In this document: in pieces, positions 1 through 64,000 of the stretch | Layout: the number at the start of each line of letters is the position of its first letter | How positions within the stretch are numbered: the stretch's first letter is position 1 | Source of the DNA: Spirosoma validum | GTDB lineage: Bacteria; Bacteroidota; Bacteroidia; Cytophagales; Spirosomataceae | DNA length: 64,000 nt | Reading direction: 5' to 3' | Assembly (NCBI RefSeq): GCF_014699035.1 | Contig: NZ_JACXAA010000007.1 | Location: 124,001-188,000, forward strand | The notes under the pieces: generated by a model | Seen by the model: only the letters and a program-made list of their open reading frames with translations | The model's database searches: none | Told to the model about the DNA's origin: nothing | Made by a program: the position numbers and the translations under genes

Positions 1-1
1 T

Positions 2-130
2 GATAGTCAGCAAATTCATTCCTCACTGGGCAATGACACCACAGCTATTCAATACCTCAATGTGAAGCCTGCCGACATTCAGCGGCACATTGACGAAGCG
101 AACGCTATGGGTAGTCCCCTCGACTCCTGA
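2..130 (+). CDS. C-terminal end of an unidentified protein (partial, cut by window edge)
   Basis: An open frame enters from the left edge and ends at TGA 128-130, giving 42 residues that finish in AMGSPLDS. It lies just before the Spy-like gene, whose start is 8-26 bases after this stop, so the two are probably one operon. The composition is polar and I do not recognise the family. In this phylum small Spy-like proteins often follow an ECF sigma factor and a small membrane or anti-sigma protein; that this is such a protein is a guess from position only. Confidence 0.45.
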   Translation, partial: DSQQIHSSLGNDTTAIQYLNVKPADIQRHIDEANAMGSPLDS

Positions 131-137
131 TTTTAAC

Positions 138-593
138 ATGGTTAACTTTACCACAATGAGACACCTATGGATTGGTTGGCTGCTGAGTTTAATACTGATA
201 ACGCAGATAGCCCACGCACAGAATGAACTCAACGGCCGTCAGAAAATCGAATCAGCTAAGATTGGGATGATTACGAATCGACTGAATTTAACGACCGAAC
301 AGGCTCCCCAGTTTTGGGCCGTTTACAATGAGTACAATGCAAAAAAGCAGGAGTTGAACCGACGGATTCGGCAATTGAATAATGAACCGTCACGGAGCAA
401 CTTAAATAACAATCAACTTTTAGATGGCTTACGGGAAGTGAACGCCACCAAACAGAAACTGGCGGACCTTGATGATGAATACATGAGCCGCTTTCTGAAA
501 GTTATTAGCCCGGCGCAGCTGGCTGAGTTGTATAAAACCGAGCAGGTTTTTAATAAAATGTTGCTTAATCGGTTAAATAACCAGAACAATTAG
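138..593 (+). CDS. Spy/CpxP-like periplasmic protein
   Basis: Small exported helical protein of the Spy/CpxP/LTXXQ type, a family linked to periplasmic chaperone activity or metal and envelope-stress sensing. A signal peptide (MRHLWIGWLL... ending AHA-Q) precedes a charged, helical mature part. The LTxEQ signature is present as NLTTEQAPQFW, and long amphipathic helices rich in Gln, Asn, Arg and Lys follow. The ATG at 138 or the one at 156 is the likely start; the frame is open back to a TTG at 90, but that would overlap the preceding gene and put extra residues before the signal peptide. A strong terminator follows directly. The family call is by motif and layout; the exact role is unknown. 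Confidence 0.75.
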   Translation: MVNFTTMRHLWIGWLLSLILITQIAHAQNELNGRQKIESAKIGMITNRLNLTTEQAPQFWAVYNEYNAKKQELNRRIRQLNNEPSRSNLNNNQLLDGLREVNATKQKLADLDDEYMSRFLKVISPAQLAELYKTEQVFNKMLLNRLNNQNN

Positions 594-613
594 GGGTCAA
601 GAGTTGACCAAAG

Positions 614-649
614 AAAAAGCCTGACTTCTGATGAGGTCAGGCTTTTTTA
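614..649 (+). terminator. Rho-independent terminator after the Spy-like gene
   Basis: The stem AAGCCTGAC / GTCAGGCTT has a nine-base loop and is followed by a run of T. An A run on the left means it could also stop transcription coming from the right, that is from the end of the minus-strand sugar cluster. Confidence 0.85.
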
Positions 650-692
650 TACAACGTAGCGTGGACCGCTGATCCGTGGTCTACGCTATTTT

Positions 693-1856
693 TCAGTCGA
701 ATGTACCCGAAACGCCTGTGTCTTTCCAGCTTTTCGAAGCAGCGGAATCCAGAACGGCTTCGCATACTTTTTGGGTTGCCAGCGAATCTTTGAACGTTGG
801 GTTACAGGCTTTACCCGTTTCCAGACTTTTGAAAAAATCAGCCACCTGGTGAATAAAGCTGTGTTCGTAACCAATCCCTAAACCCGGTACCCACCACTTG
901 TCCATGTAGGGTTGATCGCCATCCGTTACGTGGACGGACCGCCAACCACGCACAATCCCTTCGTCGCGATGATCAAAATATTCAAGCCGGTTCAGGTCGT
1001 GCAGATCCCAGCGAATGGAAGCATTTTCACCATTGATTTCAAACGTATAGAGCGCTTTGTGCCCACGAGCGTAACGCGTTGACTCAAAAAGTCCCAGCGA
1101 ACCGTTTTCAAAATGGCAGTGGAAAATACAGGCGTCATCAATACCGACCGGTTCCACTTTGCCCGTTCCCTGGTGGAAACGTTCTTTCACAAACGTTTCC
1201 GTCACAGCTGATACGTCGGTGATGGCGCCGTTAAGCCACATGGCTGTGTCAATGCAATGTGCCAGCAGATCACCCGTTACGCCCGAACCGGCAGCCTCAA
1301 CATCCATCCGCCAGGTACCGGTGCCGCCCTGAGGCACGTCGGCGCTAATGGTCCAGTCTTGCAGGAAGTTAGCCCGGTAATGGAAAATTTTACCCAGCTT
1401 GCCCGAATCAATAATCTGCTTGGCTAAGGTAACGGCTGGTATGCGTCGGTAGTTATACCAAACCGTCGTTGCTACGCCTGCTTCTTCAGCGGCATCGACC
1501 ATCTTCTGGCCTTCTGCTATGTTGCGGGCAAGTGGCTTTTCACAAAGGATCATTTTACCCGCCTTAGCTGCCGCAATGGCAATTTCAGCGTGCGTATCGT
1601 TGGGTGTACAAATGTCTACCGCGTCGATATCGTCCCGTGCCACGAGCGCTTTCCAATCCGTTTCGATAGACTCGTAGCCCCACTGATCGGCAAAGGCCTG
1701 CACCTTCTCGGCGTTACGTGAACAAACCGCTTTTAAGACTGGCGTATACTCCAGTTCAGGGAAAAAATTAGGTACGCGATTATAGCCGTTGGAGTGCGTA
1801 CGGCCCATAAACCCGGTACCGATTAAGCCAATACGTATTTCTTTTTTTTGTGCCAT
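693..1856 (-). CDS. Gfo/Idh/MocA family NAD(P)-dependent oxidoreductase
   Basis: 387-residue sugar or cyclitol dehydrogenase of the Gfo/Idh/MocA family. The N-terminal Rossmann motif is GLIGTGFMG (residues 10-18), the family Lys motif is EKP (106-108), and the C-terminal half has the [11 protein letters not shown] stretch (about 195-205), where the family carries its substrate Asp and His. There is no signal peptide, so it is cytoplasmic. It is the last gene of the long minus-strand cluster, 48 bases after the sugar isomerase gene. In this setting it may oxidise or reduce a ring hydroxyl of a monosaccharide released by the upstream enzymes; the substrate cannot be read from sequence. Confidence 0.93.
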
Positions 1857-1877
1857 GTTTTATAGGGATAGGATTTT

Positions 1878-1903
1878 GTAGAGACGCAACTATGTGTCTC
1901 TAC
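1878..1903. repeat. Short palindrome GTAGAGAC...GTCTCTAC between isomerase and oxidoreductase genes
   Basis: Arms 1878-1888 and 1893-1903 pair over 11 bases with one G-T wobble and a four-base loop. GTAGAGACGCA-type palindromes are scattered through many Bacteroidota and cyanobacterial genomes. Here it fills most of the 48-bp gap, so it may also shape the mRNA between the two cistrons. Confidence 0.7.
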
Positions 1904-1904
1904 A

Positions 1905-2942
1905 TTATTTCTCTGCTTCGTACCAGCCGTGCTGCTGACGGACTTTAATCATGGTTGCCAGAATATCGTTCCAGGTTTGCTGGCTGGTCATTACGCTATT
2001 CGGGAACATACAACCGTCCCAGCAAATGTGTTTGAACGCTTTGGTCAGTTGACCATTTTCGTCGCGTAACCAGTAACCCGCATCGTGAACGACATCGAGT
2101 TTACCATTCGGGTCCAGCGCCTGACAGTGACGGCCGGTTTTGTCGTGCGAACCTGAGCCGAATACGGTTCCGTCATTCTGCGCTACGTGGAAATCGATTG
2201 TCCAGGGACGTAGTGCATTCGTCAAGGTACGTAGTGCCTCGCTTAGGGCTTTGCGATCATTCCAATCAAAATCGGGCGGCAGAATACGGTCCTGCTCGCG
2301 GTTATAGCCCATTGTATACAGCAACGTGTGCGCCATGTCAGCCTGGAAACCCATATTCGGGCGATCAACTAATTCCAGCGTTTCGAGCATGGTTTTCCAA
2401 CTGTGCATACCACCCCAGCAGATTTCACCCTCGGCTGCCAGTTTTTCGCCGTAATCAGCCGCTACGTCGCAGGCTTCCCGAAAAGTTTGAGCAATCAGTT
2501 TAGAGTTTCCCGACGGATCAGCATCCCAGGCTGTGGGCGACGTAGACGAATCAATCCGCACAACGCCACTTGGCCGAATACCAAGCTCCGTAAGTTTCTG
2601 ACCGATATGACACGCTTTACGTACCATGTCGACGAACGTTGTTCGTTCTTCTTTCGTACCCATAGCTGAGCCGCCCCAGATCGGTGCAACCAGCGAGCCG
2701 ATTTTCAAATTATAGCCCCCAACTTTATCAACTAGTTTTTTGATCTCGTCATCCGACATATTGACGTCCAGATGTTCGAACAAAGCGAGATCGACGCCAT
2801 CAAATTTCACGCCATCGACCTCAGCACCAGCGGTCATTTCCAGCATGGTATCGAATGGAACAACCGGTTCGGAGTCGGGGCCTTTTCCAACGACACCCGG
2901 CCACATTGCGTTGTGGAGCTTTGGATAATTATTCTCGTTCAT
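1905..2942 (-). CDS. Sugar phosphate isomerase/epimerase family TIM-barrel protein
   Basis: 345 residues from the ATG at 2942 (start of MNENNYPKL); the frame continues upstream without an ATG and that part looks non-coding. The protein fits the xylose-isomerase-like TIM barrel family (AP_endonuc_2), whose members isomerise or epimerise sugars and cyclitols at a divalent metal. Candidate metal ligands are in [10 protein letters not shown] (Glu), GFQADMAHT (Asp/His) and [10 protein letters not shown] (His). No signal peptide is seen. It lies between the cupin and the Gfo/Idh/MocA genes, a grouping repeatedly seen in keto-sugar and inositol-type catabolism. Family is sure, substrate unknown. Confidence 0.88.
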
Positions 2943-2975
2943 GAAGGTATTATGGTTTAAGGTTTTACTTGTGCC

Positions 2976-3069
2976 GTCGGTTACTATAACCGACAAGTGA
3001 GGTTTCTTAAAACCGGGTCTGATTACTCAGTTCGGTTTTAAGAATTGCAACGGCGAACCGTCCTCACTT
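2976..3069. repeat. Nested palindromes between cupin and isomerase genes
   Basis: Three perfect inverted pairs are packed into 94 bases: GTCGGTT/AACCGAC (2976-2982, 2988-2994), AAGTGAGG/CCTCACTT (2995-3002, 3062-3069) and, inside the latter, TTCTTAAAACCG/CGGTTTTAAGAA (3004-3015, 3033-3044). The TTCTTAA core resembles the palindrome at 20789-20877, so the two may belong to one dispersed family. Confidence 0.7.
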
Positions 3070-3099
3070 ATCAAATTTAAGAATCCAACACCACTCAGT

Positions 3100-4368
3100 T
3101 TATAACACTAGATCTGGATTCATTGGGCCGAAGTGTTTCAGCATGACAATAGGATCGGTCGATGAGAGATTCGTAATAACGACGCCTTCCAGAGCCGCTT
3201 TTTCGCTGACGAAGAACTCATCATTTGTCAGTTGACCGTAGCGAATCATCGTTGGGGTTTCGATATCCCAGTCACCCATTTTGCCGTGGCCTTGCATCAT
3301 AATCAGGCCATAAGCAGCACTGTCTTTAATGGTTACAGTTTGGCCAGGAAAAACGGTTAATTCTTTGGCACTGAACGCTTCGTTTTTATAGCAAACCCAT
3401 ACTTCGCTATAGCCTTCGGTTTGTATCGTCTCATGGACCGGCTTGGGACGCATAAACCGATTGGCCATCATTTGTGGGTCCGTGTTTAATTCCCAGTCGA
3501 TGGCTTCCATCAGCTGATCATAGTCTCCGATACGTTCTTTGGGCGTACCGTTCCAGAGCAGTTCTTCCGGAATGATCGCTTCGTTTACCAGCGACTGATA
3601 CATGGCGAAAACGTCAGAGGCTTTCTGTGGCTCGTAGGTACATAGACTACCCGGCGCGTGAAGCAGGCCAGGCGGTACGTCCCAACCCGTTCCCGGTTCG
3701 AGCCGATACGCTGACGAATAATTTGTGATTTTATTATCGCCTTTGGTAAAATTCATCAGGCACTCTTTGATCTGCTCTTTTGTGGTACCGGGCGCAATGC
3801 CGATAAATGTGTAGGGGAAATCTCCGCCGTGGTTGTTGACCTGGGGTGGGAAATAATACGCTTCCGGTTTACCCAGTTGCCCGATCAAAGCTGCCTGCTC
3901 GTCGTTATGATGCAGGTGATGCGGCAATGGTCCCATGTTATCGAAGAACTTGGAATACATTGGCCAACCCTTGTATTCATCCCAAAGACGGTCACCAATC
4001 AGTTCGCCTTTCAGCTCTTCAACGGCGTCTTTCAGCAAAAACTGATGTTCTTTGCCGTCTTCATCGGTGAAAACGATATGACTTAAGCCTTCATTTTCAC
4101 CGGTTAGGGGGCCATTCTTGGCAGGTGTAGTCGACGAGAACCAGCGTTCGTCAATACCACCCCGTTCACCACCCAATACGTAGTAATCGTCGGGGTGAAG
4201 TTTGATACGTCGACCCGGCACGCAGAATGATCGGGGAACCCAGGTTGGAGTCAGTCGAAAAATGCCTTTCCCTTGTTCTAATGCCTTGCTGGCCAGACTT
4301 ACTGCTGAGGTTGTTTCCATACGAATTAGTGTTACTGTACTTGGGTTTAATGGACCGCCGATTCTCAT
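3100..4368 (-). CDS. Cupin-fold protein, mannose-6-phosphate-isomerase-like
   Basis: 422-residue cytoplasmic protein with two likely cupin halves. The first has a His-rich metal motif (PHHLHHNDEQ), followed by a Tyr- and Gly-rich strand region and the typical cupin stretch VPPGLLHAPGSL; the second half has VFPGQTVTIKDS and GLIMMQGHG. The layout recalls type I phosphomannose isomerases and lyxose isomerases but is not a standard ManA. It lies 47 bases after the DUF4432 gene and is followed by a TIM-barrel isomerase gene, which fits a sugar-isomerising role. The N-terminus could instead begin at Met17. Superfamily is well supported; the reaction is inferred. Confidence 0.75.
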   Translation of the reverse strand: MRIGGPLNPSTVTLIRMETTSAVSLASKALEQGKGIFRLTPTWVPRSFCVPGRRIKLHPDDYYVLGGERGGIDERWFSSTTPAKNGPLTGENEGLSHIVFTDEDGKEHQFLLKDAVEELKGELIGDRLWDEYKGWPMYSKFFDNMGPLPHHLHHNDEQAALIGQLGKPEAYYFPPQVNNHGGDFPYTFIGIAPGTTKEQIKECLMNFTKGDNKITNYSSAYRLEPGTGWDVPPGLLHAPGSLCTYEPQKASDVFAMYQSLVNEAIIPEELLWNGTPKERIGDYDQLMEAIDWELNTDPQMMANRFMRPKPVHETIQTEGYSEVWVCYKNEAFSAKELTVFPGQTVTIKDSAAYGLIMMQGHGKMGDWDIETPTMIRYGQLTNDEFFVSEKAALEGVVITNLSSTDPIVMLKHFGPMNPDLVL

Positions 4369-4415
4369 GATTGTTAAGATTTTATAAGATCTTAATCATC
4401 ATAAGAACCGGCAGT

Positions 4416-5528
4416 CTATGTCTGTTGTATTTTCAAAAATTCACCAATTGCAGCCTGTTCCGTTAGAATCTCCAGTTCCAGATCATACGTCCGGGTTCCT
4501 CCGGGTTCCAGAAACAGGAGTTCGTTACGTTCGCGGGCCTTGGCCTGGCCAATAAGTGGATTGGTAGCGGGTTCGAGACCCGTTACGTATTCGCCCTTGC
4601 CCCAGTGCTGCCAGTTGATAAACCAGGGAAGTTGAGACTTCTGAAACCTCAACGCCAGTGCTACGCCGAGTTGAGCGTTATGCAGACCGACTGTGCAAAG
4701 CCCTGAACTATCGGGCGTAACATCAATCGACGCAACAGCCTCACCCGTACCATTATGATCCTCCAAAGGAGCCGGGCACTTTTTGAAATCGTTGCCTTCG
4801 CGGAAGATTCGATCATTGATACCACCTTCGCGCGCTTCCCAGTTTCCCTTCCAGATAATGTCAGTCCCTTCATCGACCAGCGGCCAACCGAAGTTGAAAT
4901 GATATAACAACATGTGGGGCGCCGACGTATTACCGCGATTTGTTACTTCGTCATGAATCCGAATAGTAGGCTGGCCTATAGTGCCGGATATGGTCCGTTT
5001 CAATTCCAGACTGGGACCAAATATTTTCGTTTCTTTGATACGTCCCGTAATGCTCATTTCCAGCTTACCCAACATTGGATCAGGCTGAATAATGGATTCG
5101 ATCTCGGCCGGACTATTACTGATTTTCCCGTGTACTCCCCGCTCCCCGAACGCATCCGTTTCAGGACCACCTACATGCGAAAGACCACAGGTTATCAACA
5201 ACCCACCGCCGAAGGTTCTGAGCCAGTCAGCGCCTTTGTCTGAAAAAGGTTCGGGTGGAGTTATGCCTGTATGGTTTAACCAGGCCAAACTGTGCTGGTT
5301 GTAAAAGGCATCGAAAATATCCATCGCCCGGTCCAGGACGACTTTATAACGGAAACCCGTTCCGGTATTGATCCAGGCGATGCGGGTGCCTCGTCCGATC
5401 CCATTGTCTAAAATGGAGGTTTCTATGCCGCCAATCTGGGCCGGATTGCCTACTTTATCTTTCCAGGGTTGTTGTGTCAAAACAGCGTCTTTTTCACCCC
5501 TTAATCCCCTGAAGGGAACTTTGCTCAC
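4416..5528 (-). CDS. DUF4432 / aldose-epimerase-like protein
   Basis: 370 residues resembling the DUF4432 branch of the galactose mutarotase-like fold; the landmarks are GGIETSILDNG, NTGTGFRYKVVLDRAMDI, the HMLLYHFNFGWP motif with its conserved His residues, and GLEPATNPLIG near the C-terminus. The expected role is anomer or epimer interconversion of a sugar in the cytoplasm; there is no signal peptide. The start used is the GTG at 5526-5528. The first about 12 codons (MSKVPFRGLRGE) are read from one arm of an intergenic palindrome (5496-5563), so the ancestral start may have been near the WKDKVGNPAQIGG stretch. Confidence 0.83.
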   Translation of the reverse strand: MSKVPFRGLRGEKDAVLTQQPWKDKVGNPAQIGGIETSILDNGIGRGTRIAWINTGTGFRYKVVLDRAMDIFDAFYNQHSLAWLNHTGITPPEPFSDKGADWLRTFGGGLLITCGLSHVGGPETDAFGERGVHGKISNSPAEIESIIQPDPMLGKLEMSITGRIKETKIFGPSLELKRTISGTIGQPTIRIHDEVTNRGNTSAPHMLLYHFNFGWPLVDEGTDIIWKGNWEAREGGINDRIFREGNDFKKCPAPLEDHNGTGEAVASIDVTPDSSGLCTVGLHNAQLGVALALRFQKSQLPWFINWQHWGKGEYVTGLEPATNPLIGQAKARERNELLFLEPGGTRTYDLELEILTEQAAIGEFLKIQQT

Positions 5529-5563
5529 ACGTAGGCTAAGTTCCTTTCAGGGGATTAAGGGGT
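5496..5563. repeat. Inverted repeat overlapping the DUF4432 start codon
   Basis: The 26-base arms 5496-5521 and 5538-5563 match with one mismatch around a 16-base loop. The left arm is inside the annotated N-terminal coding region of the DUF4432 gene and the GTG start is in the loop. In mRNA this hairpin would sequester the start region. Confidence 0.8.
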
Positions 5564-5573
5564 ATTTCATTTT

Positions 5574-6365
5574 CTACATTTCTTTCAGCATCAAATTCCG
5601 GTACTGTACCTTCATGGGTGGTCCTACGTGTACCTGTACACCCAACAGACCTTTCGCTTTGCCGTTGACGGTATCGTCGTCGGTTACGTCGCTCATCAGT
5701 ACGTCGTTGATATAATGCTGTAAGTGATTACCTTTTATAACCAGATGAAACGTATTCCAGTCGCCGGGTTTAATCAAGGTTTTGAGCGAATCCGAGCTGC
5801 CGAGAGAGCCCACTACGTTCATACCCGTCCAAGCATTTCTACTAACCTTCGCCCGAATGGCTTCTGGCGTATTTTCACCAGTATAAGGAGCAATGGTTGT
5901 TTTCTGACCACGATACGCTAACGTGGTCCGTTTACGCTCTTCGTAGTTCTGACCTGTATAGTTATTTTTACCATCGATGTCGGCCTGATAACCGCGTAAC
6001 GCAAACGGTACGTCAGTCAGCTGATCGCTACGGTAATTGATGCCTGAGTTACCAGCTTCTGTAATCTTGAATTCACCTTTAAACTCAAAATCGGCAGGTT
6101 CACCACCTTTCCAGATAATGAAATTATTGGTTTTCAGCAACGTACTAGGTGTAATCTCACCCGTTAAGTTTCCGTCTTCCACCTTCCAGTACGTAGGATC
6201 ACCGTCCCAGCCTTTAAGGGTCTTCCCATCGAAGATCTGTACATAGCCGTCTTTTTTACTCTTCTTACTCTGCCCTACACAAGACGTCTCAATACTACCA
6301 GTCAATATGACCGTCAGCATGAGTCCTATCGGAAGGAATTTGCTATTCATTTTTGTCAGCATCAT
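5574..6365 (-). CDS. DUF1080 family protein (3-keto-disaccharide hydrolase type), exported
   Basis: 263 residues. The N-terminal hydrophobic segment (FLPIGLMLTVILTG) with a Cys at residue 29 suggests export, possibly as a lipoprotein, though the lipobox (IETSC) is poor. Family landmarks are the GWDGDPTYWKVEDGNLTGE strand start, the FEFKGEFKI strand and GNSGINYRS, followed by the later WNTFHLVIKGNHLQHYING-like lectin-fold strands. DUF1080 is a concanavalin-like fold now named 3-keto-disaccharide hydrolase; its members cleave glycosides already oxidised at C3. Its position after a heme dehydrogenase-like protein and before DUF4432, cupin and isomerase genes fits that pathway. The start could also be Met6 (6350). 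Confidence 0.88.
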   Translation of the reverse strand: MMLTKMNSKFLPIGLMLTVILTGSIETSCVGQSKKSKKDGYVQIFDGKTLKGWDGDPTYWKVEDGNLTGEITPSTLLKTNNFIIWKGGEPADFEFKGEFKITEAGNSGINYRSDQLTDVPFALRGYQADIDGKNNYTGQNYEERKRTTLAYRGQKTTIAPYTGENTPEAIRAKVSRNAWTGMNVVGSLGSSDSLKTLIKPGDWNTFHLVIKGNHLQHYINDVLMSDVTDDDTVNGKAKGLLGVQVHVGPPMKVQYRNLMLKEM

Positions 6366-6395
6366 GATTCTGTTTTGTAAATGTCAGGCTGTTTG

Positions 6396-6484
6396 TTTTT
6401 TGTCATGCTGACGTAGGAAGCATCTTCTGTAGCTGGATAAATAGTCTCACCCGAAGATGCTTCCTACGTCAGCATGACAAAAAA
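6396..6484. repeat. Perfect 32-bp inverted repeat
   Basis: Arms 6396-6427 and 6453-6484 are perfect complements separated by 25 bases. The core GTCATGCTGACGTAGGAAGC with its GAAGCATCT edge resembles a motif widespread between genes in Bacteroidota. It fills most of the gap between the cytochrome and DUF1080 genes. T/A runs at both ends make it a possible bidirectional terminator or attenuator. Confidence 0.9.
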
Positions 6485-6497
6485 GTAACCCGGCTAT

Positions 6498-9173
6498 TTA
6501 TTTCCCACCTGATTTATATACTTCATTTTTCTCATTACCGCCAGACTTAAGATAAGCCATCAGGTCTCTGAGCTCCTGCGGATTCAGGCTATTAATCAGT
6601 CCAGGATACATGATTGACTCAGGCGAATACCGCTTCGACGTAACGTCTTTCTTCGGAATTTTGCGGAGTTCATTAGCGGCAAATGGATTCTGAGAAATCG
6701 AATAGTTTGTATTGTCTTCATTCACTAATCGACCGACAACCGATTGGCCATTTTTCAGCACAAAGACCGTCGAAGCGTATTGATCGGAAACCGCTTTGCT
6801 CGGATTGATAATGGCGTCCAGAATATCCTTATTTGAGAAACGGGTTCCGAGCTGAGTAAGATCAGGACCGATGTCTCCGCCAGACCCCTGCATAGCATGG
6901 CAATTACCACACAGAATTGCTCCGTAGATTTTCTTACCTGTCTCAAAATCCAGCGCTGTCTTTCCGCTATCGACTGCCGCCACGGCATTGTCCAGTGACC
7001 AGCGTCGGCCCGGTCCTTTAGGTGTATACCCTGTTTGGGCAATATCATTTCCGTTACTTGTCAGCAGATCAGCACCCGACATTTTATTATACTTATCGAA
7101 CTGATCTTTTGGTACGTGGGCCAGCGCCAGTTTCCGGGCTCTGTCGATAAAGCCAACGTAGCTCCGTCCACCCTCATATTTGAAGGCATTGCCGAACCAG
7201 CTGAAGTATTTATCCCGAAGCGCTGGCGTCCAGCCATTTTCTGCCCGGCTCATCATTACGGCGTAGTACGTTTGCTGAAGTGGTGGCACTTTCGCCAGCA
7301 TCTTGGCGATGTCCATCCCGTATTGTGGATTACGCAGAATCAGATCAGAGGACGCTGTAGTTGTTTCCAGACCTAAATCCTTCATACCCGGCTCAGTTTT
7401 CAGATCCATCAGTGCCAGCGTTTTATTTACAACATCGGGTGCTTCCAGGTAAATCAGATCTTTGCTGAGACCACGGTTCAACAGCGCGTTTTTTGCCGGA
7501 TAATGCGGATTCAGATAGGCAACGATTTTTGCTTTATCAGCCGCTTCAGGCGCACCCATTCGCAAGAAAATCAGTTCGAAGGCACGTAACAGATCAAATT
7601 GCTGAGACTCAGGCAATTTGTCATAATTAATTTTCAACAACGTAGCGATGGCTTTACTTTTCAGATCAGTACTCCCTTGACGGGCCAGCGCTACAATGGC
7701 TTGAGTTGCGCGTTGTGGATCGGTTTCGGCCAGTGCTTTCTCCTGCCATTGCGCCACCGGCTGATGTTCAACGGCAATGCGAGCGGCATAGCGAACAAAA
7801 CGGTCCGGGTGGTTCAGGTTAGGCCAGGCAGCAGCAATAGCAGCAGGATTTGCTCCTTCATGGAACTTCTCCAGGCTGGTTCTCAGCTTGTGTTCTGCAG
7901 TCAAATTGGGTGTTGGAGCCGTAGTCGCTTCGTTGCCCGCATAATAAACCCGATATAAGTCAGATTCCAGACGACGTCCGCCGGTCAGGAAATACATCGC
8001 TCCGTCAGGGCCTATAAATCCATCCGTTAATGGTAGTGGGGTCCCTGAAATAAACTCTTCTCGTTCGCCCTCATACGTAGCACCTTTGGGCTTCATGTGG
8101 ATGGAATAAATGATCCCGAAACTCCAGTCAAAGGCAAAGATGGACTGACGATATTTTTGCGGGAATTTAGCATTCAACCCCGACATTACGTTCGTCGGCG
8201 ATCCCTGACCAATGTTTACGACTGGCGGCAGGTTATCCGGATTGCCGGGTAGCCATTTACTATCGCCCGTACGCCAGCCAAATTCAGCACCGCTGGGAAC
8301 ATGGCAAATTCGAGTCGGACGATACCAGGGCAGACCAAAGTCCCACTCCATGTCCGAATCATAGGTAAACAAATCTCCGGCTTCGTTAAAGGCAATATCA
8401 AACTCATTTCGGAAACCCGCACCCATCAGCTCCCAGCGTTTCCCTTCGGGATCGATTTTAGCAATCCAGCCACCCGGCGCGTAGCGGTCGTTCGCGTGGC
8501 CTCGTGGGTCTTTGATCAACGGAAACAGGTTATCTTCTTTCCAGTTCGATGGTAACCGATACGCATCCATTTCCGGTACGTCGGTATGGTTACCCGAACA
8601 TACGTAAAGTGATTGCTTGTCGGGCGACATGACGATACTGTGTGGTCCGTGTTCGCCCTCCCCTTTCAATTCTTTCAGCATCGTTACTTTATCGAACTGA
8701 TCGTCGCCGTCGGTATCCTGCAGTCGGTATAAGCCGCTGGGCTTGGGGAACTGCTTGCTGGGCCGATTATTGACCATTACGTATAGGCTATTGAACGCAT
8801 ACAGCAACCCATGCGCATAGCCCATTTTAGCACTAGTATCCTTGCTAATCACCAGCTTTTCAACAGTTGGCTGAGTCGAACCCGAACCGATAGCCGGTAT
8901 TTTTAATCGATAAAGACCACCGTACTGATCGGATGCAATCATACGACCTTTATCGTCGAACGTCATCGATACCCAGGACCCTTCGTGATTTTCTGAGATA
9001 CTGTACAGATGTTCCGCCTTAAAACCGGGCTGAAGCTTGAGTTTGTCGACTTTAGGGTTCTCGGCTCCCTGTCGGTTATTTTCCGGGTAGTGTAAGCCGA
9101 CCCAGGATGCGCCGACCAGAACTAGCGCCGATACCGCTAATCCGAGTTTAGCTTTGTTGAATTGAGAAAGCAT
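6498..9173 (-). CDS. Propeller / HEAT-repeat / cytochrome c fusion (PVC-type membrane-bound dehydrogenase-like)
   Basis: 891 residues with a signal anchor (about residues 10-27, LGLAVSALVLVGASWVGL). Next comes a beta-propeller of the sugar/sorbosone dehydrogenase kind (KLKPGF-like KLQPGFKAEHLY near 45, then GLYRLKIPAIG, GHANDRYAPGGW, GAGFRNEFDIAFN, GFIGPDGAMYFL). A helical HEAT-like middle (about 430-690) follows, then a C-terminal class I cytochrome c with CGNCH at 755-759. Such proteins are common in Planctomycetes and Verrucomicrobia and occur in Bacteroidota sugar clusters. It probably oxidises a carbohydrate outside the inner membrane and passes electrons on through heme. The substrate is not known. 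Confidence 0.87.
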   Translation of the reverse strand: MLSQFNKAKLGLAVSALVLVGASWVGLHYPENNRQGAENPKVDKLKLQPGFKAEHLYSISENHEGSWVSMTFDDKGRMIASDQYGGLYRLKIPAIGSGSTQPTVEKLVISKDTSAKMGYAHGLLYAFNSLYVMVNNRPSKQFPKPSGLYRLQDTDGDDQFDKVTMLKELKGEGEHGPHSIVMSPDKQSLYVCSGNHTDVPEMDAYRLPSNWKEDNLFPLIKDPRGHANDRYAPGGWIAKIDPEGKRWELMGAGFRNEFDIAFNEAGDLFTYDSDMEWDFGLPWYRPTRICHVPSGAEFGWRTGDSKWLPGNPDNLPPVVNIGQGSPTNVMSGLNAKFPQKYRQSIFAFDWSFGIIYSIHMKPKGATYEGEREEFISGTPLPLTDGFIGPDGAMYFLTGGRRLESDLYRVYYAGNEATTAPTPNLTAEHKLRTSLEKFHEGANPAAIAAAWPNLNHPDRFVRYAARIAVEHQPVAQWQEKALAETDPQRATQAIVALARQGSTDLKSKAIATLLKINYDKLPESQQFDLLRAFELIFLRMGAPEAADKAKIVAYLNPHYPAKNALLNRGLSKDLIYLEAPDVVNKTLALMDLKTEPGMKDLGLETTTASSDLILRNPQYGMDIAKMLAKVPPLQQTYYAVMMSRAENGWTPALRDKYFSWFGNAFKYEGGRSYVGFIDRARKLALAHVPKDQFDKYNKMSGADLLTSNGNDIAQTGYTPKGPGRRWSLDNAVAAVDSGKTALDFETGKKIYGAILCGNCHAMQGSGGDIGPDLTQLGTRFSNKDILDAIINPSKAVSDQYASTVFVLKNGQSVVGRLVNEDNTNYSISQNPFAANELRKIPKKDVTSKRYSPESIMYPGLINSLNPQELRDLMAYLKSGGNEKNEVYKSGGK

Positions 9174-9380
9174 AGTATTTCATAGATAAGGTTTACTACT
9201 AGTACCAATCCAGCCTGATGGAACTCAGGCTGTACCGGCTTTATGGTTGTATTCAGGTAATAAGAGACAAATACGTAGCATTTTCTACTGATTAACCGGA
9301 CGAACATTCAGCACATGAAGTAAGGCCAGTGTAATTTTTCTCTTGGCGGAGTGAAGCAGTTGCAAAAACTCTATTTACTT

Positions 9381-9454
9381 AAACACAGTGCCGCGGAGAA
9401 CACAAAGAAAACGTTCTAACTATGAGCCTTTGTGCCCTCTGTGGCTCTGTGTTT
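9381..9454. repeat. Imperfect inverted repeat in the 287-bp gap before susD
   Basis: Arms 9381-9407 (AAACACAG...CACAAAG) and 9428-9454 (CTTTGTG...CTGTGTTT) pair with a few mismatches. ACACAGAG/CACAAAG palindromes are a familiar dispersed motif. The same gap holds a small palindrome CAGCCTGA/TCAGGCTG (9211-9218, 9225-9232). I see no gene in 9174-9460. Confidence 0.7.
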
Positions 9455-9460
9455 TCACCA

Positions 9461-10990
9461 TCAGAAGTTTGGCGTTAAAGCGGCTTCAACGGCTGGCAGA
9501 CCGTAGTAGTCATCCAATACAGTAAAGGCATTCGGTGGAGGGACAGCCCCAGCCGGGAAATAGTAATCGGCAGGCTTGGCTTTTACCTTTGCTCCATAGG
9601 CACTAATGATCTCCTTCACGCGGCCTGTTCTGGTCAGATCGAACCAGCGTTTGTTTTCAAAGGCTAACTCAACCCGTCTTTCTTTGAAGATAGCTTCCCG
9701 CATAGTGGCCTGCGACGATGCTGTCGTAGCCGCTAGTCCTGCCCGAGCGCGCACTCGATTCAGATACGTAGCAGCCTCACCCGTTCTCCCCTGTTCGTTT
9801 ATGGCTTCAGCCATAAACAGCAACACTTCGGCAAAGCGATAAACGGGCCAGTTCTGACCGGTATTTTGATTCAGCGAGTGCGTCCGTGCGTATTTTTTGA
9901 TATACGGATAGTTTTTTTCGGCTCGGAGACTAGTACTCAAAAAAACGTTTCCAATAGAAATATCTTTCCGTTTATCGCCTGGTTCGTAGGCTTGAATAAG
10001 ATCCAGGGTTGGAATGTTGTTGCTCTCCTGAGATGTAGCCTGTGGGTTCGATGTACCGACAATAGGTTTGATTTCATCCGCTGTAATCGGGGAGGGAAGA
10101 AAGCGGTAAATCTGGTTACCATTATACCCGGCCGAACCTTCCATATACTGAATCTCAAACACCGATTCCTGATTATTCTTGTTTGTGCTGGTGTATGAAA
10201 AGGCGTCGTTGTAATCCGACATCAGCGCGTAGCCATCGTTGGTTATTACGTCTTTCATCTGCGTTTCAACCTGCGCCCATTTTTTCTGGGTCAGATAAAG
10301 ATTTGCCAGCAGCGTTTTCGCGGCTCCCGACGTAACCCGCCCTTGTTCCTGATCTTTTTTGTTAGGCAACAACTTACTTGCTTCCGTGGCGTCCTTTTCG
10401 ATCTGCGCGTAAATTTCCTCCGTCGTCGAAAGTGGTAAGGCAGCATCTTCCCGACCCGTAATAGGTACTAAATGCAGCGGTACTCTGCCAAACAACCGAA
10501 CCAGATCGAAGTAAGCAAAGGCTCTTAGAAAGAGCGCTTGTCCTTTCTGATTATTCTTGTTCGCAGCGCTGGAAAAGGTGATTCCGTCGATGAGTGACAA
10601 AACCTGATTCGCACGGGCAATGATCACGTAATTTAACCGATACTGTACCAACACGTTGTCATTCGCTGTGATTGTTGTGTTTGGTATAGTTCCAGCCGTT
10701 GTTGGAACCGCAAAATCAGCAACGTTTTCGGTTGGGTCAACAGCTCCATAGAGCGTATTCCGGGCATAATACGTGTTGTCGGAGTGCATTTCCTCCAAAA
10801 CCCAGGCCCGCTCGTTATACATCTGCCGAAGCGGTACATAAGCCCCATTAACCGCCTGCTGAAAGTCAGACTCGGTCTTAAAAAACGTTGCCGAACTCAG
10901 CAGTGTTTCGGGCACTACATTTAGAAAATCTTTCGAGCAACTGGTCAGTGCGATTGCTAAAAACCAGGCTGCTATGAATTTACGTTTCAT
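9461..10990 (-). CDS. SusD/RagB family outer-membrane lipoprotein (first pair)
   Basis: 509 residues from the ATG at 10990 (MKRKFIAAW); the frame extends 9 codons upstream without support. A lipoprotein signal ends LTSC (Cys18), followed by the SusD-typical KDFLNVVPE. The body has the TPR-like helical SusD fold with the FLRAFAYFDLVRLFG, AKTLLANLYLTQKKW, VYRFAEVLLFMAEA and LNRVRARAGL landmarks and a C-terminal FKERRVELAFENKRWFDL stretch. It caps the SusC transporter encoded just upstream and binds the glycan at the cell surface. It forms a pair with the 1077-residue SusC protein. Confidence 0.96.
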   Translation of the reverse strand: MKRKFIAAWFLAIALTSCSKDFLNVVPETLLSSATFFKTESDFQQAVNGAYVPLRQMYNERAWVLEEMHSDNTYYARNTLYGAVDPTENVADFAVPTTAGTIPNTTITANDNVLVQYRLNYVIIARANQVLSLIDGITFSSAANKNNQKGQALFLRAFAYFDLVRLFGRVPLHLVPITGREDAALPLSTTEEIYAQIEKDATEASKLLPNKKDQEQGRVTSGAAKTLLANLYLTQKKWAQVETQMKDVITNDGYALMSDYNDAFSYTSTNKNNQESVFEIQYMEGSAGYNGNQIYRFLPSPITADEIKPIVGTSNPQATSQESNNIPTLDLIQAYEPGDKRKDISIGNVFLSTSLRAEKNYPYIKKYARTHSLNQNTGQNWPVYRFAEVLLFMAEAINEQGRTGEAATYLNRVRARAGLAATTASSQATMREAIFKERRVELAFENKRWFDLTRTGRVKEIISAYGAKVKAKPADYYFPAGAVPPPNAFTVLDDYYGLPAVEAALTPNF

Positions 10991-11119
10991 ATAATTCAGT
11001 ATAAGTTTATAGGTCATTAGATTGTCATTCAGTAGTCATTGTTTGTAGCGATAAACAGGATAATGCATCACCACCCAATGACAATTAATGACTACCGATA
11101 ACTATTCATGACACTAGGT

Positions 11120-14100
11120 TTAGAAGTTCAGGTTGACACCAAGCGTATACGTACGTGGCACTGGGTAGTTCGAGAAATCAACGCCCTGACTCAAATTATC
11201 TCCAGGTCCATCGCCAGCTCCATTGCCGCTAGTCTCTGGATTAGGGCCACCCCAGTATTTCGTGAAGATGTACACCTGTTGTACGCTTCCATACAATCGG
11301 GCCGACTTGAAAAACTTGTTCATTGGTCCGAAATTATAGCCCACCGTTATGTTCTTAATGGTGAAAAACGACGCATCGGCCAGGAACTGTGTACTATGCC
11401 AGTCGCGCTCGACTCCCGTATAATTTCCGCCATTGTTCGTTGCGCCGAACATACCCGCTCCTGGGGTGATCACATTGGTCGCTACGCTGGTCGGATTACC
11501 GCCAACATTGACGATGGTGTTTTGAACGCGGAAACGGTCTTTTACACCTTCAACCATGTTAAATACAGCATCCAGATTGGCCGTGCTATATAAGTGGCGC
11601 ACCCACAACTGATTTCCATAGGAGCCAGAACCCGTAATTGAGAAATCGAAGTTGCCGTATTTCAGATCGTTGGTAATTCCATAGGTAAATTTCGGGAATG
11701 GGCTGCCAATAATTGTGCGGTCATCCACATCACCACCGTTCGTAATAACGCCATCGCCGTTCAGATCTTTAAACTTAATGGTACCGATAGCCGAACGTCC
11801 TGGAATAACGGGTGACGTTCTGAGTTCTTCAGCACTCTGATAATACCCTTCCTTGACCAAACCATAGAATTGGCCGAAGGGCTTACCGACCTGCGTAATG
11901 TGGAAGCCCGTACCACCATATACCCGGTCAATACCCGGAGCGAGCGAGACAACCAGATTTCGGTTAAACGAGATGTTGGCGTTGGTCGTCCATTTCAGTC
12001 TTCCCGTTGTATTTTTGGTCGTCAGCGAGAATTCATGTCCCCAGAACTTAATTTCACCAATGTTATCCGAGAAGAAACTAAATCCCGATTCCTGTGGAAT
12101 CTGCACATTATAGAGCAGATTTGTCGTACGTTTTGTATAGAAATCGTAGATGAACTGGATACGGTCATTGAATAGACCCAAATCAAGGCCAGCATCAAAC
12201 TGTTTGGTTGTTTCCCAGCCTAAGTTTGGATTAGCCAATGACGTAACAACAGAACCTGTAGCCACATTACTGCCAAAAACCGCATTCGTTGTGTTGTTCA
12301 CCAGAGCATAGGACGTATAGTTACCAATATTGTTGTTACCGATTACGCCGTAACTGGCCCGGATTTTAGCAAATGAGATCTGCTGAATCGGTTTGAGAAA
12401 TTCTTCATCCGAAACAACCCAGCCAACCGAAGCTGATGGGAACGTACCAAACTGGTTGTTCGCGCCAAATCGGGACGAACCATCGGCCCGGACGGCTGCG
12501 GTGAATAAATACTTGCCTTTGTAGTTATACGTCAGACGGGACAGGTAGGAAGTTAGTGTCCATTGATTGATGCCATTTAACGTACCGCCCCGATTTATAT
12601 TGAGCGCTCCCTGAATGGTTGGCAATCGATCATCGGTATACGTATCGGCCTGAATACGATTGAACTCCTGCCGATAAAACTGGTTCGTAAAACCAGCCAG
12701 CAGTTCAAAATTGTGATCGCTAAAGCTGCGGGTATAGGTTGCCAGGTTTTCGTTCAGCCAGGACGTATTTTCCAAACCCTGCCGAATCGAAACAGCTGTG
12801 GTTGGGATTGGTACGTTAATAGCACTGGTTGCCGTTGACGGGTTAAAGAAGAAGAATTTAGAGTTTTGGTACTCTATGTTCATGGTCGACCGGAGGGTTA
12901 GTCCCGTGATCGGCCGGTATTGCACATAAGCATTGGCCAGCAGGTTTGTATTCTTGGTTTCGTTGACCAACTCGCTGGCGGCTCGCACCCAGTTCGGATA
13001 GGAGAAAATATTACCTGTATTATCTGGCAGTTTATTAACCTTGGTCAGTTCGCCGTTAGCGTCATAAATTGGATAGATTGGCCACGTATGCAGTGCGTTG
13101 AACAGAATCCCGGTACCCCGGTCACCATCGGTTCGGGGCGTGTTGTCGAACACGTACGAGGGTGCTACGTTAAAGCCAACCGTTACCCGATCCGATATGT
13201 TATAGTTTGAGTTCAGACGCAGCGAGTACCGTTTATATTTATTGTTCAGTACCACCCCATCCTGACTGAATATACCGGCTACCAATGACGTATTGGCTTT
13301 GCCTGTATTGTTGGAAACACTCAGGTTATAACTCTGAATGGGTGCTACACGCAACAGCGCATCGTACCAGTCGTTATTTTTCCCCTCATACTGTGCGGGA
13401 TTCTGAAATATTTCCGGCACGGCCTGCCCCTGATCTTCGTAGTATTCTTTCTTAAACTGAGCAAATTGTACAGCGTTCAGCATTTTTACGCGACCTCGTA
13501 CGGGTACCTTCTGCACACCTGCAAACGCGCTGAAACTAATGTTTGTCTGACCAGGTTTGCCTTTTTTCGTAGTGATCAGCACAACTCCGTTGGCCGCCCG
13601 CGAACCATACAACGATGTTGAAGCGGCATCTTTCAGCACCGATAGATCCTCAATTTCATCGGGGTTAAGCTGGGCAATGTTCCCCGTTATCGGGAAACCA
13701 TCGACTACATAAAGCGGGTCACTACCCGCCGAAACCGATACCTGCCCCCGAATACGGATGGAAATTCCCTGACCAGGCTTACCCGTAGCCTGGTTAATCT
13801 GAACACCCGCTAACCGTCCCTGCAGTTTCTGACCAATCTGCGAAACCGGCAAATCCTTGATTTCCTGTGCACTTACCGTCTGAACGGCACCCGTTATTTC
13901 CTTTTTCAGCTGACTACCGTAGCCAACCACAACGACTTCATTCAGTGTCTGATCGTCTGGCGCCAGCGTGACCGTCAGCGTAGCCTGACCGCCAATAACG
14001 ACTTCTTTACTCGCGTAGCCAACAAAGCTAAAAACCAACGTTGATTGGGCACTTGGTGCATTGAGCCGGAAACTGCCCGAAGCGTCGGTTGTCGTTCCCT

Positions 14101-14353
14101 GCGTGGTCCCTTTAACAACTACACTTACGCCCGGCAGTCCAGACCCTTTCTCATCAATCACTTTTCCCGACACTGATACGTCCGCAGACAGGGTGTTTAC
14201 GTGCAATTGTTCCGGTTTGGGAATGTGCAAAGCCAGTAACTGGCCGTTAGTAGTCTTAGTCTCCTTCTGTAGAATTGGCTTAAGTTCCTGGGCAAAGCTG
14301 GGGAATGAGCCTGCCATCATACTTAGCGCTGCTAACTGATAGAGTCGTTTCAT
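11120..14353 (-). CDS. SusC/RagA family TonB-linked outer membrane transporter (first)
   Basis: 1077 residues: signal peptide MKRLYQLAALSMMAGS...FAQ, a carboxypeptidase-D-like domain (VSGKVIDEKGSGLPGVSVVVKG, about 60-135, split here only for description), the TonB-box-like region TLNEVVVVGYG, a plug with IRIRGQVSV and DPLYVVDGFPI, and a long beta-barrel ending in LNF. It imports oligosaccharides with its SusD partner using TonB energy. It is clearly paralogous to the protein at 26444-29674: both share the N-terminal PILQKET stretch and the same carboxypeptidase-D-like domain. Its upstream DNA has an element also found before the second susC. Confidence 0.96.
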   Translation of the reverse strand: MKRLYQLAALSMMAGSFPSFAQELKPILQKETKTTNGQLLALHIPKPEQLHVNTLSADVSVSGKVIDEKGSGLPGVSVVVKGTTQGTTTDASGSFRLNAPSAQSTLVFSFVGYASKEVVIGGQATLTVTLAPDDQTLNEVVVVGYGSQLKKEITGAVQTVSAQEIKDLPVSQIGQKLQGRLAGVQINQATGKPGQGISIRIRGQVSVSAGSDPLYVVDGFPITGNIAQLNPDEIEDLSVLKDAASTSLYGSRAANGVVLITTKKGKPGQTNISFSAFAGVQKVPVRGRVKMLNAVQFAQFKKEYYEDQGQAVPEIFQNPAQYEGKNNDWYDALLRVAPIQSYNLSVSNNTGKANTSLVAGIFSQDGVVLNNKYKRYSLRLNSNYNISDRVTVGFNVAPSYVFDNTPRTDGDRGTGILFNALHTWPIYPIYDANGELTKVNKLPDNTGNIFSYPNWVRAASELVNETKNTNLLANAYVQYRPITGLTLRSTMNIEYQNSKFFFFNPSTATSAINVPIPTTAVSIRQGLENTSWLNENLATYTRSFSDHNFELLAGFTNQFYRQEFNRIQADTYTDDRLPTIQGALNINRGGTLNGINQWTLTSYLSRLTYNYKGKYLFTAAVRADGSSRFGANNQFGTFPSASVGWVVSDEEFLKPIQQISFAKIRASYGVIGNNNIGNYTSYALVNNTTNAVFGSNVATGSVVTSLANPNLGWETTKQFDAGLDLGLFNDRIQFIYDFYTKRTTNLLYNVQIPQESGFSFFSDNIGEIKFWGHEFSLTTKNTTGRLKWTTNANISFNRNLVVSLAPGIDRVYGGTGFHITQVGKPFGQFYGLVKEGYYQSAEELRTSPVIPGRSAIGTIKFKDLNGDGVITNGGDVDDRTIIGSPFPKFTYGITNDLKYGNFDFSITGSGSYGNQLWVRHLYSTANLDAVFNMVEGVKDRFRVQNTIVNVGGNPTSVATNVITPGAGMFGATNNGGNYTGVERDWHSTQFLADASFFTIKNITVGYNFGPMNKFFKSARLYGSVQQVYIFTKYWGGPNPETSGNGAGDGPGDNLSQGVDFSNYPVPRTYTLGVNLNF

Positions 14354-14447
14354 GAATTTTAGAGTAAAAGAGATAGGATTGTAGAAGTAAACAGGTTAGA
14401 GAAAAAGCCAATCGAATACCCAAATATTACCAGCTTTGGTCCGGGAA

Positions 14448-14510
14448 CTTTCCCATACCTACCCAAGTTTGGCACTATTCGGATAATTTTCTTGTAATTT
14501 TCAACAATAT
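14448..14510 (-). promoter_or_regulatory. Conserved element upstream of the first susC
   Basis: This 63-bp stretch matches 29759-29820, upstream of the other susC, at about 85 percent of positions by hand alignment, with long identical blocks (ATACCTACCCA, TTTGGCA, ATAATTTTCTTG, AATTTTCAA on the + strand). It lies 95-157 bases before the susC start. The rest of the two leaders does not align, so this looks like a shared promoter or operator rather than recent duplication of the whole region. Confidence 0.75.
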
Positions 14511-14572
14511 AAGCTTAGACCCACAAAGTTTTACCCTGCGATTTGCGCTTTTAATTTGGCGTACAATCGGCC

Positions 14573-16777
14573 TTAATTGATAAACACCTCGTCGACCAGC
14601 AGTAGGGCCTGCTTGCCTTTATTACCATGCCATTCGGGAAGCTTAGGCACTGGTTTTGCAACGATTTTCAGGTAAGAAACGGTATGCGGTTTGAACGTAC
14701 ATCCGATTGCTTTCAAAACCGGATCGCTTTTTTTGATGGGCATTTCGGGATGCGCAGTGGCGATCAATTTCAGGTTATCCCGCTTATCACCGCCCCATAT
14801 TTCAATCTCAGCCGGAGGAAAGATGCCCGTTTCTGGCTCAATCATTGTCCGTAAATCAACAGACGTAACGTTAACGGGCTTTTTAAACTCGGAAACCAGC
14901 ACCAGATCATTTTTTCGGACACCTGCCCAGTTATTAGCCCAGGCCGGGCTGTTAGCATTAAACGTACCCAGCTTGTGATCAAAAAACGTATTGGCTCCCT
15001 CCGCCTGATGCACCGGATTGAGCGGCATTAGTAAGTTCGCACTATCGGGTTTATAACCACTTTTATAGTAATTGAACGTAACGACAGGGCTACTGAACCA
15101 GCCTGATTTATAAGCCTTTGCCTTAATTATTGTGCTTCCGGTAATAATCGTTTTATCGTTATTAATAGGCGAATGAATACTATCAGGATCCGTTCCGTCT
15201 GTTGTGTAGCGAATTTCAACACCTTTTATAGGATGTCTCAACTGAATGGGCGTTGACTGTGCGAAAATGGCCGTATTCTTTAACTGGGGCGGATTCAGCC
15301 GGATAGGTTCGCTTTTCTCACCGTCAAATCCGGCAATGAACTGAATACGGGGATTCGCTTTTTGCAGTTGGTGAATCTCTTCGTCAGTTAATCTGGTTTC
15401 CCAAAGAGCAACGGTTTTCAGCTTTTTGAACGTACCAATTTGGTTTCTCAGATCGGCATATTTAACGGCTGTACCCGACAGGGCCAAACTTTTCAGATGA
15501 TTTAACGACGCCAGTTGGTTTAATTCTTTACCCGTTATATCGGTAAAATTGACATCCAATTTTTCCAGATTCTCGAACTGGCCTATGTACTTCAGGTCAG
15601 CATCTTTCACAGGCATCTTATTCAGATTCAGATAAACAACCTGACTTTTGATCGGACTTAATTCCTGTAATTTCTCTGGTGAATACGTGGCTTTGTTGTA
15701 CAGATTAACGGCCAAAGCGGGGGACTCCTTCGCCAGTGGGGCAATGGTTCGGTAATCAGTGTTCAGTTTTTTGACGGTTTCCTCGTCGGCAGCGTCGAAG
15801 GCAAATCCGGGTTCAGCCTGTTTAGTTGGCTTGAATAGAGCAACCGCCATGATACGTAGCGAATCGGTAGCTGGAAGATCAACCACTTTCTTAGTAAACT
15901 CAGCACGCCCTTTCACCCACAATGCCAAAAGCCTTATTTCGGCTTCGGTTAGTTGCGCTTTCCCCGAAGGTGGCATATGTTTCTTTTCGTCTACCGGTAG
16001 GTGTATACGTTTGAGCAATAAGCTCACATCAGGATCACCCGCTACGTATAATTTTCCACTCTTCCCTCCTTTTCGAATCGCTTCAGCATCGGTCAGTGCC
16101 AGTTCGCCTTTCAATTTCTCCGGATTATGGCAACTGGTACATTTCTGCTCAAAAATGGGTTTGATCACGTCGTTGAAAACAAGCGCCTGTTGAAGATCGA
16201 CCGGTGCTGATTTCAGCTGATGCGTAACGGGCGCCAGTATAAAATCCTCGCCATGCGTAATAACCGAACCGTAATGTCCCGCACCAATCAGAACGATACC
16301 CATCAACACAGCTCCCGTTTGAGCGATAGCGGGCGAGTACCAGGTCTTTCTTCGGCTCCAGTATATAAGTGCCGCCAGATAGAAAGTCAGTACACCTGTC
16401 CATTTATGCCATTGTACGACTGCGCCCGTGTAACCATCTTCTCTCGACAGAAACAAACCCATAATGACCGTAACGGCGGCCAGCAAAGCGCCTACTAAGA
16501 GCAGATTCGTTGAAAACGTCCGGTAAAATTCCGAAATGTCGGGGATGCGACTTTCCGACCTATTAATTGTATTCGCTTTGTTGAAGCGAAAGACTTCCAT
16601 CACCACCGCCAGCAGCAGAATGACGATTGGAAAATGCAAAATTAACGGGTGTAGGCGCCCAATGGGTTGCAACCAGACAGGAATTACTATTTTGCTTTCA
16701 AATAGTAGCAAAACTAAAATAAACACTGCCGAAGCAAACAACGCCTGTTCTGCCAGTCCAGCTAACTTTTTCTGCAT
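14573..16777 (-). CDS. DUF2231 / PSCyt1 cytochrome c / leucine-rich / chitobiase-C-like membrane protein
   Basis: 734 residues. A first transmembrane helix (about 11-27) is followed by a four-helix DUF2231-type membrane domain (35-175; IGRLHPLILHFPIVI, HKWTGVL, GHYGSVITHGED). A planctomycete-type cytochrome c comes next, with CTSCH at 213-217 and MPPSGKAQLTEAEIRLL after it. Then come leucine-rich-like segments (about 375-470, NLEKLDVNFTDITG), a chitobiase C-terminal-like fold (GVEIRYTTDGTDPDS, about 515) and a C-terminal beta domain. It probably anchors an electron-transfer and ligand-binding module in the inner membrane facing the periplasm. It is encoded just upstream of the first susC and just downstream of a DUF1501 gene. 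Confidence 0.83.
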   Translation of the reverse strand: MQKKLAGLAEQALFASAVFILVLLLFESKIVIPVWLQPIGRLHPLILHFPIVILLLAVVMEVFRFNKANTINRSESRIPDISEFYRTFSTNLLLVGALLAAVTVIMGLFLSREDGYTGAVVQWHKWTGVLTFYLAALIYWSRRKTWYSPAIAQTGAVLMGIVLIGAGHYGSVITHGEDFILAPVTHQLKSAPVDLQQALVFNDVIKPIFEQKCTSCHNPEKLKGELALTDAEAIRKGGKSGKLYVAGDPDVSLLLKRIHLPVDEKKHMPPSGKAQLTEAEIRLLALWVKGRAEFTKKVVDLPATDSLRIMAVALFKPTKQAEPGFAFDAADEETVKKLNTDYRTIAPLAKESPALAVNLYNKATYSPEKLQELSPIKSQVVYLNLNKMPVKDADLKYIGQFENLEKLDVNFTDITGKELNQLASLNHLKSLALSGTAVKYADLRNQIGTFKKLKTVALWETRLTDEEIHQLQKANPRIQFIAGFDGEKSEPIRLNPPQLKNTAIFAQSTPIQLRHPIKGVEIRYTTDGTDPDSIHSPINNDKTIITGSTIIKAKAYKSGWFSSPVVTFNYYKSGYKPDSANLLMPLNPVHQAEGANTFFDHKLGTFNANSPAWANNWAGVRKNDLVLVSEFKKPVNVTSVDLRTMIEPETGIFPPAEIEIWGGDKRDNLKLIATAHPEMPIKKSDPVLKAIGCTFKPHTVSYLKIVAKPVPKLPEWHGNKGKQALLLVDEVFIN

Positions 16778-16790
16778 CTTGTGTAACGCG

Positions 16791-16833
16791 GGTGGGAGCC
16801 CGCGATTGCGTATTAAAATCGCGGGTTCCCACC
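16791..16833. repeat. 17-bp inverted repeat between DUF1501 and cytochrome genes
   Basis: Arms 16791-16807 (GGTGGGAGCCCGCGATT) and 16817-16833 pair with one mismatch around a nine-base loop. This is another GC-rich dispersed palindrome filling the gap. Confidence 0.8.
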
Positions 16834-16860
16834 GTAACGGCGGCCCCGCTTTACAACAGC

Positions 16861-18315
16861 TTACGCTATAATATCGTGAACAACTTTCCCGGATACGTCG
16901 GTTAACCGATACCGGCGGCCCAGATGTTTGAAAATCAGCTTTTCGTGGTTGAGCCCTAGCTGGTGTAGAACTGTAGCCTGGAAATCGTGGACGTGCACCG
17001 GATTACTGGCAATGTTATAACCCATTTCGTCCGTTTCGCCATACACGATACCGGGTTTGATCCCACCGCCCGCCATCCAGATTGTAAAGCAACGGGGATG
17101 GTGGTCTCTACCGTAATTTTCCTTAGTTAATTTGCCCTGCGTGTAGCTGGTACGTCCAAATTCACCACCCCAGATCACCAGCGTTTCGTCTAGCAATCCC
17201 CGCTGTTTGAGATCGGTAACCAGTGCCGCCGATGCCTGATCGACATCTTTAGCCTGCTTCGCTATTTCGAACGGCAGATTTCCGTGCTGATCCCAGCCCT
17301 GATGATACAACTGAACAAAACGAACCCCGTTCTCAGATAATTTACGAGCCAGCAAACAGTTAGCCGCAAACGTCCCAGGCACTAAGCAGTCTGGACCGTA
17401 GAGCTTAATGATGTCGTCCGGCTCTTTCGACAAATCCATTACGTCTGGTACAGCGGTTTGCATCCGGTACGCCATTTCGTATTGTTTTACTTTGGCCATA
17501 ATTTCCGGATCACCGAATTCCTGATAGCCCATTTCATTCAGTTGGGCCAGATTGTCGAGCATGTCACGGCGGTCCTGCCGGTTCATGCCTTCGGGGTCAC
17601 GCAGGTAAAGTACAGGGTCTTCACCTTTGCTAAACTGAACCCCCTGGTGGATGGAATCCAGAAAACCATTCGACCATAATTTAGAGTAGACACCCTGCCC
17701 ATTGCCAATACCCCGCGAAAGCAGTACGGTAAAGTTGGGTAAATTTTTATTTTCATTGCCAAGTCCGTAGCTCAGCCAGGAACCCATACTCGGCCGATTA
17801 CCCTGTTGCGAGCCCGTTTGCAGAAACGTCAGCGCCGGGTCGTGGTTGATAGCTTCGGTATACATCGATTTCACAATGCACAGATCATCGACGATTTTAG
17901 CCGTGTATGGAAACAGATCACTTACCCACGCCCGCGACTGGCCGTATTGTTTAAAATCAACGAAGGAACCCACCAGTGGAAACTCCTTCTGATTGGCGGT
18001 CATACCCGTTAATCGTTGCGTTCCTCGTACGGATGGCGGTATTTCCTGCCCCCACATCTCCCGCAGCTTCGGCTTGTAATCGAACAATTCCTGCTGCGAG
18101 GGCGCCCCGTTCTGAAATAAGTAAATGACTCGTTTGGCTTTGGGCGCAAAATGCGGCATTCCGGGCGTAAATCCCTCTTCATCAGCACCGTTTCCCCGAA
18201 ACAAATCAGGAATCAGCAGCGATCCTAAAGCCGCACTTCCCAGCCCCAAACTTAGTCTGGACAGGAAGCGACGTCGGTTAAAATTAAATCCGTGTTCTAA
18301 GATTTCTTTTTCCAT
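16861..18315 (-). CDS. DUF1501 domain protein, Tat-exported (second copy)
   Basis: 484 residues with a twin-arginine signal (NRRRFLSRLSLGLGSAALGSLL) and the DUF1501 core, a relative of the alkaline phosphatase/sulfatase fold: APSQQELFDYKP, GSWLSYGLGNENKNLP, GPDCLVPGTFAANCLLARKL, RFVQLYHQGWDQHGNLP, VIWGGEFGRTSYTQG, GRDHHPRCFTIWMAGGGIKPG. The paired DH/HxxDH-type residues suggest a metal site. DUF1501 genes nearly always sit next to PSD1 cytochrome genes; here it directly follows the one at 18414-20759. Its reaction is not established. Confidence 0.92.
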   Translation of the reverse strand: MEKEILEHGFNFNRRRFLSRLSLGLGSAALGSLLIPDLFRGNGADEEGFTPGMPHFAPKAKRVIYLFQNGAPSQQELFDYKPKLREMWGQEIPPSVRGTQRLTGMTANQKEFPLVGSFVDFKQYGQSRAWVSDLFPYTAKIVDDLCIVKSMYTEAINHDPALTFLQTGSQQGNRPSMGSWLSYGLGNENKNLPNFTVLLSRGIGNGQGVYSKLWSNGFLDSIHQGVQFSKGEDPVLYLRDPEGMNRQDRRDMLDNLAQLNEMGYQEFGDPEIMAKVKQYEMAYRMQTAVPDVMDLSKEPDDIIKLYGPDCLVPGTFAANCLLARKLSENGVRFVQLYHQGWDQHGNLPFEIAKQAKDVDQASAALVTDLKQRGLLDETLVIWGGEFGRTSYTQGKLTKENYGRDHHPRCFTIWMAGGGIKPGIVYGETDEMGYNIASNPVHVHDFQATVLHQLGLNHEKLIFKHLGRRYRLTDVSGKVVHDIIA

Positions 18316-18356
18316 AATACGTATCCACGGACCGGGCCGCGTTTCTTAGCCTATTT

Positions 18357-18412
18357 GGTGCCACGGACTTTAGTCCGTGAATTCAGAAAAACGGACTAAA
18401 GTCCGTGGCACC
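18357..18412. repeat. Perfect 22-bp inverted repeat before the PSD1 stop codon
   Basis: Arms 18357-18378 and 18391-18412 are perfect complements (GGTGCCACGGACTTTAGTCC... ) with a 12-base loop, ending one base from the PSD1 gene end at 18414. Each arm is itself partly palindromic (ACGGACT/AGTCCGT), so several hairpins can form. Confidence 0.9.
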
Positions 18413-18413
18413 A

Positions 18414-20759
18414 TTACGACTTTGTAATGGTTTCTTCCAGATTATAGATCGTTGATACAATCCGCATCATAGCCGCTAGTTGTACTTTATCGACTGTTGC
18501 GGGAATCGGATATTCACCAACGGCCAACGCTTTCTCCGCGCGTGACTTGTTAAGTTGTTTCAACTCCTTTTCGTAATACGTCGTTAGTACAGCAGTTTCT
18601 TTTTGATTGGGTTTCCGACTTACAATCAGCCGGAAAGCTTTATCGATCTTATCGGAAACGGCGCTATTCTCCTGTAGCAGTTTAGCCGCCAGTACGCGCG
18701 ACGCTTCCAGCACAGTCGGGTCGTTGAGCATGATCAGTGCCTGCAAAGGTGTGTTGGTTTTCAATCGTCTTACTTCGCAAAGGTCGCGGTTGCTGGCATC
18801 GAAAATAGCCATTGAAGGCGGAGGAACGGTACGCTTAATGAGCGTGTACATGCCCCGGCGATACAACTTGGCGCCATGATCCTGTACGTACATAGACAAC
18901 AATCCTCTGCCCGACGTAGCGCCTTCCCACAGCCCCGGCGGCTGATACGGTTTTACACTAGGCCCGCCAATCGTTCGGTTCAACAAGCCACTACTACTCA
19001 GAACAATATCCCGAACAAACTCAGCATCCACCCGGTAGCGCGGCCCACGAGCCAAATATTTATTATCCGGATCAGCCTGCAATTTCTCCGGACTAATCAC
19101 CGCCGACTGCCGATACGTAGCAGACGTAACCATCTGTTTCACTAGTCGTTTGATATCCCAGCCGTGGCTCATGAAATCGACCGCCAGCCAGTCCAGTAAT
19201 TCAGGATGGGATGGTAGTTCGCCCTGCATACCGAAGTCACCGGGGGTTTTGACGATACCTTTTCCGAAAAACTCCTGCCACAACTGATTCACGTACACTC
19301 GTGCCGTCAGCGGATTCTGTTTGTCAAACATCCACTTTGTCAGACCCAGTCGATTCTTCGGATAGCCTTCATTAAAGGGCAAAATAGCATTTGGCGTACC
19401 GGGTTGCACTTCATCGCCAGGCGCGTCATATACACCTCGTTTCAGGATAAACGTTTTCCGGGTGGTATCCAGATCGGTCATCACCGAGACAATTAATTTG
19501 TTAGTATCCCGCTTACTGACAAACGACAAAATATCTTTTACATCCTCGTCGCAGATTTCCATCAGTGGCTTCTTGGCATACGTATCGGGCCCGCCAATGA
19601 CGGACTCAATTCCGACTTCCTTTACGTTGTTGAAAAACGCAAAGAGCTTGTAATACTCTTTCTGTGAAAACGGATCGTATTTATGGTCATGGCAATGTGC
19701 GCATTCCATCGTTACGCCCAACAATCCTTTCCCAAACAAATCCGTGCGATCTGTTACGTAGGAGATGCGATATTCTTCCGGAATGACGCCCCCTTCTTCG
19801 GTTATTTTATGATTACGGTTGAAACCCGTCGCCAGCAACTGCTCTTTGTCTGGTTTACCAGGCCCGCTCCAACCTTTCGGACTGGACAGGAAATCGCCCG
19901 CCAGCTGCCAGGTGACGAAATCATTGTAATGCATGTTTTTGTTGAAGGCATGAATCACCCAGTCACGCCAGGGCCATTGGGTTCGGTAGCCATCATCCTG
20001 GTATCCATGTGAATCGGCATAACGGGCTATATCGAGCCAGTGAATAGCCATTTTTTCGCCATACGCCGGATTGCGAAGCAACAGATCGACCGCTTTTTCA
20101 TAGGCATTGGCACTTTTATCGGCCATGAACTGATCCATTAGCGCCAGACTTGGTGGCAATCCGGTCAGGTCCAGGCTGAGTCGTTTCAATAACCGTTCCT
20201 TATCCGCTTCTTCGTTTGGTTTTAAGCCTTTCTGCTCCTGTTTCTGTAAAATGAAATAGTCAATTTCATTCTTTGGCCAATCTTTTTGATCAACCTTAGG
20301 CAAAGCAGGTTTCTTTGGCGCGACGAAAGCCCAGTGTTTTTCGTAAGGTGCCCCCTGCCTGATCCACTTTTCGATCAGCTTAATTTCTCGACCGGACAAT
20401 TTCAGTCCTGAGTTGACGGGCGGCATTAGCGTTGACGTATCCTGAGACGTAATGCGCAAAAACACTTCCGACAATTCAGGTTTTCCGGCGACCAAAGCAT
20501 GCGCCTTCGGGTGTTCTTTCAGGGCTTTAAATGCACTCTCGGGCACGTCGAGCCGTAAACCTGCTTCCCGTTTGTTGGCATCCGGGCCATGGCAGGCCGA
20601 GCATTTGTCCGATAGAATGGGCCTGATATCGAAGTTGTAACTGACCATGTCCGGCAGTTTTTCTTCTTCGGTCTGATTTGACGAATGGTTGGTACAAGCC
20701 TGTACGAACCAGACTGTGCCGGCCGTCATGATAAGTAGATAATACGATAGTTTCCTCAT
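18414..20759 (-). CDS. PSD1/cytochrome c (DUF1549-DUF1553) lipoprotein
   Basis: 781 residues. A signal with a plausible lipobox (FVQAC, Cys22) leads into a planctomycete-type cytochrome c (PSCyt1; CSACH 53-57, then STLMPPVNSGLKLSGREIKLIEKWI). Next comes DUF1549 (RLLKRLSLDLTGLPPS..., HWLDIARYADSHGYQDD), with a second CxxCH motif in AHCHDHKYDPFS, and DUF1553 (NPLTARVYVNQLWQEFFGKG, CEVRRLKTNTPLQALIMLNDP). These domains form the classic PSD1 architecture of Planctomycetes. The gene is 132 bases from the end of the first DUF1501 gene and is followed by the second. Function is unproven; extracytoplasmic redox chemistry on glycans is the usual inference. Confidence 0.92.
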   Translation of the reverse strand: MRKLSYYLLIMTAGTVWFVQACTNHSSNQTEEEKLPDMVSYNFDIRPILSDKCSACHGPDANKREAGLRLDVPESAFKALKEHPKAHALVAGKPELSEVFLRITSQDTSTLMPPVNSGLKLSGREIKLIEKWIRQGAPYEKHWAFVAPKKPALPKVDQKDWPKNEIDYFILQKQEQKGLKPNEEADKERLLKRLSLDLTGLPPSLALMDQFMADKSANAYEKAVDLLLRNPAYGEKMAIHWLDIARYADSHGYQDDGYRTQWPWRDWVIHAFNKNMHYNDFVTWQLAGDFLSSPKGWSGPGKPDKEQLLATGFNRNHKITEEGGVIPEEYRISYVTDRTDLFGKGLLGVTMECAHCHDHKYDPFSQKEYYKLFAFFNNVKEVGIESVIGGPDTYAKKPLMEICDEDVKDILSFVSKRDTNKLIVSVMTDLDTTRKTFILKRGVYDAPGDEVQPGTPNAILPFNEGYPKNRLGLTKWMFDKQNPLTARVYVNQLWQEFFGKGIVKTPGDFGMQGELPSHPELLDWLAVDFMSHGWDIKRLVKQMVTSATYRQSAVISPEKLQADPDNKYLARGPRYRVDAEFVRDIVLSSSGLLNRTIGGPSVKPYQPPGLWEGATSGRGLLSMYVQDHGAKLYRRGMYTLIKRTVPPPSMAIFDASNRDLCEVRRLKTNTPLQALIMLNDPTVLEASRVLAAKLLQENSAVSDKIDKAFRLIVSRKPNQKETAVLTTYYEKELKQLNKSRAEKALAVGEYPIPATVDKVQLAAMMRIVSTIYNLEETITKS

Positions 20760-20788
20760 CGTAATATGTAGTATTTTATATTGAAGTA

Positions 20789-20877
20789 GTGATGTCAGGT
20801 TCTTAAACCTGACCAGAGCGGTTTCTCAAAACCGCGTTATCCCGTTTTATTCAGTCGGGCTTAAGAACCGACATCAC
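20789..20877. repeat. Palindrome with GGTTCTTAA core between DUF1501 and PSD1 genes
   Basis: Outer arms 20789-20813 and 20854-20877 share GTGATGTC, GGTTCTTAA and TGAC/GTC with a one-base indel. A smaller hairpin GCGGTTT/AAACCGC lies inside. The core is related to the palindrome at 2995-3069. Confidence 0.75.
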
Positions 20878-20891
20878 AGCATAGATTTACT

Positions 20892-22343
20892 TCATACCAA
20901 AAGATCCATCACGGGTTTAGCTACTCCGTCGGGCGTAATGTAGAAAGGCCGTTTTTCAACTTCATAATGTGTGTCAGATGCAATGCCCAGCGCGTGATAG
21001 ATCGTTTGGTGGATTCCCTCGATATGTATCGGCTTTTCGATGGTCTTGCAGGGACGCTCGTCGGCAGTTTTGCCGTAAACGAATCCTTTTTTAATACCTC
21101 CGCCAAACATCAGCACCGAACAGCCATCTGTAAAATGACGGTGCATACCATAAAATTTCGGATCTGTGAGAATATCAGGCTGTTTAACTTGTTCCTGTAC
21201 CTTGGCATCTGGTCGGCCTTCCACCATCATATCCCGACTGAACTCACTGGCCAGAATAATCATGGTACGGTCCAGATGACCCGTTTTTTCCAGATCCAGA
21301 ATCAGTTGCGCAATCGGGCCATCAATCTGGCACTTCATATCTTCCAGACGTGAGTGACCGTTTTCGTGCGTATCCCAACCTTTGAAGGGCTCGTATTCCG
21401 TCGTCACGCTGATAAATCGCGCACCCTGTTCGGTGAGTCGACGGGCTAATAAACAACCCAATCCAAACCGACCAGTATTATATCGCTCGTAGATGTGCTT
21501 CGGTTCGGTGCTCAGATCAAACGCTTTCGCTTCCGGCGAATTCAAAAGCCGGTACGCCTGCTCCATCGACCGACGTAATGATTCTTTCTGATAATCGCTA
21601 CCAAACTCACCCACCGGACTGTTGCTGATCAGTTCGTTATAGAGTTGATTCCGACGCTCAAATCGACGTGCATCCATGCCAATCGGCGGACGAACGCTTT
21701 CCAGTCCCTGACTGGGATCGGGAATAAAAAACGGGCCGAATTCATTGCCCAGAAAACCCGCCGTGTGGAAGGCTTTCAACTCTTCGGCCTCTCCTACCGT
21801 AAACCGCTGCCCAATGTCGATGAAGGCCGGAATAACCGGATTTTTCGGACCTAACTCTTTGGCAATCCAGGAGCCGAGGTGCGGAGCCGCAACAGTCTGG
21901 GGTGGTTCGTAACTTGTATGCCAGTGGTACTGATGGCGCGAGTGCAGGATATGACCCATGTCGGCCGCTACGTAGGAACGGATCAACGTACCCCGGTCCA
22001 TTACTTTACCAATAGACTGAAGCCCATCTGAAAAATGAATGCCGTCCAAGGCTGTTGGCATCGATTTGAACGTACTGAGCACCCGGTTACCTTCCATACC
22101 CGTTTCATAGGGTGTGTAGCGTTTGGGATCAAACGTTTCGGTATGTGCCATGCCACCAGCCATCCAGAGCAGAATAACTGTATCAGCCGTTCCGCGCACA
22201 TTAGCCTGTTTTTTGGCTTTATCTTTTTCAGCACCTGAGCAGCCCGAGAGTAAGCCGGGTATAGGTGCGCCAGCCGCCAGTGCCGCTAACGTAGCCGCGC
22301 TTGTTTTCTGGAGAAACTCCCGCCGATTCCATCTGTTTATCAT
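20892..22343 (-). CDS. DUF1501 domain protein, Tat lipoprotein-like (first copy)
   Basis: 483 residues from the ATG at 22343 (MINRWNRREFLQKTS); the open frame upstream (to 22457) reads through intergenic DNA and overlaps the previous gene. The Tat signal RREFLQK is followed by a lipobox-like LLSGC. DUF1501 landmarks are TVILLWMAGGMAHTETFDPK, GSWIAKELGPKNPVIP, FGLGCLLARRL, RFISVTTEYEPFKGWDTHENG, MIILASEFSRDM and YGMHRHFTDGCSVLMFGGG. It follows the DUF2231-PSD1 gene by 110 bases. With the other PSD1/DUF1501 pair it makes two tandem, diverged modules. Its enzymatic role is not known. Confidence 0.92.
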   Translation of the reverse strand: MINRWNRREFLQKTSAATLAALAAGAPIPGLLSGCSGAEKDKAKKQANVRGTADTVILLWMAGGMAHTETFDPKRYTPYETGMEGNRVLSTFKSMPTALDGIHFSDGLQSIGKVMDRGTLIRSYVAADMGHILHSRHQYHWHTSYEPPQTVAAPHLGSWIAKELGPKNPVIPAFIDIGQRFTVGEAEELKAFHTAGFLGNEFGPFFIPDPSQGLESVRPPIGMDARRFERRNQLYNELISNSPVGEFGSDYQKESLRRSMEQAYRLLNSPEAKAFDLSTEPKHIYERYNTGRFGLGCLLARRLTEQGARFISVTTEYEPFKGWDTHENGHSRLEDMKCQIDGPIAQLILDLEKTGHLDRTMIILASEFSRDMMVEGRPDAKVQEQVKQPDILTDPKFYGMHRHFTDGCSVLMFGGGIKKGFVYGKTADERPCKTIEKPIHIEGIHQTIYHALGIASDTHYEVEKRPFYITPDGVAKPVMDLLV

Positions 22344-22453
22344 AGCGTTACGATGTTTAACTGTTTGAAGAAAGAGTAAAGACTCAAGATGAAAGACTAC
22401 CAGTCTGCATCTATATACTTTCTTTCGTCTTACATCTTTCTTCCCTATCTGAC

Positions 22454-24814
22454 TCAATAAATCAACTGAAATTCCGGGTGGAGCGAAATCGCCCAGACCA
22501 GATCTTCTATACCTTCTACACTAGGCTGGACGCCAACAATCTTCTGAGCAACAATCATTTCTTTAGGCTTTGGATCACGACCCAACGATTTTCGATAAAG
22601 TTCTTTGACCAGCAGATCCGACGACGGGTATTTTGCTTTCCATTGTTCCGCTCCCCGCTTAAGGGCTTCGTTAAACGTAGTACCATTCGTTAGTTCCAGG
22701 GCCTGTAACAAATTTGCCTGCGAAGTCCGACTGGTGCTGACCGTTTCGCGGTTAGGCCGACCCAATGCCGTCAGAAACGGATCGTTTTTCACCAGCGACG
22801 CGCGAGGAAAAGCTATCTCTTTCTGAATCGTTTTCGGCAACATTTTTACGATCGACGTATCCTGGTAGATCGGATTGAAGGCCAGGCTAACTGCATCCGC
22901 AAATTGTTCGGCCGTAAGCCGACGCCGTACCATACCCTCAAACACGTAGGTGGGAGCCATTACCAGATCCGCATCCTTAACGCCAACCGAGGGCAATTGA
23001 TAGGTTTTAGACGTAGTAATCGTATAGATCAATTTTTTGATGTCGTACCCATTCTGCACGAAATCATATGCCAGCCAATCCAGTAAGTCCTGGCTCCACG
23101 GCTCATTGTCCATCGCATCGACGGGTTCGACAATGCCTCGGCCCATGAGTTGCGCCCAGATTCGGTTAACCAGCGTGCGATACAGGCGGCCATCTTTCGG
23201 TTGAACCAGAAAATCAGCCAGTTCACGAAGGCGTTTTTCGGTCGGCGCATCGACACTGATCTGACCTAATTCCTTAAATAAAACCTGACGGCCAGCCATT
23301 TTACCCGTAGGCTTATCGCAACGGTTAATTTCTAACGTAGTATCAGCGAACACGTTGGCGAAGGCATAGGCATCCGCCAGTTTCCAGTCGCTGATAAAAC
23401 TATCGTGGCAGGAAGCGCATTTGAGGTTCAGTCCCAGTAATACCTGCGCTACGTTCTGAGCCGCCTGCATTTCCGTTCGCTGACTCGAATTGATCGTACC
23501 GCGCCATTTAATCCCTTTAATAAAACCGGACGATTCTTTGGTGGGGCTAATCAACTCCCGGACAAACCAGTTGTATGGTTTATTCTTCTTCAGTGACGCA
23601 TATAGCCATTGCGTAATGTCGAATCGTCCACCCGTAATATATCCCGTTCCACTGTAATCATTCCGTAACGCGTCGTTCCAGAACGTGATCCAATGCTGGG
23701 CATAATCGCCGTTTCGGCTGAGTAATTCCTTCACTAAAGCCTCTCGCTTATCAGGGCGCGTATCAGCCTCGAATGCCTGAATCTTAGCGGGTGTTGGTAG
23801 TAATCCAATGATGTCTAAATAGACCCGGCGCATGTAGGTCCGGTCGTCAACGACGCTTTTCCATTCAATCTTGTTTTTGTGGAAATAGACATTGACCAAC
23901 CGATCAATTGGATTGTTGATATCAACCGTAGCAGCTGGCAGAATGGGTAAACGAGGTTCCAGCGCAGCCACCCGGTAAATGCTCTTTTCGGCACCACTGG
24001 GCCAGGGTGCCCCGGCTTTTATCCATAAGGAAAGAAGTGCTACTTCGTTTTCGGTGAGCCGCTTACCTTTAGTCGGCATCGCTTCTTTATCGTCGGCGGG
24101 TAACGTAATGCGTCGGATGATCTCGCTGTCTTCCGGATGACCGGCTTTCAGGATAGCGCCGTGCTTGCCGCCTTTCATGATCAGGGCCTTGCTATCCAGC
24201 CGCAGCTCGCCTTTGGTTTTTGTAGCACTGTGGCAACTATAGCAGTTGTGCGCCAGAATCGAACGAATTTCCAGATTCAGCTCCTGTACTTGCTTAGCTG
24301 TCAATTGCTTACTCGTGTTCAGACTCGCAAACATTGCATTATTTGCGGGCGAGTTTGCTACATTGGGCTGATCCCCAAAAGGCAATACACTGCTGATGTA
24401 ATCTTCACCGTGGGTTAGCAGGGCACCGTAATGACCCGCCACACTAACCCCAACGACGGTTAGAATCAATAAACTTCGGTATAGATTTACCCGTCCCGAA
24501 CGTAGCGCGATTACGGTTAGAATAGCCAGAACCATTGTCGCCAGACCTGACCACTGGTGGACCAGAACCCCTTTACCCGCGTAGTCTTCCTGATTGACCA
24601 GCACCAGGCCGAGTCCAGCTGCCAGAATTGCACTGATGGTGCCAATCCAGAGCATGGCATTAATGCCCGCCCTCAGCTCCGTTGATTTACGAAACCAGCT
24701 GATAACTTCCAGTACTAAAGCAACGCAAAGTAAGCCAACCGGAAAGTGAACAATAAGGGGATGTAAGCGCCCCAGAAACTGCCAAAGCCAAAATGATTCT
24801 GCTACGATTGTCAC
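22454..24814 (-). CDS. DUF2231-cytochrome c-PSD1 (DUF1549/DUF1553) membrane fusion
   Basis: 786 residues. A DUF2231-type membrane domain (about 10-140; LGRLHPLIVHFPVGLLC, VHQWSGLATM, GHYGALLTHGEDY) is followed by a PSCyt1 heme domain with CYSCH at 191-195 and MPTKGKRLTENEVALLSLWIKAG. DUF1549 (YMRRVYLDIIGLLPTPA, HWITFWNDALRNDYSGTG) with a second heme-like CASCH motif, and DUF1553 (RLYRTLVNRIWAQLMGRG) come next. The membrane and cytochrome part matches the N-terminus of the 734-residue protein at 14573-16777, so one module has been reused. It is the first gene after the second SusCD pair and is probably cotranscribed with it. Confidence 0.9.
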   Translation of the reverse strand: MTIVAESFWLWQFLGRLHPLIVHFPVGLLCVALVLEVISWFRKSTELRAGINAMLWIGTISAILAAGLGLVLVNQEDYAGKGVLVHQWSGLATMVLAILTVIALRSGRVNLYRSLLILTVVGVSVAGHYGALLTHGEDYISSVLPFGDQPNVANSPANNAMFASLNTSKQLTAKQVQELNLEIRSILAHNCYSCHSATKTKGELRLDSKALIMKGGKHGAILKAGHPEDSEIIRRITLPADDKEAMPTKGKRLTENEVALLSLWIKAGAPWPSGAEKSIYRVAALEPRLPILPAATVDINNPIDRLVNVYFHKNKIEWKSVVDDRTYMRRVYLDIIGLLPTPAKIQAFEADTRPDKREALVKELLSRNGDYAQHWITFWNDALRNDYSGTGYITGGRFDITQWLYASLKKNKPYNWFVRELISPTKESSGFIKGIKWRGTINSSQRTEMQAAQNVAQVLLGLNLKCASCHDSFISDWKLADAYAFANVFADTTLEINRCDKPTGKMAGRQVLFKELGQISVDAPTEKRLRELADFLVQPKDGRLYRTLVNRIWAQLMGRGIVEPVDAMDNEPWSQDLLDWLAYDFVQNGYDIKKLIYTITTSKTYQLPSVGVKDADLVMAPTYVFEGMVRRRLTAEQFADAVSLAFNPIYQDTSIVKMLPKTIQKEIAFPRASLVKNDPFLTALGRPNRETVSTSRTSQANLLQALELTNGTTFNEALKRGAEQWKAKYPSSDLLVKELYRKSLGRDPKPKEMIVAQKIVGVQPSVEGIEDLVWAISLHPEFQLIY

Positions 24815-24859
24815 TAGTTGTTCAGAAAATTGATACGTTGAATAGTCTTTTCAAATGAT

Positions 24860-24905
24860 TTTTCTGTACGAATCACTGTTAAGCAACAGTAACCCGTACA
24901 GAAAA
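24860..24905. terminator. Hairpin between susD and the PSD1 fusion gene (possible attenuator)
   Basis: Outer arms TTTTCTGTACG/CGTACAGAAAA (24860-24870, 24895-24905) are perfect, and an inner ACTGTT/AACAGT stem extends the structure. In the minus direction it lies 30 bases after the susD stop and ends in an A/T-rich run. Partial termination after susCD is known in Sus-type operons; that use here is inferred. Confidence 0.65.
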
Positions 24906-24935
24906 GTGCCTGGTTATTATTGATTTAATCCTGTT

Positions 24936-26432
24936 TTACTGGTACCCCGGGTTTTGTGTCAATTTCGCGTTAATCAAAATCTGGGGTGCCGGAATCGGGA
25001 AAAAATACTCAAAATCGCTGAACACGTAATCCTGGGCATTAAAAGCAATGCCCCCCCGGTCCACCGTTGGTTTGGCTTTTTCTTTCGCGCCATACGCATT
25101 CATAAAGGCCGCTAATTCGGCGGGTGTCATGGTACGTTTCAGGTCAAACCAGCGGTGATTTTCGAAGGCTAATTCAACACGCCTTTCTTTCAGTACGGCT
25201 GTTTTGAAAGCCGCTTTATCCAGTCCGCTTAACGCAGCCAGCCCAGCCCGCGTGCGTACCTGATTCAGATACCCGAAGGCTTCTGCCGTTGGACCCGACT
25301 GCTCGTTAATGGCTTCGGCCATCATCAGCAACACATCGGCATACCGCAGCACCGGCCAGTTATCGTCCGTCCGTCCGGTAATGGTGTGCGCATGGGTAAA
25401 TTTAATTACATACGGAATCGGAACAACCGTACCGTTCAGCGTATAACTGGTTTTCAGGGAAGCATCCTTACGCAGATCACCGGTTTCATAAGCCGCAATC
25501 ATGTCGTTGGTAGGTACATTACGACCGCCGGGCGTTGTGTTGGCGAACCCTGTTACGGCTGCCCCCGACAGGCGGGGGGCAAACGTATAGGCAAACGTGC
25601 TCCATTCGCCCAGGTCATTTCCACCCTGATACTGCACTTCAAAAATGGATTCTGGCCCGTTCTTTTTGGCCGGATTGAAATTATCGGCGTATACCGGGTT
25701 CAAGGAATAGCCGGTTACCTGCTTCAGCGTCGTGACGGCATCGGCGTATTTTTTCTGAGTGAGCTGCGTCTTGCCCAGAAGCCCCAGCGCTGCCCCTTTC
25801 GTGATACGCCCTATCTGAGCAGCCGGATACGTAGTGGGTAATAACGTAACGGATTCCTTCAGATCCTTCTCAACCTGCGCCCAGACATCTGCCTGCGGAG
25901 AGCGAAGCAGATCAAACGCCTGGTTCGGATTTTGTAGCGTTGACGTAACGAGGATAACATCCCCAAAATACTGAACCAGATTAAAATAAAAGTAAGCCCG
26001 TAAAAACTTTAACTGACCTTCGATAGGCGCTTTCACCGTTGCGTCGAGCCCACTGCTCGCCAGCTTCTCCAAGGTAAAGTTGGTGTTATAGAGCGCTGAA
26101 TAATATAGATTCCAGACGGTGGCAATCTCGCCATTACCCTGGTTGACCGTCGAGAACTCAAACGCTTCCCAACCAGCAGCGCCCCCCCGGTCGAGCGGGT
26201 TAAAATCGAGTGTAGTATTATCCGAGGGGAATTCCTGAAAGATATACGCCGAGTTCGTTATGTTCTGTAGCTGGCCGTATACACCACTCAGGGCCTGCTG
26301 AAACTGGGTTTCATTTTTATAAAACAAATCGGTACCAATCCGCGTCGGATCGGTTGTGACTAACATATCTTCTTTGCACGAAAATTGACTCAGGCAAAGG
26401 AAAAGAACTCCTAGAACAGTTATTTTTTTCAT
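24936..26432 (-). CDS. SusD/RagB family outer-membrane lipoprotein (second pair)
   Basis: 498 residues with the N-terminal signal MKKITVLGVLFLCLSQFSC (Cys19 as the likely lipidation site). The SusD helical core shows FLRAYFYFNLVQYFGDV, GAALGLLGKTQLTQKKYADA, VLRYADVLLMMAEAINEQ, LNQVRTRAGLAAL and LKERRVELAFENHRWFDLKR. It starts 11 bases after the susC stop, so translation is likely coupled. It is paralogous to the first SusD but only in the usual conserved stretches, which suggests that the two pairs bind different substrates. Confidence 0.96.
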   Translation of the reverse strand: MKKITVLGVLFLCLSQFSCKEDMLVTTDPTRIGTDLFYKNETQFQQALSGVYGQLQNITNSAYIFQEFPSDNTTLDFNPLDRGGAAGWEAFEFSTVNQGNGEIATVWNLYYSALYNTNFTLEKLASSGLDATVKAPIEGQLKFLRAYFYFNLVQYFGDVILVTSTLQNPNQAFDLLRSPQADVWAQVEKDLKESVTLLPTTYPAAQIGRITKGAALGLLGKTQLTQKKYADAVTTLKQVTGYSLNPVYADNFNPAKKNGPESIFEVQYQGGNDLGEWSTFAYTFAPRLSGAAVTGFANTTPGGRNVPTNDMIAAYETGDLRKDASLKTSYTLNGTVVPIPYVIKFTHAHTITGRTDDNWPVLRYADVLLMMAEAINEQSGPTAEAFGYLNQVRTRAGLAALSGLDKAAFKTAVLKERRVELAFENHRWFDLKRTMTPAELAAFMNAYGAKEKAKPTVDRGGIAFNAQDYVFSDFEYFFPIPAPQILINAKLTQNPGYQ

Positions 26433-26443
26433 GTTCGTGCCGA

Positions 26444-29400
26444 TTAGAAGTTGAGTTTAATACCGGTTGCAAACGTTCTGGGAACAGGATATGACTCGTC
26501 GTCATTATTCAGCTCAACATTGTTCGAGGACGTGGACGTGCCCCTTACGCCCGCATCCGGATTATTGCCAGGGTACTTTGTGAAGATGATCAGATTATTG
26601 CCCGTCACGAAAATCCGGGCACCACTCAGAATCGATTTGAACTTGGGCAGATTATAGCCAATGGTGACGGTTTTAAGCCAGACGTAGCTGCCATCGTATA
26701 CGTAGCGGTTGCTGCTTTCGCGCGACCATTTAAAATAGCTCGTGCCGCCCTGTGCATGAACATCCGATGGATTGGTTCCGGGATTCGTTGCCGACCGCCA
26801 GCGGTCTTTCGCTTTGTCCAGTACGTTGAAAACGCCGTCCATGTTCATCGTCGAAGCTTCGATATTTCGGTAAATGTCAAAGCCCTGAACGCCGAGGAAC
26901 ATAACATTAAAATCAAACTTTTTATAATCGCCGGCGAATGTCCAGGCCCAGGTGAACGCCGGATTTGGATTGCCGATTTCGACCATGTCCTGCGTATCGT
27001 AGGAAATCACGCCGTCGCCGTTCGTATCCTGAAACTTCATAGCACCCGGAATAGCACCGTCCTGTTTGGGAGCCGCATCGATTTCAGCCTGCGTATTGAA
27101 AATACCCAATTTATTGTACCCATAAATCATCCCGATTGGGCGACCCACTTTTTGTACGTTGTAGCCGCCGTAGAAACTGCCGTAGTACAAGGCGTCGTTA
27201 GCGCCCTTAATGGCCAGAATTTTATTGCGGTTAAAGCTGATATTGGCGTTGGTCCGGAAGTTGAACTGCCCAAAGCTGGTCCGGTATTCCGCGCCAATTT
27301 CTACACCGTGGTTTTCGACTTTACCGATGTTGTCGAGTACCGTCGTAAAGCCCGATACGGAGGGTATCGAAACCGGCAATAGCATGTCATTCGTGATTTT
27401 CTTGTAGTACTCGACGTTGAAAATCAGCTTACTATTAAACAGGGCCAGATCCATGCCTATATCCAGCTGATTTGACTTTTCCCATTTCAGGTTCGAGTTG
27501 GCAAACGAACTGACCACTTTACCCGCCGAGAAAGAATTACCCAGGATGTAGTTGTAATTGCCGGAGTTAGCCCCACTGCCACTCGTGACAAAGGCCAGGC
27601 TAGGGTAATTGCCAATGGTTAGAAAGTTATTATTTCCTGTTATACCCCAGCTCGCCCTGAGTTTCAGGTCAGAAAGCCACGACGTTTTCGGCATAAAGGA
27701 TTCTTCCGTAAGACGCCAGCCAATCGAAGCCGCCGGAAAATCCCCGTATTTATTATTCGCCCCAAAGCGCGAACTGCCTTCCCGTCGGAAGGTCGCCGAA
27801 AACAGGTACTTGTCTTTATAGGAGTAATTGACCCGGCCCAGAAAAGCCAGCAGCGACCATCCATATTCGTAGGAGGTGGATGATCGAATCGAGGCCGCTC
27901 CCAAAAACGGAACCAGGTCATCGGGGAAGGTATTGCCAGTACCCGTAAACCCACGGACTTTCTCCTGCTGAGAAGTGTAGCCAAGCAAAACATCCAGACT
28001 GTGATTGGTCCCCAGTTGAGGCTTGTAGGTCAGTAATTGATCCAGCGAATAGTTCGTCAGCTCTTCCGTATTATCCGTTTCGGTGGCAATGCGAGGAGGA
28101 GCGCCCGCCGTACCCGAAGCTACCGATAAGCCGATGGTCGACGGGACATACTCTTTATACGTATTGTTATTGAGCTTAATATTCGCCGACGTTTTGAACT
28201 TAAAATTCCGGAGGAATGACACTTCAATGAAGGCATTACTCAACAGATCGGAAATGTTTCGTTTCCTATACACATTTTCCAGTACATACAACGGATTCGG
28301 AAAGCCGAATACGCCGTCGACGCCGTTAATGTAGGGAATCAGCGAACCATCGGCATTGTAGGGCGTAGCGCGGGGATCCATCAGCAAAGCACCCCCCACC
28401 AGCGCGCTGCGCCCGTCGGTATTCGCCAGATTTTGCCGGGTATAGGTACCATTAATATTCAGGCCTATATTGATAAATTTATTAACCTGTCCACTTAAAT
28501 TAGAGCGAACCGATATCCGGTCATAATCCGTTTTTTTAATAATTCCATCTTCCTTATAATACCCAACCGACAACAACGCTTTGATGGGTCCTGCTCCCGA
28601 TGAAACACCCAGGTTCAGGTCAGAATAGGGAGCGTTATCATGCATGATCAAGTCAAACCAGTTGGTCGAATACTGGGTCTGTTCCGGAAACCGGTACCCA
28701 ATGGGTACTTCGCTCTCGGCAGGTTCCCGATTCTGGAGAATCCGAATCTGATCCATGAAAATATCTTTCTTGAACTGCGCAAATTCGACTCCGTTGAGCA
28801 TCTTTGTTCGCCTGGACCGCGGGACACTCTGAATACCATAATCGAGCGACAGATTGACGGCCACTTTCCCTTCTTTAGCCTGCCGGGTAGTGATCAGAAC
28901 CACCCCATTGGAACCTCTGGCCCCGTAAATAGCGGTAGAGGCTGCATCCTTCAAGACCGTGACATTTTCAATATCATTGGGATTTAGGTTCTGCCCGACC
29001 GACGTACCGACCACAAACCCGTCAATAACGTAGATTGGGTCACTACCTCCCCCCAGTGAGCCAATGCCCCGGACACGCACTTCAAACTGACCGCCCGGCG
29101 TACCACTTTTTTGTTTAACGACAACGCCCGGCGCCCGGCCCTGCAAAATCTGGTTCGGGTTGTTGGCGGGCTGTTCGCCAATGTCGCGCATATTGATGAC
29201 CGAAACAGCCGACGTAATGTCCTGTTTGCGCTGCGAACCATACCCCACTACAACCACTTCGTTCAGGGTCTGGTCGTCCGGTAACAACGTAACGGTTAGC
29301 GTCGTTTTGCTGCCAATAACGATCTCCTGCTTTTGATAGCCCACAAAACTGAAGACTAACGTAGCATTGGTGTTTGGCGCAGAGATACGATAACTCCCCG

Positions 29401-29674
29401 TACCATCCGTGGTCGTTCCCTGCGTAGTTCCTTTTACAACCACGCTAACACCCGGCAACGCGCTGCCTTTCTCATCAATTACTTTACCAGATACCGTTAC
29501 GTCTACCGGTAGGGTGCCTGTCGATAATGACCCAGCTTTCGGCATGAGCCGAGCCATCAACTGCCTACTGGCTGAGGTAGTTTCTTTTTGTAGAATAGGT
29601 GTAGGCTCCTGGGCAAAACTGCTGACGGCGCCTGCGACCATACCTAGCGATACTAGTGTGTAGAGTCTTTTCAT
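26444..29674 (-). CDS. SusC/RagA family TonB-linked outer membrane transporter (second)
   Basis: 1076 residues: signal peptide ending SSFAQ, a carboxypeptidase-D-like domain (VSGKVIDEKGSALPGVSV), TLNEVVVVGYGSQRKQ, a plug with VRVRGIGSLGGGSDPIYVIDG, and a beta-barrel to the final LNF. It is the first gene of the 29-kb minus-strand block and has the longest 5' intergenic region, shared with a divergent GntR regulator gene. The first 130 residues are nearly the same as in the other SusC, the plug and barrel less so. Confidence 0.96.
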   Translation of the reverse strand: MKRLYTLVSLGMVAGAVSSFAQEPTPILQKETTSASRQLMARLMPKAGSLSTGTLPVDVTVSGKVIDEKGSALPGVSVVVKGTTQGTTTDGTGSYRISAPNTNATLVFSFVGYQKQEIVIGSKTTLTVTLLPDDQTLNEVVVVGYGSQRKQDITSAVSVINMRDIGEQPANNPNQILQGRAPGVVVKQKSGTPGGQFEVRVRGIGSLGGGSDPIYVIDGFVVGTSVGQNLNPNDIENVTVLKDAASTAIYGARGSNGVVLITTRQAKEGKVAVNLSLDYGIQSVPRSRRTKMLNGVEFAQFKKDIFMDQIRILQNREPAESEVPIGYRFPEQTQYSTNWFDLIMHDNAPYSDLNLGVSSGAGPIKALLSVGYYKEDGIIKKTDYDRISVRSNLSGQVNKFINIGLNINGTYTRQNLANTDGRSALVGGALLMDPRATPYNADGSLIPYINGVDGVFGFPNPLYVLENVYRKRNISDLLSNAFIEVSFLRNFKFKTSANIKLNNNTYKEYVPSTIGLSVASGTAGAPPRIATETDNTEELTNYSLDQLLTYKPQLGTNHSLDVLLGYTSQQEKVRGFTGTGNTFPDDLVPFLGAASIRSSTSYEYGWSLLAFLGRVNYSYKDKYLFSATFRREGSSRFGANNKYGDFPAASIGWRLTEESFMPKTSWLSDLKLRASWGITGNNNFLTIGNYPSLAFVTSGSGANSGNYNYILGNSFSAGKVVSSFANSNLKWEKSNQLDIGMDLALFNSKLIFNVEYYKKITNDMLLPVSIPSVSGFTTVLDNIGKVENHGVEIGAEYRTSFGQFNFRTNANISFNRNKILAIKGANDALYYGSFYGGYNVQKVGRPIGMIYGYNKLGIFNTQAEIDAAPKQDGAIPGAMKFQDTNGDGVISYDTQDMVEIGNPNPAFTWAWTFAGDYKKFDFNVMFLGVQGFDIYRNIEASTMNMDGVFNVLDKAKDRWRSATNPGTNPSDVHAQGGTSYFKWSRESSNRYVYDGSYVWLKTVTIGYNLPKFKSILSGARIFVTGNNLIIFTKYPGNNPDAGVRGTSTSSNNVELNNDDESYPVPRTFATGIKLNF

Positions 29675-29758
29675 GGGTTAAAGGAGTAGGAATTGATAAC
29701 CTAGAGTCTCGGAAAAGGACAATTAGTTAGTCCAATATGACAAGTCTGAACTCGTCAA

Positions 29759-29820
29759 CTTTCCTATACCTACCCATATTTGGCATTATTAGAATAATTT
29801 TCTTGGAATTTTCAATATAT
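29759..29820 (-). promoter_or_regulatory. Conserved element upstream of the second susC
   Basis: Second copy of the 14448-14510 element, 85-146 bases before the susC start and inside the 273-bp gap shared with the divergent GntR gene. No canonical TAnnTTTG -7 box is visible on the minus strand, so the promoter may use another sigma factor or need an activator. Confidence 0.75.
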
Positions 29821-29947
29821 CCGCCCCGTTTTCTTCTTTCTACATGTATAAAAAAAGAGTTCGCTCTTGTCTGGCGAACTCCTGTCAATACGTGCAACTT
29901 TGTGTACTCTTTTACCTTGGGTTCAACCCGAAATTAAGTTCTATACT

Positions 29948-30964
29948 ATGCTTTATCATATTAAAATCAACGACTATTCAAATACGCCCAAGTATCAGCA
30001 GATTTACAATTCGATTGTAGAAGGTATCGAGAATCGGGATATTTTACCCGGTGACAAGCTACCTTCTATCCATGAATTATGTGCCGAGTTTGACGTATCA
30101 AAAGGCACCATCGAGCGGGCATATGAACTCCTGAAAGAGAAAGAAATTATCGGGGCCGTAAAAGGAAAAGGATTTTACATTAACTATACGCCAACGGGGA
30201 AAAACCTAAAAATATTCCTGCTGTTCAATAAGTTAAGCGTGCACAAAAAAATCATTTACGATTCATTTGTCGAGTTGCTGGGTCCGACCGTAGCGATTGA
30301 TTTTTTTATCTACAATAACGACTTCCGGCTGTTTCGGGATTTAATTCAGCGCCAGACCCGTAATCATACTCACTACGTTATTATCGGCCATTTCTTCGAC
30401 GGGGGCGAAAAAGCCGACGAGTTGATCAATAGTCTGCCGAAACACAAACTGGTGATTCTGGATAAGCTTCTGGAAGGAATAACGGGCAACTATGCGGCTG
30501 TCTTTCAGAACTTTGAGAAAGATCTCTATCAGGCTTTGGTAGAAGCGCTGCCCCTTCTACGGAAATACAATACGCTAAGTATTCTTTTCCCTTCCTATTC
30601 GTATCACCCAAAAGCCATTCTGAACGGCTATTATAAGTTCTGCTACGAACACGGTTTCCAGACACGCGTCATTCATAATATTCAGAATGAATCGATCGAA
30701 CCGCAGCAGGCTTACATCAATTTAATGGAGGAAGATCTGGTTGAGTTAATCAAGAAAATAAAGCAGACCAATTACGTATTGGGTCAGGAGGTGGGGATTC
30801 TGTCGTACAACGACACCCCGTTAAAAGAATTCCTGCTGGAAGGCATCACGGTCATGTCGACCGATTTTGCTCAGATGGGTAGAACAGCCGCAAAACTGGT
30901 ATTAGACGGCAGTGTAGAACACGTAGAGAATCCATTTAAATTAATTATTAGGAAATCATTATAA
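29948..30964 (+). CDS. GntR-type transcriptional regulator with LacI-like effector domain
   Basis: 338 residues from the ATG at 29948 (MLYHIKINDYSNTPKYQQ). The winged-helix DNA-binding domain (about 5-75) has ILPGDKLPSIHELCAEFDVSKGTIERAYELLKEKEII, followed by a periplasmic-binding-protein-like sensor domain (KIFLLFNKLSVHKKIIYDSF, HYVIIGHFFDGG, KLVILDKL, VGILSYNDTPLKEFLLEGITVMSTDFAQMG), as in LacI/GalR-type effectors. It is divergent from susC and is the only regulator next to the block, so it is the prime candidate to control it through the conserved 62-bp element. That target is inferred. Confidence 0.92.
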   Translation: MLYHIKINDYSNTPKYQQIYNSIVEGIENRDILPGDKLPSIHELCAEFDVSKGTIERAYELLKEKEIIGAVKGKGFYINYTPTGKNLKIFLLFNKLSVHKKIIYDSFVELLGPTVAIDFFIYNNDFRLFRDLIQRQTRNHTHYVIIGHFFDGGEKADELINSLPKHKLVILDKLLEGITGNYAAVFQNFEKDLYQALVEALPLLRKYNTLSILFPSYSYHPKAILNGYYKFCYEHGFQTRVIHNIQNESIEPQQAYINLMEEDLVELIKKIKQTNYVLGQEVGILSYNDTPLKEFLLEGITVMSTDFAQMGRTAAKLVLDGSVEHVENPFKLIIRKSL

Positions 30965-30969
30965 ACTTA

Positions 30970-31067
30970 TTAACCCCAAAGCGGTCCGCCGTCGCGGCAC
31001 GGAGAATACAGAGATAGTTGAAGCCCTATGTTCTCCGTGCCGCGACGGCGGACCGCTTTGGGGTTAA
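30970..31067. terminator. Perfect 37-bp inverted repeat between convergent genes
   Basis: Arms 30970-31006 and 31031-31067 are perfect complements (ending in ACGGAGAA / TTCTCCGT) with a 24-base loop. It fills the whole gap between the convergent GntR and LiaF-like genes and ends in a run of A (31068-31071), so it can terminate transcription in both directions. The GC-rich arm is of the dispersed palindrome type. Confidence 0.85.
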
Positions 31068-31072
31068 AAAAC

Positions 31073-32128
31073 CTAATACCGTACTACTCTGAAGCTTGAG
31101 ATGCCGCCATTGTAGCGAATGGTCATTTTCTTTTGAGAGGCATCGTAACCAGGACTAACGAATTCGCCACCGCCGACATCCGTAAAATCATCGAGATGTT
31201 CGACATTGAGGGCACCATCTTTCTTGATCCGGCAACCTACTTCTTTTGGCACGTGTACCGTTACCGACGCAGCCCCAACGTCTAGCTTTATGTCAGCCTG
31301 ATCAGCTTTCGCGCCAAGTTTTAGATCAAGGTCGGCGGCACCGGCGCCAATTTTCATGTTTTTAACAGCGTATTGGCTTAAATCCAGATTGCCCTGTCCC
31401 GCACCGAGTGCTACGTCCATTGTCCAGATAGGCGTAGCATTTAAGTGTACATCAACACGGTTCTCAAAATCGCCATCTTTCAGATTGATGTGCTCATGCT
31501 CATTCTTAGGCTTTAATTCGATGGTTGGTGTATGCGTCGTTGGGTCACGATCAACTGACATCGAATATGTACCAACAGTCTGTTTCGTATCAGCTTTAAT
31601 GAGTTCGCTGGTCGGGTCACTAATGAAAAATCGCCCCGCTCCTCCCGACAGTTTCAGTACAGCCTCGTGGGCGTTAGCATCCATTGCCTCCGAAAAGGTA
31701 TTGGAATGCGTTTCAGCGCTTTCGACATTCCGACGTTCACGCTCTTCCCGATAATCGTCGTCATTATTATCATCATCGTCGTCGTTATCACCGGAATCAT
31801 TATCACTGTAAGTATGATCATTGTCGTCGTCATCGTCATCATGATTCCAGCGCATATGAAACCCATCGTGGTCCCGATCTCGATTATGGGAGAAAAAGCC
31901 AAACAACGTTGTCGGTAGTGCTACGGCCAGCATTATCGTTGTGATGAATGCCGCTGGGTTCCCGCGCCGTTCCAAAATCAGGTTAACACCGGCCAGAATC
32001 AAAAGCACCGGCCATAAATTCACCAGCGAGTGCCAATCGACATCGAGCCAACCAGCCCGGCGAGCGAGAAAAAGTACGCCTAGTGTCAGCAAAAAAATAC
32101 CCCAGAACAATCCGTTTCGTCGTTGCAT
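31073..32128 (-). CDS. LiaF-like envelope protein with acidic linker
   Basis: 351 residues. Two or three N-terminal membrane helices (7-22, 36-52, 58-79) are of the DUF5668/LiaI type. A very acidic, Asp-rich stretch at about 95-126 (D runs broken by N, H and S) follows, then a charged EERERR patch and a C-terminal all-beta LiaF-like domain with repeating LDLSQYAVKNMKIGAGAADLDLKLG-type strands (about 180-351, shown here in part). LiaF-type proteins dampen cell-envelope stress signalling in Firmicutes; in Bacteroidota the role is not defined. It is 86 bases downstream of the PspC gene, consistent with one stress operon. Confidence 0.82.
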   Translation of the reverse strand: MQRRNGLFWGIFLLTLGVLFLARRAGWLDVDWHSLVNLWPVLLILAGVNLILERRGNPAAFITTIMLAVALPTTLFGFFSHNRDRDHDGFHMRWNHDDDDDDNDHTYSDNDSGDNDDDDDNNDDDYREERERRNVESAETHSNTFSEAMDANAHEAVLKLSGGAGRFFISDPTSELIKADTKQTVGTYSMSVDRDPTTHTPTIELKPKNEHEHINLKDGDFENRVDVHLNATPIWTMDVALGAGQGNLDLSQYAVKNMKIGAGAADLDLKLGAKADQADIKLDVGAASVTVHVPKEVGCRIKKDGALNVEHLDDFTDVGGGEFVSPGYDASQKKMTIRYNGGISSFRVVRY

Positions 32129-32213
32129 AGCAAAAGTGTTTTTTATGATGCCGACTAGATGAAGTTGACTACCAGATTAGGCTATTATACTCCATCCAGC
32201 CGGCATCATCTGG

Positions 32214-32699
32214 TTAAAGAGTTCCGTTCGGATCGTTGTTGGTTGTATCGCCATAATTGGTTGTATTATCGTATGGCGGTTTAATCCGATCCCTGAAAAT
32301 CAGCCATATACCGATTGCAATCAGAAGGAAAGGCCACAGATCGCCGAAGTCGATATCGAAGTAGCGGTCGATCAGAAACATGATACCGAGCAGAATCAGA
32401 ACGGCCCCGCCGATAATGCTACGGTCGGGTGATGCGGGCTTGTTGGGATTGTAGGGATTCATGGAAAAATAAGGATTAGAAAACGCGGTTGATTGGGCCA
32501 CATACCCATCCGAATGCCGTTCGGGTAGTGCGATCCAGAGGATAATATAAATGATTATAGCCGGAAAATGGGGCAAAAAAATTCCGATTACAAAAAGCAC
32601 GCGTACCAATGCGCGATCAATTCCAAAATAATCGGCCAAACCAGCACATACGCCCCCAATCTGGGCCTGGTCGGCAATACGTTCTAAGCGCTTGTTCAT
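32214..32699 (-). CDS. PspC domain protein
   Basis: 161 residues. The PspC domain is at 5-62 (RIADQAQIGGVCAGLADYFG, DRALVRVLFVI, IIYIILWIALP) with a membrane helix. A Pro/Asn/Ser-rich linker and a second hydrophobic pair (about 93-133, LILLGIMFLIDRYF, LWPFLLIAIGIWLIF) of the DUF5668 type follow. PspC proteins sense or relay membrane stress. The same second domain occurs at the N-terminus of the LiaF-like neighbour, so the two probably interact or respond together. Confidence 0.9.
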   Translation of the reverse strand: MNKRLERIADQAQIGGVCAGLADYFGIDRALVRVLFVIGIFLPHFPAIIIYIILWIALPERHSDGYVAQSTAFSNPYFSMNPYNPNKPASPDRSIIGGAVLILLGIMFLIDRYFDIDFGDLWPFLLIAIGIWLIFRDRIKPPYDNTTNYGDTTNNDPNGTL

Positions 32700-32900
32700 G
32701 GCATATATCTGTTTAAAACGATGTAAACCTAGCAGACAACGAGGACCAGTGGAAGCAGAATTGGAAGAATGGACGCGGCTATGGATGGAAGTATGTTTTC
32801 AATGATAGTAGGTAATGCATAGTAGTGAATTATAGTTGTCAGTCAATAGTCGCTAGTAGTTGTCGATTAACTTCTTTGAGTTATTTACGCTAACGACTAA

Positions 32901-33521
32901 CTATTCTTCCTCGATTGCTTCCAGGATATCCATTAACTCACCAAATTCTTTGTAGCCGGGTCGTTCTTCATCGCCACCACTCAGCGCAATACCCCGAACA
33001 GGCAGGTCTGTCAACAATGTATGGACATTTTGAAGAGAGATCCCCGTTCCCAGTAAAATAGAATATCGGGACGAGAGTCGCTGAATAGTAGCTTTCAAAT
33101 CAGCATCGAAATGGATAGAGCCATTGCTTTCGAGCAGAATATAATCAGCACCAGCCACGCCCGTCTGAAACAACGTATCGAGTTGATCAAGCGTTAGCTG
33201 CGACAAATCTACGCGCAGAATGAGCGGCTTACCAAACGTACCAAGATAGGGTAACAAAGCCGATTCGTCCACTTGCAACACATCGGGCTGGTATGTATCC
33301 AGGAGTTGCTCGATAACTTCAGGATCAGCCGATGCCGTTTCACCAACAATCTGCACACCGGCTACCCATCCTCTGATGTCGTTAAATTTTTTCGGTTCAA
33401 TATAATCCGGGGATTCAGCATCCATTGAAAAGCCGAGCATATCAACGCCCATTCCGGCACAGTAGCGGGCATCACTGAGGTTGGTAACGTTAGAAATTTT
33501 GACGAGAGTTTGGAGAGACAT
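32901..33521 (-). CDS. TrpF-like barrel protein lacking TrpF catalytic residues
   Basis: 206 residues that align by eye with phosphoribosylanthranilate isomerase: VKISNVTNLSDARYCAGMGVDMLGF at the N-terminus (in place of KICG...), and GIALSGGDEERPGYKEF at the C-terminus (in place of the phosphate-binding SSGVE...PG.K motif). The catalytic Cys is Ser10 here, and the general acid Asp is replaced by Glu131 in ILLES. No other trp gene is nearby. It is therefore likely a paralog with another job or an inactive form, not the tryptophan enzyme. The start ATG is clear; a possible -7 box is 27 bases upstream. Confidence 0.8.
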   Translation of the reverse strand: MSLQTLVKISNVTNLSDARYCAGMGVDMLGFSMDAESPDYIEPKKFNDIRGWVAGVQIVGETASADPEVIEQLLDTYQPDVLQVDESALLPYLGTFGKPLILRVDLSQLTLDQLDTLFQTGVAGADYILLESNGSIHFDADLKATIQRLSSRYSILLGTGISLQNVHTLLTDLPVRGIALSGGDEERPGYKEFGELMDILEAIEEE

Positions 33522-33547
33522 GATAACAGGTATCGGTTTCGTGGCGG

Positions 33548-33555
33548 CAAAGTTA
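33548..33555 (-). promoter_or_regulatory. Candidate -7 box (TAACTTTG) for the TrpF-like gene
   Basis: It matches the Bacteroidota TAnnTTTG consensus on the minus strand, 27 bases from the start codon. I see no TTG at the usual -33 distance, so this is weak. Confidence 0.4.
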
Positions 33556-33729
33556 CGGACAGCCGCCCTCTCTAAGACTTGCTTTCACAATAGTTTGTTC
33601 GGCTTCGGACAAGTCGTGTACAGTTTCGGACATTCTATTTTAATCAAAATAGCTTTAATGGGCACGTATAGGCACTTTTTCAAAATTGGCAGAGTATTTG
33701 TTCTACAAAAGTTAATGTAATTCATCATT

Positions 33730-34068
33730 ATGAAACGATCGTATCTAGGTGAGTTTGAAGAAATCGTATTACTAACCGTTGCCGTTCTGAACGAGCGCGC
33801 TTACGGCGTGGCCATTACCGACGAACTGGACCGACAAACAGGGCGCTCAGTAAGTATCAGTGCGGTGCATGCTGCGCTACATCGTTTGCAGGAAAAAGGG
33901 ATGCTTTCGTCGTACATGGGCGAAGCAACGGCTGAGCGTGGGGGGCGTCGTAAACGCCTGTTTACCGTTACGGCGCTGGGTAGCCGGGCGCTTCACGACA
34001 TTCGATCCATGCGCGACCAGCTCTGGAATTCGATTTTGCCAAACGCTTTACCAGCTATCAGCCTATGA
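33730..34068 (+). CDS. PadR family transcriptional regulator
   Basis: 112 residues with a compact winged helix: YLGEFEEIVLLTVAVLNERAYGVAITDELDRQTGR, then SISAVHAALHRLQEKGML, typical of PadR, and the wing RRKRLFTVTALG. It lies before and overlaps by four bases (ATGA) the permease gene; PadR genes paired with efflux permeases are a standard arrangement, so it probably represses that operon. Confidence 0.93.
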   Translation: MKRSYLGEFEEIVLLTVAVLNERAYGVAITDELDRQTGRSVSISAVHAALHRLQEKGMLSSYMGEATAERGGRRKRLFTVTALGSRALHDIRSMRDQLWNSILPNALPAISL

Positions 34069-36761
34069 AACCGACTCATCGAACCGCTCCACCTCCTTTT
34101 GCAGATCGTCTGCTCGAACTCTTCTGTGCTCCACACCTGCTGGAGGAATTACAGGGCGACTTACATGAACGCTACAAACGGGACGTAATGCGGCTCGGGA
34201 AAACCAAGGCCAATCGTCGGTACTGGCGTAATGTGCTGGGCTTTTTACAGCCCCGGGCTGGATTGCCATTTGTACTTAAACGTCAAGCAACAGACTATTC
34301 ATCTCCCTCCTTACTACATCCTGTTATGTTACGTAATTACATTAAAACCTCGCTACGTAGTCTGACAAAGCACAAAGTCAGTACGCTCATTAATCTTTTC
34401 GGGCTTACGCTGGGCGTTACCGCCTGTCTGGCTATTTACCTCATCACAAATTACGAACTCAGCTATGATACGTTCCATCCCGACAGTGAGCGTATCTATC
34501 GGCTGGTGGGCGAAGCGCAATACGAAAAAAATGGTGAGAAGCACCCGGTCGGGTTCATACCAGTCCCTGTACCGGGGGCGATTCGCAAAGAAATTCCCGG
34601 ACTGGGAACTGTGGCTGCTTTTCATACGATCGAATCGGACGTGCTAATCCCGAACGGAGATGAAAAACCGATCCGTTTTGAAAGCCGGAGACGCACGGGC
34701 GGTAATGCCGACCTTGTGGTTGTGGATCCTAAGTACTTCGATATTTTCAAGTACCAATGGCTGGCTGGCAATCCAAACGTTGCGTTAAATGAACCGTTTA
34801 AGGTGGTTCTATCGGAACAGAAAGCCCATAAATATTTTGGTGATTTACCCCTCGATCAATTCCTTGGGAAAGACGTAATTTATCTGGATTCGGTGCGAGT
34901 CAACGTAGCCGGTATCGTTAAGGACTGGACCCAGCCAACGGATTTTACGTTTACTGATTTTATTTCATTAGCTACGGTCCGAGCCAGTCAGTTAAAGAAC
35001 GAAATCAACCTCGATCAATGGGAAGATATCTGGTCAGCCTCGCAGGCGTTTGTCAAGCTTCCGGAAGGCTCAACGCCCGCTCAGTTCACGGCACAATTTC
35101 AGCGATTTAGCAAAGCACACTACTCAAAGGATTTCAGCTTTACGCCCGCTCTCCAACCGTTGTCGGACGTTCATTTCAACGAAAATTACGATGATAATTA
35201 CTCCCGCAAAGCACACTTACCGACACTCTACGGTCTGATAGCCATTGCCGGGTTTATTCTGCTGATTGCGGCTATCAACTTCATCAATTTATCGACCGCT
35301 CAATCGGTTCAGCGGGCTAAGGAAACCGGTATCCGCAAAGTGATGGGCAGCAGCCGCGCCAATCTGATAACCCAATTTTTGAGTGAAACCGTTTTCCTGA
35401 CGCTCATCGCTGTCCTGATCTCATTAGCGCTCGTTAAGCCCATTTTATTCGCCTTTCAATCGTTAACGCCCAAGGGTCTCGTGGTTGAATTGTTTAGCTT
35501 ACAAACAGGGCTGTTTCTGCTCGGGGTTACAGCCGTTACGTCGTTGTTAGCAGGCTTTTATCCGTCCTGGGTATTGTCGTCCTATATACCTGCGCTAACC
35601 CTCAAAGGCCAAACCACGTTGACAGGTGGACAGAAAGGATATTTACGTAAAACCCTGATTGTATTCCAGTTTACGGTCTCGCTGGTGTTTATTATCGGAA
35701 CGCTGATGGTTGGGCGACAGTTGAGTTTTATGCGCAACAAAGACCGTGGCTTTTCAACCGATGCCATTGTTTCGATACGTCCTCCCCAGACTGATAAAGG
35801 GCCTGTACTGGCTCAGAAAATCAAACAACTGTCGAACGTTGAAGGTGTAACAATGGAGTGGTTTCCGCCGATGGGCGACGCTTATATGGTAACCAAACTA
35901 AAATACCATGGCAAAAAGCGGGACGTAGAGATGGACGCATCCGTAAAGGTGGGCGATGAAAATTTTATTCCACTGTATCAGCTTCGGCTTCTGGCGGGGC
36001 GGAATTACGTAAAAAGTGATTCAATGCGGGAACTGGTCATCAATGCTACGTTTGCCAGGGCGCTGGGGTTTCAAAAACCAGCAGATGCGATAAACCAGTT
36101 GATCGAATTTCAGGATAAAAGGTATCCTATTGTAGGGGTCGTCGCTGATTTCCATGAGCAGTCATTCCACGAAAAAATCGGAGCCCTATTCATCGCCAAT
36201 ATGCCGCAGGCCCGAAACATTGGCGTTAAGTTGGCAACGACCGGAAAGCCGATGAACGAGGTTAAAGCCACGCTGGCTAGTATCGAGCAGGCGTGGAAAT
36301 CAGTATATCCAGATAATAAGTTTGAGTATTCCTTCCTGGACGACTCGATCGCCAGACTTTATGAAAAAGAGCAGAAAACCGGGCAACTTGTCAATACAGC
36401 AACGGCTGTTGCCATTCTGATTTCGTGCATGGGCCTATTCGGCCTGGCGATGTTTACGGCTGAACAACGTACCAAAGAAATTGGCGTCCGGAAAGTGCTG
36501 GGCGCCACCGTAATCAGTATTGTGGTACTTCTTTCGCAGGATTTCCTCAAGCTCGTATTGATTGCGATGGTTATTGCCAGCCCATTAGCCTGGTGGGCAA
36601 TGGATCAATGGCTTAAAGACTTCGCCTATAAGGTTTCGATAGAGTGGTGGGTATTTTTGCTGGCAGGGTCGATAGCTGCCGGCATTGCGCTCTTAACAAT
36701 CAGTTTCCAGAGCATTAAAGCCGCGCTTGTGAATCCAGCCAGAAGCCTCAGGAGTGAGTAA
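34065..36761 (+). CDS. FtsX/MacB-type ABC transporter permease with N-terminal prefix domain
   Basis: 898 residues. An N-terminal soluble prefix domain (about 1-75; PPFADRLLELFCAPHLLEE, LQGDLHERYKRD) of the permease-prefix type is found in PadR-linked permeases. A first transmembrane helix (about 105-125, TLINLFGLTLGVTACLAIYL), a MacB-like periplasmic domain (about 130-390), an FtsX membrane domain (about 390-510), a second periplasmic domain and a second FtsX domain (about 770-890; MGLFGLAMFTAEQRTKEIGV) follow. There is no ATPase, so it needs one encoded elsewhere. Likely role: export or mechanotransmission at the inner membrane, regulated by the overlapping PadR gene. Confidence 0.9.
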   Translation: MKPTHRTAPPPFADRLLELFCAPHLLEELQGDLHERYKRDVMRLGKTKANRRYWRNVLGFLQPRAGLPFVLKRQATDYSSPSLLHPVMLRNYIKTSLRSLTKHKVSTLINLFGLTLGVTACLAIYLITNYELSYDTFHPDSERIYRLVGEAQYEKNGEKHPVGFIPVPVPGAIRKEIPGLGTVAAFHTIESDVLIPNGDEKPIRFESRRRTGGNADLVVVDPKYFDIFKYQWLAGNPNVALNEPFKVVLSEQKAHKYFGDLPLDQFLGKDVIYLDSVRVNVAGIVKDWTQPTDFTFTDFISLATVRASQLKNEINLDQWEDIWSASQAFVKLPEGSTPAQFTAQFQRFSKAHYSKDFSFTPALQPLSDVHFNENYDDNYSRKAHLPTLYGLIAIAGFILLIAAINFINLSTAQSVQRAKETGIRKVMGSSRANLITQFLSETVFLTLIAVLISLALVKPILFAFQSLTPKGLVVELFSLQTGLFLLGVTAVTSLLAGFYPSWVLSSYIPALTLKGQTTLTGGQKGYLRKTLIVFQFTVSLVFIIGTLMVGRQLSFMRNKDRGFSTDAIVSIRPPQTDKGPVLAQKIKQLSNVEGVTMEWFPPMGDAYMVTKLKYHGKKRDVEMDASVKVGDENFIPLYQLRLLAGRNYVKSDSMRELVINATFARALGFQKPADAINQLIEFQDKRYPIVGVVADFHEQSFHEKIGALFIANMPQARNIGVKLATTGKPMNEVKATLASIEQAWKSVYPDNKFEYSFLDDSIARLYEKEQKTGQLVNTATAVAILISCMGLFGLAMFTAEQRTKEIGVRKVLGATVISIVVLLSQDFLKLVLIAMVIASPLAWWAMDQWLKDFAYKVSIEWWVFLLAGSIAAGIALLTISFQSIKAALVNPARSLRSE

Positions 36762-36850
36762 CGCAGCTACGTTGATCGTTTATTTTCTGCGTGATTGACT
36801 GGTATAAATCAGGGACCATGTCTTTTTATAGCAGAACGTGTCCCTGAATA

Positions 36851-38449
36851 ATGAAATCACTCCCAATTATCGATTTGCTGGTTATTGCGCTCTATTTAGT
36901 GGGCATGGTAGCCGTTGGAGTTTATTTTTCCCGAAAGAATCAAGCGTCTGGTCAACAGAACGCTCATCAGTTTACGACGGCCTCGGGCAAAATTCCGGGC
37001 TGGGCTATTGGGATGTCGATTTATGCTACGTTCCTGAGTAGCAATACGTTTCTGGGCGTACCGGGTAAAGCATTCGGCAGTAACTGGAACTCGTTTGTGT
37101 TTAGTTTGTCTATGCCGTTAGCCGCCTGGGTAGCAACAAAGTTTTTTGTCCCGTTTTACCGCCATACTGGTGAGGTGTCGGCCTATACGCATCTGGAGCA
37201 CCGCTTTGGTCCCTGGGCCAGAACGTATGCCGTTATCTGTTTTCTGCTTACGCAGTTGGCCCGAATGGGGTCGATCTTCTTTGGAATTGCACTTAGCTTA
37301 CAGGCGTTGACGGGTTACCCGATGGCCACTATCATGGTCGTGGTAGGCACTTGTATTATCATTTACACGGTACTGGGCGGCATGGAGGCCGTTATCTGGA
37401 CGGAAGTTGTTCAGGGAGTCGTCAAAACCGGCGGAGCACTGCTGATTTTATGGCTGGTGATTCAGGGAATGTCCGGGGGTGTCGATCGAATTGTTTCCAT
37501 TGGGCAGGCTGATGATAAATTCAGCCTGGGCAGTTTTGCACCTGACTTTACCCAGTCGACGTTTTGGGTCGTTCTCTTGTACGGGTTCTTCATGAATCTG
37601 AACAATTTCGGTATGGATCAGAATTACGTGCAGCGGTATCATACCACGACGTCGGCACGGGAAGCCAGCCGATCAATCTGGCTATGTGTTTATCTGTATG
37701 TACCGGCCTCGCTCATGTTCTTCGTGATCGGTTCCTCACTATACGCTTATTATCAGGCGAATCCTGACATGCTGAATGCCGTGAAGTGGCAGGTAGCCTC
37801 CGAACGCTTACCAGGTGGTAGCCAGGCCGCCATTCAGCAATTGGCGGCTACACTCAAACCCGCCGATATTGGCGATAAAGTGATGCCGCATTTCATGGTC
37901 AACAAAGTACCAGCGGGATTGGTCGGGTTAATTGTAGCCGCTATCTTATCGGCAGCGATGAGCACCATCAGTTCGGGCATGAACGCATCAGCTACCGTTT
38001 TTTCGGTTGATATCTACCAACGATACATCAAATCGTCACTATCTTCCAGGCAGACCATGCGGCTGTTATACACCGCCACTACGTTTTTTGGGCTGCTGGG
38101 GATGGGCACCGGCATTGCTATGATCGGCATTAAAAGCGTGCTGGACGTCTGGTGGTTGTTGTCAGGCATTTTTGCGGGAGGCATGCTGGGCTTATTTCTC
38201 CTGGGGATGATTTCGAAGATGACACGTAACGCCGAAGCCCTGACCGCTACGTTAGTCGGTTTGCTGGTCATTATCTGGATGACCTTTTCGAACCAGCTTC
38301 CCGACGCCTATGCCGCCCTTCGCAGCCCTTTTCATCACAGCATGATTATCGTTATCGGCACCCTAACGATTTTTCTGGTAGGTTTGCTACTGACCCGCAT
38401 TCGGCGAAAAGAGGTAGCAACCCTTGATGTTGAGGTTCCGGTAAAATAA
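36851..38449 (+). CDS. Sodium:solute symporter (SSS family)
   Basis: 532 residues with about 13 hydrophobic helices and SSS signatures: the N-terminal LPIIDLLVIALYLVGMVAVGVYFSRKN, the VVVGTCIIIYTVLGGMEAVIWTEVVQG region, and GLIVAAILSAAMSTISSGMNASATV (sodium-site helix). It takes up a small solute with sodium, likely a sugar, sugar acid or amino-sugar type substrate. The following gene is a DapA/NanA-like aldolase in the same direction 160 bases on, so the substrate may be the aldolase's substrate (for example a keto-sugar acid or sialic-acid-like compound). This is inferred from the pairing. Confidence 0.92.
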   Translation: MKSLPIIDLLVIALYLVGMVAVGVYFSRKNQASGQQNAHQFTTASGKIPGWAIGMSIYATFLSSNTFLGVPGKAFGSNWNSFVFSLSMPLAAWVATKFFVPFYRHTGEVSAYTHLEHRFGPWARTYAVICFLLTQLARMGSIFFGIALSLQALTGYPMATIMVVVGTCIIIYTVLGGMEAVIWTEVVQGVVKTGGALLILWLVIQGMSGGVDRIVSIGQADDKFSLGSFAPDFTQSTFWVVLLYGFFMNLNNFGMDQNYVQRYHTTTSAREASRSIWLCVYLYVPASLMFFVIGSSLYAYYQANPDMLNAVKWQVASERLPGGSQAAIQQLAATLKPADIGDKVMPHFMVNKVPAGLVGLIVAAILSAAMSTISSGMNASATVFSVDIYQRYIKSSLSSRQTMRLLYTATTFFGLLGMGTGIAMIGIKSVLDVWWLLSGIFAGGMLGLFLLGMISKMTRNAEALTATLVGLLVIIWMTFSNQLPDAYAALRSPFHHSMIIVIGTLTIFLVGLLLTRIRRKEVATLDVEVPVK

Positions 38450-38609
38450 CCATTAAAGAATTATCGGGAAGAGTATGAGTTTACGGGTAATAATCGATTT
38501 GTTTTGCACTTGGTATTGGTTGACTCCGTTGTTGCAAAATTGACGGCTAACCGAAACGTAAAACCTGGTTTAGTACTTCGTATGCAGCCACTTTATAGTA
38601 TCTTTTCCA

Positions 38610-39554
38610 ATGAATAGTACACAATCCTCGCTCCCACACGGTTTCATTCCGGTTATGCTTACGCCTTTCCTCGACTCAGGCGAAGTTGACTATACCGGAC
38701 TCTCCCGACTAACAGACTTTTACCTAGAAGCGGGTGCGGCCGGTCTGTTTGCCAACTGCCTGTCCAGCGAAATGTATGAGCTTACCGAATCCGAACGGCT
38801 GGACGTAACAAAACATGTCGTTAAGCAGGTGGCCGGTCGGGTACCGGTCGTCGCTACGGGTTCCTTTGGTGGTACCATGCTCCATCAGGCCGATTTCGTT
38901 AAACGCATTTATGATACGGGCATACAGGCGGTGATTTTAACAACCTGTCAACTAGCTTTTCCCGAAGATTCGGATGCTGTCTTTCTTGATAATCTGCACC
39001 AGCTCATGAATCAGACGGTCGCGATTCCCCTGGGTTTATACGAATGCCCGGTTCCCTATAAGCGACTTATTAGCAGTCAGCTTCTGGCGAATATTTTACC
39101 GACGGGACGTATCATTTACCATAAAGACACGAGTCTGGATGCCGATGAAGTTGCGCGTCGACTAGCGGTGGCTGAGAGTTATAAGTTTGGCCTATACGAT
39201 GCTTACATGGTTAACGCTGTATCGTCATTAAAAGCCGGGGCCGCCGGGCTATCCTGCATTCAGGGGAATTACGTTCCCGAACTGATTGTCTGGCTGTGCG
39301 AAAACTACGATAACGAAGAACGCGAAACCGATGTTCAGCGCGTTCAGCAGTGGTTGGTTGACTCAATGGATTTACTACACACGGCTTATCCTACTGCGGC
39401 TAAATACGCACTTCAAAAACGCGGTCTACCGATTTCGCTTTACACGCGTCGGGTCGTTGATCCACTCACACCTGCTGTTCAGGAACAGCTCGATACGCTG
39501 CTAAGAACAGCCGGGCAATTGCAGGAAGACTTAGGAATTGGACAAGTTGCGTAA
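38610..39554 (+). CDS. Dihydrodipicolinate synthase / N-acetylneuraminate lyase family protein
   Basis: 314 residues, a class I aldolase barrel. The Schiff-base Lys is K172 (IIYHKDTS) and the catalytic Tyr is Y144 (GLYECPVPY). The N-terminal GFIPVMLTPF and AGAAGLFANCLSSEMYELT are the usual family stretch, with SSE where DapA has TTGE. DapA itself would lie among lysine genes, so a catabolic 2-keto-acid aldolase paired with the upstream symporter is more likely. It ends 57 bases before a strong terminator. Confidence 0.9.
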   Translation: MNSTQSSLPHGFIPVMLTPFLDSGEVDYTGLSRLTDFYLEAGAAGLFANCLSSEMYELTESERLDVTKHVVKQVAGRVPVVATGSFGGTMLHQADFVKRIYDTGIQAVILTTCQLAFPEDSDAVFLDNLHQLMNQTVAIPLGLYECPVPYKRLISSQLLANILPTGRIIYHKDTSLDADEVARRLAVAESYKFGLYDAYMVNAVSSLKAGAAGLSCIQGNYVPELIVWLCENYDNEERETDVQRVQQWLVDSMDLLHTAYPTAAKYALQKRGLPISLYTRRVVDPLTPAVQEQLDTLLRTAGQLQEDLGIGQVA

Positions 39555-39611
39555 AGCAACGTAGCGGTTGGTGCAGAAATCTCCACAGCCGAATTCTGTA
39601 CTATATACAAA

Positions 39612-39648
39612 CAAAAAGCCCTGGCTAATCACCAGGGCTTTTTGTTTA
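39612..39648 (+). terminator. Bidirectional terminator between the aldolase gene and rplT
   Basis: Stem AAAAAGCCCTGG / CCAGGGCTTTTT around a 7-base loop, with A and T runs on both flanks. It can end both the plus-strand aldolase message and the minus-strand rplT message. Confidence 0.92.
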
Positions 39649-39659
39649 ATCAAGTCTGT

Positions 39660-40004
39660 TTACTTTACTTGTTCCACAACGGCGGCAAATGCTTCCGGGT
39701 GGTTCATGGCCAGATCAGCCAGTACTTTACGGTTTAATTCGATTCCTGATTTGTTCAGAGCACCCATCAGGACTGAATATGAAAGACCGTTGATGCGGGC
39801 ACCAGCGTTGATCCGCTGAATCCAGAGCGCACGGAAATCGCGCTTCTTAGCCCGGCGATCGCGGTAGGAATAGCCTAACCCTTTTTCGACGGCATTTTTA
39901 GCAACCGTCCAAACATTTTTACGCCGACCAAAATAACCTTTGGCCAGCTTCATTACTTTTTTTCGACGCGCCCGTGAGGCAACGTGATTGACGGAACGTG
40001 GCAT
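39660..40004 (-). CDS. rplT: 50S ribosomal protein L20
   Basis: 114 residues, normal L20 length, with [51 protein letters not shown] and a hydrophobic C-terminus. It binds 23S rRNA early in assembly. It is the last gene of the thrS-infC-rpmI-rplT cluster, 180 bases after rpmI. Confidence 0.99.
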
Positions 40005-40184
40005 TGTTTTGTTAGTTGTTTTTTGATGACAGGCGGAAGAAAAGTGTAGAGTGTAAAATGTAGAGTGAAGAATAGTTTGTTGATTCTTCTACTTTTCATT
40101 TTTCATTCTTCATTCTTCATTCTCTTTTGGCCTGGCCTCGGGTGAAACGTGAAACCAGGACGCAACCGCGTCCTTTTTTTGTTC

Positions 40185-40379
40185 TTAGATGCCCAGCAAC
40201 GCTTTGACACGACGCTCATCAGAACCATTAACCAGCGTATCGTGCACTAAATTGCGCTTCTGCTTGGTTGTTTTCTTCGTCAGAATATGACTGTGGAAGG
40301 CGTGCTTCCGCTTAATTTTTCCGGTACCGGTCAGCTTGAAACGCTTCTTGGCAGCCGAATTAGTTTTCATTTTTGGCAT
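40185..40379 (-). CDS. rpmI: 50S ribosomal protein L35
   Basis: 64 residues, very basic, with [20 protein letters not shown] and [20 protein letters not shown] as in all L35 proteins (shown here in two pieces). A good promoter precedes it at 40423-40451. A GGACGC/GCGTCC stem-loop lies at 40158-40173, between this stop and rplT; its T run is on the plus-strand side, so it is not a terminator for this operon. Confidence 0.99.
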
Positions 40380-40422
40380 TGCAGTAAACCGCTTTTATGG
40401 AAAAATTTGAGTAAACAGGCCG

Positions 40423-40451
40423 CAAAGATACGAAATAAAGTCGATAACCAA
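40423..40451 (-). promoter_or_regulatory. Internal promoter before rpmI
   Basis: On the minus strand a TTG (40449-40451) and the -7 box TATCTTTG (40423-40430) are 18 bases apart, fitting the Bacteroidota consensus. The box is 43 bases from the rpmI start, so rpmI-rplT can be made separately from thrS-infC. Confidence 0.7.
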
Positions 40452-40507
40452 CGGATGTAAGCCAATAGTCGTCAGTAACTCAACTAGTGCCAGTTACTAG
40501 GAAAACC

Positions 40508-40553
40508 AAACCCCGGACAGACGTATCTTTTAACGACAGTCTATCCAGGGTTT
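40508..40553 (-). terminator. Stem-loop between infC and rpmI
   Basis: The arms AAACCCCGGACAGAC and GTCTATCCAGGGTTT pair with two differences that become G-U pairs in one RNA strand. It lies between infC and the rpmI promoter and could attenuate read-through. Confidence 0.5.
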
Positions 40554-40614
40554 TATCGTTTAATAGCTAGTTATAGTGCTCTTATACGTAGCAATTTACC
40601 AGCATCCGACCACT

Positions 40615-41172
40615 TTATTTTTTCGCCACAACAACTTTTGGCGACAGGAACATGCTCATACGTTTGCCTTCAAGTTTCGGCTCAGCTTCCACTTTGCCAT
40701 AATCTTCCAGCCCTTTCGAAAAGCGCTCCAATAGCTGGAAACCGCGATCTTTAAAGACAATTGCCCGCCCAACGAACTGCACGTAAGCCTTTACTTTCGC
40801 GCCTTCTTTCAGAAAGTTAATTGCATGTTTGAGCTTAAACTCAAAATCGTGATCATCGGTGTTGGGACCGAAACGAATTTCTTTGATAACGACTTTTGTC
40901 GCATTCGCCTTAATTTCTTTCTGCTTTTTCTTCTGCTCGTATTTGAACTTGGAATAGTCAACAATGCGGCAGACAGGCGGCACAGCGTTGGGTGATACTT
41001 CAACGAGGTCAAGGCCCTGTGCCGAAGCCAGTGCCTGCGCCTTATTTATATCGTAGATTCCCTGCTCTACATTTTCACCGACCACCCGTACTTCACGGGC
41101 CAGAATGCGCTCATTTACTTTGTAGGGTTCTTCAACCACGCGACGGGGTGGTCTGCGTTGGGGTAATGCCAT
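40615..41172 (-). CDS. infC: Translation initiation factor IF-3
   Basis: 185 residues with the IF-3 N-domain ([46 protein letters not shown]), the linker [13 protein letters not shown] and the C-domain ([35 protein letters not shown]). It uses an ATG start rather than the AUU known in E. coli. It blocks subunit joining and checks the initiator codon. It follows thrS by 180 bases. Confidence 0.99.
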
Positions 41173-41283
41173 AAATTGTGTTTAGGGTGACTAATTGTTA
41201 AATTGACGATAAAGTCGCTTGGATAACATAGCGAGTTATAAAAAGTTCGGGAAACTATTGAAAATACTCATTCTAGTCAATAG

Positions 41284-41343
41284 TCGTCAGGCAATGGTAC
41301 GTAGTGAGCTAGTCGCTAGCCATCACGTACTATCGCCCGACGA
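41284..41343. repeat. Imperfect palindrome between thrS and infC
   Basis: Arms 41284-41307 and 41321-41343 (TCGTCAGGC.../...GCCCGACGA) pair with a few mismatches around CTAGTCGCTAG. The flanks have TAGTCGTCAG-type words that recur in several other gaps of the window. Confidence 0.6.
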
Positions 41344-41352
41344 TTCAATAAC

Positions 41353-43296
41353 TTACATTTTTACTTCTGCCTGGAAAGCTTTGACAAACTCCTCAACGCT
41401 CATGCTGCCGAGATCACCCTGGCCTTTACGCCGGACAGAGACTTTGCCATCAGCAGCCTCTTTCTCACCAACAATAAGCATATACGGCACTTTATTTACC
41501 TCCGCATCCCGAATTTTCCGGCCGATTTTCTCGTCTCGTAAATCCACAAAACCACGAATATCGTGTTCCTGTAGACTAAAAAACAGATCGTTAGCGTAAT
41601 CTTCGTACTTCTCCGAAATCGGCAGAATCGCAATCTGATCGGGCGACAGCCAGAGCGGAAAATTACCAGCTGTGTTTTCGATCAAAATCGCAATAAACCG
41701 CTCCATCGAGCCAAATGGCGCCCGGTGAATCATGACAGGCCGGTGCTTCTGGTTGTCGGCGCCAATGTATTCCAGTTCAAACCGATTGGGCAGGTTATAA
41801 TCGACCTGAATGGTACCGAGCTGCCACTTCCGACCGAGTGCATCCCGCACCATGAAGTCAAGCTTAGGCCCGTAAAAAGCGGCTTCGCCTAACTCCGTTA
41901 CGGTCGGTAGCCCTTTTGCGGCTGCCGATTCAATAATGGCCGACTCCGCTTTTTCCCACAGATCGTCAGAACCGATATACTTCGTTTTGTTTTCAGGATC
42001 ACGTAACGAAATCTGCGCACTATAATCCTCGAACCCAAGTGATTTAAAGACATAGAGCACCAGGTCGATTACCTTCATGAACTCGTCTTTCACCTGATCG
42101 GGGCGACAGAAAATGTGAGCGTCGTCCTGCGTAAAACCACGTACGCGGGTTAACCCGTGTAACTCGCCCGACTGCTCGTATCGATACACCGTTCCAAACT
42201 CGGCTAAACGTAGCGGCAAGTCTCGATACGAACGCGGTTTGGTTTTGTAGATCTCGCAGTGATGCGGGCAGTTCATTGGCTTCAGCAAAAACTCCTCGTT
42301 CGGATCGGGGGTTCTGATTGGCTTAAACGAATCCTCGCCGTATTTCTCCCAGTGACCCGACGTTACGTAGAGTTGTTTACTGCCAATATGGGGGGTTACG
42401 ACGGGCGAATACCCTGCCCGTATCTGCGCCTTTCGCAGAAAGCTTTCCAACCGTTCGCGCAGCATGGTTCCTTTCGGAAGCCACAAGGGCAACCCCGCTC
42501 CTACTTTCTCCGAAAAGGCAAATAACTCCAGCTCTTTACCCAGCTTGCGGTGATCGCGCTTTTTGGCTTCTTCGAGCAGATACAAGTAATCGTCGAGTTC
42601 TTTCTGTTTGGGGTACGTAACCGCGTAAATCCGGGTCAGCTGCTTATTTTTTTCGTTACCGCGCCAATAAGCACCCGCTACGTTCATCAGTTTAGCGGCT
42701 TTAATGAAACCCGTGTTCGGAATGTGTGGCCCCCGGCACAAGTCCGTAAAATCGCCCTGGGTGTAGAACGTAATAGTCCCGTCGTCCAGGCCTTCAAGCA
42801 GATCGAGCTTGTACGGGTCACCTTTTTGGTCAAAATAAGCGATAGCGTCGGCCTTACTCACTGGCTTGCGGATATATGCCTGTTTCTGGCGGGCCAGTTC
42901 AAGCATTTTATCCTCTACCTTCTTGAAGTCTTCCTGCGAAAACGGCTGTCCACCAAGATCTACGTCATAATAAAAACCTGTTTCAACGGCGGGTCCAATA
43001 CCAAACTTCACGCCCGGATAGAGCGCTTCGAGTGCTTCGGCCAGTAAGTGAGCCGATGAATGCCAGAAGGTTGATTTACCTTCCGCATCATTCCACGTCA
43101 GAAGTTGGACGTTGGCATCCTGATCGATAGGACACGTGGCATCCTGCACAACCCCATTGACTTTGGCAGCCAGCACATTACGCGCCAGACCTTCACTAAT
43201 TTGAGCAGCAATTTCTAACCCAGTGCTTCCTTTGGGATATTGCCGAACGCTACCGTCGGGTAACGTAACGCGGATTTGTTCGTCCTGCGCAATCAT
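41353..43296 (-). CDS. thrS: Threonine-tRNA ligase
   Basis: 647 residues: TGS domain ([19 protein letters not shown]), the editing-type domain with the [11 protein letters not shown] motif, a class II catalytic core ([10 protein letters not shown] zinc-site motif, [50 protein letters not shown]) and the C-terminal anticodon-binding domain ([19 protein letters not shown]). Length and order are standard. It charges tRNA-Thr in the cytoplasm. Confidence 0.99.
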
Positions 43297-43401
43297 TTCG
43301 TACTAATTTAGTTTGTGGGTACCCGCAGCTTACCTACAACTGTAAGCCACTTAACTTTTTAGTGAAGAATGAAGAATACTTCAGTGATTGTTATTCTTCA
43401 T

Positions 43402-43440
43402 TTTTCACCGCACCGGCGGCCCGGTCTTCATGCTTCACTA
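43402..43440. repeat. Truncated copy of the 50047-50158 palindrome at the TPR gene end
   Basis: The sequence TTTTCACCGCACCGGCGGCC and what follows to CTTCACTA match the right arm at 50119-50157 with two differences. The left arm is reduced to TAGTGAAGAATGA (43360-43372). The last three bases form the TPR gene's stop codon, so insertion of the repeat set the present C-terminus. Confidence 0.75.
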
Positions 43441-44706
43441 ATTCAACGGTTTTACGCTTCGTCGGAGCGAATCGCTGGAGCCGGTTGACGTTCGAGCTTT
43501 TGGCTGAATCGTCGAAATACGCACCCGACTCGTATCCAGTTGCGTACGACTTTTGGCTGCGTTGACGGCTTCGTCCGATGCTTCTGGCAAAAATAAGGAG
43601 TTCCGCGAGTATTGTCGACGACGTGACCGCCATAATCCCGCATTGGCCTGTCGATCAGCTACATTTTGCTGGGTCGCTTTAGTGTAAGCCTCAATGGCCA
43701 GATCATACTGCCCCAACTGCTCGTAGCAATAGCCAATGTACGTATCAATACGTGGAAATTGGGGCCTTAGTTGCTGAACTCGCTGATAGCTTGCCAGCGC
43801 GGGATAATAACGTCGGTAAGCCTGGTTAATCAATCCCGTCTGAAAATACGCCTGATAATAAGTCGGTTGTACTAGTATAGCTTGTTGATAACAGGCAATT
43901 GCGCTGTCGAGTTTCCGGGATGTGTGGTAAATAAGCCCCCGGCCATAATAGAGCCTGGCGTTGTTCGGAAAATACCGTAGCGCCTGGCCGTTGTAGACTA
44001 AAGCAGCATCGGGGTTACGCAGGGTCCGATACAGCGAAGCCAACTGATTATAGGTTTCCAGATAGCGCGGTTTTAATCGCAGTGATTGTTGATACAGTGT
44101 CAGCGCCTGCACCGTATCGCCCTCGCGAGCCGCTAAGAGACCTTTAAAAAAATAAGCTTCTCCATCGTAAGGAGCCATCTGCAACGCTTTCGCTACGTAT
44201 AGTTTCGCTTTGTCGAATTGATTTTGCTGTTGCAATAAATCGCCCTGCAAGGTATACAACTCCGGCGTATCGATCCCCAGAATCTCAGCGCGTTGTGCGT
44301 TCTGCAAGGCTTTGTCGGGTTTACGAAGGGCCCGCAGAATCTGGGCACGTGTCAGGTAATACGATCCGGCGTTATCATTTCGGCTGATCGCTTCGTCAAT
44401 GTCCTCCAGCGCATCGGCCACGCGTCCCATCGCTAGCAAAATAACGGCCCGTTTAGCATAGGCAGACGCAGGCGACGACTGATTGATGGCTCTCGTTAGG
44501 GCACGTAGCGCGCCCTCGGCCCGGCTACTATCACCCGGTTTCGGGAAATCCGGAATACGAGCCGACTGCCGGTTGTCGTTACCGCACCCAACGAGCATGA
44601 GCACTATAAAAAGCGAAAGAGCCAATGACCAAATTGGTGAAAGAGCTTTACGCCAGCCAGTCACTCGTTCATTCGTTCGTTCGTTCGCTCTTTGACGTTT
44701 CCTCAT
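43438..44706 (-). CDS. TPR-repeat lipoprotein
   Basis: 422 residues from the ATG at 44706. A charged start (MRKRQRANERTNERVTGWR) is followed by a lipoprotein signal ending LMLVGC. Some 9 tetratricopeptide repeats (for example ALRPNPSD-like PDKALQNAQRAEILGIDTPE, AYFFKGLLAAREGDTVQALTLY, LYYGRGLIYHTSRKLDSAIACY, QAYFQTGLINQAYRRYYPALASYQ) occupy about 60-360. The C-terminus is basic and Ser-rich. A four-base overlap (ATGA) with the methyltransferase gene upstream suggests coupled translation. It is probably a scaffold on the periplasmic face; partner unknown. The N-terminal codons are read from a tetranucleotide repeat. Confidence 0.85.
   Translation of the reverse strand: MRKRQRANERTNERVTGWRKALSPIWSLALSLFIVLMLVGCGNDNRQSARIPDFPKPGDSSRAEGALRALTRAINQSSPASAYAKRAVILLAMGRVADALEDIDEAISRNDNAGSYYLTRAQILRALRKPDKALQNAQRAEILGIDTPELYTLQGDLLQQQNQFDKAKLYVAKALQMAPYDGEAYFFKGLLAAREGDTVQALTLYQQSLRLKPRYLETYNQLASLYRTLRNPDAALVYNGQALRYFPNNARLYYGRGLIYHTSRKLDSAIACYQQAILVQPTYYQAYFQTGLINQAYRRYYPALASYQRVQQLRPQFPRIDTYIGYCYEQLGQYDLAIEAYTKATQQNVADRQANAGLWRSRRRQYSRNSLFLPEASDEAVNAAKSRTQLDTSRVRISTIQPKARTSTGSSDSLRRSVKPLN
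44665..44690. repeat. TTCG tetranucleotide repeat inside the TPR gene N-terminus
   Basis: Four perfect TTCG units (44672-44687) and degenerate neighbours encode NERTNER just after the start codon. Slippage by one unit would shift the frame before the signal peptide. Confidence 0.8.
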
Positions 44707-45596
44707 GACGAGAACCGATAAAACACCCCCAAAGGTAGTTTCTTTTGCGCCTGATCGGTAACGGCTAACTCGCCCCACTCGGAATTCGGTACGTTACCGA
44801 AGATCTGCTGGATGAGGTTGTCCAGAATAAGTGACGAGAATCCTAACGAATAGAGGTTAATGATAAAAAAGAAATCCGATCGGTCGAGCAGATCAGCGCA
44901 GGATTTAAGCAAATCGTTCAGATGCTCTTCCAAGACCCATTTTTCCCCATCGGGTCCGCGACCGTAGGCAGGTGGGTCCAGAATGATACCGTTATACCGA
45001 TTACCACGCCTGACTTCACGTCGAACGAATTTAACTGCATCTTCCACCACCCAGCGAATATTGTCCAACTCGCTATGATCCATGTTCTCCCGAGCCCAGC
45101 TGATAACCGGCTTTACGGCATCGACATGCGTTACGTCGGCTCCGGCCTGGCGGGCGGCTAATGAAGCTCCGCCCGTATAGGCAAACAGGTTCAGCACCTT
45201 CGGCCGCGGAACATCCACCGAAAGCGCCTTGATTTTATCATGAATGTAGAGCCAGTTATCGGCCTGTTCAGGAAACAGGCCGACGTGCTTGAACGTAGTC
45301 AGCGCCAGTTTGAATTTCAGGTTCAGGCCTCCTTGCCGAAATCGAACGTACCAGGGATCACGCATATCCGGCGTGGTCTGCCAGTCCCCCCGCTCAGGTG
45401 ACTGGCGATCGCGCCGAAAAATGGCATGCGCCCGACGCTCCCAATCGTTGTCTGACAGGGACTTATTCCAGATGGCCTGTGGTTCGGGACGGGACAGGAT
45501 GAAGTCGCCGAAGCGTTCGAGTTTCTGGAAATCGCCCGAATCAATCAACTCGTATTCGTCCCAGGGGGCCGGGGTAATCAGTTGTATACTAACCAT
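44703..45596 (-). CDS. Class I SAM-dependent methyltransferase (RlmI/RlmK-like)
   Basis: 297 residues. The SAM-binding core VLNLFAYTGGASLAARQAGAD, the acidic turn VTHVDAVKPVISWARENM, the DNIRWVVEDAVKFVRRE region and the GIILDPPAYGRGPDGEKW motif (DPPAYG as in rRNA cytosine-C5 and guanine methyltransferases) are clear. It lacks the PUA domain of RlmI, so it is probably an RNA methyltransferase of unknown target. It starts at 45596 and overlaps the TPR gene by four bases. Confidence 0.88.
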   Translation of the reverse strand: MVSIQLITPAPWDEYELIDSGDFQKLERFGDFILSRPEPQAIWNKSLSDNDWERRAHAIFRRDRQSPERGDWQTTPDMRDPWYVRFRQGGLNLKFKLALTTFKHVGLFPEQADNWLYIHDKIKALSVDVPRPKVLNLFAYTGGASLAARQAGADVTHVDAVKPVISWARENMDHSELDNIRWVVEDAVKFVRREVRRGNRYNGIILDPPAYGRGPDGEKWVLEEHLNDLLKSCADLLDRSDFFFIINLYSLGFSSLILDNLIQQIFGNVPNSEWGELAVTDQAQKKLPLGVFYRFSS

Positions 45597-45943
45597 ATTT
45601 CGCTAAAACGTACATCGGACCACAGAAGCGGTCGAAAGTCTTCCGTTGTACGTTATCAGAATCAGAACTGCTTGCTAATAAGTAAGACAGGGGAATGCAC
45701 CTCAGAAAGAGGGTTCACCCTGTCTTACCTAGTCAGCTATATTGGCAAATTGACCGATGAATCAAGTCTATTTCGTAAAGCACAAAATTACGATCCTCTA
45801 CGGATATTCGCTATGGAGAGAATCAACATTCCTATAAACTCTCTGCCCGTCAACGCGTCAGGTGTAGAAGCGTAGTCAGTTGAAAAGACGAGCATAAGGG
45901 ATTTATTTTAGATTAGATATATCAGCGCATCCACTTTTGGTTC
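45597..45943. other. 347-bp gap before the esterase gene
   Basis: No convincing gene. It holds an 11-bp perfect inverted repeat, GTAAGACAGGG/CCCTGTCTTAC, at 45682-45692 and 45718-45728, and a -7-like CACTTTTG just before the esterase start. Confidence 0.6.
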
Positions 45944-47035
45944 ATGTCTGCTAATTCGTTTGCCATGAATCGAAACGTGCCTGTCAATCCTTCCTTTTAT
46001 CGGTATGCCCTTACCGGTATCTTTCTGCTGCTTTTCTTTTCAGCTGTTCACAGTCAAACATCACTACGGGGTTCAGTAGAACGTATCAAAGTACACGGAA
46101 AAGGGCTGGAAGGTAATCTGGAAGGTGATTCACCCGATCGGGACGTATCGATTTATTTGCCTCCCAGCTACAAAGCCGAGTCAAAGCGTCGTTACCCGGT
46201 CGTCTATTTTTTGCATGGATTTACGGATAATGATGCACAGTGGTATGGCGTTACCAAGCACTGGATCAATCTGCCAACTGTTGTGGACAAGGTTTTCAGC
46301 GAAGGTCAGCTACAGGAAATGATCATCGTTACGCCCAACGCATGTACCCGTTATCGGGGCAGTATGTATTCCAATTCAGCAACGACAGGGAATTGGGAGG
46401 ATTTTGTGGCAAAAGAACTGGTAAGCTACATTGATCAGCACTACCACACGATTCCCAAATCGACTAGTCGTGGCCTGGCCGGCCATTCGATGGGCGGTTA
46501 TGGGAGTATGCGGATTGGCCAGAAACATCCGGAAATTTTTTCCAGTCTCTATCTCCTCAGTCCCTGTTGCCTCACGCCCGGAAACAATCGACCCGTGAGT
46601 CCGGAAGCGATTGCTAAGCTGGAAGCCGTCAAAAGCCCGGAGGATATTGAGAAAGCGGATTTTGGCACCCAGGCTACGTTCGCTTCAGCAGCAGCCTGGT
46701 CACCCAATCCGACCAAGCCCCCATTTTTCGCAGATCTGCCGATTGAAAATGGACAATTGCAACCAACTATTGCCGCTAAGTGGGCCGCTAACGCTCCTTT
46801 GGCCATGATTGATCAGTACGTAACAAACCTGAAGCAACTGACGGCGCTGGCCTTTGATGCGGGCAACCGGGATCAAAGCATTGCGGCTAGTATCAAGGTT
46901 TTAGATCAGGTGCTGACCAGCTATAAGCTCCCCCATACGTATGAGGAATACGAGGGCGATCACCTGAACCGCATTGCCGAACGTATTGAACAAAAGATGC
47001 TTCCATTCTTTTCCAAAAATTTATTGAAGCGGTAA
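45944..47035 (+). CDS. Secreted esterase, alpha/beta hydrolase (esterase D family)
   Basis: 363 residues; the signal peptide ends SAVHSQ. The protein begins at Met1 (45944) or Met8 (45965, [10 protein letters not shown]). Esterase-family landmarks are [35 protein letters not shown], the nucleophile elbow GHSMGGYGS and the late EGDHLNRI with the likely catalytic His. It resembles the putative esterase family used for carbohydrate or feruloyl esters and S-formylglutathione. The substrate is open. The next gene begins 35 bases later. Confidence 0.9.
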
Positions 47036-47069
47036 GCCTAATCTGGTCAACCCCTTTCATCAACTACGT

Positions 47070-47786
47070 ATGCAGCTACAGTACTGGCTTGTATTGAGCA
47101 TTCTCATCGTGGGCATGTTCCTGAGTGTAAAAGCAGGTAAACTCAACCAGACAGGAGCCTTAACCGGGGGTGTGTTAGGATTCGCTATTTTCCTGGGAGC
47201 TGGCCTAACCGGCTTAGCGATGCTGGGTCTGTTTTTCGTTTTAGGTTCGTTTGTTACCTCCTGGCGACTAAAAGACAAAGTAGCGGTTGGTCTGGCGGAG
47301 CCAAACAAAGGTCGACGAACGGCTTCGCAAGCCATGGCCAATGCGGGCGTAGCGGGCATTTTAGGATTACTAGCCTGGCTCTATCCGGCCAAAGCCGATT
47401 TATTTCGACTCATGTTAGCCGCGGGTTTTGCGTCAGCAACGGCGGATACGTGTTCGTCCGAATTAGGCAATGTATATGGCCGCCGATTTTATAATATCCT
47501 TACCCTACGACCCGATTCGAGAGGATTAGACGGTGTAATTAGTCTCGAAGGCACTTTGCTAGGATTTCTGGGAAGCTGCCTGATTGCGGCTTTGTATGCC
47601 ATTGGATTTGGCTGGAGCTGGCATGTCATCTGGATTTTAGTGGCCGGCACAATCGGCAATTTATCCGACTCCGTGTTGGGAGCTACGCTCGAACGTCAAG
47701 GTTCCCTGCCCAATGACGCGGTCAATTTCCTCAACACGCTGGTGGCTGCATTCGTGGCTATGTTCATTTATTTTGCCTTCCAATGA
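47070..47786 (+). CDS. DUF92 family membrane protein
   Basis: 238 residues with five to six membrane helices. Landmarks are the LTGGVLGFAIFLGAGLTGLAM segment, the FVLGSFVTSWRLKDK turn, a GRRTASQAMANAGVAGILGLL helix and the ASATADTCSSELGNVYGRRFYNILT loop with the conserved DT/SE/G. DUF92 proteins include polyprenyl/phytyl-related kinases (VTE6 type); a lipid-phosphate kinase or transferase role is possible here, but unproven. Confidence 0.9.
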   Translation: MQLQYWLVLSILIVGMFLSVKAGKLNQTGALTGGVLGFAIFLGAGLTGLAMLGLFFVLGSFVTSWRLKDKVAVGLAEPNKGRRTASQAMANAGVAGILGLLAWLYPAKADLFRLMLAAGFASATADTCSSELGNVYGRRFYNILTLRPDSRGLDGVISLEGTLLGFLGSCLIAALYAIGFGWSWHVIWILVAGTIGNLSDSVLGATLERQGSLPNDAVNFLNTLVAAFVAMFIYFAFQ

Positions 47787-47946
47787 CCAGTTGCTTTCCC
47801 TGGCTTTAGACAAAGCAGATAAACGGATAGGGTCAATTAGTTCACAATTAACAAAACTCAGCTAACCAGATGACGAGCGTCAGAATGGAGGCCAAGTAAA
47901 GCACCTACTTTTGCCGTAGAACGTTTTCACTATCCATTCTACGACA

Positions 47947-48369
47947 ATGACAGACTTACTGCTCACGCTGGCGATGGAAGACGAATTTTCGGACGACCCA
48001 ACCTGCCGAAATCAGGACCAGCCTTGGATAAAATCGACAATAAACACAGAATTGGAAATAGAGCAGCTCTTAACCATTCTGGTCGAGCTACTGCAACACC
48101 TTACGTATCGAAGGCTGCAACAACGCGCTATAGACTATTTCAATGCACTAAGCCAGCTCAAAAATCGCTTTCAGCGTTTACGCCTTAACGTAACCTGCGG
48201 CATGAGCTGTCTGGGTTTATCGAAAGACCCCTGTTTTAATCCATCCATCAATGAATACACGACGAGGGTTATTGACGCACAACTGAGTAAGCTAACCGAA
48301 TCGCTCGACCGCACCAAGACGGGATGCTACCAATTTTTATCGCGGCTGGTAACGCTGAATTTATTTTAG
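47947..48369 (+). CDS. Small helical protein of unknown function
   Basis: 140 residues, mostly amphipathic helices (ELEIEQLLTILVELLQHLTYR, SKLTESLDRTKTGCYQFLSRL). Three Cys residues occur in the middle (CGMSC and DPC) and one more near each end. There is no signal peptide or recognisable domain. A possible -7 box, TACTTTTG (47906-47913), is 33 bases upstream. Confidence 0.55.
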   Translation: MTDLLLTLAMEDEFSDDPTCRNQDQPWIKSTINTELEIEQLLTILVELLQHLTYRRLQQRAIDYFNALSQLKNRFQRLRLNVTCGMSCLGLSKDPCFNPSINEYTTRVIDAQLSKLTESLDRTKTGCYQFLSRLVTLNLF

Positions 48370-48412
48370 AAGCGACCTGGCACTACGTGGCTGATCAGTG
48401 TGCTCCATCTAG

Positions 48413-49594
48413 TCAATCACATTGGCTCATTCGTCGCATAGCAAGAAGTCCTAATACCGGTCCGGGAAGCAACATATAGAACAGCCAGCCCGACATACCA
48501 ACCTGGTCGATTAACCAGGCCATCAATTGGATGGATATTACGGTGAGGAGAAAGCCAAAACACGTAACCAGGGTTAGAACGCTTCCCCGGTTTTCTGTAC
48601 TGGCATAATTGGCAACGAGGGTTGAAAACTGGGGCGAATCGCCAGCTACCGAGGTTCCCCAAACCAGCAGAAACAGGCCAAACAGAAAAGGTGGGGCCGC
48701 TATGAACAGCGGTGTCAGGATGATACACAAGCCTGATATTAGCAACAGAAGCCGGGCAACCTGTGCACTCCCGACTCGTAAAGCAAAATAGCCGCCAACT
48801 ACGCATCCTAAAGCCCCTGCTGCAATAGACCCAAACGCCCAGAGCGAACCCATTAACGCTACGTCAGAATGTTCTTGTTTGTAATAGACAATCAGAGTCG
48901 GTAGAAAAGCCCAAAGGGTGTATAACTCCCACATATGGCCGAAATACCCCAACATAGCGGGCCGAAAGCCCGATGGTTTAACCAACGAAGTCAGTACCTG
49001 GAAGCGAAAGAAACGGCCACGAGCCTGACCAGACGTAGTGGGTACAACCCACGTCAACAAAATGCCTCCACTCACAGCTAGTAGACTGACGGAAAGCATC
49101 AACGTACGATAAGGCAAACTTGCGTCTAGTCCACGTATCAGGTGCGGAAAGGCCGTCCCTAAAACCAGTGCCCCCACCAGAAACCCCATTGCTTTTCCTA
49201 AAATAGATTTAAACCGGTCGGCGGCAATCTTCATACCTACAGGATAAACGCCTGCCAGGAAAAAACCCGTCATGAATCGGCTAACTAGAATCGTTTCAGC
49301 CTTTATCGGCAGAAACAGCCAGCTCAGATTCACAAAAGCCGCTAACGTAACGGATACCAGAAAGACATAGGTTGACCGAAAACGGTCGGGTATAGCCAGT
49401 AACGCGTAGAGCAACGTACCGGTAATGAAGCCAATTTGTACCGCGGAAGTAATCCAACTGGTAAGCCCAGTCATCTTCAGCAGGGGTTGAAGTTCGGGCA
49501 GGATGGCATTCCCGGCAAACCAGAGAGACGTACCGGCAAATTGGGCGAATACAACAACCAATAGCTGAACGTTGATTCCCGGGGAAGCACGCAT
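48413..49594 (-). CDS. MFS transporter
   Basis: 393 residues from the ATG at 49594 (MRASPGINVQ); an alternative TTG two codons upstream overlaps the likely promoter. Twelve hydrophobic helices fit MFS topology, with the loop RFMTGFFLAGVYPVGMKIAADRF and the later GDSPQFSTLVANYASTENRGSVLTL. This resembles the nitrate/nitrite- or sugar-porter-like MFS groups but not clearly one of them. The promoter box is only three bases from the start, so the mRNA may be leaderless. Confidence 0.9.
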   Translation of the reverse strand: MRASPGINVQLLVVVFAQFAGTSLWFAGNAILPELQPLLKMTGLTSWITSAVQIGFITGTLLYALLAIPDRFRSTYVFLVSVTLAAFVNLSWLFLPIKAETILVSRFMTGFFLAGVYPVGMKIAADRFKSILGKAMGFLVGALVLGTAFPHLIRGLDASLPYRTLMLSVSLLAVSGGILLTWVVPTTSGQARGRFFRFQVLTSLVKPSGFRPAMLGYFGHMWELYTLWAFLPTLIVYYKQEHSDVALMGSLWAFGSIAAGALGCVVGGYFALRVGSAQVARLLLLISGLCIILTPLFIAAPPFLFGLFLLVWGTSVAGDSPQFSTLVANYASTENRGSVLTLVTCFGFLLTVISIQLMAWLIDQVGMSGWLFYMLLPGPVLGLLAMRRMSQCD

Positions 49595-49597
49595 TTC

Positions 49598-49605
49598 CAA
49601 AGATA
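49598..49605 (-). promoter_or_regulatory. -7 box TATCTTTG for the MFS gene
   Basis: It matches TAnnTTTG and has a TTG 21 bases upstream (49627-49629). It ends three bases before the ATG, which implies transcription starting at or next to the start codon. Confidence 0.55.
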
Positions 49606-49633
49606 GGTAGTCAAGTTTTATGCACTCAACGGC

Positions 49634-50044
49634 TTATTCTCTGCCCATTGCCAAAATCAGTTCAAATTCATTCGGGCGGACAGGCATCACCGATAAGCGG
49701 GATTGTCGAATCAGACTGAGGTTGGCCAGGAGGGGTTCGGCTTTAATCTGCGCCAGTGAAACCGGTTTTTCCAGCGCCATAACAGGCTCCAACTCGACGA
49801 CCACCCAACGCGGATCATCGGGTGCGGTTGGGTCCTGGTAGGCCTCTCGCACTACCTTCGCCAACCCAACGACGCCCGGACTGGTGATGCTATGATAAAA
49901 CAATACCTGATCGCCCAGTTGCATGGCTTTCAGATTGTTACGCGCCTGGTAATTGCGTACGCCATCCCACACAGCGCGTGCCTGTTCAGTAAAATGATGC
50001 CACCCGTACTTATCGGGTTCGGATTTAACGAGCCAGAAATTCAA
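49634..50044 (-). CDS. EVE domain protein
   Basis: 136 residues from a TTG start at 50044 (LNFWLVKSEPDKYGW). This matches the conserved EVE start; the frame is open further only through the palindrome (to a GTG at 50155). EVE/PUA-like features are the N-terminal FWLVKSEPDKYGW, the GVRNYQARNNLKAMQLGDQVLFYHS pocket and AKVVREAYQDPTAPDDPRWVVVEL (both given in part). EVE proteins bind modified bases in DNA or RNA. The likely role is nucleic-acid modification reading or a housekeeping RNA function. Confidence 0.85.
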   Translation of the reverse strand: MNFWLVKSEPDKYGWHHFTEQARAVWDGVRNYQARNNLKAMQLGDQVLFYHSITSPGVVGLAKVVREAYQDPTAPDDPRWVVVELEPVMALEKPVSLAQIKAEPLLANLSLIRQSRLSVMPVRPNEFELILAMGRE

Positions 50045-50046
50045 TG

Positions 50047-50158
50047 ATAGTGAAGAATGTAGACCGGGCCGCCGGTGCGGTGAAATGTGAAGAATAATGT
50101 AGAGGAGGTATTCTCCAGTTTTCACCGCACCGGCGGCCCGGTCTACATTCTTCACTAT
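50047..50158. repeat. Perfect 39-bp inverted repeat filling the EVE-DinB gap
   Basis: Arms 50047-50085 and 50120-50158 are perfect complements with a 34-base loop. It starts two bases from the EVE start codon and ends three bases from the DinB gene. The right arm is nearly identical to 43402-43440. Confidence 0.93.
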
Positions 50159-50161
50159 ATT

Positions 50162-50740
50162 TCAGTAATAATCGTCGTGTTCTTGACTACTGCCATACGT
50201 TGAACCGTAATCGTCGACATCGTCATCGTCGTCATATTTTGAGCCGGTTCCTTTGAAGGATAATGCTTTTCGAAGGATCATGATCTGGCCGGTATGGTAC
50301 ATATCGTGGTTGATGATTCCGTGCAGCATGTCATAATACGTATAATCACGCCCCGGTACGATATCTTCCAGAAACTCATCATCGTCGCGCTTGTCGAGTT
50401 CGTTAACGAGTTCCTCCTGGCTTAGACTCAATTCCATTTCGAGAGCTTCCCACTCGAAATCATCAATTTTCTCGGGCAACGCGCCAAAGTTTTTATCGGG
50501 TGTTATGATGTCAAATTTTTCGTCGCCCTGCATTTTCTTCACGCAGAAAATCCGCCAGCTGGTCATGTGAAAAACCAGTTCGGCGATGCTGTGCGTGTTG
50601 GGGGCAATCCGACGACCAGCCATATCGGGCGTTACGCCACTTAGTACGTCGACCACCGACGGGCCATGCCAGGCTTCTTCCCCCTCGTAGGTGGTATTTA
50701 ATAAATCGATAATGCGAATTAGTTCGTCGTTAGAGACCAT
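50162..50740 (-). CDS. DinB-like (DUF664-type) family protein
   Basis: 192 residues. Four-helix DinB/YfiT-like metal fold: SIAELVFHMTSWRIF (first His), then YYDMLHGIINHDMYHTGQIMILRKAL with the His pair near the C-terminus. The tail after 165 is acidic and Tyr-rich (YDDDDDVDDYGSTYG). Members are metal-dependent transferases (bacillithiol, mycothiol) or of unknown role. It is separated from the EVE gene only by the palindrome. Confidence 0.83.
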   Translation of the reverse strand: MVSNDELIRIIDLLNTTYEGEEAWHGPSVVDVLSGVTPDMAGRRIAPNTHSIAELVFHMTSWRIFCVKKMQGDEKFDIITPDKNFGALPEKIDDFEWEALEMELSLSQEELVNELDKRDDDEFLEDIVPGRDYTYYDMLHGIINHDMYHTGQIMILRKALSFKGTGSKYDDDDDVDDYGSTYGSSQEHDDYY

Positions 50741-51134
50741 AGTTAATAGCAGTAAAGCTGGCTAATCCGATGGCTGCAACTCGGTTCAGTATACAACATG
50801 GATACGTTCCTATAATCGGGAATCAGCGTTTTTTTACTCAATCACCACCGTGCTTGTGATCGGTGTTACGTGCCCACAAAGGTAACCCATTCTTGGCGGG
50901 CTTCCGAAAAAACCAGCAAACACTTTAGCGTCGTCTTTCTAATTTCTGTTGTTATATACTCTAAAAGGCAATCGCATGTTTTAGACAGTTATCCGTTAAA
51001 TCGGGATAAGTGTTTGTGAATCTTTTGCTTCCAGTAGGTCGGATTAAAACAGAGCCGCCTATCCGTTTTCCATTTTACTGGAGTCGGATAGGCGGCTCTG
51101 TTTTGATTTAACGGTAATTTAACGGTATTGCCAC
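50741..51134. other. 394-bp gap with a terminator hairpin
   Basis: No gene is visible. A -7-like TACCTTTG is on the minus strand at 50877-50884, without a good -33 match. A strong 20-bp hairpin is at 51046-51104 (next entry). The rest is AT-rich and has nothing I can name. Confidence 0.6.
51046..51104. terminator. 20-bp perfect hairpin after the CAP gene
   Basis: Arms 51046-51065 and 51085-51104 (AAAACAGAGCCGCCTATCCG and its complement) are perfect with a 19-base loop. A and T runs flank it, so it can terminate the minus-strand CAP gene message 31 bases after its stop, and also plus-strand transcription. Confidence 0.88.
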
Positions 51135-51737
51135 TTACCGGCGCGTACCAAAGTCGGTCACCCAATAATGTTTATACGTACTGCTGGCACTGTAGGCATA
51201 GCCAACCCCTACGTTTTTGAAATTAGCGCTCATTATATTTTTACAGTGTCCTTCTGATTTCAACCAGCCATCGACCACGGCGCGGGTTGTTGAATAACCT
51301 GCTGCAATGTTCTCACCGGCCGCACGCCAGACATATCCTTCACGTGTCATCCGATCCCAGGGTTGCGAGCCATCCCGACCGGTATGGCTGAAGTAGTTAT
51401 ACGTAGCCAGATCGAGCGCAAATTTGTCCGATGCCGAGTTAAGCTGACTATCTAAGGTCAAAGCAGGAACTGCCGGGTAGGTAGTAGTGCCACACTTGCA
51501 GGGCATTGACCGAGCCTGATTAATATAGCTTAGTACTTCCTGCTGTTGGGTCGTGGTAGCCAGCGCGGCCCGTGCTCCAGCCAGATCTGGCGTAGCAACA
51601 GAGCCTGTACTCGTTACGTCTTCGTTATACACGGACGACATAACTGGCGCAGGCGATTGCACTGATTCACGATCTGATTGGCAGGCAGCTGTGGCAAATA
51701 GCACGGCAGCTACTCCGAAATAGTACGTAAACTTCAT
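51135..51737 (-). CDS. CAP (SCP/PR-1) domain lipoprotein
   Basis: 200 residues; the lipoprotein signal ends ATAAC (Cys19). The CAP fold starts at about 68: VLSYINQARSMPC, LDSQLNSASDKFALDLATYNYFSHTGRDGSQPWDRM (in part), GENIAAGYSTTRAVVDGWLKS, GHCKNIMSANFKNVGVGYAY and HYWVTDFG. The conserved His and Glu of the CAP cavity are present (SHTG, GEN, GHCKN). Extracellular; the role of bacterial CAP proteins is mostly unknown. Confidence 0.93.
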   Translation of the reverse strand: MKFTYYFGVAAVLFATAACQSDRESVQSPAPVMSSVYNEDVTSTGSVATPDLAGARAALATTTQQQEVLSYINQARSMPCKCGTTTYPAVPALTLDSQLNSASDKFALDLATYNYFSHTGRDGSQPWDRMTREGYVWRAAGENIAAGYSTTRAVVDGWLKSEGHCKNIMSANFKNVGVGYAYSASSTYKHYWVTDFGTRR

Positions 51738-51926
51738 AATGTATCTTTTAGGATTTGTTGATTAAACGGTAGGTTATTCGTAATTATTATAAGCGAAATC
51801 AGAATACTTAAATTATAAATAACCTATAGTCATCATAAAGTAACAAATCCAATAAGGACATGCTAAACGCTGCCATCAATAAGCATGACGACCGCTCCTT
51901 AACCAGCCAAAATAACTAATGAAGAT

Positions 51927-52631
51927 TTACGGATTCCGCCGATACTGCCAATTACCCTTCTCAGGCTGGGGCCGGAATACGTATACATCGAGCATGGCGT
52001 ATGGGCGGGCCAGGTACTCGCGGATCAGAGTGCGGAATGAGTATCCGTCTGGTACGTCCTGAGCGGCAAAGGCAATGGCTTCTATCCCTTCGTGATTGCC
52101 GATGTAAAGCGCACGGGCGTTGTGGAAATTCTGAGAGATGATCGTAATTTTTTCCTGATTGAAGACGTCCTTACAACGTACTACCGAATCGAACGTTCGA
52201 TACCCGGCATAATCGAGGGTCATAATCGAAGCTGGGACTCCAAGTTTTACTAAGGCCCGCTGCATATCAACCGGCTCGTTATAGTACTCGGAATCATTGT
52301 TGCCGCTCAGGATCAGATATTTTACCTTACCTTCTTTCCATAGCCGGGCCGTAGCCTCCATCCGGTACCGAAAAAACAGGTTTTCTTTGCCCGTTCTGAC
52401 AAATTTGCTGGTGCCTAGCACTAATCCAATATCGTTTGATGGGAGTTTATTGATATCGAAGTAGGTTTGATTGCGGGTGTTATAAACCACGATCCAGTTA
52501 CAGATCAGCACAACCATCGACCCAACAAATAGAACAACAATAACGGCTTTAATGATCCGCTTGGCTACACGGACGCCAACCGCTTCGTGCGGAGGTTCAT
52601 CACTGTAGTTAGTAGCCAAAGTCGTGTTCAT
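51927..52631 (-). CDS. SanA/YdcF-like (DUF218) membrane protein
   Basis: 234 residues. There is one N-terminal membrane helix (about 27-48) and then the DUF218 fold: NDIGLVLGTSKFVRTGKENLFFRYRM, KVKYLILSGNNDSEYYNEP, VDMQRALVKLGVPASIMTLDYAGYRTFDSVVR, ITIISQNFHNARALYIG (given in pieces). This matches SanA, which affects envelope permeability in enterobacteria, more than YdcF. It abuts the VOC gene (stop and start adjacent), so the two are one operon. Confidence 0.9.
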   Translation of the reverse strand: MNTTLATNYSDEPPHEAVGVRVAKRIIKAVIVVLFVGSMVVLICNWIVVYNTRNQTYFDINKLPSNDIGLVLGTSKFVRTGKENLFFRYRMEATARLWKEGKVKYLILSGNNDSEYYNEPVDMQRALVKLGVPASIMTLDYAGYRTFDSVVRCKDVFNQEKITIISQNFHNARALYIGNHEGIEAIAFAAQDVPDGYSFRTLIREYLARPYAMLDVYVFRPQPEKGNWQYRRNP

Positions 52632-53000
52632 TTATGCCAGACTAAAATGTGGGTCCTCAATTAAGCCGAGTACGTTACCAAACGGATCTTTGATCGCTGC
52701 CACTTTGATGCCCTCTCCTACTTCCTGAACATCAGTATGAGCGGTAGCGCCCAACTCAAACAAACGCTTTAGATCAGTCTCTATGTCGGCAACGCCCCAA
52801 TACGTTATCGTACTGCCTTCCACCGTCGGAATGTCTGGATCAAGCCCCAACTCATAGCCGCCGACATTAAAGCCAACGTAATAGGGTTCATCAAAATAAG
52901 GCTCGATCCCCAGCGCTTTTGTATACCACTCTTTCGTTTTTATAAGGTTAGTAGCCGAATAAATTACCGTTCGTAACCCTAAAATTTTTGCGTCGGCCAT
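52632..53000 (-). CDS. VOC family (glyoxalase-like) protein
   Basis: 122 residues. Two betaalphabetabetabeta units: LGLRTVIYSATNLIKTKEWYTKALGIEP and TYWGVADIETDLKRLFELGA...VAAIKDPFGNVLGLIEDPHF (in pieces). Metal-binding or bleomycin-resistance-like fold; the substrate is unknown. It starts the VOC-SanA operon. Confidence 0.9.
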   Translation of the reverse strand: MADAKILGLRTVIYSATNLIKTKEWYTKALGIEPYFDEPYYVGFNVGGYELGLDPDIPTVEGSTITYWGVADIETDLKRLFELGATAHTDVQEVGEGIKVAAIKDPFGNVLGLIEDPHFSLA

Positions 53001-53077
53001 AGGTTAAGCTTTATACATTTACGATAGGCTGGCCGAGCCGTATTTCTGGCATCAGCCCATCATAAACGGTAGACTAT

Positions 53078-55798
53078 CTACGAAAACAATCCTAACTGTA
53101 TCGACTCTTTTTCGTCAGTATCCGTTGCAACAGCGTTAACAGCAACCGGATCAATCGATACAGCCGGTTTCACATTCTCTTTGGCAATTTTGGGCGGCAA
53201 ACGTTTAACGTCTTTAATTCTGGCAAACGGAATTGGTTTCCCCAACGCCTTCCAGCCGCGTATGTCAATAAATCCTTCGGTCTCCAGCGTCATCTTCTCA
53301 ACCGGGCCCCGCTCCTTCTCCTGATAAACAATCTCAAAACGTGGCGATTGATCGGCCGTCACGGCTAATGCCTTAGAACCTTTTACGTCGCCAATGAAAC
53401 TGAACTTCTTGTCCACTGTCGTCGTCTCAACCTTAAATCGCTTTACGTACCAGGCTTTCTGGTTGGCTTCGTAATAAATGGCCGACAGTACAGTTTCCGG
53501 ATCGAATTTCTGCAATACGGCAATGGTATTCGGTTCGTACCGATTGGTCAGATCAAACGTCGTCAGTTCATACTGTCCTTCATGATACACGACCAAAATA
53601 CTATCTTTCGCGTCGAAATTTCCTAATAATCGACCGCGTTCGTCGCGGTTGAGCCGTCCGAGGTGTTCGTCATACCAGATATCTACGCCACCGAGGGTCG
53701 AAACGCCACCCGTCTTCTGCGTGATTTTCCGGACCGGATACTTCGTCAGAATATTCCCCTGTGCCGATCGATTTTTGATGGCAATGGACGCAAAATCAAA
53801 GTCGAATTGTTTGATTTTGGCTGAGCTCTGTGCCGTCAGATTAACCATTATCACTTCCGCTTCTCCATTGTCGTTCGCGCTGAAGTACGTCATTTTCGAC
53901 TTCGGATTACCCATCGTTAGGTCGTACTCTCGGTCACGCGTGATGGCCGTAACAGGAAAACGCTTAACCATTGAGATACCCGATTTGCCATCCAGATAAA
54001 CGACGTTGTAAATCTTACGTTCGTCGTTTTTCTTGAATACGGAAACATACACGATCTCCTTCCCGACAAAGACTTTTTCCGCGACTTTAACAACCATACA
54101 CTTGCCATCGCGCCGGAACACGATGATCTCGTCAATATCAGAGCAATCGCTTACGTACTCGTCTTTCTTCAGTCCGTAGCCAATAAACCCACCTTCGCGA
54201 TCGACGTACAGTTTTTGGTTAGCCGCAGCCACTACGCTTGCGGCAATGGTATTGAACGCCCGTATTTCTGTTTTGCGCTCGCGACCTTTGCCGTATTTCT
54301 TCTGTAACTCTTTGAAATAATTGATGGCATACCGGGTAATGTTCGCCAGGTTATCCTCCGTTTCGGCCAGTTCCTGTTCTAACCGGCGCATCAACTCTTC
54401 CGCCTTGAAACCATCGTATTTAGAAATACGCTTGATCTTGATTTCGGTTAGGCGAATCAGGTCATCCTGCGTAATAGCCCGATAAAATTGCTTTTTAAAG
54501 GGTTTGAGTGCTTTATCAATCGTTTCCAGTACAGCCTCGAAGGTTTCACACTCTTCAATTTTGCGATAGATCCGATTCTCAATAAAAATCTTTTCGAGCG
54601 AACTATACAGCAACCGCTCCATCAACTCACTACGCCGAATTTCGAGCTCGCGTTGCAACAGCTGCACCGTTTGGTGTGTGTTGACGCGCAAAATATCCGC
54701 TACGCTGACAAAGTGCGGTTTATCACCGATGATGACGCAGGCGTTGGGTGAAATCGACACTTCACAATCTGTGAAAGCATAAAGCGCATCGATCGTTACG
54801 TCAGGTGAGACGCCCGGCTGTAGGTGTACCAGAATTTCTACGTCTCTGGCTGTATTGTCCACCACAGCCGCGGTAGTCCGGCTCGGTGCTTTAATGCGAA
54901 TTTTTCCAAGCTCGGCAGCCTTTACAATCGAATCAATCAACTGCGAGGTGGTTACCCCAAACGGTACGTCGCGGATGGCCAGAGTTTTCTTATCGAGTTC
55001 TTCAATTCGGGCACGCACCCGGACTTTACCGCCCCGGTGTCCGTCGTTGTAATTACTGACGTCGACCAGACCTCCCGTTTGAAAATCGGGGTAGAGCGTA
55101 ACGGGCTTATCCTTCAGAATCTGAATCGAAGCATCGATCAGCTCATTGAAGTTATGCGGCAGAATTTTGGTTGACAAACCAACGGCAATCCCTTCTACCC
55201 CCTGGGCCAGCAATAAAGGAAACTTAACGGGCAACGTAACGGGCTCGCGCTTACGACCGTCGTAAGACAGTTGCCATTCCGTGGTTTTATCGTTGTAAAT
55301 GGCATCGAGTGCAAACTTCGAGAGCCGCACTTCAATGTAACGTGGAGCCGCAGCGCCATCACCCGTACGGACATCCCCCCAGCTCCCCTGCGTGTCGAAC
55401 AGCAGTTCTTTCTGGCCGATATTGACCAGCGCTTCGCCAATCGATGCATCGCCATGCGGGTGATACTGCATGGTCTGCCCAATGACGTTAGCCACTTTGT
55501 TAAAGCGGCCATCGTCCATCTCCTTGAGGGCATGCAGAATCCGGCGCTGAACAGGTTTTAGACCATCTTCAACGGCAGGTACGGCCCGTTCGAGAATAAC
55601 GTAGGAAGCGTAATCGAGAAAGTAATTTTCATATAAGCCTGACACGACGGTCTGATCATGCAGGAGTCCATTGGTCGTATTGGCTGGAAGTTCATCAGGT
55701 TCAATGGCGTCTGTCAAGTCTACCCCATCCGCAGAAAATTCCGGGAGAGAGGGCTCGTTTTCGGCATCCATTGGTTGTTCATTTTCTTCGTTTACCAT
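53078..55798 (-). CDS. parC: DNA topoisomerase IV subunit A
   Basis: 906 residues. The GyrA/ParC core is GLKPVQRRILHALKEMDD, QYHPHGDASIGEALVNIGQK and TGDGAAAPRYIE (catalytic Tyr154 after Arg153). The coiled-coil and C-terminal propeller region follow. I find no GyrA box (QRRGGKG-like), so this is subunit A of topoisomerase IV, as the Bacteroidota-type sequence WQLSYDGRKREPVTLPVKFP also suggests. The first about 50 residues are an acidic extension. parE is not in the window. Confidence 0.95.
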   Translation of the reverse strand: MVNEENEQPMDAENEPSLPEFSADGVDLTDAIEPDELPANTTNGLLHDQTVVSGLYENYFLDYASYVILERAVPAVEDGLKPVQRRILHALKEMDDGRFNKVANVIGQTMQYHPHGDASIGEALVNIGQKELLFDTQGSWGDVRTGDGAAAPRYIEVRLSKFALDAIYNDKTTEWQLSYDGRKREPVTLPVKFPLLLAQGVEGIAVGLSTKILPHNFNELIDASIQILKDKPVTLYPDFQTGGLVDVSNYNDGHRGGKVRVRARIEELDKKTLAIRDVPFGVTTSQLIDSIVKAAELGKIRIKAPSRTTAAVVDNTARDVEILVHLQPGVSPDVTIDALYAFTDCEVSISPNACVIIGDKPHFVSVADILRVNTHQTVQLLQRELEIRRSELMERLLYSSLEKIFIENRIYRKIEECETFEAVLETIDKALKPFKKQFYRAITQDDLIRLTEIKIKRISKYDGFKAEELMRRLEQELAETEDNLANITRYAINYFKELQKKYGKGRERKTEIRAFNTIAASVVAAANQKLYVDREGGFIGYGLKKDEYVSDCSDIDEIIVFRRDGKCMVVKVAEKVFVGKEIVYVSVFKKNDERKIYNVVYLDGKSGISMVKRFPVTAITRDREYDLTMGNPKSKMTYFSANDNGEAEVIMVNLTAQSSAKIKQFDFDFASIAIKNRSAQGNILTKYPVRKITQKTGGVSTLGGVDIWYDEHLGRLNRDERGRLLGNFDAKDSILVVYHEGQYELTTFDLTNRYEPNTIAVLQKFDPETVLSAIYYEANQKAWYVKRFKVETTTVDKKFSFIGDVKGSKALAVTADQSPRFEIVYQEKERGPVEKMTLETEGFIDIRGWKALGKPIPFARIKDVKRLPPKIAKENVKPAVSIDPVAVNAVATDTDEKESIQLGLFS

Positions 55799-55843
55799 TA
55801 TTTTCTGTAGCAGCTATTCCGGGTGAATAAGCGGTGGATATAA

Positions 55844-55851
55844 CAAACTTA
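55844..55851 (-). promoter_or_regulatory. -7 box TAAGTTTG for parC
   Basis: Matches TAnnTTTG on the minus strand, 46 bases before the ATG. No TTG lies at the ideal -33 distance. Confidence 0.45.
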
Positions 55852-55952
55852 CGTATAGCCTTCGGCTCCTTAAATATACAAATAAATTTTCAAAAAAGGG
55901 CAAATCAAGCTCAAAAAGGCCAATCTAGCCCTAAAAATTTCGTCAAGACCTT

Positions 55953-56885
55953 TTAATACCCCCGTTCCAGTTCAACCGCATTTTCGAGCGGCTCTCCGGC
56001 CAGAAAACGAGGCAGATTTCTTAGGAACTGATCGAGCTTTCCAGCGTCTTCGTTTGGTTGCCCGCCCCCGGTATGTTGCGTGAGTAATACGTTGGGTAAA
56101 CCCCAGAGCGGGCTATCCGTCGGTAGGGGTTCTGTAGCCGTTACGTCAAGAACGGCACCACCAAGCTGCCCTGACTGCAAGGCACTAATCAGAGCGGGTT
56201 CGTCAGTGGTGCTGCCGCGTCCAACGTTGGCGTAGATGCTGCTGGCCGTCATCGCTCCGATCAACTCAGCCGAAAAAAAGCCCGCGGCCATACCGGGCAG
56301 GCAGTTGACTACAATATCGGTTTGGGGCAGAACTTCTTTCAATTCCTCGGCCGTATGCAAATCTGCTTTCGGATCGGTGCGGGCCAGCATGGTTACAGAG
56401 CAGTTAAAACCCGTCAGCATTTGCCGTACGGCCTGACCGATGGTTCCTGTTCCTAAAATAACGACTCGTTTCTGACGTAGCAATCCCGTACGGTCGCGGA
56501 TTGGGGCACCTACCCATTCCGAGCGGCTTTGCAACAACGCCAGTTCGGGAATCCGGCGATACATGGCCAGAATACCCGCCACCATGGTTTCCGCGCAGGG
56601 CCAGGCGAAGTAATCGCCCATGTTGGCGACTGCCGCGTTGATCTGCGCGTTTTTGTAGCCGTCGAACCCGGCAGAATCTAACTGCCAGAATTTCAGGTTC
56701 AGTAAAGATTGGTCAAACCAGGCGGCTGGCGGATTTCCCATGACAATGTCTGCCGCCTGAAATCGGGCTTGCTGATCATCTTTAGGTAGCTCGCTACGGA
56801 ATATAGCCGTTACGTTCGCTGGAAGCTGCTGCCGGAGTTCGGCTTTGAGCGTGTCGTTGAGATTACTGTTTACGAAAAGTTGCAT
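55953..56885 (-). CDS. D-2-hydroxyacid dehydrogenase family protein
   Basis: 310 residues. The NAD-binding motif is VVILGTGTIGQAVRQML. The C-terminal part has NVGRGSTTDEPALI (Arg), DVTATEPLPTDSPLW (Glu) and LLTQHTGGG (His), the three catalytic residues of the 2-hydroxyacid dehydrogenase family. Cytoplasmic. The substrate (glyoxylate, hydroxypyruvate or another 2-keto acid) is open. Confidence 0.93.
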   Translation of the reverse strand: MQLFVNSNLNDTLKAELRQQLPANVTAIFRSELPKDDQQARFQAADIVMGNPPAAWFDQSLLNLKFWQLDSAGFDGYKNAQINAAVANMGDYFAWPCAETMVAGILAMYRRIPELALLQSRSEWVGAPIRDRTGLLRQKRVVILGTGTIGQAVRQMLTGFNCSVTMLARTDPKADLHTAEELKEVLPQTDIVVNCLPGMAAGFFSAELIGAMTASSIYANVGRGSTTDEPALISALQSGQLGGAVLDVTATEPLPTDSPLWGLPNVLLTQHTGGGQPNEDAGKLDQFLRNLPRFLAGEPLENAVELERGY

Positions 56886-56935
56886 AGACTATTTACGCAA
56901 AACCGAGTGGTTTAGTTGCGTCTTTTATGGTAGGG

Positions 56936-57016
56936 CGGCTGGAACGCCAGCCCGGTGGAACGCCAGCCCGGTGGAACGCCAGCCCGGTGGAACGCCAGCC
57001 CGGTGGAACGCCAGCC
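56936..57016. repeat. 16-bp tandem repeat, about five units
   Basis: The unit GGAACGCCAGCCCGGT is repeated in tandem from 56941, identical four times plus a last, changed unit. Each junction makes a CTGGNNNNCCAG-type hairpin, and the first unit is preceded by GGCGGCT, so GGCTGG/CCAGCC pairs. The unit is not a multiple of three and it lies between two genes. Confidence 0.92.
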
Positions 57017-57026
57017 GTACTACTTA

Positions 57027-58319
57027 TTACTTTACGCCCTTTAAGTGCCCCAACAACCAGTTGGTCATTTTCTCAGTCTGTTCGGGGTATGTCCAGTGTC
57101 CAGTATCTTTAAATTCGATATCCAGCATCTTAGACCCTGGAATTACGTTATAAGCTGCGTACATGGAGGTTGGTGGGCAGGTTTCGTCGTTGAATCCCCA
57201 TGAATAATAACCCGGTACGTTCACCAAACGCGCGAAATTCACTACGTCGTAATAGCCCGTTGTTTTGATCCGGTCGGGTTTGTTGTTAAACGTCAGTTCA
57301 TTACCGGCAAACAAATGCGGCCAACCGCCCGCGCGACCATTCAGATAACCCGTTACGTCGGACAAGGCCGGATAATACGCCCCCAGCCATTTGATCCGTG
57401 AATCTAAACCCGCCGTTACAATGGATAACGCGCCCCCCTGACTACCACCCGTGACAGCCATGTTCTGTCCATCATACTGGGGCATACCTGCCAAAAAATC
57501 CACCGCCCGAACGCAGCCCAAATAAACCCGTTTGTAATAATAACGGTCGCGATCATCGAGGTTGGCGGACTGGTATCCGTTGAGTGGTCCCCGAGCCAGA
57601 TCGACATACACGCTGGGGTCCATAATCACCGGCACGCCGTGAATCCCCACCTCGAGGGTGATAAACCCTTTTTCAGCTTCAGCAATCATGCCATTGTAGG
57701 CCCGAACGCCTGCGCCGGGCACTCGTAGAATAGCCGGGTATTTTCCTTCTTTCTTAGGTACACATAAGATCCCGTAGAAACGAGAATTGTTGATGTTTTG
57801 CAGATTCAGATGATATACGTTCGTTAGTTCGGTACAACGTTCGGGCAGTAGCGTCATGCGGGCATCCACGGGAATCTTCGCCAGATCGGCTTTTGCCTTA
57901 TCCCAAAACTCTTTGAAATCAGCCGGGTTTGCCACGGTCGGTTTGATCGTCAGTGGCTCAAAACCGGCCGTTGTCAACCCTTTGTATTCTTTACCATCCA
58001 GTTCTACGAACGCCGTGCAACGCAGAAAACCCGCGGCTTTCATCGTACCACCATCCAGCGCGAGGGTTCCGTCACGTAACGTAACCGTTTCTTTTTTGGT
58101 AGGCTCCATCTTTTCCGGCCCAATCTCATAGCGGAGTTTCGTCCCACGTAGCAATACATTATTCCGGTAAACCGATATGTTAAATTTGGCGGATTCACCA
58201 GGTTTATACAACCAGTCGGCGTGATCGGGCGTAATAATGATTTTAACGACTCGTTCGACGGGTTGGGCCGCGAGATCGACAAAACGGAACAGGCAGAGAA
58301 TCAGTAGAAGACGTTTCAT
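57027..58319 (-). CDS. Acetylxylan esterase family (AXE1) hydrolase, secreted
   Basis: 430 residues with a signal peptide (MKRLLLILCLFRFVDLAA). After a beta-rich N-terminal part (20-130), an alpha/beta-hydrolase of the AXE1/cephalosporin deacetylase family follows: YPAILRVPGAGVRAYNG, RVYLGCVRAVDFLAGMPQYDG, the nucleophile Ser293 in TGGSQGGALS, Asp378 in NDETCPPTS and His408 in GHWTYPE. It removes acetyl groups from sugars or oligosaccharides in the periplasm or outside. It is divergent from a small exported protein. Confidence 0.93.
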   Translation of the reverse strand: MKRLLLILCLFRFVDLAAQPVERVVKIIITPDHADWLYKPGESAKFNISVYRNNVLLRGTKLRYEIGPEKMEPTKKETVTLRDGTLALDGGTMKAAGFLRCTAFVELDGKEYKGLTTAGFEPLTIKPTVANPADFKEFWDKAKADLAKIPVDARMTLLPERCTELTNVYHLNLQNINNSRFYGILCVPKKEGKYPAILRVPGAGVRAYNGMIAEAEKGFITLEVGIHGVPVIMDPSVYVDLARGPLNGYQSANLDDRDRYYYKRVYLGCVRAVDFLAGMPQYDGQNMAVTGGSQGGALSIVTAGLDSRIKWLGAYYPALSDVTGYLNGRAGGWPHLFAGNELTFNNKPDRIKTTGYYDVVNFARLVNVPGYYSWGFNDETCPPTSMYAAYNVIPGSKMLDIEFKDTGHWTYPEQTEKMTNWLLGHLKGVK

Positions 58320-58488
58320 GAATGGAAAAGAATTTAGGAGCTAAAGAAGAAAATGTTCGATTCTTACCTGCAATAGCTTATTTATGAACGCCCACCCTCA
58401 AATTACGTGTCGTAGTCAACACGGTGCGACATGAGTAATATCGTTCTGGTAGGTTGCTTTCATTCACTACATCTAAGTATACAGTACG

Positions 58489-59202
58489 ATGAACTCTCAA
58501 CGCTTTATTCTTCTGCTTTTCATTGTAGGTAGCTTTGCCATGACTTTGCGTCCCCTGCAAACAAACCTGCTTAACGGGGCATGGCGGTTAACAGGGCCAT
58601 CGGGCGAAACGATCCTGCTGACCATGGCCGATAATTACCTGATGGAAACGGTGTACGAACCGAACCGCTACGTATCGACAAGGGGCGGTACGTATCAGAT
58701 GGCTGGCGACAAACTAACTTTACTGGTTGAGTTCGATACAAACGACAGTAGCCGGGTTGGTAAAACGCAAGCATACCAGACTAATTTGCGTAATGATCAG
58801 TTAGGTATCAGCAGTCAATCCGTCAAACAAACCTTTACCCGAATCGAGGAAAAGTCAACACCGCTAACCGGACTTTGGCGCATCACAGGTCGGGCGAACG
58901 ATGCGGGCCAGATAACCACCATGCAACGAGGTCCGCGCAAAACCATCAAATTATTGACCGGGAGCCGCTTTCAATGGGCAGCCATTAATCCACAAACCAA
59001 ACAGTTCTCAGGCACTGGAGGGGGTACCTACACGCTAAAAGACGGCCAATACACGGAAACGATTGACTTCTTTTCTCGCGACAATAGCCGCGTCGGTCGG
59101 TCGCTCACGTTCTCAACAGAAATAAACGGAACCGAGTGGCACCACACCGGCCAGAGCTCAACGGGTGGCACCGTGAACGAAATCTGGAGTCGGGAGAAAT
59201 GA
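58489..59202 (+). CDS. Exported protein with two tandem lipocalin-like repeats
   Basis: 237 residues; signal peptide MNSQRFILLLFIVGSFAMT. The mature part has two similar halves: LLNGAWRLTGPSGETIL...GGTYQMAGDKLTLLVEFDTNDSSRVGK, and LTGLWRITGRAND...GGGTYTLKDGQYTETIDFFSRDNSRVGR (both in part). The fold looks like a small beta-barrel (DUF4488 or lipocalin-like). I do not recognise a function. The upstream gene is divergent. Confidence 0.8.
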   Translation: MNSQRFILLLFIVGSFAMTLRPLQTNLLNGAWRLTGPSGETILLTMADNYLMETVYEPNRYVSTRGGTYQMAGDKLTLLVEFDTNDSSRVGKTQAYQTNLRNDQLGISSQSVKQTFTRIEEKSTPLTGLWRITGRANDAGQITTMQRGPRKTIKLLTGSRFQWAAINPQTKQFSGTGGGTYTLKDGQYTETIDFFSRDNSRVGRSLTFSTEINGTEWHHTGQSSTGGTVNEIWSREK

Positions 59203-59309
59203 TACGCAGGCATTGGTTGGCACTCAGGGTCATTACCAGGCGTTCGTTATCATTGCTGGTCAACAAGCGAAAGAACGGTCAAATGGCACCGAATGTCTGG
59301 CAATAACTT

Positions 59310-60596
59310 TTATTCCACTAACGCGGGCGTTCGATAGCCCCGCCGGACGGGTTGCAGATTCACAATACAACGAATCAGTAAGGTGATCGGGAATATCACA
59401 TCAAAACCACCCGGTATGTTCGACAGGAATATTCCCAGCACAATCAGAACAGACGTAGTACCAAAATACAACGTTCGACGGCGGGCGGTGCTGGCTGAGC
59501 TGGTTGCCCAATAGATCAGCGGCAAATGTAAGGGCATCAGGTAGAGTAACGTAGGATTCCAGCCCGTAACGCCATCATCCCGAATCATCCACATGATGAA
59601 CAAAAACCATCCCAGAAAACCACAAATGCCGAACAGAAGTCGGTCAAACCAACGATCGACTTTCCCTCCGACTACGTACCGTCGGATGGTAAACAGCGCT
59701 ACGACAATACCCAGGATCGTAAAGACTACATCGGGGTTGAAAAGAAAGGGAACCTGTTGACGAAATAGTTTCTGAGCGGCAAAAATTGTTTGTTCACCCT
59801 GTACTAACGGTACTGACTGTCCATTCCTCTGACGTAACGTAGCGAGCGCAAACTGATCATGTACCTGATCGGGGAGATACATTGCCAGCCAGCCATCGGT
59901 CTGTTCGTCAGCGGGGTGCCCGATAGCGAGGTTCATCCCCAGTTGATACCAGGGTTGCTCGTTTAAATAGTCGTTCATCAAATCCCGGTACGATTTGCCA
60001 GTCATGCGCGAGCGCGATGGAATTGTCAGACTATCGCCACAAGCCTCAACAATCATGTCACGCGGGCGGGTGGCACAGTTATCGTAATAAAATTTGTATC
60101 GGTATTCCCGGTTTTCGGGTAAGTAATTCTTTTCCAGAGCAGAAAACAGCTGTTGCCGTTGCGCAAGCGAGAGATTTAGTTGTTGCTCCCGAATACTCCG
60201 GTTATTCTGCTGGTAATAGTAAATACCCTCGTATAAATTGTGCACAAACAGATAATAGGGCAACGTACCACGCAAAAACTTTAAAATAAAATAGTCAGCG
60301 CGGTAGTCGAAGCCTCCGTAACTATAATCCCGGTCAATGCCAAGCACAGGATCAATGATTCGTATTTCCGTATGCCCGAACGCCGACGAAATATCATCAT
60401 TCCCCGGACCGTACGTAATCAGGCTGATCCGCGACGAAGGGGAAAGAGAAGGGCTCTGAGCCAATGATGGACTTTGGCTGAATGACGAATGATGAATGAT
60501 GAACGATGAATACAGGAATAGTATCCAGATCGAAAGCCACTTTCTGCCGCACTTGATCCCCCATGCCCTACGCCCCTTACCCAATGCGTTATTCAT
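59310..60596 (-). CDS. DUF4105 family membrane protein
   Basis: 428 residues from the ATG at 60596 (MNNALGKGRRAWG), overlapping the rsmI end by 8 bases; the open frame upstream lies inside rsmI. The signal segment LSIWILFLYSSFIIHHSS is read from a TTCATCATTC-type repeat. The DUF4105 domain has SAFGHTEIRIIDPVLGIDRDYSYGGFDY, YYYQQNNRSIREQQL, YKFYYDNCATRPRDMIVEA, then three to five membrane helices at about 300-420. The Cys/His arrangement (GH, DNC) suggests a papain-like hydrolase fold, as proposed for DUF4105. Confidence 0.85.
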   Translation of the reverse strand: MNNALGKGRRAWGIKCGRKWLSIWILFLYSSFIIHHSSFSQSPSLAQSPSLSPSSRISLITYGPGNDDISSAFGHTEIRIIDPVLGIDRDYSYGGFDYRADYFILKFLRGTLPYYLFVHNLYEGIYYYQQNNRSIREQQLNLSLAQRQQLFSALEKNYLPENREYRYKFYYDNCATRPRDMIVEACGDSLTIPSRSRMTGKSYRDLMNDYLNEQPWYQLGMNLAIGHPADEQTDGWLAMYLPDQVHDQFALATLRQRNGQSVPLVQGEQTIFAAQKLFRQQVPFLFNPDVVFTILGIVVALFTIRRYVVGGKVDRWFDRLLFGICGFLGWFLFIMWMIRDDGVTGWNPTLLYLMPLHLPLIYWATSSASTARRRTLYFGTTSVLIVLGIFLSNIPGGFDVIFPITLLIRCIVNLQPVRRGYRTPALVE

Positions 60597-61314
60597 TGTC
60601 TTCATCAACGTCATTATCATAAATACGTTTGGCCTTACCCCGGCTCGGCTCCTTTCCCTGAACGCAGATAACAATCTCACCTTTGATGGTTTTTTGAGAA
60701 AAATACGTAATAAGTTCGGACAACGGTCCGCGTTGTGTTTCTTCAAACAGTTTTGTCAGTTCACGCGAAACACTGGCCGGACGGTCAGCACCGAGAATCT
60801 CTGCAAATTGCTGAAGCGTTTTCAGCAACCGATGGGGAGATTCGTAAAAAACCATCGTTCGCTCCTCCCCTGCCAGTTCACTGAGCCGGGTTTGACGCCC
60901 CTTTTTGTGCGGTAAAAATCCCTCGAACGTAAACCGATCGTTTGGCAAACCCGAGTTGACTAAGGCTGGTACAAAAGCCGTTGGGCCAGGCAGACACTCA
61001 ACCGGAATCTCATTTTTGATACACTCGCGTACCAGCAGAAAACCAGGGTCCGATATACCCGGCGTACCAGCATCCGATACTAACGCAAGGATTTTGCCTT
61101 CTTTCAATTGATTCACCAACCGTTGAACCGTTTGGTGTTCGTTGAAAATATGATAGCTATGCAGCGGCTTGCTAATGTTGAGATGACGTAACAACACACC
61201 CGACGTACGGGTATCTTCCGCCAGAATCGCGTCGACACTTTGGAGAGTTTTGACAGCCCTAAGCGTAATATCGTCAAGATTGCCAATAGGCGTCGGCACA
61301 AGGTACAATTTCAT
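60589..61314 (-). CDS. rsmI: 16S rRNA (cytidine(1402)-2'-O)-methyltransferase
   Basis: 241 residues, standard length. Landmarks are YLVPTPIGNLDDITLRAVKTL, DTRTSGVLL, LVSDAGTPGISDPGFLLV, ECLPGPTAFVPALVNSGLP, FYESPHRLLKTL and SRELTKLFEE. It methylates C1402 of 16S rRNA. It shares 8 bases with the DUF4105 gene downstream. A -7 box is only four bases from the start codon. Confidence 0.98.
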   Translation of the reverse strand: MKLYLVPTPIGNLDDITLRAVKTLQSVDAILAEDTRTSGVLLRHLNISKPLHSYHIFNEHQTVQRLVNQLKEGKILALVSDAGTPGISDPGFLLVRECIKNEIPVECLPGPTAFVPALVNSGLPNDRFTFEGFLPHKKGRQTRLSELAGEERTMVFYESPHRLLKTLQQFAEILGADRPASVSRELTKLFEETQRGPLSELITYFSQKTIKGEIVICVQGKEPSRGKAKRIYDNDVDEDNE

Positions 61315-61318
61315 AGTA

Positions 61319-61326
61319 CAAAAGTA
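61319..61326 (-). promoter_or_regulatory. -7 box TACTTTTG for rsmI
   Basis: Matches TAnnTTTG and lies four bases from the rsmI ATG (61314), which implies a leaderless mRNA or one with a very short leader. The upstream TTG is 23 bases away, slightly long. Confidence 0.5.
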
Positions 61327-61390
61327 ATCGATAGCCGTCAGTCCATAGTCAACTGTAACAGAATGATCGCTACCCGCTACTAACTATAGA

Positions 61391-61627
61391 CTATCGACTG
61401 ATTAGCTTGTCAATCGCGGCTGCGAGCTTACGATCTTTTTCGGTCACTACGTTGCCTGCATCGTGGGTTGATAGCTTAATGGTAACCTGGTTGTAGACGT
61501 TTGACCACCAGGGATGATGGTCCATTTTCTCGGCTATAAGCGCCACGCGGGTCATGAAGGCGAAAGCTTCACTAAAATCGGCGAACTGAAATTCGCGGGT
61601 GAGCTGGTTATCCTGTTCCTGCCACAT
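61391..61627 (-). CDS. 4a-hydroxytetrahydrobiopterin dehydratase (pterin carbinolamine dehydratase)
   Basis: 78 residues, shorter than the usual 95-110 but with the active-site block complete: [24 protein letters not shown] (in part; HH and later H) and [16 protein letters not shown]. The enzyme dehydrates 4a-hydroxy-tetrahydropterin to recycle the cofactor of aromatic amino acid hydroxylases. No hydroxylase is in the window. Confidence 0.93.
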
Positions 61628-61785
61628 AAGAAAATCGATTGGGGTTGGTCGATAGTCAACAGGGAAATCCCACTTACTGTTTATCAGAACGTAGTGGCTC
61701 TCTCAGAAAAGCAGAGAGCGAGAGAATCGTACTCCCGATTCCCTCGTGAGTACGTATGACTTCAAATCAGACCTGTCCAACCACT

Positions 61786-61823
61786 CTTAAAAAAAGAAGC
61801 CAGCAAATTGATTTGCTGGCTTA
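61786..61823 (-). terminator. Terminator after tRNA-Ser
   Basis: In the minus direction the stem AAGCCAGCAAA/TTTGCTGGCTT with a four-base loop is followed by a T run. Confidence 0.9.
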
Positions 61824-61827
61824 CTTG

Positions 61828-61914
61828 CAGAGAGGAAGAGATTCGAACTCTCGATACGGTTGCCCGCATACACACTTTCCAGGCGTGCTCCTTCAACCAC
61901 TCGGACACCTCTCT
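61828..61914 (-). tRNA. tRNA-Ser (anticodon GGA)
   Basis: 87 bases on the minus strand. The acceptor stem AGAGAGG pairs with CCTCTCT, the D-arm is GTCCGAGTGG..., the anticodon loop reads CTGGAAA (anticodon GGA), there is a long variable arm (GCGGGCAACCGTA region), and the T-arm has GAGAGTTCGAATCTC. CCA is not encoded (GCAAG follows). A terminator follows. Confidence 0.95.
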
Positions 61915-62025
61915 ATAGTTTGTCTCGTTTTCGATACTCACATGCAACGAGAGCGCAAAATAAGTCAAAGAAATCGGGAGATGCAATCAAAGTTGACAAA
62001 ACGCTAGTCTACTTCATAGTCCTTT

Positions 62026-62937
62026 TTAGCGATTATTGGCCAGCCAGGTTTCGGCTGGCTGTATAACCTTCTCTTGTAAAGAAGCAATTAGACTATTAAC
62101 GTCGTTATAATGACAGGTTTTCAGCATCCAGGGATACGGCCTATAATCCTCAAACATGGAGAATTCGGTCTCCGAAGCCAAGCGCAAAGGTTGAATGGGT
62201 AATGAAGGCAGGTGCGGTACAATAGCCATTAACTCTTGTGGTATACTTTTGGCATCGGTAATGTCAGCGATGACAAACTTGGCCATGTGCGCCAGCGTGG
62301 AAACTGTTTCGGTCAGGTTGCGACTTTGCGGACCTTCGAAGTCAAAGAGGATGGGTAGATAGTTTTTCTGACGAAGAGCTTCCTTAATAGCGTCTAAAAC
62401 ACCTTTACGTTCACCAGTGAATCGTCCCAGGATCAGAACAGCTTTTGACGTGATGGTATCAATAACGTTACGGATCTCTATATTACTCAACATCAGGTAA
62501 ATAAATTGAGCGACCTGGATGTTATCGACTGTGATCACTGCTTCACGGGAAGGGGTAATAATTAGATTTGACTGTTCTCTTGGCTTTCCTTTCAAGCCCC
62601 AGACTGCGAGACCATATATCTTGCAGCCTGTCAGAATAGCCCCCTCTATTCTGGTATTGGCGAAAAGTGTACTTTTTAGATTAGCCCCTGAGAGGTCGGC
62701 ACCTTCAAAGTTAGTCTCATGAAAATTTGCCTCGTGGAGATTAACCCCACGAAGGTTAGCACCAGAAAAGTTAGTCCTATAGAAGTAACTACCCCGAAGG
62801 TTTGCCCCGCTGAGGTCAGCTTCATGAAAGTCTGCTTCTCTTAAGTCAGGTGTAAGAACTTCAGAGTGCTCCTCCCTCCATTTATTCCAAACCTGACTTC
62901 CCTGTTTCAGAATATCAACTAGTTTTTGATCGGCCAT
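62026..62937 (-). CDS. Pentapeptide-repeat protein with TIR/deoxyribosyltransferase-like C-terminal domain
   Basis: 303 residues from the ATG at 62937 (MADQKLVDILKQG). Residues 31-110 are about 15 pentapeptide repeats (ADLSGANLRGSYFYRTNFSG and so on), which form a right-handed quadrilateral helix. From 133 an alpha/beta domain follows with the strand-like AVLILGRF (166-173), YLPILFDF (193-200) and FVIADIT (221-227), and LAHMAKF, DAKSIPQEL and PSLPIQPLRLAS. This region looks like the TIR or nucleoside deoxyribosyltransferase fold, a known domain in proteins linked to immunity-like functions. It has no signal peptide. The gene is divergent from the TIR gene and shares its promoter region. Confidence 0.75.
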   Translation of the reverse strand: MADQKLVDILKQGSQVWNKWREEHSEVLTPDLREADFHEADLSGANLRGSYFYRTNFSGANLRGVNLHEANFHETNFEGADLSGANLKSTLFANTRIEGAILTGCKIYGLAVWGLKGKPREQSNLIITPSREAVITVDNIQVAQFIYLMLSNIEIRNVIDTITSKAVLILGRFTGERKGVLDAIKEALRQKNYLPILFDFEGPQSRNLTETVSTLAHMAKFVIADITDAKSIPQELMAIVPHLPSLPIQPLRLASETEFSMFEDYRPYPWMLKTCHYNDVNSLIASLQEKVIQPAETWLANNR

Positions 62938-62968
62938 GATTGTTGAAGTTAAGTGCTGATAATAAGCC

Positions 62969-62997
62969 AAAAGGTATAGCCAACTTCTATACCTTTG
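62969..62997. promoter_or_regulatory. Palindromic divergent promoter between the two TIR-like genes
   Basis: AAAGGTATAG (62970-62979) and CTATACCTTT (62987-62996) are perfect 10-bp arms with a 7-base spacer. The plus-strand TACCTTTG (62990-62997) is a canonical -7 box for the TIR gene; the minus-strand TACCTTTTG (62969-62977) is a -7 with one extra base for the pentapeptide gene. The palindrome could be a shared operator. Confidence 0.6.
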
Positions 62998-63085
62998 CCA
63001 TCTATTTTAGCAAACGGCAAGTTCGGCGTACAGAACGATTAACTATCTTGGCATCTGCGCTTTATAGAGAAACACCTTCCCCGCC

Positions 63086-63730
63086 ATGCCATCTAACTTG
63101 TTTGTGTCGTATAGTCATCTTGTGGCGCCGATTGTCAAGCTTCTTCGATTAAATAGTGAATTCGTCTTTCATGATGCAGACAGCATTCAACCGGGGGCGA
63201 GATGGCGTACTGAGATTCAGGAAGGTATACGAAAGGCGGATTTAGTTATCTTATTCTGGTGTGATCATTCCCGATGGTCTACCGAGGTGGCGGCTGAGTG
63301 GATTTTAGCAATCACACTTAATAAAAACATTGTTCCAGTACTACTAGATGATACACATTTGGTATCTGATTTATCTGAATTCCAGTGGCTTGATTTTCGT
63401 GGCTTTATCGTACACACATTCAGTATAGCAGCACCACCCAACTATAAAAATGAGAAAAAGACTAATAAGGTTAGTTGGTATTTCTGGTCTTTCTTTTTGC
63501 TGATAGTTATTGTGATTAATGGGTTTCTTTTTCACTCTAGCAGATATGGTGACTCTATTAAAGACACCTCTGTTCTTCAGGAACAACCTGCAAAAAATGA
63601 ACCAAGATACCCCTCCGACTCAGTTACAAGCCTAGACATTTCAATAACAGCCCACAGCCCCATACTTGATTCTGGTTACTATTCTTTTCTTAAGTGTCGT
63701 AATATTGATCTTGAGGTTTTTGCTGATTAA
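63086..63730 (+). CDS. TIR-domain membrane protein
   Basis: 214 residues. The N-terminal TIR domain (1-112) has LFVSYSHLVAPIV, FVFHDADSIQPGARWRTEIQ, EGIRKADLVILFWCDHS and RWSTEVAAEWILA, with Glu67 or Glu71 as the candidate catalytic residue, then IVPVLLDDTHL and FQWLDFRGF. A membrane helix is at about 131-150 (WYFWSFFLLIVIVINGFLF), followed by a hydrophilic segment of 64 residues with no second helix in this frame. Membrane-anchored TIR proteins in bacteria often degrade NAD or act as immunity effectors. The gene is AT-rich compared with its neighbours. Confidence 0.85.
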   Translation: MPSNLFVSYSHLVAPIVKLLRLNSEFVFHDADSIQPGARWRTEIQEGIRKADLVILFWCDHSRWSTEVAAEWILAITLNKNIVPVLLDDTHLVSDLSEFQWLDFRGFIVHTFSIAAPPNYKNEKKTNKVSWYFWSFFLLIVIVINGFLFHSSRYGDSIKDTSVLQEQPAKNEPRYPSDSVTSLDISITAHSPILDSGYYSFLKCRNIDLEVFAD

Positions 63731-63863
63731 TAAGAAGTCGAAAAAACCTATGACCCCTACTTCTATGGACTCACCTGAAGTAAAACCACCTAGGTTTCAA
63801 TTTGGAAAAGCGGCAACAGTCCTCGAAGCCGAAATTCTACAACGTCTATCCTCACAGCAATAG
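63666..63863 (+). CDS. Short membrane segment and tail in the +1 frame after the TIR gene
   Basis: 65 residues from a TTG at 63666: one membrane helix (ILVTILFLSVVILILRFLL), then basic and Pro-rich residues (INKKSKKPMTPTSM) and a helical tail (KAATVLEAEILQRLSSQQ). It overlaps the last 65 bases of the TIR gene in the +1 frame. Either it is a separate small protein, translationally coupled to the TIR gene, or it is the original C-terminus of a two-helix TIR protein displaced by a frameshift or read by frameshifting. Confidence 0.5.
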   Translation: MILVTILFLSVVILILRFLLINKKSKKPMTPTSMDSPEVKPPRFQFGKAATVLEAEILQRLSSQQ

Positions 63864-63925
63864 GCGTTACCTATTCTTGTACGCAATCTTACGTACATAT
63901 TCGCTATACAGATGCGGAATTAATT

Positions 63926-63954
63926 AAACAGCCCGCAATCATAACGGGCCGTTT
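63926..63954 (-). terminator. Terminator of a gene entering from the right edge
   Basis: AAACAGCCCG/CGGGCCGTTT pairs perfectly in the minus-strand RNA when G-U is allowed, with a nine-base loop and an A/T-rich run after it. In the plus strand one pair is a mismatch, so the minus direction is preferred. Confidence 0.65.
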
Positions 63955-63967
63955 GGTTAGTTGGAAG

Positions 63968-64000
63968 TTATTTCACGCGTAGTCTTGCTGTAACTAGACC
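63968..64000 (-). CDS. C-terminal end of an unidentified minus-strand gene (partial)
   Basis: The minus strand reads ...GLVTARLRVK and then TAA (63968-63970), 13 bases before the terminator above. Ten residues with beta-strand character are too few to name a family. Confidence 0.35.
   Translation of the reverse strand, partial: GLVTARLRVK

Follow-up and report, generated by a model that had tools for sequence, protein, structure and literature searches.

Promoters of Bacteroidota follow a consensus of −33 and −7 boxes. In B. subtilis, AraR joins a GntR wHTH to a LacI-like sensor, and its operators are palindromic. The described L-rhamnose regulators RhaR and RhaS belong to the AraC, DeoR and LacI families, and GntR is not mentioned in the main text of that source (PMC3870299). 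Bacteroides RhaR is an AraC-family protein, while FucR (BT1272) and ManR (BT2103) are sugar regulators of the GntR family (PMC3878776). Known GntR operators are mostly palindromes, with direct-repeat operators known for MocR types, NanR, FarR and NagQ (PMC4494728). In the titles and abstract beginnings of the open-access papers that our searches listed, we found no GntR-family rhamnose regulator of Bacteroidota.

Here, we analysed a 64,000-nucleotide stretch of Spirosoma validum DNA (the window), in which two SusCD units are preceded by a common repeat. This repeat is very probably an operator of the window's own GntR protein, a reading that holds for activation and repression alike, and the regulon is probably that of L-rhamnose, which an earlier note on this DNA had not foreseen.

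The repeat upstream of susC1 and susC2

The best ungapped local alignment between the two susC upstream regions covers 59 bp with 52 identities (88%), and its score of 83 compares with a maximum of 32 among 2000 dinucleotide-shuffled pairs. The shared element that the earlier note had seen upstream of both susC genes is therefore real, and the flanks outside the alignment do not match, again as it had described. Both copies lie upstream of the start codon, with the near end 93 bp (copy 1) or 83 bp (copy 2) from the ATG. The genes behind them are distant paralogues, SusC1 and SusC2 being 39% identical and SusD1 and SusD2 38%. The repeats (from the local alignment) and the genes (assigned by Pfam) are as follows.

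14446-14504, minus strand: repeat copy 1
29757-29815, minus strand: repeat copy 2
11120-14353, minus strand: susC1, 1077 aa, ATG 95 bp from core 1
9461-11017, minus strand: susD1, 518 aa
26444-29674, minus strand: susC2, 1076 aa, ATG 85 bp from core 2
24936-26432, minus strand: susD2, 498 aa

A DNA search of the 8.22-Mb genome (39 contigs) with the copy-1 intergenic region gave two strong matches, which are the two copies, and a next match at E = 1.5; a scan with the core 20-mer at up to 3 mismatches returned the same two copies, the reversed control giving 1 match. Neither search of the genome yielded a third strong copy. The weak third match of the DNA search (C37:194982) was set aside as chance, as the stretch has no core and no susC start follows it.

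What is constrained across Spirosoma is a core of 18 bp, TRGGNNRGTRTRGGAAAG, made of two TRGG halves at a 10-bp pitch. The element of about 62 bp that had been put forward as a signal thus stands as regards its place before both susC genes, while the signal in common is about 18 bp of the 62. Core 2 sits in the divergent gap between susC2 and gntR.

14448-14465, minus strand: predicted operator core 1, TGGGTAGGTATGGGAAAG, halves TGGG-N6-TGGG, zero mismatches to the genus pattern, top profile match
29759-29776, minus strand: predicted operator core 2, TGGGTAGGTATAGGAAAG, halves TGGG-N6-TAGG, zero mismatches, second profile match
14466-14504, minus strand: A/T-rich upstream part of copy 1, 85% identical to that of copy 2
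29777-29815, minus strand: A/T-rich upstream part of copy 2

When the gntR-side site and the susC1 site of the same genome are compared, the core is 72–94% alike in 8/8 genomes, and the 39 bp upstream of it are 85% alike here and 33–64% alike in seven relatives. Because relatives with both sites share mainly the core, the long match seems to exceed functional need; it probably reflects recent homogenisation or shared ancestry, and the A/T-rich part is perhaps an UP-like element outside the minimal operator. The whole 59-bp match could also be the leftover of a duplicated susC promoter, through paralogy or gene conversion, with no regulatory meaning. The upstream likeness limited to this genome would agree with that, as would the finding that copy 2 is as similar to the susC1-type sites of relatives as copy 1 is. 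However, the core is kept between the two positions in all eight genomes while the remainder drifts, and it also stands before unrelated genes, so we consider this explanation very unlikely.

When 30 aligned sites are inspected by eye, the core is tandemly repeated and lacks the palindromic NyGTNxACNy layout; dyads in the element were likewise assessed by eye alone. One AT-rich dyad, around ATTATTCTAATAAT, was dropped as a GntR site, since the pooled rha, lut and GH78 sites contain no such conserved block.

Candidate targets of the core and the linked GntR family

Of 36 genomes of the genus, 16 contain a match to the copy-2 region at E<=0.01; these matches lie at 18 places, two of them those of the window. 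All except one of these places lie upstream of susC, recognised by N-terminal sequence (17/18); L015 lies upstream of a PSCyt-type gene, and a divergent GntR gene of 338 or 347 aa adjoins 10 of the 18. The core on the gntR side faces rhaEW (L092, L093), susC2 (L172, L175, L176, L177), susC1 (L170, L171, L174) or a PSCyt gene (L101), and the core before susC1 persists while the partner gene on the gntR side varies. A core that stays in place while the genes downstream of it change is what shared control by one regulator predicts.

The genes rhaEW are present in 36/36 genus genomes, at 43 places. Of the 30 places examined, 14 have the core upstream with no more than 1 mismatch, 6 (this genome included) with 2 and 1 with 3, and 9 lack it, whereas a core with at most 1 mismatch occurs in 9/4800 random 420-bp windows. 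Seven of the nine core-less loci carry the variant CAGGAGAGTACATGA or CAGGAGAGTGCATGA, all of them in genomes with a GntR paralogue at 40–41% identity (365 aa where fetched), which suggests that two GntR paralogues may split the regulon. Upstream of rhaEW in L151-L157, from genomes with that paralogue, we noted a variant with three half-sites, CAGGAGAGTACATGAAGCAGGAG or CAGGAGAGTGCATGACACAGGAG. Another core variant, TAGGAGAGTACAGGAAAG, precedes lut-like genes near a 364-aa paralogue (L100:4776-4793, L105:6597-6614), and in L100 a Glyco_hydro_88-domain gene lies between the core and the paralogue. In L102, gntR is flanked by a GH78-like gene on one side and by rhaEW-I-K-T on the other, with cores before the GH78-like gene (2 mismatches), rhaEW (0) and rhaT (1). 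An exact core before a GH106 alpha-L-rhamnosidase gene (L094:4221-4238) lies 704 kb from gntR on the same contig.

In total, the genus has 42 zero-mismatch matches; the distance to gntR is at most 17 kb for 38 of them and at most 2 kb for 25, a count that is partly circular as the pattern was drawn from susC/gntR loci. Matches with at most 1 mismatch number 117 against 70 in the reversed control, so single weak matches prove little.

For the window's own genome we used a profile, R1, of 30 sites, none of them from this genome and all originally found with a pattern drawn from the window. The search gave at least eight matches at E<=10 (150 of 1503 first-look candidates scored), and the window copies rank first and second (3.5e-8 and 1.8e-7). 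Third comes susC3 (E 1.1e-5), whose operon encodes apiosidase-like, GH2, GH141-plus-rhaM and GH95 proteins, a gene set that we take to recall rhamnogalacturonan-II loci. Its GH141-domain protein (L270:5699-8227) carries the rhaM (L-rhamnose mutarotase) domain at the C-terminus. Further matches precede rhaEW-rhaI-rhaK (E 0.018, weak, with 2 mismatches), an esterase-GH78 operon (E 0.036) and a 6-phosphogluconate-dehydrogenase-like gene (named by eye), or fall in the rhaM/rhaT gap (E 0.51, weaker than the rhaEW site). The susC3, rhaEW and esterase sites were known before R1 was built but left out of it, and the rhaT site is new. For at least two of six matches to fall at rha promoters, the probabilities are 1.8e-7 and 8.4e-6, values that rest on the assumed number and size of target promoters. 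While the earlier note had held that copies at random sites would speak against the element, copies are few and mostly at promoters, with one of the eight listed profile matches inside a coding frame. The operator pattern is thus shared upstream of rha genes, at the rhaEW loci of the genus and, in this genome, at rhaEW, esterase-GH78 and rhaM/rhaT, as an L-rhamnose regulon would have it.

The window itself holds no rha gene that we could identify. Inside its SusCD cluster, the stretches 693-6365 and 14573-24814 encode planctomycete-type PSCyt1/PSD1/DUF1501 proteins, and the same stretches carry 3-keto-disaccharide hydrolase, DUF4432 and Gfo/Idh genes. The regulator gene lies beside susC2.

29948-30964, plus strand: gntR, 338 aa, GntR wHTH plus Peripla_BP_3 (LacI-like) sensor (Pfam), predicted core binder

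The N-terminal wHTH of its product matches PF00392 (E 1.8e-15, above cut-off), and Pfam places Peripla_BP_3, not a MocR aminotransferase-like domain, at the C-terminus. In NCBIfam, the DNA-binding domain comes closest to PdxR (NF052282, 5e-16), though far short of the cut-off of that model. Searched against solved structures, the HTH matches 4egy, which carries the name arabinose metabolism repressor (E 1.5e-5), as well as closer structures. The genome has no second gene of this kind at E<=1e-40, and homologues are found in 183/200 genomes of the family at E<=1e-60. One relative's second copy (G035:C9:30442-31455, 63% identical) contains one in-frame TAG.

Beyond the genus, rhaEW, rhaI, rhaK or rhaT lies near the GntR homologue in 17/20 chosen loci (stretches up to 20 kb), the exceptions without a rha gene being L113, L119 and L124. 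Among the best 80 loci of a collection-wide scan, 12 of which are short stretches, one of these four genes lies within about 4 kb in 48, and a rha, GH78 or lut gene in 51, leaving 29 with none; seven places are common to both sets. Gene labels come from BLAST to reference proteins, with rhaEW and rhaT above NCBIfam cut-offs and rhaI, rhaK, LutA and LutB matching their models below cut-off. The regulator gene and rha genes are thus co-located across genomes, again as in an L-rhamnose regulon. The sole copy, the adjacency and the rha-linked family point to the 338-residue GntR protein, which the earlier note had named for footprinting, as the likely binder; the note's coordinating operator for the two SusCD units likewise gains support from core conservation, profile matches and positions beside gntR.

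A related form of the site appears outside Spirosoma. A noisy profile test in distant genera, with Spirosoma loci excluded, placed 18/56 upstream regions above the 95% shuffle threshold and revealed a CATGA form, CATGAYRGTRCATGAYRG, with an equal 18-bp tandem layout. This pattern has 15 exact matches in 15/74 distant GntR loci (80 minus the 6 Spirosoma loci) and none when reversed, in a partly circular test as the pattern was derived from those loci. With at most 1 mismatch there are 21 sites in the 74 loci (reversed control 0), 19 of them before rhaT or GH78 and the remaining two before a 104-aa rhaM-like frame (by eye) and an unlabelled frame. In 296 genomes of the phylum, sampled regardless of GntR, exact CATGAYRGTRCATGAYRG has 4 matches (1 for the reversed pattern), two upstream of rhaT-rhaEW with gntR adjacent and two upstream of a GH78 gene; 3 of the 4 are new, as L269 equals locus L258, already used for the pattern. 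The window's own genome contains no exact CATGA site. Because the TAGGA and CATGA forms are equal in length, register and spacing and mixed forms such as CAGGATAGTGCATGACAG occur, we infer that they belong to one lineage.

Another transcription factor, for example of AraC type, might instead read the core, with the GntR gene a mere neighbour. AraC-type activators typically have tandem half-sites at the −33 region, and in this genome a gene of AraC type is found about 2 kb beyond rhaK (L090:2388-3287). However, among the 14 largest families listed for 94 GntR-centred loci (seven counted twice), a set of loci biased towards GntR, any further regulator family is limited to 6 loci at most, and gntR lies within 1.5 kb at 2/4 phylum matches. 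The most frequent unlabelled families of these loci are a rhaM-like protein (15 loci) and an ABC-type protein (7); all others occur in 6 or fewer, including sigma-factor-like and anti-sigma-like families, named by eye, in 6 and 5. We therefore regard a different reader of the core as unlikely and retain the GntR protein.

Promoter geometry and the sign of regulation

The earlier note had remarked that the element has no canonical TAnnTTTG box, which is correct for the element itself; just outside it, however, both copies have a −7-like box, at precisely 19 nt downstream of the core.

14421-14428, minus strand: predicted −7 box of the susC1 promoter, AATATTTG, 5 of 6 letters of TAnnTTTG, N19 from the core
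29732-29739, minus strand: weak predicted −7 box of the susC2 promoter, CATATTGG, 4 of 6 letters, N19 from the core

For CATATTGG, three further offsets score as well as N19, which makes the start point of susC2 less certain. Averaged over 37 collected sites, agreement with TAnnTTTG is highest at exactly 19 nt past the core (4.68 of 6), followed by 3.54 at 18 nt and by 0.86–2.76 at the remaining offsets of 8–39 nt; five or six letters are present at 18–20 nt in 33/37 sites and all six in 11/37. The offset is 19 in rha and GH78 sites, 20 in three lut sites and 18 in L108 and L109, and AATATTTG itself stands at N19 in 16/19 sites of the genus susC/gntR cluster. Two sites depart from this: before susC3, the sole full box lies at 33 nt, with five of six letters matching at 19, and before the esterase gene, 14 nt and 20 nt both give five of six. 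In the 21 distant CATGA sites, too, the box match is best at 19 nt, averaging 4.1 of 6 letters there and 2.9, the second-highest value, at 18 nt. The core end falls at the expected position of the −33 box, which reads AAAG and not TTTG.

Two further features of these promoters were noted. Immediately downstream of the −7 box, susC1 promoters across the genus have another block in common, approximately ActAttcnATTgactTTTt, which in the window spans about 14400-14420 on the minus strand. Between gntR and susC2, and directed at susC2, lies an inverted repeat, GAGTTCGC-N9-GCGAACTC, followed by seven T on the minus strand (29850-29881); it is terminator-like as read by eye, and missing from the inverted-repeat listing, whose loop limit is 8.

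The earlier note had also considered an alternative-sigma promoter, and this idea fares badly. With an ECF-type sigma factor, GGAAAG would be the −35 box, and GGAAAG does resemble ECF −35 boxes; the sigma-factor-like genes of the 6/94 loci could be counted in its favour. Yet the promoters keep a box of the primary TAnnTTTG type at N19, weak at copy 2 but with all six letters in 11/37 sites, and the upstream half of the repeat would be left unexplained. We consider an ECF promoter extremely improbable.

The sign of regulation is more evenly balanced. The same GntR protein on the same operator could act as a repressor, occluding the promoter until a sugar releases it, and the LacI-like sensor domain, the HTH match to 4egy (besides closer structures) and the overlap of the site with the −33 region are consistent with this. 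On the other hand, the −7 spacing is stricter than repression needs, both in the 37 sites and in the distant ones, and the −33 position has no TTTG. Repression is nearly as likely as activation, and we slightly favour the latter because of the constant geometry and the missing TTTG −33 box.

A candidate L-rhamnose operator compared with known systems

We infer GntR binding, the effector and the regulatory sign from these sequence patterns. Each copy would be a promoter-proximal operator, with the GntR/LacI-like protein of 29948-30964 as its predicted binder. The protein would read the 18-bp tandem repeat as two half-sites of TAGG type spaced by 10 bp, or one turn of the helix; a dimer may sit on one face of the DNA, and the repeat would end at the −33 box position, 19 nt upstream of the −7 box. 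As the regulator family is L-rhamnose-linked, the protein probably senses L-rhamnose or an intermediate or product of it. Such a signal would switch susCD1, susCD2, the rhaEW-rhaI-rhaK operon, rhaM/rhaT and rhamnoglycan operons jointly. The two SusCD units probably import a rhamnose-containing or co-occurring glycoside, and, as a guess, the adjacent genes for a 3-keto-disaccharide hydrolase and Gfo/Idh proteins may point to a pathway via an oxidised glycoside.

More broadly, and with a confidence that falls just short of even, we propose an undescribed, Bacteroidota-wide class of L-rhamnose activators (GntR wHTH plus LacI-like sensor), in which CATGA-N5-CATGA or TAGGA-N5-TAGGA would replace the −33 box at a constant distance of 19 nt from the −7 box and which would have recruited outer-membrane SusCD units in Spirosoma, one of them heading an RG-II-like operon. 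For SusCD units whose substrate is not settled by the local genes, these results put forward a candidate regulator, a defined operator sequence of 18 bp and a predicted signal. They also suggest a promoter layout with a tandem-repeat site in place of the −33 box, and a possible route that ties glycan uptake to deoxy-sugar catabolism in Bacteroidota outside Bacteroides.

The site is an ordinary kind of sugar operator; what is unusual is the tandem layout and a regulator family that we did not find described for L-rhamnose. RhaR and RhaS resemble the proposed system in that their targets are rha genes, rhaEW among them, and in some lineages also genes for rhamnosidases, and the DeoR-family RhaR motifs are direct repeats with 10–11-bp periodicity, close to the 10-bp pitch of the core (PMC3870299); the linked regulator here, in contrast, is of the GntR family. 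FucR and ManR share the GntR family, the catabolism of a deoxyhexose or hexose and the phylum, but, compared by description, they serve another sugar and other targets (PMC3878776). The MocR types PdxR, GabR and TauR are related in that the DNA-binding domain is nearest MocR/PdxR, and direct-repeat operators are common among them, several being activators (PMC4494728, PMC5320631). Unlike them, the protein of the window has a Peripla_BP_3 sensor and no aminotransferase domain, and its predicted half-sites are 10 bp apart. AraR has the same domain order as the window's GntR protein, whose HTH matches 4egy, whereas its operators are palindromic and the sites described here are tandem repeats.
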